Source: Owenia fusiformis (lineage: Eukaryota; Annelida; Polychaeta; Sabellida; Oweniidae). From it: DNA of 64,000 nt. The translations under genes were made by a program, and so were the position numbers. Shown here one piece after another: positions 1-64,000 of this stretch; the first letter of the stretch is position 1; each line of letters starts with the position of its first letter. The stretch spans positions 6,935,772-6,999,771 of the forward strand of contig CAIIXF020000002.1 of assembly GCA_903813345.2 (NCBI GenBank), written 5' to 3'. Under the pieces are notes generated by a model that had not been told where the DNA came from, made no database searches, and saw nothing but the letters and a program-made list of their open reading frames with translations.

Positions 1-354
1 GTTATAAATATAAGTACAATTTAAGTCCATGATATTTTCACATATTGAACATAACACTCAGTTCACAAAGAGATGTATACAAATCTAATCCACAAGTAGA
101 AATGATTGTTTCATGCTGTTTATGCATTGTGTATAAACTGTAATCCAAAACATGAATAAAGTGGGCAAGAGGTGGTTGTATGATGGCCCATAAAATCACA
201 TTATGTAACACCGGCACCCTGGTTCAATATAGTGCAGTGGCCCATGTTTGATATACGTACATCAAAACTCATGTTTTTTCAAGGAAAGAAGCTAGATTAG
301 TGATATATTGAAAAATCAAACTACTATACCCCAATACTGTAGCCCGTATTTCTT
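1..354. other. no recognisable feature
   Basis: AT-rich sequence with no convincing exon, RNA gene or repeat border. It runs up to the foldback repeat that follows. Confidence 0.5.
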
Positions 355-557
355 TAAAAGGAATACAGGCTACAGTGAAGTTGCAAATGGAGGACCTTTG
401 TTTATTTCCATAGTTCTGGAGGAATACTAGATTTTACATTGTATAGATTCATCGAGCAGTTTGCAACGCACTATCACCAGAAATGTCCTATGGAAAAGGA
501 CAAAGAATACCCGCTCTATTTGCAACTTAACTGTACCCTGTATTCTTTTAAAATGTG
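355..557. repeat. foldback (MITE-like) inverted repeat
   Basis: The left arm contains GGAATACAGGCTACAGT, then AAGTTGCAAAT and TTTCCATAG. The right arm carries the reverse complement of the same order of words (CTATGGAAA, ATTTGCAACTT, CTGTACCCTGTATTCTTTT). A smaller hairpin (CTGTAGCCCGTATT with AATACAGGCTACAG) lies over the left edge at about 339-375. No coding content. Probably a small non-autonomous transposon; family unknown. Confidence 0.55.
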
Positions 558-1380
558 TTCACGTGGTAGGGTAGTGTGATACTCCCTCTGCCTATGCCTA
601 CATCGTTCAATCTTTTTTTCATAGTATAACGCCTTATTAATACAACAGTTATTGAGCTGTTAAGAAAACATACTAACAAACAAACCACCGAGTTTAGAGT
701 AAGACATATACATGTATTGTTCTATTATCAAATCATATATTGTGTCCCAATTCTAAAACGTTAACAGTTTATGGTGTACAATAAAACTATTACTATTAAC
801 CACTTTAATATATTTAGACATAAAATATCAAGTTACTCATCAGCCAACAAATCTCAAAATATCGAAAAATGAAAAATACGAGGTACTTGTTCACTCAAAT
901 CTAGGAGTCAATTGGTAATGTGTACCTATAGATAGTTCTCAAAGTAAATGAGCAAAAGCGTAACATTTGTATGTAGCATGCTTCATAAAACACTAAACTT
1001 AGCCCAAAAAGTAAGCGTGCATTTTGTTCCTGGCACTGATTGGTTAATAAGTGAATACAATTCGTTGAATGCACGATGCACTCAAAAGATTAGCAGCTGG
1101 GAAAGAGTATTGAACAAAAAGTACGCTTTCGTACTCAAAAAAGGATTACCCTTTTACAACTTTGACAACTTTGAAGCATGAACTTCGGAAGATCTAACGA
1201 AATGTACTTACTGTTACCCTGTGGATCCCAGGGTTTTGATATGTTCTACAAAGTCATGCAAAGACAGACCATATATGCACTAAAAATATCTGTGACACTT
1301 GTATGATATGTATTCCACTTTGAACCACCATCTATTTCAATATTGTGAAAATATATATTTTCCAAATTATGAAATAAAGG
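558..1380. other. no recognisable feature
   Basis: Short open frames occur here (for example 948-1181, plus), but they have no splice context, domain or codon signal that I can defend. Confidence 0.45.
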
Positions 1381-1798
1381 AGCTTGTATTCGCGAATGCC
1401 GCTAACGCCTGTCGGCTACCGGATAAACCTACTTTACTATTTTATGGGCAATTCATTAAAATATTAATGGAATATTGTCAGGTTCTTTTCATATTTAAAT
1501 GAGTCGCCCATAGAATGGTAGGTTAATCCGGAAGCTGAAATCTTCCATTCCCAAATCATAGTCTTAGCTTGTATTCGCAAATGCAACTAACGCCTGTCGG
1601 CTACCGGATTAACCTATTATTTTACTGGAAACTCATGTCAATACGAATAGTACCTGCCACTATTCCATTCATATTTAAATGACTTGGTCATATTATACTG
1701 GGTTAATCAGGTAGCCGGAAGGCGTTAGTTGCATTCGCGAATATAAGGTTAGCTTGTATTCAATAATGCAAGAAACGCCTGTCGGCTACCGGATTAAA
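1381..1798. repeat. three-copy repeat, period about 184 bp, with inverted partners
   Basis: The phrase CTAACGCCTGTCGGCTACCG occurs near 1400, 1585 and, with changes, 1768. Each copy is preceded by a GTATTCGCGAATGC-like word that is itself almost palindromic. Between forward copies lie inverted versions (around 1520-1540 and 1701-1746). The block is therefore an alternating forward/inverted array, as expected from tandem copies of a small palindromic element. No protein is encoded. Confidence 0.65.
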
Positions 1799-3330
1799 CT
1801 ATCTCTGGAGACAACTGGATTTTAAAGCGGCGTGCAAAGCGTAATCGGGTACACCCCAGTTCTCCGAAACCCAGTTGTCCGAAACCCATTACTCCGAAAA
1901 ATAAAGTCATAATTTACCAGAGAAAGCGGGGGGCGTAGCTTACTTAAACTTACGTCAGTTTCATGCCATGTATTTGGCCAAATTAATGGCATGGACGCAT
2001 TCTGTTATTCATAGATCTCTCTCTCACTTTGAATTGCATCCATTGCATGGCGTTACCAGAATGGCAGGAACGGGAGATTTATTTTACATTGTGATTCTAA
2101 AAAAAGGTTATTAAAACACAATATATATTACGGAACAGTTTATCTTATCTTCTTCAATCTCTTTTATATAGGCAAAATAAAATGAAACATTTTGAAACAG
2201 ATAAAATAATTTATCGCATAGAACTTTAAGAATAAAACAGTATACAAATTACGTTGTCAAAATATTTCGTCGCATTTAATTTCTTAGTCTCGGTCTCTTA
2301 TCAAATCGTAAAAGAATAAAACATTCTATACTTAATCACTTGGGATTTATGTTTCGGCATTCGTTTCAGGCATTTGTTTTTTATGTTCTTCTCCTGAAAT
2401 GTATTTGTTTGACAATAATCAGAGAAAGTGCGTATACGTATAAATATGCCACGCAAACAAACGGGTGTGACTTCAATTTCTTGTCTGTCTGAGGACGTAT
2501 TGGGAACGAGGTAGAATTAAAGAATTCTTATGAACGAGTCATGCAAGATACTAGAACTAGTAAAGTAATGTAAATGGATAAGTTAATTTCTGATGGATCT
2601 GGATATAATATATTTCAAAACTTTGTAAACACTAGATAACTTCATTTAGGCAGATATAGTATCTTGATATATTTGGCTATCATGCGTTTAAAATACGTTC
2701 CTAAAACTATGAAGACGTTAGGTGAGAAATATTGCTATTGTACGTTCGAAAAGTATTTGGTTGTATTTTGTAGTTCTCAAGTTACCCATGAACTTTCGTG
2801 GGCTAATTAACGTCTTGACTTAGCATATTTAGCCTAATTTTGCAATGATGTCAACGTGATTCAAATGTTATGCTGTCGTGATTCGCAGAGGTTGCGACAA
2901 GATTCGTTTTACAACAGATGTAACTATGAGAACATGAAAGCTCATAATCCTGATTATGCAACCTTATACAATCGTTATCTTTGGGACAAGAGCCCAAAAA
3001 CAAGGTACTCGTGAACGAGAGTTGAATTTGCTCCGTGAACGATAGGATACGCTGTTCCCCACCAACAAAATACAGACATATGCTTCAGTGTCCTCAACGC
3101 AGATTGTAGAGAACAAGAGAAAAAATGAAATATACTTTGCCATAACAGAATACTGTTAAAGTATTGTTTATTAAGTTTATTAAGTTTCACAAATAACTTT
3201 TAAATGCCTTCTTTACCGTCAACGGACACTCAAATAAATACACAATACAATGCAATGCAATGTAATACAACGCATTACAATACAAACTAAATTAGAGTAT
3301 TTGTGCATAGCATTTTCCCCTTTTGTTTGA
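1799..3330. other. no recognisable feature
   Basis: One short phrase repeat is visible near 1850-1900 (three variants of 'cccagttctccgaaa'). The rest is AT-rich sequence without a supportable exon or repeat border. Confidence 0.45.
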
Positions 3331-3349
3331 AGGATATTTTAAGAATAAT

Positions 3350-3500
3350 TCCAGCGTTCGTACACACCTGGAAATGTCAGGGTTTTGATTTAATTTTCCA
3401 AGTGCCTGAAATGTCAGAGAATTTTAAAATAAGGTTAAAAAGGGCAAAAGAGTCCGGGAATTTTGAAACTGTAGACATGTCATGGAAATGTCAGGGAAAT
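3350..3500 (+). repeat. degenerate phrase repeat (GGAAATGTCAGGG)
   Basis: Variants of GGAAATGTCAGGGNTTTT occur at least three times in about 150 bp, separated by eroded versions (CTGAAATGTCAGAG, GTCCGGGAATTTTGAAA). This resembles the other phrase-iterating blocks in the window. The open frame over it is probably incidental. Confidence 0.45.
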
Positions 3501-3769
3501 TTGTATCAGTGTTGAAAAAATGATGTTCCAGAACAATAAATTTTAGGACTATGACAGGATCTCAATGAAATCCAAAATGTAACATTTAGTTGATTCCACA
3601 CGGGGCGTGTACATTGTCTAACATATATCTAAAAGGTTTACACTGTCTTGATTAATGAACTTCTTAGATCTAGTCGCGCTTCAGAAGTGGAAATCCTTCA
3701 ATTATCAGAGGTTAATGTTTCTAAAACTGTATTGAAATAAACGTACGTCTTGTTTTCAAACCTACACCT

Positions 3770-5195
3770 TGCATTAATTTGTCAATTAATTTATCGAAAA
3801 CAAAAATAATGAAATTTATTGGAAATGGTAGAAAATGTACAGAAATTTTTTATTTTGATGGGGATGAGATCGAGACGGTAAAATCATATAAATACTTGGG
3901 TTTGACCATAAGTAGTTCAGGTACGTTTAGTAAATCCAAGGACTATCTGTATGACCGAGGATTAAAGGCAATTTATAAAATAAAAAGGTCACTAGGCGAT
4001 ACAAGTTTAAAACCTTCAATAGGAATAAAGATTTTTGAACAATTGGTAGTTCCAATAATCTTATATGGATCTGAAATATGGGGCATGTCGAATTACTTTT
4101 CTACAAAAGATTTGAATGAATGGTTTACAAATGGCAGACGATTTCCATCTGAGAAACTTCTGTTATCTTTTTGTAAATATATTCTTAAAGTAAATAAAAA
4201 ATCAACAAATTTAGCAATTTATGGAGAGCTTGGGAAATACCCACTATATATAAATATATTCAAACAAGCTACTAATTTCTATAATCACATGTTAAATACG
4301 TCATACATCTTATTATCAGAAGCACTTACTACATCAAATGACTTATCAAAGATCAACAAGTCATCGTGGATGCTGAATTTTAAAAGTGTAATGGATAAAT
4401 TAGAGGTAGTATCATTTTCAGGAAATACTCCCAGCAATATCAATAATACTTTAGATGTAAAAGAATATACTATTGACGCATCTGAAGTTGTTTGTAAATC
4501 AAAAATTAGTTTTGAAGATTATTGGCGAAATCAATTGAATTCCGACCAATGTCGCAAACTGAATACATACAAAATATTTAAAAGCAATTTCAGGTTCGAA
4601 CCATATTTAGATTCAATTTCAAATGGGCATTTACGACGAAGTCTAACAAAGTTTCGTATCAGTAACCACAAATTAAAAATAGAAACGGGTAGATACGAAC
4701 GCCCAAAATTAAAGATCGATGAAAGAATTTGCGAGGTTTGCAATTTAATAGAAAACGAAAAACACATAATGCGTTCATGTAAAAAATACAGTATATATAG
4801 AAAGAAAATGCTCGATAAACTTGTATCACACGGCAACCCAATTAAACACCTTTTCAACATGGAGGACGATTCACTTTTTTTCCAATATTGTATGTCTTGT
4901 GAAAATAAAGAAATTGAAATTGTAGCAGAATTTATTCATAAATGTAATATAACATAGAAGGGTGTGATATATGACATAAACAATGGACGCGTATCACAAT
5001 CACCATTCATGTGCTTATCCATGATGCATATTTATTTGTTCATTTATTTACTTATTTATTTATTATGAAGTGTTAATTTTGTGTGTTGTTATATATACTG
5101 TTTTCTGTTGATATATTGTAAAATTAGTGTTTACTTTGTGTACACTTAACCTTTTATGGGTATGAATGTGTAATAAAGTTCATAAAAAAAATCTA
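3770..5195 (+). mobile_element. 5'-truncated non-LTR retrotransposon (LINE), 3' end
   Basis: The open frame 3779-4957 is the C-terminal part of a LINE reverse transcriptase. It begins at the conserved NLSKTKIMKF segment, continues through YKYLGLTISSSG and YGSEIWG, and ends with a zinc-knuckle-like region (CEVCNLIENEKHIMRSC). The catalytic palm motifs lie upstream and are missing, so the copy is 5'-truncated near 3770, normal for LINE insertion. A 3' untranslated region of about 230 bp follows and ends at AATAAAGTTCATAAAAAAAA (about 5173-5190). The frame has no internal stop, so the insertion is probably fairly young. The clade (CR1, L2, I/Nimb or other) cannot be fixed by eye. Confidence 0.85.
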
Positions 5196-5239
5196 AAATC
5201 CTTGCTCCTTTCTGTCGTATTAATAAAGCAAAAATAACA

Positions 5240-5500
5240 TATCACGGTGGGATACGAACCACTCGCCTGGGATTTGGTTATTCACTAACACCATAGGCGT
5301 TCACCTATTCTGGATACAACTGACGAGTTGTATCTAAGTGGAGTCAAAAGCGAAGATCATTCTAAATTGACGCTCGGTATAAATATATGATACTTTTATC
5401 ATCTCACACAGGTGAACGTTAGCCTCATGGCTAGCGTGTTTAGCTTCCACTCTCTAGGTTAGTCGATCGAAACCCGTTCATGGCGAACTTTTTGATTTGC
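5240..5500. other. possible tRNA-derived SINE remnants
   Basis: On the minus strand around 5248-5262 there is a word close to a pol III B box (GTGGTTCGTATCCCACC), with tRNA-like sequence beside it. A second block at about 5415-5490 contains GGCTAGCGTG and TCGATCGAAACCC. No cloverleaf can be closed convincingly, so I do not call a tRNA. Confidence 0.25.
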
Positions 5501-5542
5501 TTGCTGTCAACTTATAATAAGTAGGGCAAAATCCAGAAAAAG

Positions 5543-5990
5543 TAGATCATAAATACTCCAATGGAGTATAAAATTGTCACCAGGATTCCGAAATGAGACG
5601 AATGTTAACTCGTTAAATCTCGGTAGATAAAGTAGGTCAGAAAATCCGGATTAATCCGAACTGATTCGGGAATCTTCGTCATAAGAAGTAGATCAAAAAT
5701 CCAGAGAAGTAGATCAAAAATACTCCAATGGAGTATAAAATTGTCACCAGGATTCCGAAATGAGCCGAATGTAAACTCGTTAAATCTCGGTAGATGAAGT
5801 AGGTCAGAAAATCCGGATTAATCCGAACAAGGTTCGGGAATCTTCGTAATAAGAAGTAGATTAAAAATACTCCCAATGGAGTATAAAATTGTCCCCAATA
5901 TTCCGAAATACGACGAATCGAATCGGCAAACTTCGGTAAAATAATGAAGTGCATAAAAACCGAAATGATCCGATGAACGTTCGGATAAAA
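5543..5990. repeat. tandem repeat, period about 147-166 bp, three copies
   Basis: Copies start near 5543, 5709 and 5856. Each carries the palindrome ATACTCCAATGGAGTAT, then ATTGTCACCAGGATTCCGAAA, and (first two) AAATCCGGATTAATCCGAAC. A diverged relative with AAATTCCGGAATGATCCGAA lies at about 53785-53890. The interior is again built from repeated variants of a 'CCGAANNATTCGG' phrase. Confidence 0.7.
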
Positions 5991-6849
5991 TCGTGAACAG
6001 GTGTCAGGGGTTTCCCCTCATCTTTCCCCACATTGTTCTAAAAGCCTTATATGGATTTATCACGTAACATTCAAAATGACGTTCCTATATGGTTCTATGG
6101 GTTCGAACACGTGACCAAATATACCAAATAAAAATTTTACCTTGACCACTGGATGGGATTTCATAGAAAATATCCAAGAAAACCTATCCTCGTGATCCTT
6201 AAATCACTTAAATTCGATCATTTTATTTTCACCCCTTGATGGAATTTTATGAAAGAAGTCATGAAAACACATCATCATGTAAGGGTTTTCACCTAAATTA
6301 GCTCGTTTTATCTTGAGCCTTCAATTGAATTTCTTGAAGAAATATTTTATGAAAAAATATCATCATGTTATGATTTGTATTTAAATAAGACCGTTTCATC
6401 TAAATACTTGGATAATATTTCATAAAAAATGCACTTTAAAATTTTTCAGAATTTGCCTTAATTTATCAATGTAATGAAAGTATAAGATTAACTCTCAAAT
6501 AGCGTTCTATTTTAACCTTTTTATTGAAATCAATACAGGACTCGCTCTCTAAATATCCAATAAAAATTCAACCCTTGGATGTGATTTCGTTGGAAAAAAA
6601 ATATGTCAAGTCCAGAATCAAATGATTTGTCCAGAACCTCTTAAGATCCTGTTTACACCAGATTTTACAACATACGGTGTTATTTTCTAAATACATTTAA
6701 ATGTATGTGAACCAAGTGTCTTCATCTGAACATCTTATTGTGATCACGCTACTGTAAGATGAAGAAATATCTTCTTCATCCTAGGATCATGCAGTCCATG
6801 CTCGACACATGTCAAATCCTGGAAGACAAATTTACTGGTGTAGTTATTT
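5991..6849. other. no recognisable feature
   Basis: AT-rich. Some loosely repeated phrases ('ggatggaatttcatgaaa...aaaacatatcatcatg') suggest eroded repeat DNA, but no border or coding segment can be supported. Confidence 0.4.
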
Positions 6850-7640
6850 CTTCATGTTTATTACATAATTCATATCGGGACTGGAGTCCTTTTATAAACT
6901 GTGCATGAAGAAAAGAGGTGATAACTTCTTATGAACACGTATGTGTTTTCATTGTGGACTTACAACCAAAAAACACATGAGCAGTAAAGAAGCCATTTCG
7001 TCTGCGTTCTCCTGAACACGTATGTGTTTTCATTGTGGACTGACAACCAAAAACACCTCTGACTGTCTGAAGCCATCTTCAGATATAGATATTTTTCAAA
7101 TTTCTCATATTCATCTGGAACTGAACACGTTTATGTGATGAATACAGAGACGAAAAATTGAGAGCTGTGTAAACTTGAACAGATAATGTTTTCTTATGGA
7201 CTGACAACCAAAAGAAACACCTCAGTGTAAGGCAAGGTACTGCAAGGCATAAACACAGTGTCTACCTCCTTCGGGCTTCCTTACTTTCTTTTCTGGATTG
7301 AGAACCTCTCACATGTAACATAACACAGAAAAGAACATGTACTATTTCGTTCTCTGTACATGATGTCTTCTGATGGTCTAATGACCCCAGAGAAATTGTC
7401 ATTTAATATGACAAATTGTCTGGAAAAAAAGGTCAATTGACACTAGAGACCTTTTCCATATGCTTACTATAATCTCATATCGGGACTGAAGACCCTATAT
7501 GGAGCAAGCAAAGATAAAACGAACGAGGTAAGATCTTCGACATTTTATAGATCAGATGTTTTCTTTGTGGACTAACAACCCAAAGAAAAAACCTTGAAAA
7601 CTTGTCTTATAGTTCCATATGATCTATTTTCCTCGTCCTC
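6850..7640. repeat. two diverged copies of a dispersed repeat
   Basis: The words CATATCGGGACTG (near 6872 and 7474) and TTGTGGACTNACAACCAAA (near 6955, 7037, 7190 and 7570) recur in the same order. This suggests two old copies of one element about 600 bp apart, or one element with internal repeats. No open frame fits. The family is unknown. Confidence 0.45.
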
Positions 7641-8043
7641 TTACTTTCATTTGTAACTGATGAACCTGTAGAACAACTTACTTCCCAGTTCCGTGTCCAT
7701 AGTCACAAGTTATTTGTAAATTTATTGCGATTCTAAAATTTCCGTCTTTACAGAAGGAAAATGGCGGAATAATTGAGGAATATCCGGGCATTTGTGCGGG
7801 GGTGCACAGTGTAATATGCTCAAGAAATTCCCGGGAAGTTGGCCATAGATAGATTCAATGGTGGATGTTAGCACATAGTGGCAATATTAGTGTAAGTAGT
7901 TAAGGTTTGCGTAGTAAAATGTTAAATATAAATTGTGCTTTTACAGTAAAGGCCTATCTTGTCATTTGAAAAAGGTGGAAAGGGTTATATCTACCCCAAA
8001 CCCACTCAAGTATGAGATACACCAGTAATGTACGGTCGGTTTT

Positions 8044-8142
8044 GGATACAGTGTTTATCCCGCGGGAAATATGTGTATCTCCCTCGGTCCCTGCGGTCCC
8101 TTGTGAGATACACATATTTCCCTTGTGATAAACCCTGTATCC
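8044..8142. repeat. near-perfect hairpin, about 39-bp arms
   Basis: The left arm begins GGATACAGTGTTTATCC and runs through GGGAAATATGTGTATCTC. The right arm is its reverse complement with only a few mismatches, around a loop of about 20 bp containing CGGTCCCTGCGGTCCC. Flanks on both sides are plain AT-rich sequence. It could be a short foldback element or an RNA hairpin. No transcript evidence is available here. Confidence 0.6.
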
Positions 8143-8364
8143 AACACCTTCCAGTACAAAACCCTTATATATATCTTATATGTTATGTTTTTTTAATTAA
8201 TACTTTCAGTAATGATGAAAATGGACGGATGCCCATTGAATGAATAAATATAGCTAAGAGAAAAGAAAGTGTTCTTTGATTCACACGAGAGACAACAGTA
8301 TCCCAATATATACACATGTGACCTAGAATGAGTATCAAATTCTTAAACAAAGGTGACAATTAAA

Positions 8365-8547
8365 TCAATTAAACACGTATGTCAAAATTACTAAAGCGAG
8401 TGTGACACCCATTTTGTTCACAGCAGCCGAATTCTGCATTGTCATATTATCTCTTCGAATATTGTCATTGTTGGTATATTTTTTATTGAGATGATTTGAA
8501 TTTTCCTGTCGTTCTGGGTTCCGGCGGGATTCCTGGCATAGATTTCA
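8365..8547 (-). other. GPI-anchor-like C-terminus in a shifted frame
   Basis: Overlapping the end of the LU-protein tail, a different frame is open from 8544 to a TGA at 8365-8367. It reads an Asn-rich linker, then NSAAVNKMGVTLALVILTY and a short end (VFN). A small-residue site followed by a spacer and a hydrophobic C-terminus is the classical GPI-attachment signal, which LU proteins commonly have. Both frames are open between about 8444 and 8544, and that stretch contains no GT on the minus strand, so splicing within it is unlikely. A one-base indel (allele, pseudogenising change or assembly error) is the simplest explanation. Confidence 0.6.
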
Positions 8548-11500
8548 CCGTTCAAAATGTTGTAATTGTGAAACATGTGTTTGCGCTTTTTGTTACCAGG
8601 GTTACCATCTATTTTGGTTGTTTCAACTTTTGATGTTGTAATGCGTTTTGGAGGATTTTGTGTTGTAGTAATTTTAGTTTGAGATTTCTTCGAGTTGCCA
8701 TGGAGAAACTCATTGCTGCTATGGCGATCTTGGTTATATTGGTTGCTATGGTGATCAACCTGGTTACCATTTGAAACTACATCCTGCTTTTGTGGTTGAA
8801 AAGGTCGGAAATGCCCTGTGTTTGAGTAAACCTGCTGATGTTGAAAGTTAGTATTTTCTGGTATATTGTTACCATGGCGATTGTTTCGGAATCTGGATCT
8901 TCTCTGATTTTGATAGTTAAAATTATTTGGATAAATGGATTGCTGGCCTAAAATGGGTTGCGCCTGCCAATTCCACTGTACGTTATTTTGTCTTTGTTGG
9001 TATCGCTGGTCATCTTCATCCCATTGATATGAATTACTGTTGTCATGGAAATCGTCAACAATGTTTTCTCCATTGAGCCTCCCTCTTTGGAGAGTGTCAA
9101 CATGATTGAAAGGTTTGTCAACTTGAGGCAATGGCCGGTCATCTTGTATGAATGACTGGTCATCTTGTATGAATGACTGGTCATCTTGTATGAATGACTG
9201 GTCATCTTGTCTCAATAGCTCGGCATATTGTTGTTTGAGCTCGCCATTGAATGGGGGTAGTTCAGAAACCGTTACACCTGTTGGTTCGTTCTGTCCTGTC
9301 TTCATTTCGAATTCCGTTTGAAGGTATTTTTCAATCGCTTTCAAATGTTCAATATCATTTATAACATCGTCATAGTCTGAGATTACATCCATCACTTTTG
9401 AAATTGTGTCTTTTGTATCCACAGAGGTTACATGTGTAAGTTTGCCGGTATTTGTTAGTACATTAGTAGTGGTAACATGAAGTTCAGTTTCGGGAGCTGG
9501 TATATTAGTAACATGTGCATTTTGAAGGGTTTCTGGATCAGTTGGGATAGTTACAGATGTATATGGAGAGGTGATACCATTTAACGTGTCATCGATGTAT
9601 GTTGTATCATCTTGTGTTGTCATGGTAACAGTATCACCTGGCTCGTCAACGGAGATCATTGGTGAAATCGATGTTGTTGTTTCCATAGCAACAGGCTCTG
9701 TTGCCATATCTACAGTTACTCCAATGACCGCATCATTTGATTCAGTTATTGTCTTATCCATCATTATGGTATCAATTATAATTTCACCTGGCAAATGTTC
9801 ATTGTATGGGTGTTCTTGGTCCGGGTGTTCTTTGTTTGTATGCTGCTCACGGGGATGCTCTTTATATGAATGTTCTTTGTGAAAATGGAGACTTTCCTCA
9901 CTTGGTACATATCCTGAAAAGGTAATAACTAGATATAGCAATACATAATGTATAACCTCAGTCTTACTATTCTAGAACAATAACCTATATATATATACAT
10001 CTGAAAAAGAGGTATTTAGATGTAAAGAATATTCAAAGAAGAATTAATGAGTTTTTTAAAATTCACATATAATACTTTGTCATACGAGGCCCGATCAGAA
10101 AGTTTCTTACCCATTGCTCTCATTTTTTGTTTCTTTGAGATTTTAACTTGAAATGTTCACAGAATGTACATGTACCATTGCTTGTAAGATGACATAAATC
10201 ATTTATTAATTGGATGAGATTTACACAAAATATAGATGTTTCTGTATTCTAAATCTGGTAGGGTGGAGCAGGTTTCTCACTGTCTGAATTAAGAGTGATT
10301 TCCCATCATCCATTGATACTTGTAAGGGTCATACGAAGAGTCTTTACATGCCTTACATGCCTCCAAAATAAAATCCTCCAAAAGAGATACACTTCCTGCA
10401 TCTAGTGACACGATCTCTGAATACATGAAGGAGATTTTCATTGGAATCAGATATTCTGTAGAGGCTGCTATCGAAGGCTTCAATTATTGATTCATTGTCC
10501 TCAAATTTCAATATGCTGGGAGGTTTTTACTTTTTAGCCTAGTGGAACAAGCAGTACTGTCAACCCCCAAAGATTTTCTCGCGGGACAGATTTTTTAGAC
10601 CCAGTGCCAAAAATTCGCGGGATTTTGCGGGACATTCACCTAAATTCGCGGGATTTCGCGGGACATTTAAGGGATTTGCGTGATTGCGCTAAAATGTCAA
10701 ATTTCGCGGGATTTCGCGGGACCATTCGAGTGACAAACACGCTACTTGCGGGACAGTTAAAAGGGTAACCAACAAAGACTTCATAGAGGGATAATTTTTT
10801 CAGACAAAGTGCCCTAAATTCGCGAGATTTTGCGGGGCATCCACCTAAATTTGCGGGATGTCGCAGGACATTCAAGGGATTTGCGTGATTGGGGCTTAAT
10901 GTAAAAGTACTCAAATCAAACTTTCAGATACTGATTTATTAAATATAATGCACTTAACTTAAGTAAACGTCAAGACAATTCCATACAATACGCATAGAAC
11001 TATTATTAAACTATCAAAAAACCTGCACGCTTTAGGTGTGAGTACGGTAATCCAGAGATAGTAGTAAAGTAGTATTTGTGAATGGCGTACTGTCTTCAGG
11101 GGTTACACATATAATTGGAATATTACTTTACAAGCATCTGGTGGGACGTATTTTTATTTGTACCTATCATTTCCATGTACTTATGTTTATTTTAAGACAT
11201 GTATTTGATAACAATTGCTCTTAATAATTATATTACTTCTACTGACATTCCTCTCCGTATATTTATTGAATCGAAATGTTCAATTGTGTTTTGGTTGTTT
11301 GTTGAAGATAATAATTATTTGATGCGCCAAAGCTTCAAATAAACAATTGCCATTGCCTATTGTTCCATAAGTTTCCACTTTGGACCCAGATAAATTTCTT
11401 TTTAATACTGTGTTGTTGCTAAATGATGCTGTATCATATTTAGAAATAGTTTCATTAACAATGAATGGAATATCTGCTTTTTCGAAAATGTTTTCAATTT

Positions 11501-14500
11501 TTAATTGTTTAAATCTGTTATTTATTACCCAATTCAAAAATTCTTGTCAATACTTTGCACTTATGGCGTTCTTGACCAACTATGAAACATTTACCCCCCC
11601 CCCACATAGTGTTATATATCAAAATGTACCTATTCATATAGGGGTTCGATTATTATACATCAAATTATAGGGAGTCGGGTTTCTTTTCGAGATATCAGTG
11701 TCCATTTATTGGAACTCACGTTTGCTAACATTTGTTCAATTCTGAGTTGAAGGCCGTGACACGCGTAAAAAAAGGCCAACGTTGGAACTAATCGTGACAT
11801 ACATCCCTATTTCCGTAATTAAAATGAAAATTGCACTCTTCCTCTTTATTTTGATACCAAACGGCATACTAGGTACTCTCAAGAGAAGCCAACTATGGTG
11901 TTATTTGGATCAAAATTTTGTATCTAAGTTTTATAAATGTACTATATGCTCTTTCTAAAAGCAGTCTTCGACGATCTGATGCACTGGGAGTTCGGCAGCA
12001 CTTTTCAAATTAGGTAAACTTGACTCCTCAAAAGTGCAAAAAGCTTAGCTTCTTATATCACAAGATAATCACAATTATTTGGCCTCAGGGATTGTTACAA
12101 TTTTGAAAATTCGCGGAGGTCAAAGCCGACATTTGCGGGACTTCGCGGGACATTGCGGGACACGCGAATTAGCCAAATTTTGGTCAAATTCGCGGGATAA
12201 TCCCGCCATTCGCGGGACACTTGACAGCTCTGAACAAGTAGTAATCACATGGTGCTAGAGCTGGCAAATGAGGAGGTTGGGAAAGTATTTTTGTCACTGG
12301 AAGAGTATTAGGCCTGTTTAACTCGAAATGTATAGCTCATTTTAGAAATCAACCAGTCATAATTTCAAGTAAAAATCTCAACAAACAAAAAATGAGAGCA
12401 TTTGGTGAGAAACTTCTGATCGGGCCTCGTATGTACCTGACCTATGAGGCCTAAGGTTTCATCAATGGATGGTTTTGTCATATACCTGACCCTAGTCCTA
12501 AGGTCTAATTAATGAATAGTTGCCTAATATGCCTGACATTAGGCCTATGTCTCATCAATTATTGGCTTTGTCATAAACCTGACCTTAGGCCTAAGGTCTC
12601 ATCCTTGAAAACACCAATACACCTGACCTTAGGCCCAAGGTAATCATTGCATATGAGGGGGGCCGGGGGGGGGGGGGGGTAGTTGAGAATGTAACTGAAA
12701 GGTTGAGAATGTGCTATTACGTCCTCAGTTACACGTATGTTGACGTATTGATTTAGAATTACAATGGCCTCGAACTTTGCAATTACCTAATGGAAACCTG
12801 TTGCAGCCTGAGGTGTTACAAATACACCACATCTCACTCGACCACTCGTAACAATCTGGAGACAACATGACATCTGGTATAGTGACATCAGCATCGCTAC
12901 TACAGCCGTGGATCACCTCTGGAAATACGAATGTCATTATATTTCAAGTGAAAACATCTTATTCCTTAACCTTATCATGCATATATGTCAATTGTATACC
13001 ATATATCCCAATTTGGGGAAATACATTCGGTAATCTATTGGTCTGGTGATATATTAGGGGTTCATTATTATCCATGCCCGGGCTAAATATGTGTACTGAA
13101 CGAAACTAAAAACGGGTAATTATTAAAGATACAGTGAAATTCCAAACGCGTACATTTCAGGTATCACGTTCGCCTAAACTCCGATAAGGAGTTCGGTTTG
13201 AAGCTAGAGAACTAATATTTTATTTTCTTCAAATACCATATAATTCGTAAAAAGATAACACAGCGAATAAACTGTCCTTACAATTGGGATAGAGAACAAC
13301 ACTTTTAAAGACGTCTCATTCAGTGATGTATCGCAAAAAGCTCGCGCACGCATTGTAACACATTTTGTGGCGTAATCCAGAGGATCCTCGCTTTTAACAT
13401 GGTAGAATGTGACGTTTTTGAGAAAAATGTACACAAATGAAAATCCTTTCGTCCTCCACATTTACCTCTCTATCTCAAAACATTTTAGACGAATAACTCT
13501 GATATCATATATATATTGTTAATGGGCTAGGAGCATCATAAAACACGAATCAATTGATATTTTAGGTGAAATAAATATACGTGTTGCTGTGCTTCAAAAT
13601 GGCGAATGGCGTAAATTAGCCCTATTTTGATGAATTTTGAAAACCTTTCGTCCTCCACTTTTCCACATACAACAGAAAACATACTTTTGCGAACAAAATC
13701 AACTATTTATTAATAAACTAGAGTTTAGGAGCAAAATAATCATGTATGATTTATTAAAAATTGATCTCGTATTTTTTGTTTAATGTACACCTGAAAAGTT
13801 GAAGGAACAAAAAAATGAGCAGAAAAGGTCGCTGTCAACAGATTCTATTTTTCAAACTCTATGACGTCACAATATGGGACGCTTACTAAAATTCATCCTT
13901 TGAAATAAAACTTCTATCTACCTTTATCAAGACGAAAAATAAGTATAATAGTCATATATTGTTTGAGTTATGAGCGTTTAAAGACGAAAAATAATTCAAA
14001 ATGTAACGTGTCAACAGGGAATATTTGCCAGATGTTTTGGTAAAAAACTATTTTTTAAAAAAGAACGCGCAAGAATTGTGAACGGACTGTAGTTGATCTA
14101 AAAACTTCATCGAAACAGCTTTAAAATGATATACAACTTTAATTAGAATATTATTTTATAACCCGGGGAATCTAAGTTACATTCACGCGATACCCCTAAA
14201 AAAACAAATGCGCCACCTTTTTGCGACACGTCAGTATACAATGGCTATGACAATATTTACACGAATGATTTGACGTTTACCTCCTATGTTTTGTGCATTG
14301 TTTCTGGTGTAACATACTCCACTGCATGACGTAGGACGGAGGACGTATGTGTTAACTGCCCCAGAACTTGGACAATCTTTGCTCTGACTCCCAAATCCTC
14401 CACTCGAACAGGTGTAACAATCTAGACACGACCCTGAAACAATATATTGTAGCGGTCAACAGTCAATGTTTTTGACTTTTAACGAACATATTGTACTGAA

Positions 14501-15440
14501 CTATTTAGACTGATGTGTTTACGGTTAACAATTTGAACTAGATAATGGCAACTCCGCGGATTAGCAAATCCCAACGAACAAAATATCAATTAGCGAATTC
14601 CAATCAATTATACTCATTATACTTTGGTTAAAATTGAAAAAATTAGATTTTAGAATTCCGAATTCCTGCAAAGCAGCCATTTTGAATTTTCTGAGATACA
14701 AATCTGAAAAATAATACCATAATTGTGATTTACTCCAAAATTTCTTCAATTTGAGTATAATATAGCCATACTTTGAAGGGATCGAAAAATTATTGCGAAA
14801 TCGTACATTAGATGGCCATTTTGAAATAAATAAATGTTGTGAATATACTACCAAAATTTAAACAATAATATTAATTACTTTGGTTCAGAATGAAAAATTT
14901 ATGATTTTTGCGAAAAAGCCCCGTCATTTTTAAAGCAGCAGCCATCTTGAAAAATTTTCTTTTTGCGCAAAACTATTCACCAATATACATCTTTCCATTA
15001 AATATGAAGAAAATCAGTCAACTAGTATCTTCCGGACAGACGGACGGACTGACTGACTGACTGACTGACGGACTGACTGACAGACGGACGGACAGAGGGC
15101 TTCACTATATCCCTACCGAACTTCGTTCGTTGGGATAATTATTGATCTATTCATAGTCTGGTAAATTGACTGGCTGTTTGTAGCCATTTTGAAACTCTAA
15201 ATTTCCCTGTGTTTAATGTGTCAGGGAATCAATCAAGACACATACTATATTGCACTTCACTTCATAAAATTATACTAAATGATACAATAGTATACAATAT
15301 AATGGCCGAAAATTAGAATTTCCCCTCTACATGTAAGTAGTTGAATTTATCATCACTTAAATACAATTATTTGAATTAATTTTAAACTTACCAATGTGGA
15401 CAAAACATAAAAACGTTAAAATCTTTCCAATAATATCCAT
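8442..15440 (-). CDS. LU-domain (Ly6/uPAR) secreted protein with long low-complexity tail, four exons
   Basis: Exons inferred at 15440-15392, 14433-14281, 12918-12787 and 9913-8442. All three introns have GT/AG borders and are phase 1, so the frames join without a stop. Exon 1 encodes a signal peptide (MDIIGKILTFLCFVHI). Exons 2 and 3 encode one three-finger domain (about residues 20-107) with ten cysteines, from LDCYTCSS to the diagnostic CICNTSGCN. Exon 4 encodes about 490 residues: KEHP-type repeats, a Thr/Val-rich stretch, three copies of QDDQSFI (21-bp DNA repeat near 9139-9206), then a Gln/Asn/His-rich segment. LU proteins are usually about 100-150 residues and often GPI-anchored, so this tail is exceptional. 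The link from exon 3 to exon 4 rests on phase match and strand only. Intron 3 carries nested transposons. The tail's frame ends without a hydrophobic segment; see the separate entry just downstream. Confidence 0.72.
10552..12232. mobile_element. nested element with CAG...CTG ends and 6-bp target duplication
   Basis: It starts CAGTACTGTCAACC and ends TTGACAGCTCTG. The 6-bp word AACAAG flanks both sides (10546-10551 and 12233-12238). Both outer segments are filled with variants of the phrase TTCGCGGGACATT. The middle holds a fragment resembling an OTU protease (minus). Its termini resemble the right end of the block at 29330-29608 (revcomp CAGGCCTGTCAACTGTCC) and, more loosely, those at 30784-32798. 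Superfamily not assigned. Confidence 0.75.
11280..11537 (-). pseudogene. OTU-like cysteine protease fragment inside a transposon
   Basis: The short frame carries GTIGNGNCLFEALAHQI, which resembles the catalytic D-G-N-C-L-F motif of OTU-family cysteine proteases (here N-G-N-C-L-F). About 60 residues lie before the motif and about 12 after it. The catalytic histidine region is absent, so it is a remnant. OTU domains are known cargo of several eukaryotic transposon groups, which fits its position inside the nested element. Its exact parent is unknown. Confidence 0.5.
12436..12650. repeat. degenerate tandem repeat, about 60-bp unit
   Basis: Four variants of 'acctgaccttaggcctaaggtctcatcaatg' follow each other. 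The core TTAGGCCTAA is palindromic. A run of about 15 G follows near 12666-12680. No coding role is visible. Confidence 0.55.
14545..15138. mobile_element. dispersed repeat, 'GGCAACTCC ... CGTTGGGATAA' family, full copy
   Basis: It begins TGGCAACTCC with AATCCCAACGAACA shortly after. It ends with a GACGGACTGACT-type microsatellite, then CTTCACTATATCCC and GAACTTCGTTCGTTGGGATAA. The interior from about 14680 matches the copy at 44742-45005 (CATAATTGTGAT and TATAATATAGCCATACTT in the same order). A third relative with an expanded interior lies at 59038-60126. It sits in intron 1 of the LU-domain gene. Confidence 0.65.
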
Positions 15441-17925
15441 TTTTACAAAAGTTTACTGTTGAATATTGTTTCCGTGTAGAAAACGTTTTACTTTAATATG
15501 ACGTTGTATTGTGTCGAATGATACTAAAATAAAATTAAACTGATTCCCATGTTTTTTAATTGATGTGATTTTTGAGATACTTCTACGACACTGTACACCT
15601 GTCATTAATGATTGCATTTATCAATTAATTATAATATCATTATCCAATCACAATAAAAAGCTAATTTACACTTCAATTTAAATCTAAATTGATCGATAAA
15701 AAAACTTTGGATAACTGTATGAAGAATATTCAGTTTGTTTCAAAATATTTTAAGTGCGTCTTTAAAAATATGCATATTCGGGAGAAAGGAATGCCTTCCT
15801 GCAAATGTTTGAGAGGAAAAGTTTGGAACTGGAACTTTATTCTTCTTCACATCAGTTAAAAAAAATATCAGTCAAAATAGCAAGTCATAAGAGTTAAAGT
15901 TCAACCTTACACCCCCAGACAAAAGTACCACTAGACGATATTAATATGAATGAATGGGCATGTAACAACCAAACTCAAAAGGCATTTCTTGCAAATATGT
16001 GCACAACTAACGCAGTCTTTGGAATTCGTGAACAATATGACATATATGGTATGAGCATCTGATGGAAAATAAAACTTTAATTCACATGACACTCGTACTG
16101 AAAACATCTGTTTTAAATACCATTCACTACTTACAGTTAATTTCACTTAATACATTTTGCTTTAACGTTGTTTTGGGGGATTTTTAGTAAGCTTACTTGT
16201 TTCCATGTATCCATCATTCGTTGCATCGAACATTTTTAAAATCCTTGTTCCGTGTTTTTTATATTTTCAAATGTAGCCACACTGACATATTTTGCGCAGG
16301 TGCGATAAACAGGTGATTAATTGTTAATTATATAATTATAGGGATTTTATTGTGAGAATTTGTAGGAAGGTACGTTTTACATGTTCGAGATCACTTTCTT
16401 GATCGTAAAAAAGATGCCATATCCAGTGATATAATATCACGTCGTTTGATGATTCATTTTTACAAACGATTTGACTTAATATGCCTTCTAGTGGCTATAC
16501 TTGCGAATGACTAACATTTCTGACAATTCTGATAACAAATCTGGTAATTGCAACAACGTATATGATCATTTTCATAATGCAACTCTTATATCAAAAATGC
16601 ATTAATTTTGCATCAGCAATTCTATAGGGAACAACGTATTATATTGCGTTGGATATAAAAGAAAATATTTAAGCACAAGAAAGAATAATGAATATTAATT
16701 CACACATAGCTAGGCAAGGTGTGTCTAATACCAGTCAATCAGAACACGCTGTTTCACGTAACTGCATTCCATTATATAATCAACAATTCACCCAAGGTCA
16801 TCTCGATAAACTGAGAAGTCAAGACTCAATGCATTAAGGAATGACCATTCCTTTCAACAGAGACATTTATTATATGTTTCTGCTTTCAGGCGTTGTTTCT
16901 TAAAATTAACAATCATCGATGCAAGCATCCCGTGTAAATTGGAAAGCAACGCCTTCAAGCAATGATTAATAAGTACAGGCCTTAAATCCTTAAATAAAGC
17001 AATGTACAATTTTAACCTTGGATGCTTTCATGTCATTTTCAAACATTCAACCGCACGAACATGAAATAAGAACAAGTAATGGGTTCAAGTACAATTTTGA
17101 CACAATTGATTATATCAATTAAAGTTTTATCAATAAAGGTTAATATTGAGCCCATTACATTACGTTACATGAACGTTAATGTGGCGGATACTTATAGTTA
17201 TATTCTCATATTTTAACTTATGTTCATCCTGATTTCGAGTGCCCAGCAGTGTAGTAGTACAATTCTATACTCTGAGATTATCTGCCTTGAACGAATTTCC
17301 AGTGCTACTGCTGAAATATTAATGTAAAATGGTAACATGCAGCCTTTCGTCTTTGGAGTTTAAATACGAAATTAATGTCACTATGACAACCGACAGAACG
17401 TGCAATGTGATATCAAATCAGATTGTAGAATCGTTTGTGTAGAGTTCAGACGAAGATTCTCATTCAAACTATTGTAAAGGGTAACTTATAATGCAACCCC
17501 TAAATAAAGATCAGTAGAAGTGTCACATACTCTGTTTATTTGTTGAATTAAACTAGGGAATAAAAGTTAATTTTTATACAATTTTATGATGCCGTGAATT
17601 GAAAACATACACGTATGCATACATTTATACACTCCGTGTATTAACTAAGATGTAAAGCAATGTACAATTAAATGACTTTCAGCATGTAAAAATGTTTTCA
17701 ATGTCATTGCATTACTTTCCCTGGAGTAAACCAGAGACATGTTTTATACGTCTCTGTGTAAACTAAATTGTAAACCAGTGTAACAACAGCCTGAGAATAA
17801 CAATGATGAAGTCCAAGGAAGATGTTATTCAAGACTGTAAGAGAGGTTCGGACAATAAAATGAATTATCAATAATACAATACACTGATGATCGAAACTCT
17901 TCAATCTAAACAACACTGGCTACAA
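15441..17925. other. 5' flank of the LU-domain gene; nothing else recognised
   Basis: About 2.5 kb of AT-rich sequence. No exon with a signal peptide or domain, no RNA gene and no clear repeat border. I cannot point to a TATA box or initiator for the gene starting at 15440 with confidence. Confidence 0.4.
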
Positions 17926-17929
17926 ACAG

Positions 17930-18660
17930 AGCTCACGAAGCTCGTCTTGCACGTGAAACTGCTGTAGCTCTGTTTAAAAGTGCAGATGGAACTACTGTAT
18001 GAATTCTCTATGTGGCAATGCAAATGAAACTACTGTATAGAATTTGCAGATTAGATGCTTACAAATTCCGCAAGGGTAAACTGCTGTATGAACTCTACAC
18101 GAAAACTATGTAAAATCTGCACACGATACTGATGTATAATTTCTGCACGTGAAACTGCTCTATAAAATCTGCACACTAGACTGCTCTATAATTTCTACAC
18201 GTGATACTGCTGTACAAATTATGCACGTGACACTCCTGTATGAATTATGCACGTGACACTGTTGTGTAATTATGCGCGTAACACCGCTGTATACATTCCG
18301 AAAGTGACACTGCTGTATAAATGCTGCAACTAACACTGTTGTATGAATTATTCACGTGGCACTGCTGCATAAATTCTGAACATGAGACTGCTGTATACAT
18401 TTTGCACGTGAGACTGCTATTTAAATTCTCTATGTGACACTGCTGTATAAATCGTTCACACGAGACTGTTGTATAACTTATAAACGTGGAAATGCTGTAT
18501 ACATTCTGTATATGAGACTGCTGTACAGATTCTGTACTACTAAATCTGCATGAGACACTGAAGTATAAATTTTGCACATGACACTGGTGTAAATTATACA
18601 CGTGAAAATGCAGTATAAATTTTGCATATGAAACTCCTGTAATAACGCAGTATAAATGAA
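17930..18660. repeat. minisatellite, about 27-bp unit with CACGTG words
   Basis: About 25 imperfect copies of a unit like 'cacgtgacactgctgtataaattctg'. Adjacent units have diverged freely, so the array is old. Open frames on the minus strand (18245-18601 and 18478-18705) are by-products of the repeat. The array ends just upstream of the acidic-repeat gene, so it may overlap that gene's 5' region. Confidence 0.75.
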
Positions 18661-18682
18661 CTCATTGAACATATAAATACAT

Positions 18683-19765
18683 ATGCCGATATCATACATG
18701 AACATTTGTTATAGACTTCCTATACTCCTCTTTCAACTGACTTTATACGCCATATATGAGATAATATGTATTGTTACAGCATTCATATTTAGTCTAACAA
18801 GTGTATACTATATTGACGCAGGAACCGAGTATGACTTTCACGACAGGACAGAAGATTTTGAAGATATATCCGATGAATTTGATGATATATCCAATGAAAC
18901 TGACACAAAAACTGGAAACTCCCAAGAAGAATTTGAGGATATGACTGATGCTTTTGATGACATATCTGATGATGTCGAAAAACAATCGGATGGTGATGAC
19001 AACAAATCGGATGATTTTCTCTTCGAAGAGATATCAAACAACTATTTGGAAAATATGTCTGATAGTTCTGACAGTTGGTCTGATAACTACAAGAATCTCT
19101 ACGAGTTTGATAATTTTTGCGACGACTGGAATAAAATTCAAGATTTCCATTCATCGAGCTCTAGTCAAGCCATACAATCTGATGATGATGAAGTATTTGA
19201 TTTGGCCACTGTAGATAGTGTTAAAGTGCAAGACAGAAATACTGAATTTCATGAAGCAGTATACAACATTGGGGAGCTGGATGTTACAGAAAATGTCGAA
19301 GACCAAGAAAGAAATACTGAATTGCATGAAGCAGTATACAACATTGGGGAGCTGGATGGCAAAGAAAATGTTAAAGACCAAGAAAGTAATACTGAATTTC
19401 ATGAAGCTGTTTATAACCTAGGAGAGCTGGATGCAATAGAAGATGTTGAAGAGCGAGAAAAAAATACTGAATATAATGAAGCAGGATACAACATTGAAGA
19501 ACCGGATGCAATTTGTAATGTTGAAGGGCAAAATAGAAATTCTGAACTTAGTGAAGCAACATATAACCTTGGAGGTTTAGATGACACAGATAATGTTGAA
19601 GAACAAGATAGGAATGCTGAATTTAGTGATGTGGTATATGACCCACATGTGCAAGAGTCGGATGTTGATGCAGATGATGAAGATTCAGAAGATAGCATTG
19701 ATGAATTTACGCTCTGTAGAGAAGAGCTTGTAAATGAAATTACAATTAACACGGTGTTAAGGTAG
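18683..19765 (+). CDS. acidic repeat protein, 360 residues, single exon
   Basis: An uninterrupted frame. Residues 13-44 are strongly hydrophobic (LPILLFQLTLYAIYEII and on), so the protein may be secreted or membrane-anchored. Residues 55-180 are rich in Asp, Glu and Ser, with two related segments (FEDISDEFDDIS and FEDMTDAFDDIS). Residues 185-334 form six exact-length 25-residue repeats starting at 185, 210, 235, 260, 285 and 310, with consensus RNTEFHEAVYNIGELD followed by a variable acidic part (VTENVEDQE in the first). Substitutions are mostly third-position or conservative, which suggests a translated product. A possible splice acceptor (TTGACGCAG) lies before GAACCG at 18821, so the hydrophobic start may belong to a different gene model. 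Acidic repeats can bind calcium or act in extracellular matrix, but I recognise no family. Confidence 0.6.
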   Translation: MPISYMNICYRLPILLFQLTLYAIYEIICIVTAFIFSLTSVYYIDAGTEYDFHDRTEDFEDISDEFDDISNETDTKTGNSQEEFEDMTDAFDDISDDVEKQSDGDDNKSDDFLFEEISNNYLENMSDSSDSWSDNYKNLYEFDNFCDDWNKIQDFHSSSSSQAIQSDDDEVFDLATVDSVKVQDRNTEFHEAVYNIGELDVTENVEDQERNTELHEAVYNIGELDGKENVKDQESNTEFHEAVYNLGELDAIEDVEEREKNTEYNEAGYNIEEPDAICNVEGQNRNSELSEATYNLGGLDDTDNVEEQDRNAEFSDVVYDPHVQESDVDADDEDSEDSIDEFTLCREELVNEITINTVLR

Positions 19766-19895
19766 ACGAAGTCTCAACCATATAAATTAATAGAACAAAT
19801 CATTTGAAAATATGTGATTTTATATCATCTAAAAATGTAAATAACTGTCTCAAAAGCAATTGTATAAATGATTGTTCTTAAGAAGGTGTGATTTA

Positions 19896-19967
19896 CAGGG
19901 TGATCAAAAAGTGACCCAGAAATAAACACTTATATTACTTAAGGGCCTCTTTTACTGGGTCACCCTG
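19896..19967. mobile_element. 72-bp TA-flanked MITE
   Basis: The ends are CAGGGTGATCAAAAAGTGAC on the left and GGGTCACCCTG on the right, with TA on both sides. Two other elements with CAGGGTG starts lie at 20654 and 60802. Confidence 0.65.
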
Positions 19968-20014
19968 TACACGTTCAAGATTTTTAATTCATTGGAATAT
20001 TCTACTTCTCATCA

Positions 20015-20020
20015 AATAAA
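20015..20020 (+). terminator. candidate polyadenylation signal AATAAA
   Basis: An AATAAA about 250 bp after the stop of the acidic-repeat frame, on the same strand. It is the nearest canonical hexamer beyond a small transposon at 19896-19967, which contains its own AATAAA. Functional use is inferred. Confidence 0.35.
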
Positions 20021-20653
20021 AGTATTCTCTATTATGCAGATGAGATACTGATACAGTAGTACTGTAAAAGTAAGCATTTTACTAAACTTAACTAAAAATA
20101 AGTGTTCTACAAAAATATAATCACTAGACCTTTCCAATAAATTCTTACCCCTTTTAATGAAACAAGACAGCTAAGGCATGTTGACTAGATTCAAGATATC
20201 ATTTGCATTAACAAATTGTAAGAAAGAAGTCTTTAACTCTAACAATAGATGAATACTATTTCTGCCTTGAAATTGTAACAATGACATCATAACCAATGTG
20301 CCATATTTTACTGGATTGATCTACTTTCAGTGTATAATTCTTAAATTCTTATAGCAATAATTCTCATCCACTATCTATTTTCCAACAAGATTACATGATG
20401 TAATGATTTGACAGAAAGAATGGAACAAAAGTCCTAGTTGAGAATATACACTCCCCGACAAAAGTATTGCAACCCCCAGTCCCCATTTGACAAATGTGTT
20501 GCAAAACTTTAGAAGGGAGTGTTGCTGTATAAATACTCTCACATTTTTGTTTCATATCAGCAACTTGCAAGATTTCATTGTTTCGTCAAATCAGAAGCTT
20601 CATTTTCCAGAGCTTAACTAATTTTTTGAAGTCTTGCCAGATACTGTTATGTA

Positions 20654-20878
20654 CAGGGTGTCAAATAAATATGTTATCCCCCTTAATTCCAAAAGTATGA
20701 ACTTTTTGTGCTTAAAAGTGCATCTAGTTAAAAAAGTCATCTGAAACTTCTTTTGGAGTTGTGCCATGAAGCCTAGTTTTTGATATGCCAATTCAGATTA
20801 CATCCAGACAAAAAAGTTATGCAACGTTATATTGATGTTAAATCTAAGAAGGGAGGACATATTTATTTGTACACCCCA
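20654..20878. mobile_element. 225-bp TA-flanked MITE
   Basis: The left end CAGGGTGTCAAATAAATATG is mirrored on the right by CATATTTATTTGTACACCCC, flanked by TA. Interior without coding content. It lies just past the 3' end of EXOG. Confidence 0.65.
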
Positions 20879-20978
20879 TATGTAAAGAAGACATCTTTGA
20901 GTTATGTTGTATCATGATTAAATATATGGTACCTTTAAGATAAATACATTGTTCAGAGCTATCCTGATTATATTGCAT

Positions 20979-23900
20979 TTATTCTTCTTTCTCCTTAAGA
21001 TCAATTTCAGACTTTTTCCTATTATAAAGCTCTATCAAAAACTGGTCAGGTTTAAGGTTTTTCTCGTCCAGTTCCGACCAAACTTTTTCCAATCTTGAAA
21101 TATTTCTTGCACTGTCAAGTTTCCTTCCTATAAAATACAACTCGAATTGTTCCCGAGATAATAGTTTACACTGATCCACGTCACAGAGATTTTTAGTTGT
21201 TGATTTGTCTAATTTTGGAAAGAAATTAATTCCTGTCCATATTTGGAGATCTTCGAGTGTCACTTGGTATTGTCTTAGAGTATGGTCATGTTGGATTGGT
21301 TGATTAGGAACGACAAATGCTCCAATGAGTTTTGTTTGTTTATCACCAGTTTCAGCCAGTATTATCTTGTAAAGATGGGTTGGAACTGGAACTTCATTCT
21401 TTCCTATCACCTGAAATTGAATAAATTTATGTACAGTGACACCTCTCCAAGTCTATCTTAAGGCATTACAATGCAAAATGTCACCACCTGCCATTTATTA
21501 CAATGTCCCCCAAACTCAGATTACCATCCACAAAAAGGTATGTATAGTGGAACTCCTCTTAAGTTGGAACATGTCAATGGATGAAACACCTCTGGATGTT
21601 GAACACCACTAGAAGTGGAACACTTTTTCAAACACCAACTTTTACCAGTCCAAAGACCAACTGACTTAATGTTAAATGAATATCTAATAAGTGGAACTAG
21701 TCCTAGTCTAGGTACTGTTATGATCTTGACAGTACAGTACAAGTTCTACATGTGTAACTGCTACACATGTACGAGTAACATAATAACTCAAAGGAAGTAA
21801 ACAAGATGATACCAGATGCTGGATAGTATTACAGGTACCATAAGGTGTTCCACTTTCACATGTTTACTGCATGATATAATACAATTGTAACTTGTAATAT
21901 AGATAATTACACTCTGGCAAAATTTGGCTCCATGCTACAATATAGCAAATAGAAGTAATTATGAATGCTTGCACATGCAATGTTTAAGTGTGTACTGCAA
22001 GTCTATCAGGCGGCATTGACATATAAAATGTCACAACCTGCCATTGTTACACTTGTGGTGATGACATAGATGCAATAATGTGCAATTAAAGCACTGAAAT
22101 ATTTAAATACCCTGGAATCCCAGGGGTTAGAAGTAATTACTACCATTTGAAATAGGACAAACAAGACATACATAATTCTGAAATACAATCTGAATCTTAA
22201 ATCTCATAATATAGTACATTTGATTACCTTTCTTGAATCAGTCACTTGATGCTGTATTAGTAATTCTTATCTTTCACATATCAAATATGAACAACCAACA
22301 ACAATTTTCTGGAAGGAGGTCACATTTGATCCCCTTTTCATATTTAAACATTTATGGTCAGGTTAGGGGTTCACTTTTTAAAATTTTCCAGGAGGGTTCA
22401 CATTTGACAACTTTGGCTCTAGATCACTTGAAAGGTGCTCAGAATGGTGAAAAACTTCAGAATTTTGAAAGAATTCAGGGGTTCCCCTGAACCCCCTGGA
22501 AATGGGCCTTATCCCCATATCATTTTTTCTCAATAAGTAAGAGTCATTTTTTTCTTTTCTTTTATACTTGAAGTATACTGACCTCATATTTCACAAACTT
22601 TTTTCCATTTTCTTCTATAGTTGACCTGACAATAGGGCCAGTTACCACCCACACATCAGAATAACCTTTAGTCTGAACCTACAAAAAGCGGTTTATTAAA
22701 AGTAAAGATCATATGGTTTTTATTAAAGCTGGAAACCTATACACTCCCAATCCACACTGTAAAATCACCTTATGTACGTAACTACAAATAAGGAGTATGG
22801 TACCAACTGTATTGAATGGTACTGTTGTAATATGGTGTCATATAGTGTTCATGGACATGGTACCATTTTAGTCTACATTACCATATGGTACCATATTTCA
22901 CGGTACTGTATTGCATCATTGCCAAAACAGTACCGTACGGTACTGTTGCAGATTGGCTGTGTATAGCATCATATGCACAACATTTGATGCACAATTGTTA
23001 AACAATTTAACAATTGTTAAACAATGAAAATATGCTTTACAATTTACTCCATATCCAAGAAAGTTAAATTAATTTCATGTGTCATGGTGAGGTATTTTTT
23101 TAATATATACCGGTATTTATTTCAGTCAAGAACAGCTGTAAAATCACATGTTTACCGTACTAAAGATATCAAAATAGATGAATACAATGTTGTAAAGTCA
23201 ATAATGCTTAAATTATCAAGGAAAAACAGTTATTCAAAAGCATACGGTTTAAAGGATCCCATTTATCTTCCTATGCTTAAATATATTTTGTAATAGGTTG
23301 ATACATTTAGCTTAAAATCTCTTACCAGGTCTCTTGTGTACATTTCCAGTTTGTTCCAAAACTGGCCATTATTGTTCAAATCCTGAGGTACAATGTTGGA
23401 GAGGTAGAAACTTTCATCCATAGCAACCTGGAATCAAAGTAAAATGCCTTGTATCTAAAATTTGTTAAAAGGGGATGATGTCCTATCATCAGAAGTTGTG
23501 AAAGGACAAAGTTAATTTTGATTAGGCAGAGGGGTGAATGATGACCTTCTTAGCAAAGACTGCAGATTTCTTTAATTCAAGTGAAAGACGAATCAATATT
23601 TGAAAATGAGGCCATGTGAACTCATCTGATCAAATTAATGTGGCCTCACCTGATCAAATTTATTATCTCCAGCGGGAGCCATATGGCCTCTGGACCATCC
23701 ACTCTTATAGAAGTCACTGTTTGCAGCATTGTACATCTCAGGTATGTTGACATCAGGTTTGAACTTGCTGTGTTTCCTATTGGCTGAACCTTCAAAGAAA
23801 ACATAAGTGATGGGGGTTAGGCCTGGGGGCAGGCATGGCTTTTATTAGTAGTCAATACACTATTTTTTTTTCATTCAAGTAATAAATTAATACAATTCAA

Positions 23901-25452
23901 GTGCAAGCTTCATTTAATTCAAGTAGTCCTTTCATATAGATATACATGTATGTACTATAATACTATATATATACACTACAACAAATAAAAAACAGGCAAT
24001 AAAATTAGAAAATATTGAATTTTACACTCTCTACATGTATATCTTTTGATTCCTTTCTAAATGTAAATCTTTGATTTAGTTTTATGAGAAACAATAAATA
24101 CATTTATCGTATGATCTGTAAAATGAAGCCTTCTGATTGGTCAGTTCTTGTGCTGCATCAATCTATATTGCTACTGAGATAGTCCCCATTGATCATCTCC
24201 GTCGCAATACAGAAAATATTGGTACGGAGAGGACATTCTCAGTAGCAATACAGAGGATCACACGATAAAAACGTTATAGAATGATTTGAAGTGCAGTACA
24301 GGATATATTCTGCTCTCGATATTCGACTTTTATAGCACCGTATATGCAGGAACACCATGGGTATCTGAGCCACACCCAGGATTTAAAATTAGGTGAGTCA
24401 AATACAATGGAAGAGAATATGGTGCAACACAAGTATATAGGACTAGACTTTACCTGTTAAAACCTCCTTATTCAAATGTTCTGCAACCCAAATAGGTGAC
24501 TTCCTAGACTGGTCATAAGTCAAGGCATGGTTCCTATAGTAACGAACATCTGGGCCTCGATCAGGGACCCCATATTTGAGAATCTGATCCCCTCGTAATT
24601 TATAGCTGGGATCTAAAAAAGGAAAGAAATTACAGGTCTCTCTTTTCAACAGAGTGCTTAATCGTAATAATTATCAAGTTCAATTCATGCCATTTTTTCT
24701 CCAATTTTGCAACATTCTGTTTTAAATTTCAATATTCAATTATTTGCCTTTTATTTTCATTCTTGCACTGTAACTTGAATATACATATATGTACATTGTG
24801 TACTTGTATATTCATATATGATTATCATTTACATAGTACATGTGAAAAGTGTTGTTCCTCAGGAAAGAAACCCAGAGTGACAAGAAAATCTGTCACAAAA
24901 TGTTTCACTAAAACTGCTCTTATTTGAACAATTTTCATCCAATTAACACATTGTTTCAAAATATGTAGAAATGATTTGTTCCATCTAATCTTAAATTTAT
25001 CATCTTAAGTTGAAAAGGTATCAAGTAAAATGTCAAAAGGTGGCAACAATGAAAAATTCTCTGGTTTCAAACGATTTTTGAGCCTGGGATTCAAGAGGTT
25101 GCCTATGTCTATGTCTGCAAAAGGCTAATAAGCCCATATAAAGCAGATATAATTTAACATAGAATTTGAATAGAATATCATTTAAAACCTTATCATTTAA
25201 AAATAGATCTATGGTTTACAACTCACTTTAAAATTGAAAAGAACCTTCCTGGTTGGCCAAGTTTTTGCTTATATGACCTTGTTCAGGGAACTCAAACTTA
25301 CCAGTTAAGGATTCCTGGTACTCCACATGTATTCCAGACTCAATAGCAAGATTTGCATTGTTATTGTATGAATATATACCAAACAGAGCCGAGGACACCA
25401 GACCTCCTGAGAGAAACCCACGCAGGAACACCGAAACCACTGGTTGTGCCAT
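20979..25452 (-). CDS. EXOG: EXOG, mitochondrial endo/exonuclease G-like, six exons, complete
   Basis: Exons 25452-25302, 24612-24454, 23789-23650, 23427-23326, 22678-22583 and 21410-20979. All have GT/AG borders, phases 1,1,0,0,0, joining into 359 residues (human EXOG is 368). The family consists of DNA/RNA non-specific beta-beta-alpha-metal nucleases of the inner mitochondrial membrane. Residues 5-27 form a hydrophobic N-terminal targeting/anchor segment. Exon 2 carries NHALTYDQSRKSPIWVAEH. Exon 3 carries the catalytic SRGHMAPAGDNK (His139 by my count). Exon 4 continues with FYLSNIVPQD and the metal-site region FWNKLEMY. Exon 5 has DVWVVTGPIVR. Exon 6 has VPVPTHLYKIIL, GAFVVPN and the EXOG-specific C-terminal helical region. 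No lesion is visible. The stop codon lies inside an AATAAA. Introns hold a palindromic MITE and the 3' tail of a LINE. Confidence 0.95.
24102..24280. repeat. palindromic MITE-like element in EXOG intron 2
   Basis: The left part (ATCGTATGATCTGT and ATTGCTACTGAGATAGTCC) is mirrored on the right (GGACATTCTCAGTAGCAAT and GGATCACACGAT). The whole block folds back on itself around about 24200. No coding content. Confidence 0.6.
25095..25212 (-). mobile_element. LINE 3' tail in EXOG intron 1
   Basis: Read on the minus strand, this segment matches 29047-29175 almost base for base (TTTAAATGATAAGGTTTTAA, CTTATTAGCCTTTTGCAGA, then ACATAGACATAG). The latter directly follows a reverse-transcriptase frame, so both are 3' ends of the same LINE family. 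This copy is truncated to its last 120 bp and is in the same orientation as EXOG. Confidence 0.7.
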
Positions 25453-25507
25453 TATTCTGAAAAGCAGTTCATTGTTGCATTTGTACGCAATGGATCATAA
25501 CTGTACT

Positions 25508-25673
25508 CAGGGGTTTCACTAGAATTTCTCACAACAGGCTAAATAAATGAAAACAACAGGCAAAATTAATGGGAATCATAAATTTTACGTTGAAAAGTCC
25601 CTAAAAACAACAGGCGATTTCGTAAAAACGAATGGCAAAAATTGCCTGTTGCCTGCTGCTAATCAAACCCCTG
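25508..25673. mobile_element. 166-bp CAG...CTG element just upstream of EXOG
   Basis: It begins CAGGGGTTTCACTAG and ends TAATCAAACCCCTG. The 6-bp word TGTACT flanks it on both sides (25502-25507 and 25674-25679). The interior repeats the phrase AACAACAGGCAAAAATT in eroded forms on both strands. It ends 55 bp before the EXOG start codon, so it probably overlaps the promoter or 5' untranslated region. Confidence 0.7.
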
Positions 25674-25680
25674 TGTACTC

Positions 25681-26100
25681 CTGGCATTTTTTGTGTGCAA
25701 ATAATTTTGTGCTTTTTGTGATTGTGGTAAAATGGTGAAAATGATAGTCGTGAAATTTGCCAATCAAAACCTTGAGTGTTTAGCATGTTGTTTTTTAGTA
25801 TTCAACGCCGAGCTAGAATATATCTGAAGAGCTCCAAATTAATACAAAATAGAACACGAAGCAAAATTCCCTTTTGCGACGTTTCTTATTAGTTCTTAAA
25901 TCGGAACAAACCCAGAAACCAGAAAAATATAAGATTTGTAAAAATTTGAAATTACCTGAATTCCAAAATGGAAAATAGTTTACGCTCGTTAGAAAATCTA
26001 TCCCCGGGAATCTATCATTCTATAATCTGTAATTCTCATGCTTTATATGCTACAAAAAAGTCAATGTAAAGCATGATATATGAGTTTGAAATGATTTTCG
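25681..26100. other. upstream region of EXOG, nothing further recognised
   Basis: AT-rich sequence between the small element and the LINE. A divergent promoter for EXOG could lie here, but no TATA or initiator can be assigned. Confidence 0.35.
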
Positions 26101-26484
26101 CTCACATATTCAATGTGCCTAAATGGCCTAAATCCATCAAAAGCCACTGGACCCGATCTTATTCCGACTAGGGTCCTGAAGGAATGCAGTGACAGCATAT
26201 CACCATTCCTTCAAATAATTTTTCAACAGTCTATCGATGAAGGCTTAGTGCCTATGGACTGGAAACATGCCAATGTTACTGCTATCTACAAAAAGGGACG
26301 AAGAGACGAGGCTGTGAATTACAGGCCTGTATCTCTGACGTCAGTTCCATGTAAAATAATGGAACATATTATATTCCATCATGTTATGGCCCACTTTGAC
26401 CTCTATGAAATTCTAGTAAAATTCCAACATGGATTCAGGTCAAAGCACTCCTGTGAAACACAACTTCCCAGATAGCACAACGAC

Positions 26485-26805
26485 GTTGGGCCAACGTTGG
26501 GCCAACAGCATGCCAGCCAGTGGGCCAACAGTGGCTGCCAACGTTGGCCCAACGTTGGCGTGTCCAGCCAGCCAACGTTGGTCCAACGTTGGCAGCCACC
26601 AAAGAACCAACGTTGGCCCAACGTTGGCGTGTCCAGCCAGCCAACGTTGGTCCAACGTTGGCAGCCACCAAAGAACCAACGTTGGTCCATCGTTGGCCCA
26701 ATGTTGGTCCATCGTTGGCCCAACGTTGGCGTGTCCAGCCAGCCAACGTTGGTCCAACGTTGGCAGCCACCAAAGAACCAACGTTGGCCCATCGTTGGCC
26801 CACCA
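26485..26805. repeat. palindromic minisatellite, CCAACGTTGG core (left array)
   Basis: Three main units of about 69-102 bp contain GTGTCCAGCCAGCCAACG, then GGCAGCCACCAAAGAACC. They are separated by runs of CCAACGTTGGCCCAACGTTGG-type words. Because the core is self-complementary, long frames appear on both strands. They are artefacts of the repeat. Confidence 0.8.
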
Positions 26806-27198
26806 TTGACACAATTTACTTTTTTGAACAGCCATTGTTGGCTCCTTGGTATTAGCGGCAGCCCACAATGGGCCGCCCACAATGGGCCAACTGCGATCAT
26901 GCCACCCAATGGGCACCAGTAGTGACGTTGGCCCGACGTCTTTGTGATATCTGGGCATTCGATGCTCTCACTGTAAATGTGTTCACATATAATATCCGTT
27001 CTACATCAATAAAATATGGTGGCTTGTTTTTCCATACTAAATATATTTGGTAGCCTTATAAGTGGTTTCAACTGTATTACAAGGCGAAAATCCATATTTC
27101 TGAGGTAAACAACATTATCAGATAATTTTGAAAGAAAATATTTCATAAAATTTACCTTAATTTTTTTAATGACTGCTGGTATGTTTTTCATCAATTTT

Positions 27199-28262
27199 TA
27201 AGCAAAGCATTTGCACTGATTTATGGATAAGTGGCTTCCTGGTGTTAGCGGCAGCCAACGACGGTCCAACGTTGGCCCAACTACAATTTGCCAACTGCAT
27301 TTTTGCACTGATTTATCGATAGGTGGCTTCCTGGTATAAGTGGCAGCCAACGACGGGCCAACGTTGGCCCAACTACAATTTGCCAACTGCAATTTTGCAC
27401 TGATTTATCGATAGGTGGCCCCCTGGTATTAGCGGCAGCCAACGACGGGCCAACGTTGGCCCAACTACAATTTGCCAACTGCAATTTTGATCCATGGTAT
27501 TAGCGGCAGCCAACGATGGGCCAACGTTGGCCAAACTACAATTTGCCAACTGCAATTTTGATCCATGGTATTAGCGGCAGCCAACGACGGGCCAACGTTG
27601 GCCCAACTACAATTTGCCAACTGCAATTTTGATCCTGTTATTAGCGGCAGCCAACGACGGGCCAACGTTGGCCCAACTACACTGTGCCAACTGCAATTTT
27701 GATCCATGGTATTAGCGGCAGCCAACGACGGGCCAACGTTGGCCCAACTACAATTTGCCAACTGCAATTTTGATCCTGTTATTAGCGGCAGCCAACGACG
27801 GGCCAACGTTGGCCCAACTACAATTTGCCAACTGCAATTTTGATCCATGGTATTAGCGGCAGCCAACGACGGGCCAACGTTGGCCCAACTACAATTTGCC
27901 AACTGCAATTTTGATCCATGGTATTAGCGGCAGCCAACGACGGGCCAACGTTGGCCCAACTACAATTTGCCAACTGCAATTTTGATCCTGTTATTAGCGG
28001 CAGCCAACGACGGGCCAACATTGGCCCAACTACACTGTGCCAACTGCAATTTTGATCCATGGTATTAGCGGCAGCCAACGACGGGCCAACGTTGGCCCAA
28101 CTACAATTTGCCAACTGCAATTTTGATCCTGTTATTAGCGGCAGCCAACGACGGGCCAACGTTGGCCCAACTACAATTTGCCAACTGCAATTTTGATCCA
28201 TGGTATTAGCGGCAGCCAACGACGGGCCAACGTTGGCCCAACTACAATGCCATGCCAACCAA
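27199..28262. repeat. minisatellite, 70- and 92-bp units (right array)
   Basis: About 14 units contain GGCAGCCAACGACGGGCCAA, then GTTGGCCCAACTACAATTTG. The first three are the longer form with GCACTGATTTATCGATAGG; the rest carry TTTTGATCCATGGTATTAGC or a shorter variant with ATCCTGTTATTAGC. Long and short variants partly alternate, suggesting expansion of a two-unit block. Confidence 0.8.
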
Positions 28263-29329
28263 TGGCCACCAATAGCGACGTCGGCCCGACGTCTTTGTGC
28301 TATCTGGGTTGTCAATACAATAGAGAATATAGCTCGGGCCCTCGACAACAATAAACAAACAGACATGTTGGTATTAGACTTTTCCAAAGCGTTTGACACG
28401 GTGGCTCACGAACGCCTCTTGCTCAAACTCGACTATTATGGAATTCGCAATAATAACTTGAACTGGTTCAGATCCTGGCTTGTGGGAAGATCACAACAGG
28501 TAGTGCTCGATGGTGAATCAAGTTCAAAAACTCCAGTAAAATCAGGAGTTCCTCAAGGAACAGTTCTTGGACCACTCTGTTTCCTTGTTTATATCAATGA
28601 TATGGGCAATAACCTAGCTATCATCCTCAGCCAGTCTTAAGCTTTTTGCCGACGACAGCCTTTTATTCATGACAGTCGAAAGCAAGCAAGATGCATTAAC
28701 ACTCATGAGAATCTTGATAAACTGGTCTCCTGGGCATCAACATGGCAAATGAAATTCCATCCATCAAAATGCTATGTGCTAAATATTCACAAAGGTAAAT
28801 CCCCTATCATGCACAATTACACCATGCTAGGGGAAAACCTTAAGTCGGTAACACACATCCCATACCTTAGAATTGACATCACAAATAACTTACGCTGGAC
28901 TATGTCAATAACTGCAATTAAATAGGTGTGTTTTTAATATAGATCTATGTTTTAATGTAAAGGGTCCCCAGTGCACAGCAACAAGCCTGCACTACTGGTA
29001 AAGAGGGGTGATGTCAACGCGGTAGCCTGACAGTCTCCCCAGGTAAAATGGATCTATTTTTAAATGTTAAGGTTTTAAATTATATTCTATTCAAATTCTA
29101 TCACTGTTAAATTATATATCTGCTTTATATGGGCTTATTAGCCTTTTGCAGATTATTGACATAGACATAGACATAGGATTAGAAACCGGAAGTGCTATTT
29201 TCTTAAATACATAAAATCACGGACGTCAAGTACGTTTCTGGCAAAAGCCGGAGCATAGATTATTTAGAGGACTGGAAACAAGAATGACTTACCTTTTTAT
29301 TTCCCGAATCTCGCCTGAAATTAGCTCAT

Positions 29330-29608
29330 CTTGGTGACTGGGGGGTAGGTACGAAAAATTTCGAACGGAATGCGTGACATATCCGTAATACGCGTGAAAA
29401 GTCCGAACGAAATGCGTACGTTTTTTCCCGTCGTTCGTATTTTTGCTGTGTAGACGATCTTTTTTAGAAAATTTTCTACAGAAAGATTTTTGCTTGACAA
29501 TTACCAGGTAAATTTGCAAAAAACTTGCAAAAATAACTGGCGTGACTTCAAATTCTTCAGCAAATGCGTGACAAATACGCAAATTGCGGGACAGTTGACA
29601 GGCCTGAC
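29330..29608. mobile_element. phrase-iterating element, right end CAGGCCTGTCAACTG
   Basis: The right terminus read inward is CAGGCCTGTCAACTGTCCCG, very close to the ends of the 10552-12232 element. The interior repeats AAATGCGTGACANAT-like words on the plus strand. The left end was not found, so the copy may be truncated or its left border eroded. Confidence 0.5.
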
Positions 29609-30477
29609 ATATGTATTAACAGTGTAGAACCTTCAGAGGAATGTAGATCCTGACAGTCTATCAAACAAAATTATTGATTTGGATTTGTAGTCTTGAACTT
29701 TGAGAAACTTAGATAGCACAGTATGTGACCTAGTTTGATGACCTTTGACCTTGAAAATTTTACTTATTCAGAGCTGACAGTAGTTCTTTAGTGATTAAGG
29801 TGACCAAAATTTACATCCAAAAAATCAAATTGAAAATCAACTTTTTTGACCTTTCGGGAAGGTCACTGAAGGTCGAGTAAAGGTCAAATCTCAAAACGTA
29901 AGTTCAACTTGTAGATAATTTACAAAACAAAATTCGGTTAAATTGAAGCAAGTTGAAAAATAACTTATTTTTACTGGTTGTTGACGTCAAATATATAAAA
30001 AATGTTATTTGATGCTGACATATATTGAGCAATATGTAGGGAATGCTTAAATCTAGTCATGATGTAATTCATTTCAAGAAATGATCAAGTATAAGGACAA
30101 ACTTTGAGAAACTTGGCAATAACCAAACCTGCCATTGACTTTATACATGAGAAAGTTCCCTGAAAATGACGAAGTCCCATTTTTTGTCAAATTCTGATCA
30201 ATGACTGGCTGTGACATCATATCCTATATAATTCGGTAAGTAGAAGGTTTCTATGTACAGCTAAAATAGGAAATATTGGAGTTTCGATTAGTTCAGGAGT
30301 AAAATATGGAAAAGCACTTACAACACATTTTCTGTCAACATGAACATAATAATCAGTTTCCTTAGTGGAATTTTTTTTCTCTTTAGTTTTCTTGTCAAAA
30401 TAACTCCACTTCCCCTTATGATGAATGACAATGTCATTAGGGGGTTTTGCGTCGACAACATATTCGATATATCGATT
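29609..30477. other. non-coding region with clustered AGGTCA half-sites
   Basis: A direct repeat TGACCTTTGACCT lies at 29739-29751. A run of AAGGTCA, AAGGTCG and AAGGTCA words lies at about 29859-29886. These match nuclear-receptor half-sites, but similar words are common in repeat DNA. Otherwise nothing is recognised. Confidence 0.3.
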
Positions 30478-30783
30478 TTACATGATAAACAAGATGCCCT
30501 CTCCTCTCTTACCTCCTTTTTTGATAATCTTTAATTTGTTATTATTGTGATATGGTTGAGTAAATTGAGCCGAAAACGTAGGATTTATGTCCTCCAATGG
30601 AGGGCACCTTACCACCTCTTTGTTGTGTCTCACTCTGTTTTCAGACTTTTTTCCTGTCTGTTTAGTTTTGCTGGTAGTGAGGCCTGTGAGCCCCTTGTTT
30701 GACCCTGCTTGGCTTTGGAGCCACATTATATGACGGTCGAGTACACCAATTTTATGAGCAACTGCAATACTGTGAGAGCATAT

Positions 30784-32798
30784 CATACCTGCCAACCTAA
30801 GACCAAAATTTTGCGGTAGATTTTTTTGAAATTGCTGTATTTTTGCTGTTTTTTTTAAAAATACTGTAGTTTTCAGAGGTTTGGGGTATATTTTTGAAAA
30901 AAGTGTAATTTTGCGGTAGAAATTTGAAAAAAGCGGTAGTTTTGCGGAAGATTTAGAAAAAATGCGGTAGTTTTACGGTAGTTTTTTGAAAAAAACGGTA
31001 GTTTTGTGAAAGATTCTGGAAAAAGGTAGATTTACGGTAGATTTCGAAAAAATGCGGTAGTTTTATCGTAGTTTTTTGAAAAACCGGTAGTTTTGCGGAA
31101 AATTCTGAAAAAATGCGGTAGTTTTACGGTAGATTTTGAAAATTGCGGTAGTTTTTACGGTAATTTTTTGAAAAACCGGTACTTTTGCGGAAGAATTTGA
31201 AAAAATGCGGTAGTTTTACGGTAGATTTTGAAAATTGCAGTAGTTTTTTACAGTAATTTTTTGAAAAACTTGTACTTTTGCGGAAGATTTGCCAAAATGC
31301 GGTATTTTTCGGTAGATTTTGGAAAATGCGGTAGTTAAACCTTTATACAATGCGGTTTTCTATATTAATACAATGTTTACGTGGTCATATTGTTGTAACA
31401 GTTGTTATTGTGAATACATATTTTACTGCAAGAGTGCTTTTGATAATTACAGTTTGTAAAGCAGAACTACCACCTGAGAATATTACGAAACTATTTTTTT
31501 CAAGAAATAATAGATATGGTATTTTCAAGAATAAATAGAGACTAAACACTTTTTATTCTTCATTTACCATGCCTACAATGGACTGACAGCAACTTTGGAT
31601 TTTAATGTTTCAGCAAAATGTACAACAAATGCAAAACTCTTTTACAACTCTTTTACAATAAATCTAGATTGATTCAAAATACGAGCACAATATTCATATC
31701 TCCACTTTTATTCACCTTCTAACCAGTTTTTTAGATATCAGGATGTTTGGAAATACCATGAATGAAACATTTACTGAAATACAAAATATGGATTTTACAC
31801 GTTTTTACTCACCATCTCAGAGGATCTATCACTTTAACGAATTGAAATGACAGACATAATGTTCATATTTCATTGGAATCATATGGTATTAAATATTGAT
31901 TAGTTCACTCGCAATATAATGATATCAATGTGTTTGTCTGACACAAATAGAAAATAAGTACAGATAAATAGTCTTTCAAAAATAATCTGTTATGAGCATT
32001 TGCTGAAACTTTTCCCTTGAGACATCGTTTTGATTCGGATATCACAATACCTTTTTAATAAACCAAAACTCAATGCTTTATATTATGTGTATGTTACTGA
32101 GATAATGTGTTCTGATGAAAAATACAACATTTTATCGTACTGTAAACAAATTGATTAAACTATGTATAATGTATATGTGGCGTTCATTACTGATCATAAC
32201 AAATCAAACTACGCATATTTCATACGCTAAAACAAGTAGTTTTTGTCATTTCCGCTCTTAAATCATATTTTTGTTGCATTCGGAGTAAAGATCTGTGTAC
32301 AAAAGGGTTTGGTTAACTACAAAAACATGGCAGAAAGAATTCTTTCTAGCTAGTGGTAGTTGGTGTTTGGACTGATTACACGCAAGCTTACTAAGATAAA
32401 TGCGCAATAACCTGATAACCACAGACCTGCCGATACCTATTTATATTCGGGTTGGTGAAGGAATATTACAGGGACAGTACAGGAAGACTTCAATTTTTCA
32501 GCATTTCCCAACAATAACGGGAAATTTTACGGTAGTTTGAACAAAAATACTGTTGATTTTAGCAGAAATACGGTAGATTTCCGAAAATTTACGGTAGATT
32601 TTACGGCCGTTCTCATGGAATAAACGAGTTTTTTAAAAAGAAAATTTACGGTAGATTACGAAAAAATACGGTAGATTATTTTACGGGCGTTTTTACGGGG
32701 AAAAAATGTATTTTTTTACGGTAGTTTGTCATTTTTTTACGGAAAAACGAAAAATTTACGGTAAATTCCCGTAAAAATACGGTAGGTTGGCAGGTATG
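30784..32798. mobile_element. CATACCTGCCAACC...GGTTGGCAGGTATG element inserted in the SWIM finger
   Basis: The perfect terminal inverted repeat CATACCTGCCAACCTA borders a 2015-bp insertion. It is flanked by GCATAT (30778-30783) and GCATTT (32799-32804), a 6-bp duplication with one mismatch. Removing it plus one duplicate restores the SWIM codons in frame. The left 550 bp and right 300 bp are filled with variants of TGCGGTAGTTTTACGGTAG, in the same orientation on both sides. The middle (about 31350-32480) is AT-rich with no recognisable gene. Confidence 0.85.
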
Positions 32799-32872
32799 GC
32801 ATTTGGAGCCTCCTAAATATGCTTTACATTGGCATGATACATGGTCATCATAAGCTTGACATGTTGTTCCAT

Positions 32873-34347
32873 CCCAATTGAAAAATAAAACTAATTACCA
32901 ACTTATTACCAACTAATTTACAACTAATTATCAACAATTCTGCTGGCAATTGGAATTAAAGTTAAGCGTTAATTAAATCAATGATAATTATGGCCTAATT
33001 ATCAGTAGCAAGTTCAACGTAAATTAACTTACAATAATGCTGATTTATGATTTTTAGTTGATAATTAAGATATGAAATGTTTGAGGGTGATAGTAAGTGG
33101 TAAATTAAAACTTTTTTGTTCTGAAGTAGATAATTGGTTGATAGTTAACATAAAGGATGATTATAATGATAATTAGTCGTAAATTAGGCCCATGATTTAG
33201 AAATACAATCCCCCTAAATTTAATTTCAAGATGGTGGAAAAAGAAAACATGTGAGAGATATTTCTCTCATAAAATTGAGAATTACAACGTGAATGGTGCG
33301 TATACTACCATGAAATTTGGTCAACATTATTATAAGGGTATGTACAATGTATGTTAAATCTTATTCATACTTCTGTCTGAAATGTTTATGAATTTAAAAA
33401 TCTTTTTGAATCAGATCATATAATATTAATCCTAGAATGCAATTTAGGTACTAACATGGGTTACCTATATTTCACAAGTAATCCAAATGTGCTCTTCTAA
33501 ATAATGATTGTTAGATCAAAGACATTTCAAAACATATTTTTGATTATATCTGTTACGTCCTTATTATGTAACATTATAGTCTAATGTTTGTGTTCTGATT
33601 TTAGTTGTTGATGGCAATAATGATGTTTTCACATGCTTTTCATGAATCTTAAAAATTTGCAAAATAGAATAGCTTTAAAAAAGAGGTGGAGAAACCCCAG
33701 GGTTCAAAGATGACATACGCTTATAATGTAAATCTGTTTTGAGATGACATCGTCGCTGATTGGTTTAGGGAGTCGATCTTTGATTGGTTTAAAACTAGGT
33801 CAATTTGAAAACTTTGAAAACCAAGATGGAGGGTACGTTTTCGACAAAAGGAGGTGTGCGAAGGAGGAAATCATATGTCATCAATTGAATCATAGGGTTT
33901 TCCCTCCTCTTGCTGTGAAATTTCAAAAGTTCAAGTTCAATGTTGTCTGTTCTGAAAGATCCTAATTTAGATGAATATTCCGTCACAAAATAGTTCAAGA
34001 TGAAGCATAAATCTCCGAGTGAAGAGAAGCAAAAAAGAAGCGAGTCATTTTTGAGATGTCACAAATCTGACTTAAACCTAACTTTCAACTAATTATCAAT
34101 AGTAAGTTAGGTGATAATTAGAGATTAACTTACATCAAACTTACAACTAACTTTCAACTAATTTACGTAAATAGCTCATTTGCATATTGATGTTAGTTAA
34201 TCGTTAATTAAGTTGCAAATTAAGCGTTAATTAAGTTGATAATTAGCTCATTTGCATGTGAATTTTTACACCTAACTTTCAACTAATTATCAATAGTAAG
34301 TTAGGTGATAATTGGAGATGATTTTCCATAGGCTTTTTTCAATTGGG
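32873..34347. mobile_element. CCCAATTGAAAAA...TTTTTTCAATTGGG element, AT duplication
   Basis: The inverted ends CCCAATTGAAAAA are flanked by AT on both sides (32871-32872 and 34348-34349). Excision with one AT restores ...STDGTT... of the host frame. The outer parts repeat AACTAATTATCAAC and GTTAATTAAGTTGATAATTAG words. The middle (about 33190-34050) is unrelated; the 73-residue frame at 33744 is not recognised. End type and duplication length match the 26467-28308 element, so the two probably belong to one superfamily. Confidence 0.8.
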
Positions 34348-34400
34348 ATCTGTTGAAGTTTTGCTATGTACTATATATTTTCTTTGTCTGGGAAATTTGA

Positions 34401-34876
34401 CTATGTCTTCATTAATTTGGCGCTACTTAATTTGGCGATTTTGCCATTTTTGGCATATTGGCGGCTATTTAATTTGGCGGATATGCAAAAAAGTTAAACT
34501 TACGCGCTGTTTGCGAATTACCATGTAAATGAGCATGTTTGGCTATGGCTATGTTCATTTTTCTTTTGAGGACCACTGGCGATATTCATCATGTTTCTGA
34601 GATCATCCTTTACATTTTGCACCTCGATCGATGCTGCTACTATTAATAGTATTAATGAGTGACTGACCAGTTCTGAGCCAATTTATGAGAGACATTTTTT
34701 CATATTTTTGGAAAAAAATAAACCGGAAGTGACCTAAAAACACTGGACGAAATGCCCTAGATAATTCCCGGGGATTCATTCTAAGTTTTGGCGAAGATTT
34801 ATATTCATTGGCGAATTTTTCAATTTCGCCAAATTCGCCAAATTAAAGCGGGCGTCAAATTAACCCAATCTACAGT
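34401..34876. mobile_element. TTAATTTGGCG phrase element, 6-bp duplication
   Basis: ATTTGA flanks both sides (34395-34400 and 34877-34882). Removing the insertion plus one copy joins ...GRVASFK-FPRQRKY... in frame. The left third repeats TTAATTTGGCG and variants. The right third repeats the complementary CGCCAAATTAA. The two termini are only weakly similar (CTATGTCTTCATTAATTT against ACTGTAGATTGGGTTAATTT). Confidence 0.75.
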
Positions 34877-35800
34877 ATTTGAAAGAAGCAACTCTGCCTT
34901 TCCTATGGTTGCGTTTGCTAATAGATGTGACATTCCATAACTCACTTAACTGCCTTTCAATCCACATGGTAGTAGATTAACAGCAGTATTTACCTCTTCA
35001 ACATCCTGTATATCAATAGAGGTAATTCTTCTTGCAGTTTTTAAGTTTAGTTGCATAAATTTGTTTATGTATTTAATTTGGTAACTTTCTCCTTTTTCAT
35101 GCCATTTTGCAAGGTCAATTCCCAGGTGTTCAAAAGGTTCTGTCAGAGAGAAGTCACCTGTTCCGGAAATGGCCCATTTGACCATAAATTTATGATATTT
35201 TTCGATGACATTCAAAACATTTTGAGTATACTCTATATATGAGTACTTGCCACTCTTGGGTAACTCTGCTTTTAATCTAGAGTTAAAACCTTCAATACCA
35301 TTAGTGTTGAATCCCGCTTCAGCTCGAGCTGATTTTATAATATGTTCAGCTAGTTTTCTCCTGCGGCTAGGAACCGGTTTATTATTTTTTCACAGTCTTG
35401 TTCACTGATTGGAATATTGAGAAGCTCTTCTTGTAAGAGTCCAAGTTTAACTTGAATGTCATCGTCATCAATGGAGTCTATAACACCATTCTTCTTGAAA
35501 GCTAAGGATAATACTGTTTTTCTATGCTCTGGGTTTAATAATGTTTTCTGTAGATAAAGTTTGAAATTTCTTCTAAAATGATTAACACAAAGAAGAACTT
35601 TTGAATATGGCTTCCACGGATTATAAATTGCACTTTCCTCGTCTACTATGGTCGTTAGTTTTATTTCAGCTATAACGACGAGGTGAGTGGCCGTCAGGGA
35701 TCGTTGACGCAATTCTCGCCAGCTTGAGTCGACCTTGTAGTGCTTTTTGGTGGTGGTTACGGTGCTTATATGGCCAGCATTTGATGATAGAATCAGTTAT

Positions 35801-36487
35801 TTGTTCTACTAAAATGTTCACGAGTCCCGTCCATCTTGACCATGTTGACCTGAGTGACCCAGATTAGATACGCATGCGCAATTATCAGAAGTTTTAGGGA
35901 CTGATCATTTTTATGTAGGGAAAAGAAATAAGGTAAACAGCGGGTAAACAGCTAAATAGCGTGTCATTTGGAGTCCAATTTACGCAAGAACACGGGGGAA
36001 CCCGGAATAAAACTATACGTAACCATGTATTAACTAGAAAAACGGGACTGAAATAAAAAATCAAAGGTCGAAGGGTTTTTTCATAATCCCGTTTCATAAA
36101 ATCCATTGTAAAAAGTTTTTGACACCCAGTACTCGAAGGGGCGTAGGGGCGAAGGGTTTTTAATACATTCCATCTCATCTGCCTCAATTTTAAAGTTTTG
36201 GTATTTTTAATATGATTTCACTGTTTTTGTGGACTGGTACGATTAAGCCAAGCAAATGGCAGCTGACCTGTTCAAAGTACTTTTAGTACTAATTGTCGCA
36301 AATGACAATAAAACCTGATTCACAATGTTACCGATTTACGTATAAATCGGCGACATTGTTCAAAGCGGGATGGAAATGATAAGAACCACGTTTTAGATTC
36401 TATAGTTTACATGATTTGGTTTATATGGTCGGTGAAAAAACGTACATTTTATATTGTAAGATTCTTAATGTTAAGCATCAAAACTCT
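35801..36487. other. mostly unassigned; contains a small hairpin
   Basis: At 36322-36360, ACAATGTTACCGATTTA pairs with TAAATCGGCGACATTGT around CGTA. The rest shows no gene. Two 'gggttttt(c)ata' blocks near 36075-36165 hint at an eroded phrase repeat. Confidence 0.4.
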
Positions 36488-36940
36488 GCATCAAAATATT
36501 GTTTTTCAGAGATCTACCGCTGAACTACTGTTTTTTCAAAAGTATACCGCAAAAACTCCCGTTTTTTTCAAAAATCTCCCACAAAAACTAAAAGTCTCCC
36601 GCAAAACTCCCAATGTTTCAAAAATCTCACGCAAAAACTACAGTTTGTTCAAAAATCTACGGCAAAACTACAATTTTTTTTATAAAATTTACCGCAAAAA
36701 TATATTTTTTAAAATACCTTCCCCAAAAACTACCGTTTTATTTCAAATCTACCGTAAAAACTCCCGTTCTTTCTAAATCTGCCCAAAAACTCCCGATTTT
36801 CAAATCTTCCGTAAAAACTACAATTTTTTCAAAAATTTCCCGCAAAAACTACCACATTTTTTAAAAAACTCCCTCAAAACTACCGAATTTTGGAACTCCC
36901 GTAAAAGTACAGCAATTTTTTTTAAATCTCCCGCCAACAC
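36488..36940 (-). repeat. phrase-iterating block (GCGGTAGTTTTT / GGGAGTTTTT type)
   Basis: Read on the minus strand it repeats TTTGCGGTAGTTTTTGAAA and GGGAGTTTTTGCGG variants about 15 times. That links it to 30784-32798 and to the block at 56228-56530. No terminal inverted repeat or duplication was found. Frames across it (36411-36864) are artefacts. Confidence 0.65.
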
Positions 36941-37175
36941 TTGCTGGGGATCCCACAATTGGATTCTTAAACAGGATATTAAGCTTAACAAAGATCTTTT
37001 TGAAATTTTGGGTTAGTACGATCTTATATGATATGTACTTACTCGTAATTAACAATAATATGTTATCTGGCCCTGTACTGCACCTTGCTTTATAAGTAAT
37101 GATGATTAATCCAGGCCAAATGAGTCTAAAGATTACATAATATTAAATATCTGTACACATTCGTCATTAGACATC

Positions 37176-38297
37176 ATGAACGTGCATACGTGTTCTATAT
37201 TATTGTACTGGGCTGTTGTAATTGTGAAAGGCGATTATTGTGATTGCAAACTAAGTGTCGGTCGGCAACAGTCGTCTCACAATTATTTGCCTGAGAGACT
37301 GGATTCTCAAGAGAAGTTATTGGACAGGTACGTATGGACCTTTGATCGGCTAATGCCTGGATCACATTTGGTCCCGGTCGATTGAGTATTCTGGTCAAAA
37401 CTGTATGTAATTTTAAACAAAATACAGAATCTGCCGGGCGCCGGCCGATAATTCGGAGCAAATGTGACCCAGGCATAAGGGAGAGAGAGAGGGGGGGGGG
37501 GGTGATTTTCGATCTGCTCACAATTTAACATCAGGTAATAATAACTATATTGACATTGGCAAGGGGGGGGGTACAATTTAACCAAATAGCTATCGTAAAC
37601 CGGGAAACTTTCGGGATAACTTTAAATCATCGTTGTACAGAATCAAAGAACAGTCATATCAGAACAGAACATATCATGACTTAAAGATCTATACGGCTCC
37701 TTGACGTTCTCCTGCTCATTGTTACGTTCCCTCCAAAAGATTAGCAACCAAAAATCTCCATCAGGGTCTTTTTTCACAGCCTGCATGTGCATATGTTTTT
37801 GGGATTGAAAAAAATCTTCAAAGTCACAAATTTCTGAAATAGTGGAATTTAGGAAAAATATTGATAGTAAATGGCGACAGGCTTTGACATGTTATGCAAT
37901 AAAAATTAAAACTGTATGTTGCCAAATCATGGATGGAAAGCAAAATCATGACTGTATATTGTAGTTTAGAGAAACGCCATCAACGACTACAAGATGAGAA
38001 TGCGTTAAAACTGCAGAGGTTAGGTTCGTCTAAATCTACTGCAGAGGGTCTTACGGAGACTGTTTATTATAAACTATGTGAGTACATGTAGAGTGTAAAT
38101 TAAAAAATGGGGTTTACTTGTGATTTTGCCACTTTTAGTACTTATTGTAGCAATGGTAATTAAATGACTTGAATATGGTATACTAATTTGAATTGCTCTT
38201 TTTTGATATCATAAACGCTGCATTATATGTTACAGGTAAATACATGAATGCTGGACTACTTGAAGTTATAAATCCACGTGAATATAAATATTCCTAA
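37176..38297 (+). CDS. small secreted protein, 108 residues, three exons
   Basis: Exons 37176-37327, 37965-38077 and 38236-38297. All introns are GT/AG and phases 2 and 1 join without a stop. Residues 1-19 look like a signal peptide (hydrophobic ILLYWAVVIV). The mature part begins DYCDCKLS. Residues 43-72 (SQEKLLDSLEKRHQRLQDEN) are charged and could form a helix; they contain a Lys-Arg pair that could be a prohormone cleavage site. The C-terminal part reads ETVYYKLCKYMNAGLL and ends NPREYKYS. Cysteines 22, 24 and 89 remain. An AATAAA lies 8 bp after the stop. Size, signal peptide and dibasic site would fit a peptide precursor or small secreted factor, but I recognise no family. A 124-bp MITE lies in intron 1. 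Confidence 0.62.
37353..37476. mobile_element. 124-bp MITE in intron 1 of the secreted-protein gene
   Basis: The ends ATGCCTGGATCACATTTG and CAAATGTGACCCAGGCAT are inverted repeats. The centre holds CCGGGCGCCGGCCG. A purine-rich GAGAGAGAGGGGGGGGG tract follows. Confidence 0.65.
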
Positions 38298-38305
38298 TAT
38301 TGAAA

Positions 38306-38311
38306 AATAAA
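38306..38311 (+). terminator. polyadenylation signal AATAAA
   Basis: A canonical hexamer starting 9 bases after the stop codon of the 108-residue secreted protein, on the same strand. This is a short but possible 3' untranslated region. Confidence 0.5.
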
Positions 38312-39655
38312 AAATAGATCATTATAAGAACCTTTGATCACCCCTCGTATAAAGTAATATAGGTCAGGCTCTTAAGTTTATCGGATAGGAGATAATCTTC
38401 AGACACATCTTGATACTTAGTATATTATAACCAAAGTTTATTTTGTAGTTAATGTTTATTCCAGTGGGACTTGTTAAACTAGGTGTATTTAAAGACTATT
38501 TAATATACATGTAATATGTATATTCCTCCCCTAGGATCTTCTAGGCACTTATTTAGGAAAATATTATACTAAATTCAATTCCAAAGAGTTGATACTTCTA
38601 TTTTGTACTAATCGAGTAATTTAGGTTTGTATTAATTTGATTCTAGTTTTTTAATAATTCAGTACAATATATTGTACAACATGCAGGAATAATGAGCTCA
38701 GATTTCTACGCAAGTCGACAACTTTAATTTTATTTAATCGATCATTTTGAAAAAATGTGAAGTTCGACAAGTGTTCGGCAGTGTATATCATTAACACACA
38801 TGGGATGTAAATGTCTGTTTAAATCCTGTAATATATTTCCAAAGATTGTGTACACACATGCAGATTTTAATGACTGAGGAAGAACGGCTAATCCGTATTT
38901 CATTTTCACTGAACTATACTGTAGCAAAAGGTATCCCGGGTTAACAACACTAATACATATAGGGTGCATATAGTATGTTATTGTCACACAGTGGACAACC
39001 AAAAACCGTTTGCTCCCAAAGAACAAACAAGTGAATAGGACTTTAAGAAGGGAGGAAAGAGTTTGACAGAATAGAAAAACATGCCGCAAAAATGTTTATG
39101 ATACGTTGTTGATAGAGAATGTGAAGAAAATTGGCGTCATATGGACGAAAAAGAATTTTCATCTGAGATTGAATATGCAAAAGACAGATGATCGCAGTTA
39201 TTGCAAACGAAAGCGGGCCATTTTTAAGATTCTTCTGCTGGAGAAAAAAAACTACTCTAGCTCAGGAGACAAAATCAGTTAAAGACTCAATCGGTTTATG
39301 GAGATAACATTTGCACACCATCTATACTACTGAGATGATTGCGGTGAATTGGACTCATTTTCGAGTGAAACTCGGAAGGACGTCATGTTAAAATGTCCGG
39401 AACATGATTTTTGACTCATTTTATCGATTTTGCTCCCATGGACAAATATCGTTAGGGAAATATCTATACTTTGGTCTGCGTATTAAGGACATGATGTCTT
39501 TTGAGGGTGTAACATTTTAGAAGCTGATATTGGAGCGTTTTAGAGTCAACATATTTAGAGGTTATGTCACTATGACGTGAAATATGCCTGAGTTCTCCCA
39601 ATATAGGAGAAAGGGTCGATGGCAAACACTGACAGGACCCGGGTTTCTATAACAC
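38312..39655. other. no supportable feature
   Basis: A 115-residue minus frame (38742-39089) has no splice context or domain I recognise. Remaining sequence is AT-rich. Confidence 0.35.
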
Positions 39656-39660
39656 GTGCT

Positions 39661-40175
39661 AGAAACACGTACTAAAATAGTCTCGCAACCAGTGCTATTT
39701 ACTGAACGAAACGACACGAAAACCCCGGGACAGCGTCCTATCAGAGTATTTATGGATAGGACCCCCGTATGACCATGCTATCAGTTTGAATCTATCATTA
39801 ACAAACTTATGTAACAGGCCCGTAGCCAGGACCCTCTACCATTGCCAAAAATGCTTTCAAAACCATGCAGTTTTCATCATTCTGAGCACTTTTTCAAATG
39901 GTTTTGGTCATTTTTGGGCCATTTCAAAAGTGAATCCCTTGGATTTTTTTTAAATCGACCCCCCCCCCCCCGTCAAATACCGGCTACATCCCAGATTTAA
40001 ACTTAAAACAATAAAATGCTGTATAAAACCCAGGGGATATATCATCCTCCGACTCATTTCTCCTGCATCCCTTGACCCGTACTTAAATAGTCTCGAAACC
40101 AGTGCTATTTTAACTTTTGCCGGTAGAGGCGCCATAAACTGAACGAAATGCAAAACACTCTAAACCCGGGATGTA
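39661..40175. repeat. direct repeat pair flanking a G-rich element
   Basis: AGTCTCGCAACCAGTGCTATT at about 39680 recurs as AGTCTCGAAACCAGTGCTATT at about 40090. Both are followed by ACTGAACGAAA and an AACCCCGGGA/AACCCGGGA word. Between them lies an inverted-repeat element, about 39815-39992. It begins AGGCCCGTAGCCAGGA and ends in a C-run and GTCAAATACCGGCTAC; its interior repeats TTTTTGGGCCATTTTCAAAA. Confidence 0.5.
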
Positions 40176-41003
40176 GCATCCTTTGGTATTCATGAATTGG
40201 ATTAATTGCCCGACCTTTTACCTTTCTGTCAATTTGAATTCATGCCGATAAAGGCTCTCAAAATAGAATAAAATTTGTTCTCGAAATTCAAAGATGAATT
40301 GGCTATTGCAATTAGGAGTTGGAGTCCTTATGTGTTCAAGTTTACGTTTTCAAAGGTATTTGGGATTGCAGATGTAGATGAGGTTTTAATTAATGTTATA
40401 ATTTCTGATAATAGCTGGCCTTGAACTTCATTGAAGTATTTGGAGTTGATGCTGTATTCAAGTCTGGATCAAATAAACTAATAAAGAAAGTTTGATGTAC
40501 TGATTTATTTATTTCTATTGCAAATAACTATTTACACATGCTATTTCAAGGTCAACCCATGTGACTATTCATTTTATCAAGCGATTTATAAAGTTTTATA
40601 ATTATGCATATACCTGTTGACTCACTTCAATCCTGAACATTAACAAATTTTATCTCCATTTCTGGATGTGGCTAATTCCTATTGTCCCTACTGTGGACTA
40701 GTGACAATATATATTTTGCAAAAGCCAAAAATGTATGCATTCAGTATTGAAACATCAAGTACATTGTACATCGATCACAAATAAAGACACATTTACATAT
40801 ATTCCAATAAATTCAAATACTGTAAAACCTGTAAATAGTGAACACCTATTGAGCCACAAAAAGTGTTCACGATAGGTATTTTCTAACTAGAGGGGATTAT
40901 ATACAGGAGTCGATGTGAAATCTATCTAAAGTGGTGTGCACTAAAACAGGTTTTACTGTAGTATATGAGATATAATAAAAAATGTAATACATATACCTGT
41001 AAA
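40176..41003. other. no recognisable feature
   Basis: AT-rich sequence without a supportable exon, RNA gene or repeat border. Confidence 0.4.
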
Positions 41004-41243
41004 TCATATTATATCTAATGAGCGCACAATTCCAATGAGTGCAAATGTGACTTTCTTATTGAATTTTGTCTCAATATTAACACATTGATTTTGATTAACA
41101 GAACTGATTGATATATTATAGTGAGTGATGATTTTCAACATGTTTAATGCAGATAAAAATAGTAGCTGTAGAGTATGAAAACCTAAGTGATCACAGCTAA
41201 AAGCATCATCGTCGATATTTTTCTCAATATCATACCCTTGAGT
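41004..41243 (-). CDS. hypothetical exon, unknown protein
   Basis: The frame after a plausible acceptor (CCAACTCAAG) reads GYDIEKNIDDDAFSCDHLGF, then a leucine-rich helical stretch (TLQLLFLSALNMLKIITHY), and ends VTFALIGIVRSLDII before a stop. Composition looks coding. It may belong with the exon at 41959-42226 on the same strand. No family recognised. Confidence 0.4.
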   Translation of the reverse strand, partial: TQGYDIEKNIDDDAFSCDHLGFHTLQLLFLSALNMLKIITHYNISISSVNQNQCVNIETKFNKKVTFALIGIVRSLDII

Positions 41244-41958
41244 TGGCAATAACACCACAGAAAATGCACCGATTCAGGTATGTCCACATAAACTAAAATG
41301 CCTACATAATGAATACTGCAATTACTGGTTAAATTTGACAAGAAAAAACTATTTCCACAACCCCATGATTAAATGTCAATGAAAGCCCTCAAAAACTAAA
41401 AAATACAAAACACCAGAACCGCTTAATGCTTCTTCAATTTTTGAATTTTTAGAAGAAATCCAATGTTTACCAACAACAGACGCCTTGTTATTCTCAGAGG
41501 CTCACTGTGCAAGAACCATTAATTGAATATCTTAAAGATCTTCCAAATGTAATGAGCTAACCAATCTCCAATTTTTATGTATGATAAATCCTGTATTGAA
41601 ATAACAGTATTCATATTTATTCGCCAAGTAGAAATCTTATACTCTCCACCATTTTTATTGGGGCACCAAAATTCATCCATTTAAGATTTCCCTTATTAAA
41701 TGACTATATGTACTTTACAAAGTTATTGCAAATGAATATCTTTACATGAAGTTAACAAGGCATTTCTACAAAAGATTGTTTGCACACATTCAGTGTAACC
41801 TTGTAACAAACACCGATTTCCATCTAAATAACACTCTGACAGAGACTATAAAAATGTATTAGCTATCAAGAGTGATATTTTTCACCAAATATATGTTTTC
41901 GTAAGTACTATAAATTCAAATACTTCTGATCAATTTACTCAATAAATTCTACTAACCA

Positions 41959-42226
41959 CTATTTCATCAATATTTCGATAGCTTGCGCACAACCAAAGCA
42001 GCAAGACAAAAGTATTTTCCTGTCTACTACCAGGCCATTGTCCCAATGAACATTAAGATGATTTTGAAAAGGTGTACTTTTTGTAACACATAACAAACAT
42101 GTAGAGAGCTTCTTCATCTGTAAACACAAAGCTTCAAAATCATCCCTGTCATACAGTTTTGTTATTATACCTCCAACATCAAGCGATAGTTCTTCTGTTA
42201 TCATGAACTGACAACCCCCGAGAGCC
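41959..42226 (-). CDS. hypothetical exon next to the 33-bp minisatellite
   Basis: After a possible acceptor in the edge of the minisatellite (CATCAGCAAG) the frame reads EALGGCQFMITEELSLDVGG, TKLYDRDDFEALCLQMKK, LSTCLLCVTKSTPFQNHL and CFGCAQAIEILMK, then a stop. Cysteine-rich and helical; it looks like real protein but I recognise no family. The frame is continuous with minisatellite units (QQHESEHHQVL repeats), so the array may be intronic or read into the protein. Confidence 0.4.
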
Positions 42227-42239
42227 TCTTGCTGATGTT

Positions 42240-44711
42240 CTGACTCATGTTGTTGTAGAACCTGATGGTGTTCTGACTCCTGTTGTTGTAGAATCTGGGA
42301 ATATTCTGACGCATGTTGTTGTAGAACCTGGGGATGCATTGCTCTGACTCATGTTGTAGAACCTGATGATGTTCTGACTCAGGTTGTTGTAGAACCTGAT
42401 GATGTTCTGACGCATGTTGTTGTCGAACCTGGGGATGCATTGCTCTGACTCATGTTGTAGAACCTGGGGATGTTCTGACTCATGTTGTAACCTGGGGATG
42501 TTCTGACTCATGTTGTTGTAGAACCTGATGATGTTCTGACTCATGTTGTTGTAGAACCTGATGATGTTTTGACTCCTGTTGTTGTAGACACTGATGATGT
42601 TCTGACTCATGTTGTTGTAAAACCTGATGATGTTCTGACTCATGTTGTTGTAGAACCTGATGATGTTCTGACTCATGTTGTTGTAGAACCTGATGGTGTT
42701 CTGACTCCTGTTGTTGTAGAATCTGGGAATATTCTGACGCATGTTGTTGTAGAACCTGGGGATGCATTGCTCTGACTCATGTTGTAGAACCTGATGATGT
42801 TCTGACTCAGGTTGTTGTAGAACCTGATGATGTTCTGACGCATGTTGTTGTAGAACCTGGGGATGCATTGCTCTGACTCATTTGTAGAACCTGGGGATGT
42901 TCTGACTCATGTTGTAACCTGGGGATGTTCTGACTCATGTTGTTGTAGAACCTGGTGATGGATATTCTGACTCATGTTGTTGTAGAACCTGATGATGTTC
43001 TGACTCATGTTGTTGTAGAACCTGGTGATGGATATTCTGACTCATGTTGTTGTAAAACCTGATGATGTTCTGACTCATGTTGTTGTAGAACCTGATGATG
43101 TTCTGACTCATGTTGTTGTAGAACCTGATGGTGTTCTGACTCCTGTTGTTGTAGAATCTGGGAATATTCTGACGCATGTTGTTGTAGAACCTGGGGATGC
43201 ATTGCTCTGACTCATGTTGTAGAACCTGATGATGTTCTGACTCAGGTTGTTGTAGAACCTGATGATGTTCTGACGCATGTTGTTGTAGAACCTGGGGATG
43301 CATTGCTCTGACTCATGTTGTAGAACCTGGGGATGTTCTGACTCATGTTGTAACCTGGGGATGTTCTGACTCATGTTGTTGTAGAACCTGGTGATGGATA
43401 TTCTGACTCATGTTGTTGTAGAACCTGATGATGTTCTGACTCATGTTGTTGTAGAACCTGGTGATGGATATTCTGACTCATGTTGTTGTAAAACCTGATG
43501 ATGTTCTGACTCATGTTGTTGTAGAACCTGATGATGTTCTGACTCATGTTGTTGTAGAACCTGATGGTGTTCTGACTCCTGTTGTTGTAGAATCTGGGAA
43601 TATTCTGACGCATGTTGTTGTAGAACCTGGGGATGCATTGCTCTGACTCATGTTGTAGAACCTGATGATGTTCTGACTCAGGTTGTTGTAGAACCTGATG
43701 ATGTTCTGACGCATGTTGTTGTAGAACCTGGGGATGCATTGCTCTGACTCATGTTGTAGAACCTGGGGATGTTCTGACTCATGTTGTAACCTGGGGATGT
43801 TCTGACTCATGTTGTTGTAGAACCTGGTGATGGATATTCTGACTCATGTTGTTGTAGAACCTGATGATGTTCTGACTCATGTTGTTGTAGAACCTGATGA
43901 TGTTTTGACTCCTGTTGTTGTAGACACTGATGATGTTCTGACTCATGTTGTTGTAAAACCTGATGATGTTCTGACTCATGTTGTTGTAAAACCTGATGAT
44001 GTTCTGACTCATGTTGTTGTAGAACCTGATGATGTTCTGACTCATGTTGTTGTAGAACCTGATGATGTTCTGACTCATGTTGTTGTAGAACCTGATGATG
44101 TTTTGACTCCTGTTGTTGTAGACACTGATGATGTTCTGACTCCTGTTGTTGTAGACCCTGATGATATTCTGACTCATGTTGTTGTAGAACCTGATGATGT
44201 TCTGACTCATGTTGTTGTAGAACCTGATGATGTTTTGACTCCTGTTGTTGTAGACACTGATGATGTTCTGACTCCTGTTGTTGTAGACCCTGATGATGTT
44301 CTGACTCCTGTTGTTGTAGACACTGATGATGTTCTGACTCATGTTGTTGTAGAACCTGATGATGTTTTGACTCCTGTTGTTGTAGAACCTGATGATGTTT
44401 TGACTCCTGTTGTTGTAGAACCTGATGATGTTCTGACGCATGTTGTTGTAGAACCTGATGATGTTTTTACTCATGTTGTTGTAGAACCTTGGGATGTTCT
44501 GACTCATGTTGTTGTAGAACCTGGTGATGGATGTTCTGAATCAGGTTGTTGTAGAACCTGGGGATGTTCTGACTCATGTTGTTGTAGAACCTGATGATGT
44601 TCTGACTCATGTTGTAGCACCTCGGGATGTTCTGAATCATGTTGTTGTAGAACCTGGGGATGTTCTGACTCATGTTGTAGAACCTGGGGATGTTCTGACT
44701 CATGTTGTAGA
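42240..44711. repeat. 33-bp minisatellite with 436-bp higher-order repeat
   Basis: About 75 units of GTTCTGACTCATGTTG followed by TTGTAGAACCTGATGAT. Sub-variants (CTCCTG, GACACTGATGAT, GGGGATGCATTG) are arranged in blocks. A block at about 42935-43370 is repeated 436 bp later with identical translated frames, so it is a recent duplication. Because the unit is a multiple of three and nearly stop-free, 11-residue repeats are open on the plus strand (VLTHVVVEPDD) and in two minus frames (NNMSQNIIRFY, QQHESEHHQVL). Confidence 0.9.
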
Positions 44712-44741
44712 ACCTACAATTCACAATTTACAACTAGAAAT

Positions 44742-45005
44742 TGGCAACTCCAAGGCGTAGGGAATCCCAACGAACATATATAAATCATGAACTGTACAGT
44801 CACAATGTAATATTTACCATCGCACTCTTCCCTTCAATAAATAGATCATTGTAGTATCATATCTCTAAGTTATGGCCTATTCCAGCCATTTTTAATTTTC
44901 TGAGGCAAGAATCAGAAAAACAATGCCATAATTGTGATCTACTCTAAAATGCCTTCAGCTTTAGTATAATATAGCCATACTTCTAAGATGAAGAAAATTG
45001 AAAAG
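44742..45005. mobile_element. truncated copy of the 'GGCAACTCC ... GGGATAA' repeat
   Basis: It starts TTGGCAACTCC with GGAATCCCAACGAACA. The interior has CATAATTGTGATCTACTC and GTATAATATAGCCATACTT, in the same order as the copy at 14545-15138. The 3' part is missing. Confidence 0.6.
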
Positions 45006-48000
45006 GTTTAATGGTGATAAATATGATCTTAAACAATGCTGAATGACTTAGTTTTTAACATTTGTTTCGATTAACATTTTTGGCTCACCCTGTGCCTCAA
45101 TTGTTTCTTATTTCAAGTCATATAAAGAGTTAGTTTAAAAATTGCATAAATTGTTGGACTCTGAGACATGTCTTCAGTGTTTAATTGTTTTTCCTCAAAA
45201 TCAGTGTTCAAATGCTCACTTAATAAGCATCATTTCCCAACTTTTTGGAATAAAGATACTCATTCTCACCTGATCTATGCGGTTACCATACTGTGACAAC
45301 TCCAGGAGACAGCTCTCTAATGTGCCCTTGGTATCTGCGAGTCGTTTTGTCAAAGTTTCATAATCGTAGTGAAGGTTTTGCCGGATGGTGTCTGGACCCA
45401 ATACCAAGAAATTTGTCAGAGTTTTCTCTCCCGTGTCTGCATGGGATGAAGCAGGCTCTGGCCATCCTCTATTTGTACAGGAATATCCTTTTTGGAGAAA
45501 TTATACTTTCATTTACATACAGTCACTTTGTTTGCTTGAAGTAATGCTTTTAGCTTTAATAATCTGAGCAATTACGCCTGATAATTTTAGATGAGTTGCA
45601 TTTTTCATTCTCCGTAACTTGTAATATTTTGAATGTAAAATATGTTAGAGAAATACATTTGCACTGTATTACTACGAGAGGGTTTTTAATAGTAAATAAG
45701 AAGACCTTCACTCGTGCTAGTTGAGTTTGCATTGTGCTTTCATCTCTTGAAGTATCCATACAAATGAGAGAGAAATGTAACTTTGGATAATCTCTACAAT
45801 TTCTTTTGAGACATCTGTTTATAAGGGTTGAGGGTTCAAGTATGTGGGAATACAATTTTGATGGAACACCCTGTGTATAATTTCGGCTTCATTCTGTAAA
45901 ATATCCCAAAATTTACCTTGAGTAATTGAGCTTGTGTGGTGTGCCTATCCCCCTCCAGGTTATTCAATGGTTTCTCCATCTATTCATTCTGTTGCATTTT
46001 TCCAGTGCCTCCTGGTATATGTGGTTTGACAATACATTGTCACATTCCCTTAATAAATCCTAAAAGAGAGATCAGATCAAAGAAATGAGATCAAATGGAT
46101 ATCCATTTGCAAGAACAAACACCCTGATTTACATATACTTTTGTACACGATACATGTAGATTGCAGGGTCAATTAGTCCCCATGACAACTGATTTCCAAG
46201 ACAACTGGTTGCTAAGAACCAACTCATCCCAAAGTCAATTGATCCCCAAGACAACTCATCCATTAGACAATAGACTAGGTGCGAGTAGAAATAATCTTGA
46301 TTTACGTCATTAAAAATTCAAACTTCAGTCAAACTGATGTCATATTTCGAATCTACATGTAAAATTACATCTAGAAATGTGGCTTTGATAAGAGTTTATC
46401 AACTTTGAAAATTTAATTTTCTTTGAAAATGTGACTTCTAGGTCGGGGAGATTCCCCATAGACCCCATGTTGTAAAATCACAAAAAGTGAAATATCTTTT
46501 CTTGTGTTGGGCAGATAACATTTTCCTTTACTGGACATATTTTAATTTGAATAACTATCAGATACATAAGGGTAATATGAAAAGTGAACCACTAAAACTG
46601 ATGAATATTCAAGTTTAAGGGAAATTTGTAATACCCTGCCATGTTATTTCCCCCGACTCAGCGGCCTGGTGGCGAAACTGGTAACTACCTACTCACATCT
46701 GAGTAATTGATCCTATAGCCAACTCATCCTCAATGTTGGAAGTTTATTTTTGTACCAGTAGTATTAAAATTACCCAATGTAACAGTGCATCATATAAAGT
46801 ATCTCTAGATCATACCTCCACTTTGTCGAGAAGCATGTGGTATCTCTCAACAACAAGATTCTTCTCTAAGGTAAAATGAGGGTCACCACTCTGTGTCTGC
46901 AACTCTGAGAATGTCTCCCTCCTTCTGTCTACCAAACTTTTCTCACTCATTAGTGTCAGCTTCAAAGTCTAAAGATATATGCGAAATTGTAAGTCCTTCA
47001 GGGGTTCCATTCAAAAAATTACTTGTGTTCTGTGAAAACATGATTCATAAAATTTTAGATTTGCATATTGATAAAGCTAAAGTAGCTTCCATAATTCAAA
47101 TGGTAATATGACTCTAAAATGCTATTCTTAACTATCAAATAAGCCCTGCCCCCCCCCCTCTACAGCCAAAATCAAAATAGATGGAATCAAGTTTGATATA
47201 TCAATGGAAAGATCGACCAAACTTACATAATTATCATATATCTGATTCCTATAAATCAATGTCACAAATTGCTACATTGAATCAATTGAAGTGACTATAA
47301 AACTAGAAACAATGCAATTTGCTGTATTTTCAGGATTTCAATTATCAGGCACCAGATAAGGCATTTTTATCAAGTTGGTGCAAAATTCTCATTTTCACAA
47401 TTCAGACCAAAACTGGTAAAACTATGCCCATTTTTCATTATTTTTCTCATTTTTAAGTGGATGCAAATGAATTTTTAGGAAGATGAAATTAAGCCGGTTT
47501 TACAATTCTCAGGTGGGTGCTGTGCCTTCTTGCTTTAATGCTGAGCAGATAACTGTATGCATTGCATATGGCAGTGACTTGAACAAATTTGTGGATAATG
47601 TCAGTGAGATGTGTATAAAATATGAGACTTTGTGATTTAATGTCACTTTGGGTGATTTAGCTCTAAGCTTATGATTTTCTTCTTCGTTGTAGGACAGTAA
47701 GTTCTGAAATGAATACATAACAAAATGTTTGGAAATTAAATATTAAAATCATTCATTGAGATAAAGATTCAGACTTTCATTGGACATACCTGGACATTCT
47801 GTAATTTAGCATGCACAGCTGATCAGTCCCCCTGTGTGAATGTATTGCTATTAAGTTTGGCCTCTAGGTCATCTAGGCTCTGTTGCAAAGCCTTGTTTAG
47901 TCTTCCATAGCCCTCATGTTCACTCACAGCCTTTTCCTGTTTCCTACACTGTTTCTTACAGCTACTAACTGGTAGTGAATGGTACCTACAGATGGAACAA

Positions 48001-48242
48001 TTAAGTGTTACTCATTGTGTTTGAGGAATGACATGTTTTTATGATGACTAAGACCCAGTTGCATGTAGTTTTGTGAAGGTTTGATGCTAGTTGTCTTTAA
48101 ATGCACTCCATATTCATCAAAAAAGTGAGAAAATAAAACAAGAATAATGTTGGGCCTGCCCACCTGTACACTATTGCAATTTTACACTCTTTATATCCAA
48201 AATATTACTAATTCACTTTTTTTGTCATATGCATAACACACG

Positions 48243-48682
48243 GGTGATCCGCTCGATTACGCTGGTTACAGAAACAGTTCATTTGGGTAACAAAATGTTG
48301 GAACGTCGAAGGTATGATTTTTCTTTTTTCCTTATTTCAAACCTTGTAGGCAGAATCACCACGACATTTTTTCAGTATCATATGTTTTATAAAAGGTACA
48401 TGTTTGCGAAAAAATAGATCAGAAGACAATAGAATCGTCGATTTAATTCCTCACTTAAGTTACAGAAATGATATGGGTTAAAAGTGCAGATCTTAACTGT
48501 TTTTTGAAATATTGTTTCTGTAATTTAAGTGAGGAATTAAATCGACGATTCTGTTGTCTTCTTTCTTAAACATATGATTGTGATATACATTGTGATAAAA
48601 TGTTGTGGGAATTCTGCCTACAATATAGAAATAAGGAAAAAAGAAAAATTGTACCTTTGACGTTCCGAGTGGATCACCAGTG
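48243..48682. repeat. large foldback element, about 200-bp arms
   Basis: The left arm (GGTGATCCGCTCG, AACGTCGAAGGTA, TTTTTCTTTTTTCCTTATTT, AATCGTCGATTTAATTCC) is mirrored by the right arm (GGAATTAAATCGACGATTCT, AAATAAGGAAAAAAGAAAAA, ACGTTCCGAGTGGATCACC) around a loop of roughly 50 bp. It lies in an intron of the spectrin-like pseudogene and has no coding content. Confidence 0.7.
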
Positions 48683-48999
48683 ATAACAGATCTTTGTAAA
48701 ATACCTGGCAATTATCTTTGAGGCAAGGTTGGCTCCTCTGGTGTTAGATGTGCTTGCTGATAGTAGCTCTACCCATTCTCACGTATAGAGTCAAGCCCTG
48801 ATCCATACACTATCATCTCTCTTGATGCAGTCTGGAAATAAAACATTATACATCTTGTTTGGACCTCTAATGAAAAATAATTGATCCTGATTGAACAACA
48901 AGTGTTTAAAAGCTTTGGTAAAGACTGGTTAAGTGTTTCAGGATGATGTCATAACATGTCATCATGGCAACAAATCAGAGGGAAATTGAACAGAATTTA

Positions 49000-50790
49000 A
49001 TGACATGAATGTTCAAATTACTTGTTGGCATTATTGATGCTTCTAAATTGTACAAAGCTCAATTTTGGGATTATTTTGACAAAACTTATATTCTCACAAA
49101 AATAATGTCATTGCTGGTTTATTAAAGTAAAACTCATATAAAATACAATCAAAATTGAACAGAGGAGGATTGAATGGATAGGGGAGTTATATGTCTAAAC
49201 ATAAACCTAAACCAGAAAACTGTGCTCATTGTGAAAATGCCATTGCTCATTGTGAAAGTGAAGCTGCTTTTGTTCTGATATTTCTTACATCAAATGGCAG
49301 CTATCTTGTTTTTCCCCCTTCAAATTAAAATGGCGGAAAATTCAAAAAAATTGAAAAAGAATTAAATCCTTACATATATTTAAAACAAAAAGATTTTCTT
49401 TTTAATTCTTCATGGTCTTTAAGTTATTTCTATTTTATATACCATACAGGTTGCCATTGGTGTTTTTTCTATGATAATTATTGATTGTTTTCTGTTACTT
49501 ATTTTGACTCTCAGCAGGGGGTTTATTTTGCATTAATACTCATGAAATAGTAAATATACCTATCACATACATTTAACTGAGGGACCAAAAGGGCATATAT
49601 CTAGACTCATCCTTTACACAAATTTGTGAGTTGATAAATAAACTCAGTAACACTTGATAACCCTCCCCCCCCGCTTGAAAAATAATGCTGGGGAGATCAC
49701 TGAATGCCTTAGAGTATATTTGCATCTCCAATGAATAATTAATCTCAGTAAAAAGTACCCTGTGCTTTAACAAAACATTGTGGGGAGGTATGTATGTGGA
49801 GTAGGGGGAGGGGCTCATAAGGGCTTGTAGCTGTGTTTTCAATATAAATTGAAATATAGATGGCAGCATGGGTGTTGGTAGGTCCAGAATACATGTAAAT
49901 GTATTACAAGAGTCACTTAATTTCTTGATTTCCATTTGGATCAACTTAAAACACCATTAAGTGATCTCCTCAGCATTTTTTCTCAGGTGGGTGCAAAAAC
50001 TCTCATTTTTACAAATTAGACAAAAATTTGTGGAAATATGCCAATGATTTTTTTCATTTTTAGGTGGGTGCAGACTGATTTTCAGGTGGGTGCAAGCATA
50101 TTTTCAAAATCTCAGGTGGTTGCTGCGCCCATCTTGCTTTATGCTGGGGAGATCACTGCCAGTTGAATCTAATCATATGAACCTATTGACATATGGATTG
50201 TCATTTATTATTAAAATTGTGACACTTATAAGAGTAAATGAATTTTTAATCTTTAAAGGTTTTTCAACATTGTGTAAATGGGGATTTAGCTTGAGCTTTT
50301 TCAGAAGACTTAAAAATCTTTAGAATTTGAGTAAAAGTAAATGAAGCTAGCTCTATTGATAGAAAACAACATATAGAATTCAAATATGCCATTAAAAAGA
50401 AGAAACTGTTGGTCTTTAATTAATGGTTACAAATGCAGATCAATTAAAAACATGACTTAAAAAAACATGACTTTATGGAAACCATCTGATTAATAAAAAA
50501 AAATCAACATCACATTTACAGCTTCCTCAATTTTTTTAGTTTCAAAAGATGTACTGAATAGTGTTAGGTTGCCAGGCTGAGAACATCTTCCCAAGAATCT
50601 ATGCAACCTTATGCAGTCATCATTTCCACATCATCATTGCACACAGAATATCTTTCTAACAATACATTCAAAAGATAGGGAGACGCATTAAGGACTAAGG
50701 CACACCCAAAGAGTACATTAAATCAATAGAATTAAGGTTGTGATTAATAAGAATCATTGCTTATGAAAACTCTTGGAAATGTAGGAAAAT
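49000..50790. other. no supportable exon
   Basis: Intronic or intergenic. Variants of 'ctcaggtgggtgcaaaa' occur near 47508, 49984, 50064 and 50114, an eroded phrase repeat. Nothing else is recognised. Confidence 0.4.
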
Positions 50791-51149
50791 TCAGAATGGA
50801 TATATTTTTAATACTCACATAATAGTACATTTCCTCGTCTTTAACTTCTTATCTCAGACATAAATTCATCTTCTGAAAGTACAAAATGGGGTTCATGATT
50901 TAGATCTAAAACATTTGAGCAGCTCTTGCTATTTTTGAGTATGTATGTTTGGTATTTTGATGCAATCCTCAATGGATTCACATGTTTCTCTATTAATAAA
51001 TTCATTTGTTGAAATTAAGAGATCTCTAAAACACTAAATGATATATACTACATTCCCTTTTTAAACTCAAAAAGTAGAAAACAGCAATTGTGATTAATTC
51101 CAAATGAAATAAGATTATTTTAGTCAATATTCAAACATATGAACCCTCA

Positions 51150-51345
51150 CATAGAGAGACTGATTGAGAGAGTGAATGAGTAAGTGAACTTCTGAATGAG
51201 AGTGAGAGAATGACTTTAAGGAAGTGAGTGACTTACTAAGTGACTGAGTAAGTGGCTTGCTGGGTGGCTGGATGGCGGGCTTGCTGGCTGGCTTGCTGGG
51301 TGGCTGGGTGGCTGGATGGCGGGCTTGCTGAGTGGCTGGCTGATC
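51150..51345. repeat. simple and GGCTGGNTGG minisatellite
   Basis: A GAGTGAGT-type tract grades into about 10 copies of GGCTTGCTGGGTGGCTGGAT-like units. The minus-strand frame over it (PATQPPSKPASKPA) is an artefact of the repeat. Confidence 0.7.
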
Positions 51346-51399
51346 AACTCCACATTTTGGAGATAAGCTTAAACATAAGTTAAGATGTAAGTTAACTAC

Positions 51400-52520
51400 A
51401 GCCCATTTCAGTTTTATTTCGTCAGTAGAACCCCAAAAATATGAAATCAGGAGACCATTGTGCAATAATATTTGGAAAAGTATATTCATATTGTACATGA
51501 ATGACATTTGTATATTTCAGATTATTTAGTTCTGTTTTGTGCAATAAGCCTGTGCCCTCTTATAATGAATTTCAGCCATGTTACAAAGTATCTTTTTGAA
51601 AATACTATGGCAGAGAAGCATACATGCTATCTATTGCAAGACTTATGCCTGGCACAACCGTCACCAGGTTATTAAGTGTTTTTAAGTTTCGCAAGGATCT
51701 TGCCATGGCCGTGGTAGTGTTATCGCGAAAGCCTGGTATAATCGTGACAATGCTATACTATATTGCAAGGCTTGTCACGACCGTGGTAATGTTAAAGCAC
51801 GATATGACTGTGACATGAAGCATTGTAAATTTCATAGAATGATTAACTACCTTAAATATGTGAATCTAGACTTCTATACATGAACATGGTACTCACGTAC
51901 ATTGAAACGTGAACTTTTAGATTCATTTAGAGTCCATTTCACTGTTTCATTGCGTCAGTAGAACGGCAAAAATAAGAAATTGGGAGACTATTTTGCAATA
52001 ATATATGGAAAAGTATATTCATAATGTACACGAATGACATTTGTATATTTCAGATTTTTTAGTTTTTTGTGCAATAAGCCTGTGCCGTCTTGTAATTTGA
52101 AGAATTTCAGCCATGTTAATCATGGCAGAGAAACATCCAAATATAAGAGGCCACACACTTTATAAGCCAAACTAGAAGCAATCCAAGATATACAAATGTC
52201 ATTCATGTACATTATGAATATAATTTTCCATATATTATTGCACAATAGTCTCCCAATTTCTTATTTTTGCCGTTCTACTGACGAACTGAAGCAGTGAAAT
52301 GGACTCTAGTCTTCTTAGTTTTTTGTGCAGTAAGCCTGTGTCCTCTTTTAATTTAAGAATTTGTAAGCGATGTTATCTTTTTGCAGGTTAAACAAATGTC
52401 ATTTATGTACAATAGGAATATATTTTTCAATTATTATTGCAAAATGATCTTTTGATTTTACGCAATAAAACACTGAAATGGGCGATAATAGAGAGATCTG
52501 CTCACTATTACGGGAAATTC
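51400..52520. repeat. four related inverted and direct copies of an AT-rich repeat
   Basis: The word order GTCAGTAGAAC, GCAATAATATATGGAAAAGT, GTACATGAATGACATTTGTA occurs forward at about 51418-51520 and 51950-52058. It is inverted at about 52190-52313 and, more diverged, at 52388-52490. A fragment recurs at 57925-57985. The forward/inverted pair at 51938-52313 could be one palindromic element. Confidence 0.6.
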
Positions 52521-52830
52521 ACGAGTTTATGTGGAATGTATCTGTCAAAAACATTATCATGTTTGATCCTCGTTTAGTCTAGTTTACTTTGAGCAACTTC
52601 TTACCTTCAAATCTGCTATCTTGACTACAAACTGAGTACAAAACCTCCACTGAGTTTACCACGTGAGGGTACAACAATATTGAATTTCGGCCAGTCAGTA
52701 TGCCATAATAATTGCTCCCAAAAAGAGCACGGGCTAGGAGCGCTCTGATTGGTTGGATTTACAGCACGGGTTAGGAGCGTCTATTGTTTGGATTTCGAAC
52801 CTCAAACCCGGGTTCAATAGAAATTCAAAC

Positions 52831-52868
52831 ACGTGCTACACATCTTAGCACGTGCTACACATCTTAGC
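52831..52868. repeat. perfect 19-bp tandem duplication
   Basis: ACGTGCTACACATCTTAGC occurs twice without a gap. A third partial copy (ACGT) follows. Confidence 0.8.
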
Positions 52869-53350
52869 ACGTATGGCACGGGTGCAATGTGTTTTCGGCA
52901 TGGAGTGCTTCTGCAATATAGGCCGACCTTGGGAGGCTCTATATTTGGGCAAGAACGAAGGCATATTTCACGTCATAGTGACATAACTGATGTATTACAT
53001 GCCTTTGTTCCCATGGTTACTTTGTATCAATGACGTGACGTCATGATATTATCATGGTTATTAAAGAAATCTAATATCAAAACGAGGTAAGCGGGCTATA
53101 TCGGGGTAATCGGGCAATATCGGTGGATATAGCTCGCTAACTTTCCCATTGACTTCCATACAAATGCTTCGCTAGGTATGTAATACATCAAAGTACGGCC
53201 CATTTTTCTATATGATTTATCCTAAGATTGGGAATTAAACTTCCAAATGTTGGCCTTCCTGCTACAGGTCTATATTGAGACCTACTAAGAATACAAAATA
53301 TCTCATACGTGTCATTTAATAATGGGGTTTTATTTTATTTTCATTTCCAG

Positions 53351-55854
53351 CCGATACATGTCCCGAAGGGTTTCTCCGCTGCTTGGAATCTAGCGAATGC
53401 ATCCATGGTCTTCAGGTGAGTTATAAACTCATAGGCATGCCTGTAACCAGCTCTTTGTAAAGAGCGGGGGGGGGGGCTCGAACCCCCAACTATTTTTCCC
53501 ATGCTAAACCAACCCCTTTTGTATTGTAAAGAGCAGTGGCGGAAAACAGGAAAACAATTTTAGGCCTTTAAACCAAACATTGAACACTTTGAAAATGTAT
53601 TGCTCACTTTTGATACCTTGGCCTAAAATTGGTTTTCCGTCAAGAAAGCAAATAAGTATTTTTCAATAGCGTTAAAATAACCACGAATGCGTAATTTATT
53701 GGCCTTCTCATATTTTCAAAATATTCCGCTTCAAGATCTGTCATTTTAAGCCTAATGATTAATGCCAATGTGTAATTATAAGGTATGTCAAAAAATGTAG
53801 GGCAGAAATTCCGGAATGATCCGAATAATGTTCGGTAGTAATCGGTTGACAAATTTGCCAACTTTATTCTGAAATAAGCCGAACTTAAATTCAATGTTTC
53901 CCCTTAGGCAAAACACCTCCCAGTTCATGTCACCATACTAGTTAATGAGCAAAAGGGCAAACGCCTTATTTTTTATTTCGAATTATAATTACACGAACGA
54001 GTAGTTTTTGCCCAATTTGGCCTTTTTGAGGTTCCTATAAAGCAATGCCTTGGCTTCCTTTTCAAACTGTAACTCAATTGGGGTCAAATATCTACTTTTT
54101 GAAATAATCGGTCAATTGTGACACTGCCCCCTCTTTCTGCCGCCAGAATTTGAAATTCACAAAGATGAAACCAAAATTGATGCACCATTTGACTCGAAAT
54201 TTCCCTTCAGATTAGGGGCGGATCTGGAAACTCACCTGGGTAGGGTTGCAAATTTTAAGTCTGAAATAAATCTTTGGCGAAAAATTAATAAATAAGGCCC
54301 AGTAATGCCCGAAAAGGCCGACTAATCGAGGCCATAATAACTTTTTGGACAACAATTTTTCTTGGCCCAAATTTGTTTGGCCTACTGAGATTACTGGGGT
54401 AGGGGCGGGCCCTGTCCCCTCCCCCCATCCGCAAGTGCAGTTAGCCCAAATCACAAATAAACACATTTTAGAAGAAATGGCATGTTATCGTTGCAAAAAA
54501 TGACAAATGTACCTACATGCCAGCTAATTGAATCGTCGTTTTTTTATAATAAATACTCTTTATTTCTTAATATCATAAATAAATTTACATTGTTATTCAC
54601 GGCGTAATCGCCCAGAAAGGCATATATACTGCCGCTTTGAGTGAATTTACATTACAATATAATTACATAGTCATAGTTAGTATAAGAGAAAATATAGACT
54701 TTAGATACAATCTGTTTTTCTACCAGTCTGTACCCCCGTTGGTGCCCTGGATTTGAATTACTGTTATCGATTTAATTTAATTGTGTTTAATGAAAGATTT
54801 TGGAATTGTTTTCATTTGTCAGATCCTTGTCGCCATAAAGTAGGAAATTTGTCTTATTTTTTAATGTTTTGTATTTAGTTACATCTAAGTTTAGTTCATG
54901 TTTAACCACCGCTAGCGCATTTGTTTCTCTCAGAGGGCAGGACAAGAGTTTATGTTGTGCTGTCTCTCGAGCTCCACAGTCACAAAAAGGATCGTTAATG
55001 AAAGAGAAATTATGGCCAAAAAGATCGGATTTAAAATATCGATTTACCCTTAACTTATTTAGTACAATTTCTTCTTTTCTATCAAGATTCTGTAAGTAGG
55101 AGGTTGAAATTGTAGGTTCGGTGTTTTAGTGAGGTGATCGTTTAGTTGTTGTTTTTTAAAAGTTAGAAGCTGTTCCTTTCCTTATGGTCTCTAGGAAGAC
55201 AGTTCCACAAGGTTATCATTGAGCAAACTGTTCCCGTTTCCATTTTTTTTACTAATTGAGCCTGGTAATTTGTAGTCGTTGGTTGTTCTAAGAACTCGCG
55301 TCTGAGGTGATTTATATCCGTTTTACGTAAGATGGTACCGAATTGTTATGAATCTTGAACATAACGCGCAATTTATGTTCATCCCGTCTATTTTGAAGAG
55401 TATCCCAATTTAATATTTCAAGGTTTTTTTCAGTGCTTGGTCCTTGCATACCACCAGAACAAAAAACAGCTGCCATAATGTAGCTTGTCTAATTGGTCTA
55501 GGCTGGTAGCTGGAGCAGCGTCATAAATGATATCACAACAGTCCAGACGAGACAGGATAAAAAAGAGTAGATTTTTTCCAGGTGTTTGGAATTTAATCTA
55601 TGCTTAAGTGCCACTAGTGGATTTAATAATTATTGAATTTTACTTTGAATCGTCGTGATCACAATTTTGGCCAAATTGCCGTTTTATTTTAAATTACTGA
55701 TTTTGCATACAGAGCCGTATGCTTTGGTCTGACTAGGAATTACTATGTATTGCCTTGGTACATGTATGTGTGAATATAACAGTTGTCTTTTTTCAGGGCT
55801 GTGACGGTGTAATAGATTGCCTTGATGGATCGGACGAAGATCCATACATTTGCA
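53351..55854 (+). CDS. LDL-receptor class A module encoded by two exons (partial gene)
   Basis: Exon 53351-53415 (acceptor TCATTTCCAG, donor CAG/GTGAGT) encodes ADTCPEGFLRCLESSECIHG and two more residues. Exon 55797-55854 (acceptor TCTTTTTTCAG, donor GTAAGT) encodes GCDGVIDCLDGSDEDPYIC. Joined in phase 0 they give all six cysteines and the calcium-binding acidic motif DCLDGSDE of one LDLa domain. The module is bounded by phase-1 introns on both sides, typical of shuffled extracellular modules. LDLa domains occur in lipoprotein receptors, relaxin-type GPCRs and many secreted proteins, so the parent protein cannot be named. Neighbouring exons were not found. The intron contains a G-rich inverted-repeat element and a LINE fragment. 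Confidence 0.8.
54214..54432. mobile_element. GGGGCGGATC...ATCCGC inverted-repeat element
   Basis: It begins GGGGCGGATCTGG and ends CCCCCCATCCGC. The interior repeats GGCCNANTAATNCC-like words. Similar in style to 63334-63664. It sits in the intron between the two LDLa exons. Confidence 0.5.
54540..55620 (-). mobile_element. LINE 3' fragment on the minus strand, frameshifted
   Basis: On the minus strand the upstream part reads NWDTLQNRRDEHKLRVMFKI (about 55410-55350), the post-RT region of CR1/jockey-like LINEs. After frame changes it reads LDRKEEIVLNKLRVNRYFK, then a zinc-knuckle segment DPFCDCGARETAQHKLLSC, and a tail to a stop at 54787. A 3' untranslated region ends with ATTTATTATAAAAAA at about 54540. 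5'-truncated and inactive. It lies in the LDLa gene's intron, antisense to that gene. Confidence 0.75.
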
Positions 55855-56227
55855 GTAAGTCATATATTACTGAAGCTCTTTACCTTTATTTCACTCAAAT
55901 GTTGAACAAATTTTAGTCCAGTGTTGGGCGATAAAAGGTAGGAGGTTACTGTATTCTTACAATGCCGCGAAGTTTAAAAAACTGAAAATTAGTAAAATAC
56001 ATAATAGCCGTGAAACTTCAAAATTGCAAAACTCAAAATATAATAGCGTCAACTATTAGTTGGAGTAGTAGTAACAATTACTATTAGATTCTTTATAATA
56101 TTGATATGAATATCAATGATATCAAATAAGTATCAATGATTTCAAAATGATAAAATCAAATCAATTGATTAATTAATCAAGTCACAAAGTAAGTGGTAGT
56201 ACAAGTAGCAAAAATAAAATAAAAATC

Positions 56228-56530
56228 TGGATATTTTCGTTTTAAATATCGGGAGAACTCGGCATTTGTTAAGAAAAATGGGTGAAAATTTGGAGAAAAT
56301 CAGTATTTCTATTAAAAAATCGGGAGAAATCGGGATTTTTAGGATCATCGGGAGAAATCGGGAGGAAATCGGGGTTTACAGAAATAATCGGGAGAAAATC
56401 GAGTTTACAATGAAAATCGGGAGGAAATCGGGGTTTACAAAAATAATCAGGAAAAAATCGGAATTGATTAGGATAATCGGAGAAAATCGGGAGTTTATTA
56501 TAAAAATCTAGAGGAAATCGGGGTTAACAT
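56228..56530 (+). repeat. phrase-iterating block (AAATCGGGAGAAATCGGGA)
   Basis: About 15 variants of ATCGGGAGAAATCGGGATTTT and CGGGGTTTACANAAATAAT. Style and motif (GGGAG with T-rich linkers) resemble 36488-36940. No terminal repeats found. The 81-residue frame over it is an artefact. Confidence 0.65.
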
Positions 56531-58150
56531 AGGTACATTGATAAATACGTTTTCGAATTGCATTTGGAAGGTTTACTATCTTTGTTTATTGATATATCCA
56601 TGAGATATCATCTGCATTAATCCAAGTAACACATCATAATTAATAATTAATGTGAATACACCCTCAAAACTTGACGTTATGATCCTGCAATTTAACCAAG
56701 CTTTAATCATGGCTTTCCCATTTTGGACCTCACAGCACATTACTTGCAAATAAGTTAAATATCAGAAATAATTATGTAATCCACGTCATCTGGTCCTCAC
56801 ACACTCAATTATCTTTGTGACAAAGCATGGATACGTGATTGTGTTAAAGTCAAAGCATACTGTCAATAAAAACGTATCTATGCGTTCAGTACGTTGTATT
56901 CAAACATGACCGTGCTCTATTCGAATTTCTCAACCAATCAGAATGCAGCATAGCCAATATAGAACGTTCTCTAATTCTCCATACAGCTGGGCGGCCAAAC
57001 CAAAATATGACGTCACGATTATCACTACGCGCCGGTGATTAGAAATTCTCGGCATACGTCCAAATTCTCCACTTCCCGAATAGATATTCTAATCCTGTAA
57101 AAACTACAGAATATTTACACTTTATACTTGGCAGAGACATAATGTATAGTTTCTTTTTACGAATTAAATAGGTTTCGATCACGCAACTTCAATATAAGTA
57201 GGGTAATTTGAACTTTCATTGCGAGAATTTTGAAGACCCCTTGAAACAATCGAATAAAAACCACTAGTTCGGTAGGCAGTTTGAACTGTTGTTTTCGACT
57301 TGTAACATGTATTTTCAGATTTCAAGGTCTAACTTTATAAGTTATGACGTGAGTGGTCTATGTCCCTTCATATAAGTGTGTCTGGATCTATACTAGACAG
57401 ATTCGCTGGACATTAAGTTGAAATGAGCTGTCCTTATCGGGGCTGACTCGATTTGGAATCAGCTGAATGGCGATTTTCCTTCTGACATTCGAGTTTAGTG
57501 AGCTCTTCAACCGATTTGTTCTTGGTAAATCGCTTGACCAACGAGATTAAAAGAAAGTCTATATCATATAGGTACTGTACATACCTTAAAACTGCATAAC
57601 ACGCGCGATTATTTGTATTTAATCGGCTCTTTACCGTCTCCTGATGTCTATTCTAGAGTGAGCAACTACATGTACTTGTCAAATACATTCCACAGGAGGT
57701 CAATGATACCGGTCACTGAGTACAGTGACCCAAAAGGCAAATTATAACATACCGATTACTAGTAGTACCCGGTTACCATAGAAAATATAAATTCTATTGG
57801 TAAATGTAACTAAATCAGAAAACTCAGAAAATATAGAATAATAACGTTAATTTTGATTTTCAACTGAATATTATATTGAAATTGGAATCTGAGAATGTTC
57901 AATGCTGGGGCATAAATAATAAATGGCAATAATATATGGAAAAGTATATTCATAATGTACATGAATGACATTTGTATATCATTGCAAGAGGTTACATTTC
58001 TTCATTTATCACTGAAGGGGCTTAACTTAAGGCAACCATTGTCTAATTCATAAAAATATTGATCCAATCACTCCATTGTAGGCTTAAGTTTTTAATTGGT
58101 TGCTAATGGTAAAAATAGTAGCTTGAGAATGAGAATATAATTAAGAAATA
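56531..58150. other. no recognisable feature
   Basis: One CRE-like TGACGTCA is present near 57008. No exon, RNA gene or repeat border can be supported apart from a fragment at 57925-57985 shared with 51.4-52.5 kb. Confidence 0.4.
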
Positions 58151-58324
58151 TAGACCGAAAAGCAGGGGTAATATTGTCGAATACACCCCGCGTGAAATGT
58201 TGACTTTGTTTACATTTTATAGAAGGCGTGAATACATTCGTGTTCGAATATAAAATTTAGCATAGAATTTATGCCTGGACTGGAATAAAAGGAGACGTCG
58301 CCGTACGGAGAACAGTCTCTTGGG

Positions 58325-58634
58325 CTCATAATTTTTTAATGAAAAATTTAGAAATATCACCCAAATTAAATCATGAATATTCAAAAGAACACACTTAATT
58401 CTGCAAGATGTAAAAATATCACAATTGTTCGAAGCAGGGGTAACGTGCAGTAGACCGATTCAATAAAATACAATTAGTCTAGATTTGGAGAAAGAAGTTC
58501 ATCAGTTTACTGCACTCATAATTTATTTTTTTATGAAAAAATTTGAAATATCACCCAAATTAAATCTTTTCAAAAGAAGACATTCAAATCTAGCCTAAAT
58601 AATGTAAAAGAATTGTGCAAAGCAGGGTAACGCT
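58325..58634. repeat. tandem duplication, period about 187 bp
   Basis: GCTCATAATTTTTTAATGAA...AAATATCACCCAAATTAAATC...AGCAGGGGTAAC at 58325-58447 recurs at 58512-58634. A third AGCAGGGGTAA lies at 58161. Spacer sequence differs between copies. Confidence 0.65.
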
Positions 58635-59037
58635 AGAGTGATGAACTTCGTTCTTCAAATCGAGAATACTCATTTGTTGAAAATGTTATACCTAGCATTT
58701 GTAACAGAATTATGCCTGGTACATACTTTTGCTCTAATAATGCAATATTTAATGTTTTCATGCTGGGGATATAATTGCAAATTTTGTAAAAATTATGCTA
58801 ACAACAAATATGACACAGACAGATGTTATAATTATTTTAAATATTATCAATAATTCACTTTATTTTCATGATATTCAATACAATTTATATAATATTGCAT
58901 GTGTTCAATATAGCAGAACTTGATTGATACCTTCTAAACCATACTATAAGGGAACAAATTCATCATCATTCATAGGGAAGTGATTATAAAGTGTGCCCCA
59001 ATTTCAGACACAGATAGACATGATAGAAACCAGAACA

Positions 59038-60126
59038 ACGGCAATGCCAATGCCAATGCATAGCGAATCCCATCGAACAGAAATGGCTGGCATTTTTACA
59101 AACGAATGCAAATATCATAAAACAACACACCAGAAAGGCCACCATTTTCAAAATGGTTGCTCACTAGCCAAGTTGTCATCAGGAGAAATAATATGCTTTT
59201 AAGGAGCCATCTCTAAAATTTTCGAAAAATCGCACACATACTTGTAAAATAACACACATAAAAATGGTGGCCATTTTTCAAAATGGCCGACTACTCCCCA
59301 AAGTTTAATTAGACAATGTGCCATGCTTAAAGTATTCACATATCAAATATGAACAAAATCGCTCCAATACTTTTCGAGTTATAGTAAAATACGTTAAAAT
59401 GGCGGCCATTTTTCAAAATGGCCACCTTCTACCAAAAGTGTCATTAGAAATAGAGAGTGTGCCATGCTTATAGTATTCACATACCAAATATGAACAAAAT
59501 CGCTCTACTACTTTTCGAGTTATAGTAAAATATGTTAAAATGGCGGCCATTTTTCAAATTTTTTTCAAAATGGCCGCCTTCTACCAAAAGTGTCATAGGA
59601 CAGTGTGCCATGCTTATAGTATTCACATACCAAATATGAACAAAATTGCTCCACTACTTTTCGAGTTATAGTAAAATGCATTAAAATGGGGGCCATTTTT
59701 CAAAATGGCCGCCTTCTACCAAAAGTGTCAAGGGACAGTGTGCCATGCTTATAGTTTTCACATACCAAATATTAACAAAATCGCTCCACTACTTTTCGAG
59801 TTATAGTAAAATACGTTAAAATGGGGGCCATTTTTCAAATTTTTTTTTCAAAATGGCCGCCTTCTACCAAAAATTTCATAGGACAGTGTGCCATGCTTAT
59901 AGTATTCACATACCAAATATGAACAAAATCGCTCCACTACTTTTCGAGTTATAGTAAAATACGTTACAATTGCGGCCATTTTTCAAAATGGCCGCCTTCT
60001 ACCAAAAGTGTCTTTAGACAGTGTGCAATGCTTATAGTATTCACATACCAAATATGAACAAAATCGCTCCACTATATTTTGAGTTACAGCAAAAATCGTA
60101 AAATGAACTTCGTTCGATGGGATAAT
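59038..60126. repeat. expanded 'GGCAA ... GATGGGATAA' element with 130-145-bp tandem array
   Basis: The left end (GGCAATGCC, GCGAATCCCATCGAACA) and right end (GAACTTCGTTCGATGGGATAA) mark it as a relative of 14545-15138. The interior is about six tandem units starting near 59266, 59397, 59539, 59684, 59819 and 59948. Each has AAAATGGCGGCCATTTTTCA and AAAATGGCCGCC, then AAGTGTCATNNGACAGTGTG, ATGCTTATAGTATTCACATA, AACAAAATCGCTCC and ACTTTTCGAGTTATAGTAAA. Each unit contains a GCGGCCATTTTTCAAAATGGCCGC palindrome. Confidence 0.8.
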
Positions 60127-60801
60127 AAATGTAGATCTAGACAGACAGGAAGTGTGTAATTGAAAAATTGACCAAATGACATTAAAACTTGATACATTTG
60201 ACCAAGTTTTTGGAATGAGGATATTCTCAAAATTTCAGTTTTCATGAATCTCGTTCTAGCTTTTTAACAGAAAATAATAGGACAAGACAAAAACTAATAA
60301 ATATCACTCTCACCAGTCGATTTGTATGAAGTTCTATCCTCCAGAGTTCCGAAAGTTCGTCAGCTATAGACTTTGAAGTTGTACATCAAAGTTGTACAAA
60401 TTCAAATTGAATACCATGAGTGGAAGACATTTTGATGACAAAATATATTTAAAAATTCAAAATGGAGGCCATGTGAAATAACTGATAGGTTGTTTTCTTG
60501 GTATTTTAATGACAAGATATATGTGGCATCCATCCACCAGGTTGCATGCTGATTTAGCAGAAAATGAGAATAAAAACATGTAGAAATTACAGATAACATT
60601 TTTTTTAAAATCATAATTTCATAATTCCAGCGACATATTTCTAACCCTTTTTCTAAACACAGCCCCTGTGAGGAGGGGGGTCATGCCAAAAACTCACAGA
60701 TTCAATGGATAGACAACCAAAATTTTAGATAAGCAGAAATAATCATTAATTTGGTTATAATGAAAAACTAAGAAAAAACTATTTACCAATGTACCAGTGT
60801 A

Positions 60802-61240
60802 CAGGGTGTCCAGAAAGTATGGGACCCCCTAGGCAGACATATACCAATGCCTTCACAGTATGTATTATATAACATTTTGAAGGTTATCAAGAATTACATT
60901 GACTTGTCCAGTATCATGATTCAACTCTCAAATAGTGTTTGGCCAAGGTGAGGGTAGATACTCCATGGAAACTCTTTATTTCCTTAAAAATGTTTTAAGA
61001 GGATTTAAATGCAACATGGCCAAGGAGACACACTACTACTAATTTAGTGTAAAACTGAACTTCAACTGTAGCCAGAAACTAAATTTTGAAAAATCTGTAA
61101 CCTTTTTCCAATTTGGGAATTGACACATGATACTTGGCAAATCAATGTAACTTAGGATAAGCTTTAAAATCACATATGACAGATACTATGGGGGCATTGG
61201 TACATTCTGCCTATGGGGGTCCCATACCTTTGGGACAGCC
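60802..61240. mobile_element. 439-bp TA-flanked MITE
   Basis: The left end CAGGGTGTCCAGAAAGTATG (then GGACCCCCTAGGCAG) is mirrored by the right end (CTGCCTATGGGGGTCCCATA, then CTTTGGGACAGCC), flanked by TA. Mariner-like in its ends. No coding content. Confidence 0.7.
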
Positions 61241-61502
61241 TATAAATCTTTCCAGCAAATAGTATTTTCCAGAATATTTCCAATATTAGTATTTTCCAAT
61301 ATATCCTTATCTAATTTTGAATCATAAATTATTACCTCAAAGAGTTGGAAGACAGGAGAATCAAATTGTCCCTGCTAACTGATTCTCTTTATAGTTCAAT
61401 TTTCATGTCAACATCAAAGTCGTGTTATCATTCATTGTTATCATTTTGAGTATATAGTTCTTGGCATCTCGTTAACATTGCACAGTATCATTTTGTTTTC
61501 AC

Positions 61503-63097
61503 CTTATCAATATTCTGCTGTTATGGACATGGTCTGGTCTTCTAATCTCCATTGTGTTTCATCAGGAACTGAGTTTTTCAGATCAGACAAAGTTGATTTA
61601 ACTGTACCATTAATAGGTGATGGTGAATGGTGTAACGTTACGCCTTCATTTTTGTTGATTGATTCATGTGAAGTTGTAAATCTGAGCTTGATATTGTTGA
61701 TAAGTATCTAGTAACCTTTGAAGCCAGTCATTTTTGCACCTATGGCAGGGAACATCTTCAGCCAACACAAAAAATCTGAAAAATTAGAAAAATACATGAA
61801 TATTAATGTTATATTATAAGAAACTTGATAGGAAAAAATCATGTTTTCTGTAATCAATATGACAATATAACAATGGATTAGTTATTAGAAATAATCTTGA
61901 TTTACACAATTCAAAGTTTTCAAAATTCAGTCAATGTGATATCATACTTGAAATCTACATATTACTAGTAAATAATATCTCTTCTGAATCAAATGTTGCA
62001 TTGTGGGTAATAATTCAAGAAGACATTCCAGTAAAAATATAATTTGTGGGAGAATGTTCACATTTATAATTGCCATAATTGTGATGAATTCCATTTTATA
62101 TTAAATTATCAACATGTATGCAGATGAGATAATCATGTTTTTATTTTTGAGTTAAATCATTCATGAAAAGTACAAAATAAGATTTTTCTTGGAATGTGTA
62201 CAAGAAGCATTTTCTCCAATTTTTAAAACCCAAGGCAATACTTCCCTTCTGTTGAAAGCCCATGACTAAAACTGATGAAAATTCAAGTTTATGGGGATCA
62301 CTTTAGATTTTTTCAAAATTTTCAAAATCAAGCATAATCGATTCCTCGGCTAGCGAGGGGAAATGGGAATCCCCTATGAGTCACGCAAACGCCCACATGT
62401 GCCTTAAACCAGGCAGCCAATCAGGTTCATGATCAACAAATTCAACAACCAATCAGGTAACAGGTGGATTTTCTGGTATATTCTAACTTCAGATTAAATT
62501 AATTACTGCGAAATTAATTAGATCTGTCTGTACAATTGCAAAATTAACACTGAAAGCTGGGGATTGGGGACTTTGGTAAGTATATATCTAGTGGTTGAAT
62601 ATGTGGTAAATTTCAATATACCCAATAGTATAGTCTCCTTAAACTTTCAAAATAATCCAATGTTGATTAGCTTACTGTTTTAGGAAAAGAAGCAAATATT
62701 ATGTTTTAAATATTGCTTCTACGAGGAATATAATTTTAAAATGCATTTTTCTCTGAAACATTTTCATGACACACAATCACACATGCATAGATAGTTCATT
62801 TCTTGCTTATTTATCAATAAATTTTTTAAAATCAAAACCAAAGTTTTGTATATCTCATTTTAACAACTTTTGGTTAGACTACAAAATAAGGCTAGGTGTT
62901 TTAAACTTTATATGGGGCCTTTAAAACAGTCTGTTTAAAATTTTAGATGATATATACGGTATACCAACTTCAGTTAGTTACATGAAAACAAACAGTTTAC
63001 CTAGTGTTCTCCATCAGAGGATTTGAACATAATTTCTGTTCTAGGTTGAGTCAAGGCATTGTTGTTGGTCCTCTATTCTACTTTTGCAAGGCATTTC
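61503..63097 (-). pseudogene. two decayed exons, probably of the spectrin-like gene
   Basis: The exon at 63097-63001 (acceptor TTTTTCAG, donor AG/GTAAAC) reads EMPCKSRIEDQQQCLDST, then after a one-base shift LEQKLCSNPLMENT. The exon at 61775-61503 reads FFVLAEDVPCHRCKND and WLQRLLDTYQQYQAQ, then after a shift ESINKNEGVTLHHSPSP, STLSDLKNSVPDETQWRLED, then after another shift QNIDK before GT. The splice phases (2, then 0) agree once the shifts are repaired. Helical charged composition is like the exons at 45-51 kb, but membership in the same gene is inference; the LDLa exons lie between them on the other strand. Confidence 0.45.
61776..63000. other. intron-like region, nothing recognised
   Basis: AT-rich. 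A short inverted word pair 'ggctagcgaggggaaatgggaatcccct' occurs near 62350-62380. No exon supported. Confidence 0.35.
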
Positions 63098-63333
63098 CTG
63101 AAAAAGTTATATATATTTTTTATTAGGGCTGAAAAAGCTATTTTGATGGTAAAGGTCATTTTGACAATAACCATTGTGATCCTGGCCATGTAAATGATAT
63201 ATGGGAGCAGAACTCAGTTATCATACTTCATTCAAAAAACTTTAAAATAACATGATTATTTCATTTCCTGTTTGGTGTAAATTTCTGATAACTACCATGA
63301 GACCTTAATGTGACCATAGTATAATTAATTAAT

Positions 63334-63664
63334 CACTGGCGGATCTGGGGGGGGGGGGGGGCTAAGGGCCGGGGCCTCGTCATTTGGGTGGGCTCAGAAA
63401 AAAATGGGCCAAAATAAATTTTGGTCCAAAAAAGTCTTAAGGCCCCAGAAAGTGGGCTTTTTTGGTCATAATGGGGGCTTCTAAGGCCTTATTTTTTAAT
63501 TTTAGGCCAAAGTTTCAACATAATGGGCCTCAAATGTCAAAACTTGGTTGTAGGGGTCCAAACATTTTTTTCGCTGAAGTTTTTTCTCAGACCAGAAACT
63601 TGGCCCCCCCCCCTTGTTGGTTCCCAGGCCCCTGCAGCCCTGTAAATGTTCGCTCGCCACTCAG
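63334..63664. mobile_element. CACTGGCGGATC...GCCACTCAG G-rich element
   Basis: It starts CACTGGCGGATCTGGGGG with a long G-run. It ends CGCTCGCCACTCAGG, the weak inverse of the start. The interior repeats AATGGGCCAAAATAAATTTT and TTTTGGTCATAATGGGGGCTT words. Confidence 0.45.
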
Positions 63665-64000
63665 GTCAAGAAACATTGTAAACATTTTACGGAACTACCT
63701 TGACTTTGTCGCAAACCAACAATATACACTGTTACTGTACAGCATTAATTTCTTGAATTTGCGCAACACATGTAAGGTTATACCCTGAGGCCCGGGTATA
63801 CAGTCATTAATAAAAAGTCTTATTCTTATTCAATGTAAGTAATATAGTAATATAGTAAAAGATTAATATACATGTATACACCACGCATTACCAACTCAGT
63901 ACACTAGGGGACTTTTTAAACATTTTTAACGTATTCCTGGGCCTCAGGTTATACCTATACTCACATAACAAGCAAATCTAGTCTTGGGAAGTCACAAATA
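63665..64000. other. no recognisable feature
   Basis: AT-rich window end with the words 'cctgaggcccgggtat' and 'cctgggcctcaggttat' about 160 bp apart in opposite orientation, perhaps the ends of another small foldback element (about 63784-63955). Confidence 0.35.

Follow-up and report, generated by a model that had tools for sequence, protein, structure and literature searches.

What kind of locus is a long transposase-like reading frame that is interrupted three times, and how precisely can the edges of the interruptions be placed? The frame in question lies on the minus strand of a 64,000-nucleotide stretch of DNA from Owenia fusiformis (the window), runs from 35640 to about 30241, and is broken by three elements with inverted ends (E1, E2, and E3), across all of which the host flanks rejoin in frame. 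The explanation that we favor, with a probability of roughly 85%, is a dead transposase gene, probably of the MULE type, into which three unrelated non-autonomous DNA transposons have inserted at three nearby points. An earlier note had already described a transposase gene split by three insertions, a reading with which frame bias, terminal inverted repeats (TIRs), and in-frame empty-site joins all agree. Transposons inside a dead transposon gene are an already known kind of arrangement and a matter of ordinary genome archaeology, reflecting the usual layering of mobile elements within dead mobile elements.

The host gene is preserved in five pieces, all on the minus strand. The first (35353–35640) carries a CxxH motif (CVNH) and has 0, 6, and 10 stops in the three frames over 35640–35356; its link to the second requires a frameshift, which is located inside 35353–35389. 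The second piece (34864–35389; 1, 15, and 18 stops) contains NTNGIEGFNSRLK, a candidate catalytic-E motif, and an in-frame TAA at 34946–34948. The third (34350–34411; 2, 0, and 2 stops) reads EDIVKFPRQRKYIVHSKTST, and the fourth (32799–32870; 0, 1, and 3 stops) encodes the first half of a candidate SWIM finger, CQCKAYLGGSKC. The fifth (30241–30777; 1, 8, and 16 stops) continues with SHSIAVAHKIGV, the second half of the finger, followed by the C-terminal part. The gene had been said to end at 30478, but the same frame continues past the in-frame TAA at 30478–30480 to about 30241. With one frameshift and two in-frame stops outside the elements, the host gene is a pseudogene. The stop bias in 35389–34864 and 30777–30241 and the inverted termini at each interruption bear out the description of a minus-strand frame split by three elements.

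The host is probably a cut-and-paste transposase gene of the MULE type with a C-terminal SWIM zinc finger. The joins form a putative C-terminal CxC...CxH finger, and a CxxH motif lies upstream of the candidate catalytic E, as would be expected of Mutator-like elements (MULE/MuDR). CVNH precedes NTNGIEGFN in the host sequence and is a candidate for the C/DxxH motif of MULEs between the second D and the last E; the assignment of the D and E residues around CVNH and NTNGIEGFN in the host protein is our assumption. Unlike Mutator-like elements, the host shows no match to the Pfam MULE DDE domain (E up to 1 in three whole frames and up to 10 in the pieces), and the part expected to carry the first catalytic D is absent. 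The previously given label "MULE-like", with no Pfam MULE match, a borderline SWIM match, and a CxxH motif recognized by eye, is no more than plausible, and we infer that the host encoded a transposase. A further trait of MULEs is a target duplication of 8–11 bp at the element ends; the host is known here without its ends. SWIM fingers are listed for many, but not all, MULE groups in Table 1 of PMC6446971, and the same table gives no zinc finger for the mollusc-only groups MULE-Cg and MULE-Mollusca, which would speak against MULE membership if the host were a mollusc.

When the host sequence is joined across E3, the Pfam SWIM model matches with an E value of 0.00099 (19.0 bits) or 0.00034 (20.5 bits), depending on which copy of the E3 duplication is kept in the join; both scores are borderline around the cut-off of 19.6. 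No SWIM match was listed for the separate flanking pieces at E values up to 10, although most matches beyond an E of about 0.1 are suppressed by the HMMER filters. A control frame that runs straight into E3 (32679–32870) yields an unrelated match to EGF_laminin (E 0.00026; 21.5 bits; cut-off 21) that is as strong as the SWIM match, and a loose C.C...C.H pattern occurs in 523 of 3721 shifted E3 joins. Other Pfam matches are at chance level, namely ToxS (E 0.1) and DUF2239 (E 0.17) for host pieces and SwaI-like (E 0.06) for the peptide that spans E1 and E2. AlphaFold2, run on 34949–35389 without an alignment, gave a mean pLDDT of 47.6.

Relatives of the host protein were sought in viral_contigs, where 12, 11, 7, and 2 stretches fit a pattern, and in genome_contigs, where 66 and 33 did, but none in either collection was confirmed by tblastn; both are viral/prokaryotic collections that are not aimed at animal genomes, and little can be concluded from the misses. 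No homolog for checking a join was found in them. A blastn search of 34864–35640 against phages gave no match. The 5' part of the gene (above 35640) is missing; ARAGORN, used to look for a tRNA as a SINE/tRNA-like cause, found none in the window, and Rfam (E up to 1) returned only one sub-threshold snoRNA match for 35550–36100.

E3 (30784–32798) is a non-autonomous element of 2015 bp with a perfect 16-bp TIR (CATACCTGCCAACCTA) and a subterminal TTTTGCGGTAG minisatellite. The target-site copies are GCATAT at its left end (30778–30783) and GCATTT at its right end (32799–32804). Its borders stand as originally given, with a perfect 16-bp TIR and a 6-bp duplication, and so do the open, in-frame GGSKC/SHSIAVA join and the borderline SWIM finger that the join creates, except that the two copies of the duplication agree at only five of six positions. 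A join at an inner TA loses the SWIM match and gives EpCAM_N and LRRNT at chance level. Duplications of length 6 are shared with IS3EU and hAT; PMC4482050 assigns hAT duplications of 5–8 bp. IS3EU is described as combining a 6-bp duplication with TA...TA termini, whereas E3 has CATACC...GGTATG, i.e., CA...TG. A diverged E3-like repeat is present at about 36500–36940.

E2 (32873–34347) is a non-autonomous element of 1475 bp with a perfect TIR of 13–15 bp (over 13 bp, CCCAATTGAAAAA) and subterminal ACTAATTATCA-type repeats. It is flanked by AT at its left (32871–32872) and right (34348–34349) ends, and these borders, with a 2-bp AT duplication, probably stand; the KTSTD/GTTC join is open and in frame, as claimed before, and the border set is the best on offer. 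A competing placement, which is unlikely, puts the insertion within the AATT of a host palindrome, ATCCCAATTGGGAT, at an ISL2EU target (A/AT/T), so that the host would read KTSTDPNWDGTTC and the element would start with TGAAAAA or GAAAAA. It removes 12 nt fewer, keeps the same open frame, and leaves the SWIM match nearly unchanged (20.2 bits), and AT duplications in an A/AT/T target are recorded for ISL2EU in PMC4482050. The AATT placement nevertheless requires that the host sequence around the site formed a 5+5-bp palindrome by chance, whereas the other CCCA-starting elements in the window are flanked by 2-bp AT or TT, and the TT duplication of the CCCA element in a reverse transcriptase cannot be read as a palindrome. 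ISL2EU (PHIS group) shares the 2-bp AT duplication with E2 but differs in its target and in its termini, which are usually GG; E2 reads CC/AT/CCCA...TGGG/AT/CT, and the inner AATT placement would fit the ISL2EU target but not the GG start.

The reverse transcriptase just mentioned is split by an element at 26467–28308 that has CCCA...TGGG ends and TT duplications. Its two halves match positions 3–53 (E 0.00036; 20.7 bits, below the cut-off of 29.6) and 57–141 (E 1.6e-14) of RVT_1, which are nearly contiguous. Altogether, four CCCA elements were observed that combine a TIR of 10 bp or more with an exact 2-bp duplication, compared with a mean of 0.075 and a maximum of 1 in 200 shuffles; since the motif was chosen after E2 and the element at 26467–28308, only those at 14570–15134 and 59069–60121 are independent of that choice. 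It is conceivable, although unlikely, that these CCCA...TGGG elements with AT or TT duplications (the four and perhaps 45905–49069) form one mobilization group that lies outside ISL2EU and the other 2-bp groups looked up and depends on a transposase not yet described. A literature search for elements with 2-bp target duplications in molluscs found no papers.

The borders of E1 probably need to be revised. With TTAA as the duplication, E1 (34416–34859) is a non-autonomous element of 444 bp with the termini TTTGGCGC and TTTGACGC and inner TTAATTTGGCG repeats, flanked by TTAA at its left (34412–34415) and right (34860–34863) ends; the termini become TTAATTTGRCGC when TTAA is counted in. The inner ends at TTAA match over 8 bp with one mismatch. 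When the TTAA-bordered element is removed, the long frame rejoins as KAELLLSNTVDWVN/EDIVKFPRQRKYIVHSK, and the host would read LLLSNTVDWVNEDIVKFPRQ at the join. Among the six TTAA pairs in the end regions of E1, 34412–34415/34860–34863 is the outermost and the only one that keeps a frame open over the test stretch (34945–34350), which starts right after the stop at 34946–34948. Seven TTAA pairs in the window lie 300–600 bp apart and have 8-bp ends with at most one mismatch; four of them are E1 combinations and three lie elsewhere, i.e., a TTAA pair with such matching ends is rare, not unique. Just upstream of E1, an additional lesion has to be assumed in either model: a stop with TTAA borders and a frameshift with the earlier ones. 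E1 was probably misplaced in the earlier note, and the TTAA borders, which shift its ends by 15 and 17 nt, replace 34401–34876.

That previous placement, with a 6-bp ATTTGA duplication and the host reading RVASFK-FPRQ, is very unlikely to be correct. The ATTTGA repeat is real (6/6) and the sole exact repeat of 6–9 nt between the two 61-nt end regions of E1, and the RVASFK/FPRQ join is open in one frame of 38 codons. Shared 6-mers are commonly coincidental, however: at least one occurred in 3164 of 5000 random draws of 60-nt stretches 430 nt apart in the same window. Moreover, the first eight bases inside the two ends mismatch at all eight positions, the host frame has to leave the long frame just upstream and enter a short frame (34976–34863), and the outer edges of the TTAA pair, whose ends do match, fall 11 and 13 nt inward of the ATTTGA borders. 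Codon statistics are neutral on the ATTTGA borders and do not discriminate between the frames (position score 0.25 for the long frame vs. −1.80; codon score 0.82 vs. 1.37).

With its TTAA borders, E1 resembles Kolobok and piggyBac elements in having TTAA on either side of matching inner termini; a TTAA target duplication is typical of Kolobok, and TA is an equally symmetric reading for E1. The termini, given as 5'-RR...YY-3' for Kolobok and CC...GG for piggyBac, agree with neither, because E1 starts with TTTGG inside TTAA, i.e., with TT (or with AT when the duplication is read as TA).

It had been claimed that restoration of the frame fixes both the borders and the duplication lengths of the elements. 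At least one alternative set of borders keeps a frame open at every element, however (ATTTGA or TTAA at E1; AT or the inner AATT, 12 nt apart, at E2; GCATWT or the inner TA, 12 nt apart, at E3), and frame restoration alone therefore does not fix the borders. The choice was made with the help of terminal repeats, the Pfam SWIM model, and the window's other CCCA elements. A dead reading frame that has been interrupted is thus usable as a test of insertion borders but insufficient alone; the decision needs terminal repeats, sister elements, or a protein profile in addition, as the displaced ends of E1 illustrate. The order of events, which was also thought to follow from the frame, is not fixed either, because the three elements lie side by side, with none nested in another, and side-by-side insertions carry no mutual order.

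The gene had also been called a "landing pad". Out of 1452 nt of host sequence, a span of 138 nt takes in all three sites, which has a P value of about 0.026 under uniform insertion, but this value is uncorrected, post hoc, and based on n = 3. A true insertion hot spot, with the SWIM-coding part attracting different transposons, is highly unlikely, considering also that the target sites (TTAA, AT, and GCATWT) have no common motif apart from their A+T-richness and that another element has inserted within a retroelement gene in the same window. A working split gene in which the "elements" are introns or regulatory DNA would account for the in-frame rejoining of the flanks but is extremely improbable, given the stops and the frameshift located outside the three stretches and the transposon-type termini and target duplications that the stretches carry.

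None of E1, E2, and E3 was seen in a second copy that retains both ends. DNA patterns for E1 and E3 had no hits in viral_contigs, and that for E2 was found in five contigs; when these five were compared by blastn with the elements and with two host pieces, only weak, short matches appeared (best E 0.011, for a host piece; E2 reached 0.25), which were treated as chance. Literature searches with the terminal sequences, which did not cover Repbase and do not imply absence from print, yielded nothing on E1, E2, or E3 among the matches listed. In the favored scenario, the host transposase gene would have died, and the three unrelated elements would have inserted once it was dead or as one of the steps that killed it, presumably each in a separate event and each mobilized in trans by a transposase that another, autonomous element supplied. 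Each would have generated its own target duplication: TTAA (4 bp, or TA, 2 bp) for E1, AT (2 bp) for E2, and GCATWT (6 bp) for E3. The window also contains a fragment of an EXOG-type nuclease and a reverse transcriptase remnant.

The DNA of the window appears eukaryotic. A transposase-like frame, recognized by stop counts per frame, runs on the minus strand from about 35640 to about 30241, and the host pieces are biased to one frame. The three frames contain 0/6/10 stops in 35640–35356, 1/15/18 in 35389–34864, and 1/8/16 in 30777–30241; the short pieces 34411–34350 (2/0/2) and 32870–32799 (0/1/3) each have one open frame only. Three stretches with transposon-type ends (E1, E2, and E3) interrupt this frame and look like non-autonomous DNA transposons. 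In addition to the three insertions, the minus-strand host gene carries a frameshift inside 35353–35389 and in-frame TAA stops at 34946–34948 and 30478–30480. The latter coincides with the left border given to the gene in the earlier note (30478), past which the frame continues. The 5' part was seemingly lost at 35640–35870, and we take the sequence beyond to resemble a SINE tail; tRNA and Rfam searches gave no support. Farther beyond the 5' side, a diverged copy of the E3 minisatellite lies in reverse orientation (36500–36940), where the terminal 15-mer of E3 was not found within 3 mismatches.

Since a random cut restores a reading frame about one time in three, frame restoration alone cannot fix a border. 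An alternative in-frame border is present for each of the three elements, which contradicts the earlier note's view that the frame fixes all borders. Nor does the frame give the order of events, because none of the elements lies inside another. Of the 1452 nt of host sequence, a stretch of 138 nt takes in all three insertion sites; with P about 0.026 under uniform insertion, uncorrected, this clustering is too weak to justify the term "landing pad".

The original borders of E3 (30784–32798) were accepted, based on a perfect 16-bp terminal inverted repeat (TIR; CATACCTGCCAACCTA), a 6-bp target duplication (GCATAT/GCATTT, identical at five of six positions), and a Pfam match to the SWIM zinc finger across the joined flanks (CQCKAYLGGSKCSHSIAVAHKIGV). 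Against a cut-off of 19.6, the match scores 19.0 bits (E 0.00099) or 20.5 bits (E 0.00034), according to which duplication copy stays in the join, and SWIM is not among the Pfam matches listed for the unjoined flanks at E-values up to 10. An inner TA border, different by 12 nt, is likewise in frame and loses the SWIM match. Heavy reliance on this match is cautioned against by a control read-through from the host into E3, which yielded an unrelated match of the same strength (EGF_laminin, E 0.00026), and by the frequency of the loose pattern C.C...C.H, which 523 of 3721 shifted joins contain because CSH adjoins the site.

E2 (32873–34347) has a perfect inverted repeat (ATCCCAATTGAAAAA), whose outer AT is readable as a duplication. 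The sole open frame of 34411–34350 crosses the join with one AT kept and fails with both removed, which supports the 2-bp duplication originally proposed. Insertion at an inner AATT site, which makes the element 12 nt shorter than the outer AT border does, is also compatible with the frame and would suit the A|AT|T target given for ISL2EU in PMC4482050. However, other CCCA...TGGG elements in the window with exact 2-bp duplications favour the outer border of E2.

Counting E2, four CCCA...TGGG elements in the window have TIRs of 10 bp or longer flanked by an exact 2-bp duplication; 200 dinucleotide shuffles gave 0.075 on average and never more than 1. The motif had been chosen after two of the four had been seen; a fifth element was found at a TIR of 9 bp. 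The element at 26467–28308 (14-bp perfect TIR, TT duplication, internal tandem repeats) splits a reverse transcriptase remnant, presumably of LINE type, one half of which matches RVT_1 positions 3–53 (E 0.00036, under the family cut-off) and the other positions 57–141 (E 1.6e-14). AT duplications flank the elements at 14570–15134 and 59069–60121, which have the TIR CCCAWCGAAC in common, and the element at 45905–49069.

In the case of E1, the borders were revised to 34416–34859 (TTAA/TTTGGCGC...GCGTCAAA/TTAA), 15 and 17 nt inside those of the earlier note (34401–34876). With one TTAA kept, the long host frame is rejoined as KAELLLSNTVDWVN-EDIVKFPRQRKYIVHSKTST; among six TTAA pairs in the two end regions, only this one leaves a frame open over 34945–34350, a stretch that begins after the stop at 34946–34948. 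TTAA pairs with similar ends, 300–600 bp apart, occur three more times elsewhere in the window. Because TTAA is palindromic, the ends can equally well be read as ATTTGRCGC next to a TA duplication, which gives the same empty site. The wider borders, with a 6-bp ATTTGA duplication (TCAAAT on the minus strand), are very improbable: the repeat is indeed present at the flanks, but random 60-nt stretches 430 nt apart in the window had a 6-mer in common in 3164 of 5000 draws, the first eight bases of the proposed ends mismatch at all eight positions, and the join follows a 38-codon frame (34976–34863) instead of the long one. Two points count against the TTAA reading: like the wider borders, which require an extra frameshift just upstream of E1, it requires an extra lesion there, a stop, and codon statistics are neutral between the two candidate frames.

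Judging from its sequence, the host is probably a MULE-type transposase, short of established membership. This reading draws on the borderline SWIM finger across the E3 join, a domain listed for many MULE groups (PMC6446971, Table 1), and on a CxxH upstream of NTNGIEGFN, a motif class covered in PMC9587614. Against this identity count two mollusc-only MULE groups listed without a zinc finger in the same table. The Pfam MULE domain had no match in the host frames or pieces, and the part expected to carry the first catalytic residue is missing. Each superfamily suggested by the duplications differs from the respective element in at least one defining terminus: Kolobok and piggyBac from E1 (PMC9587614, PMC10045372), ISL2EU from E2 (PMC4482050), and IS3EU from E3 (PMC10045372); the elements were therefore left unclassified. 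Viral and prokaryotic sequence collections yielded neither relatives of the host protein nor second two-ended copies of E1, E2, or E3.

Further inverted repeats occur at 10081–12433 (20 bp, CATACGAGGCCCGATCAGAA, outer ends about 2.35 kb apart) and 60817–61227 (GTATGGGACCCCC, outer ends 411 bp apart), both without clear duplications, and at 51402–52482, where several overlap within about 1 kb, one of them 25 bp long. The window also contains a minus-strand fragment of an EXOG-type nuclease gene (20985–21452; Exog_C, E 5.7e-13; Endonuclease_NS, E 1.8e-11). At 42233–44708, a 33-bp unit repeated about 75 times forms a 2.5-kb array, both strands of which carry long open frames.
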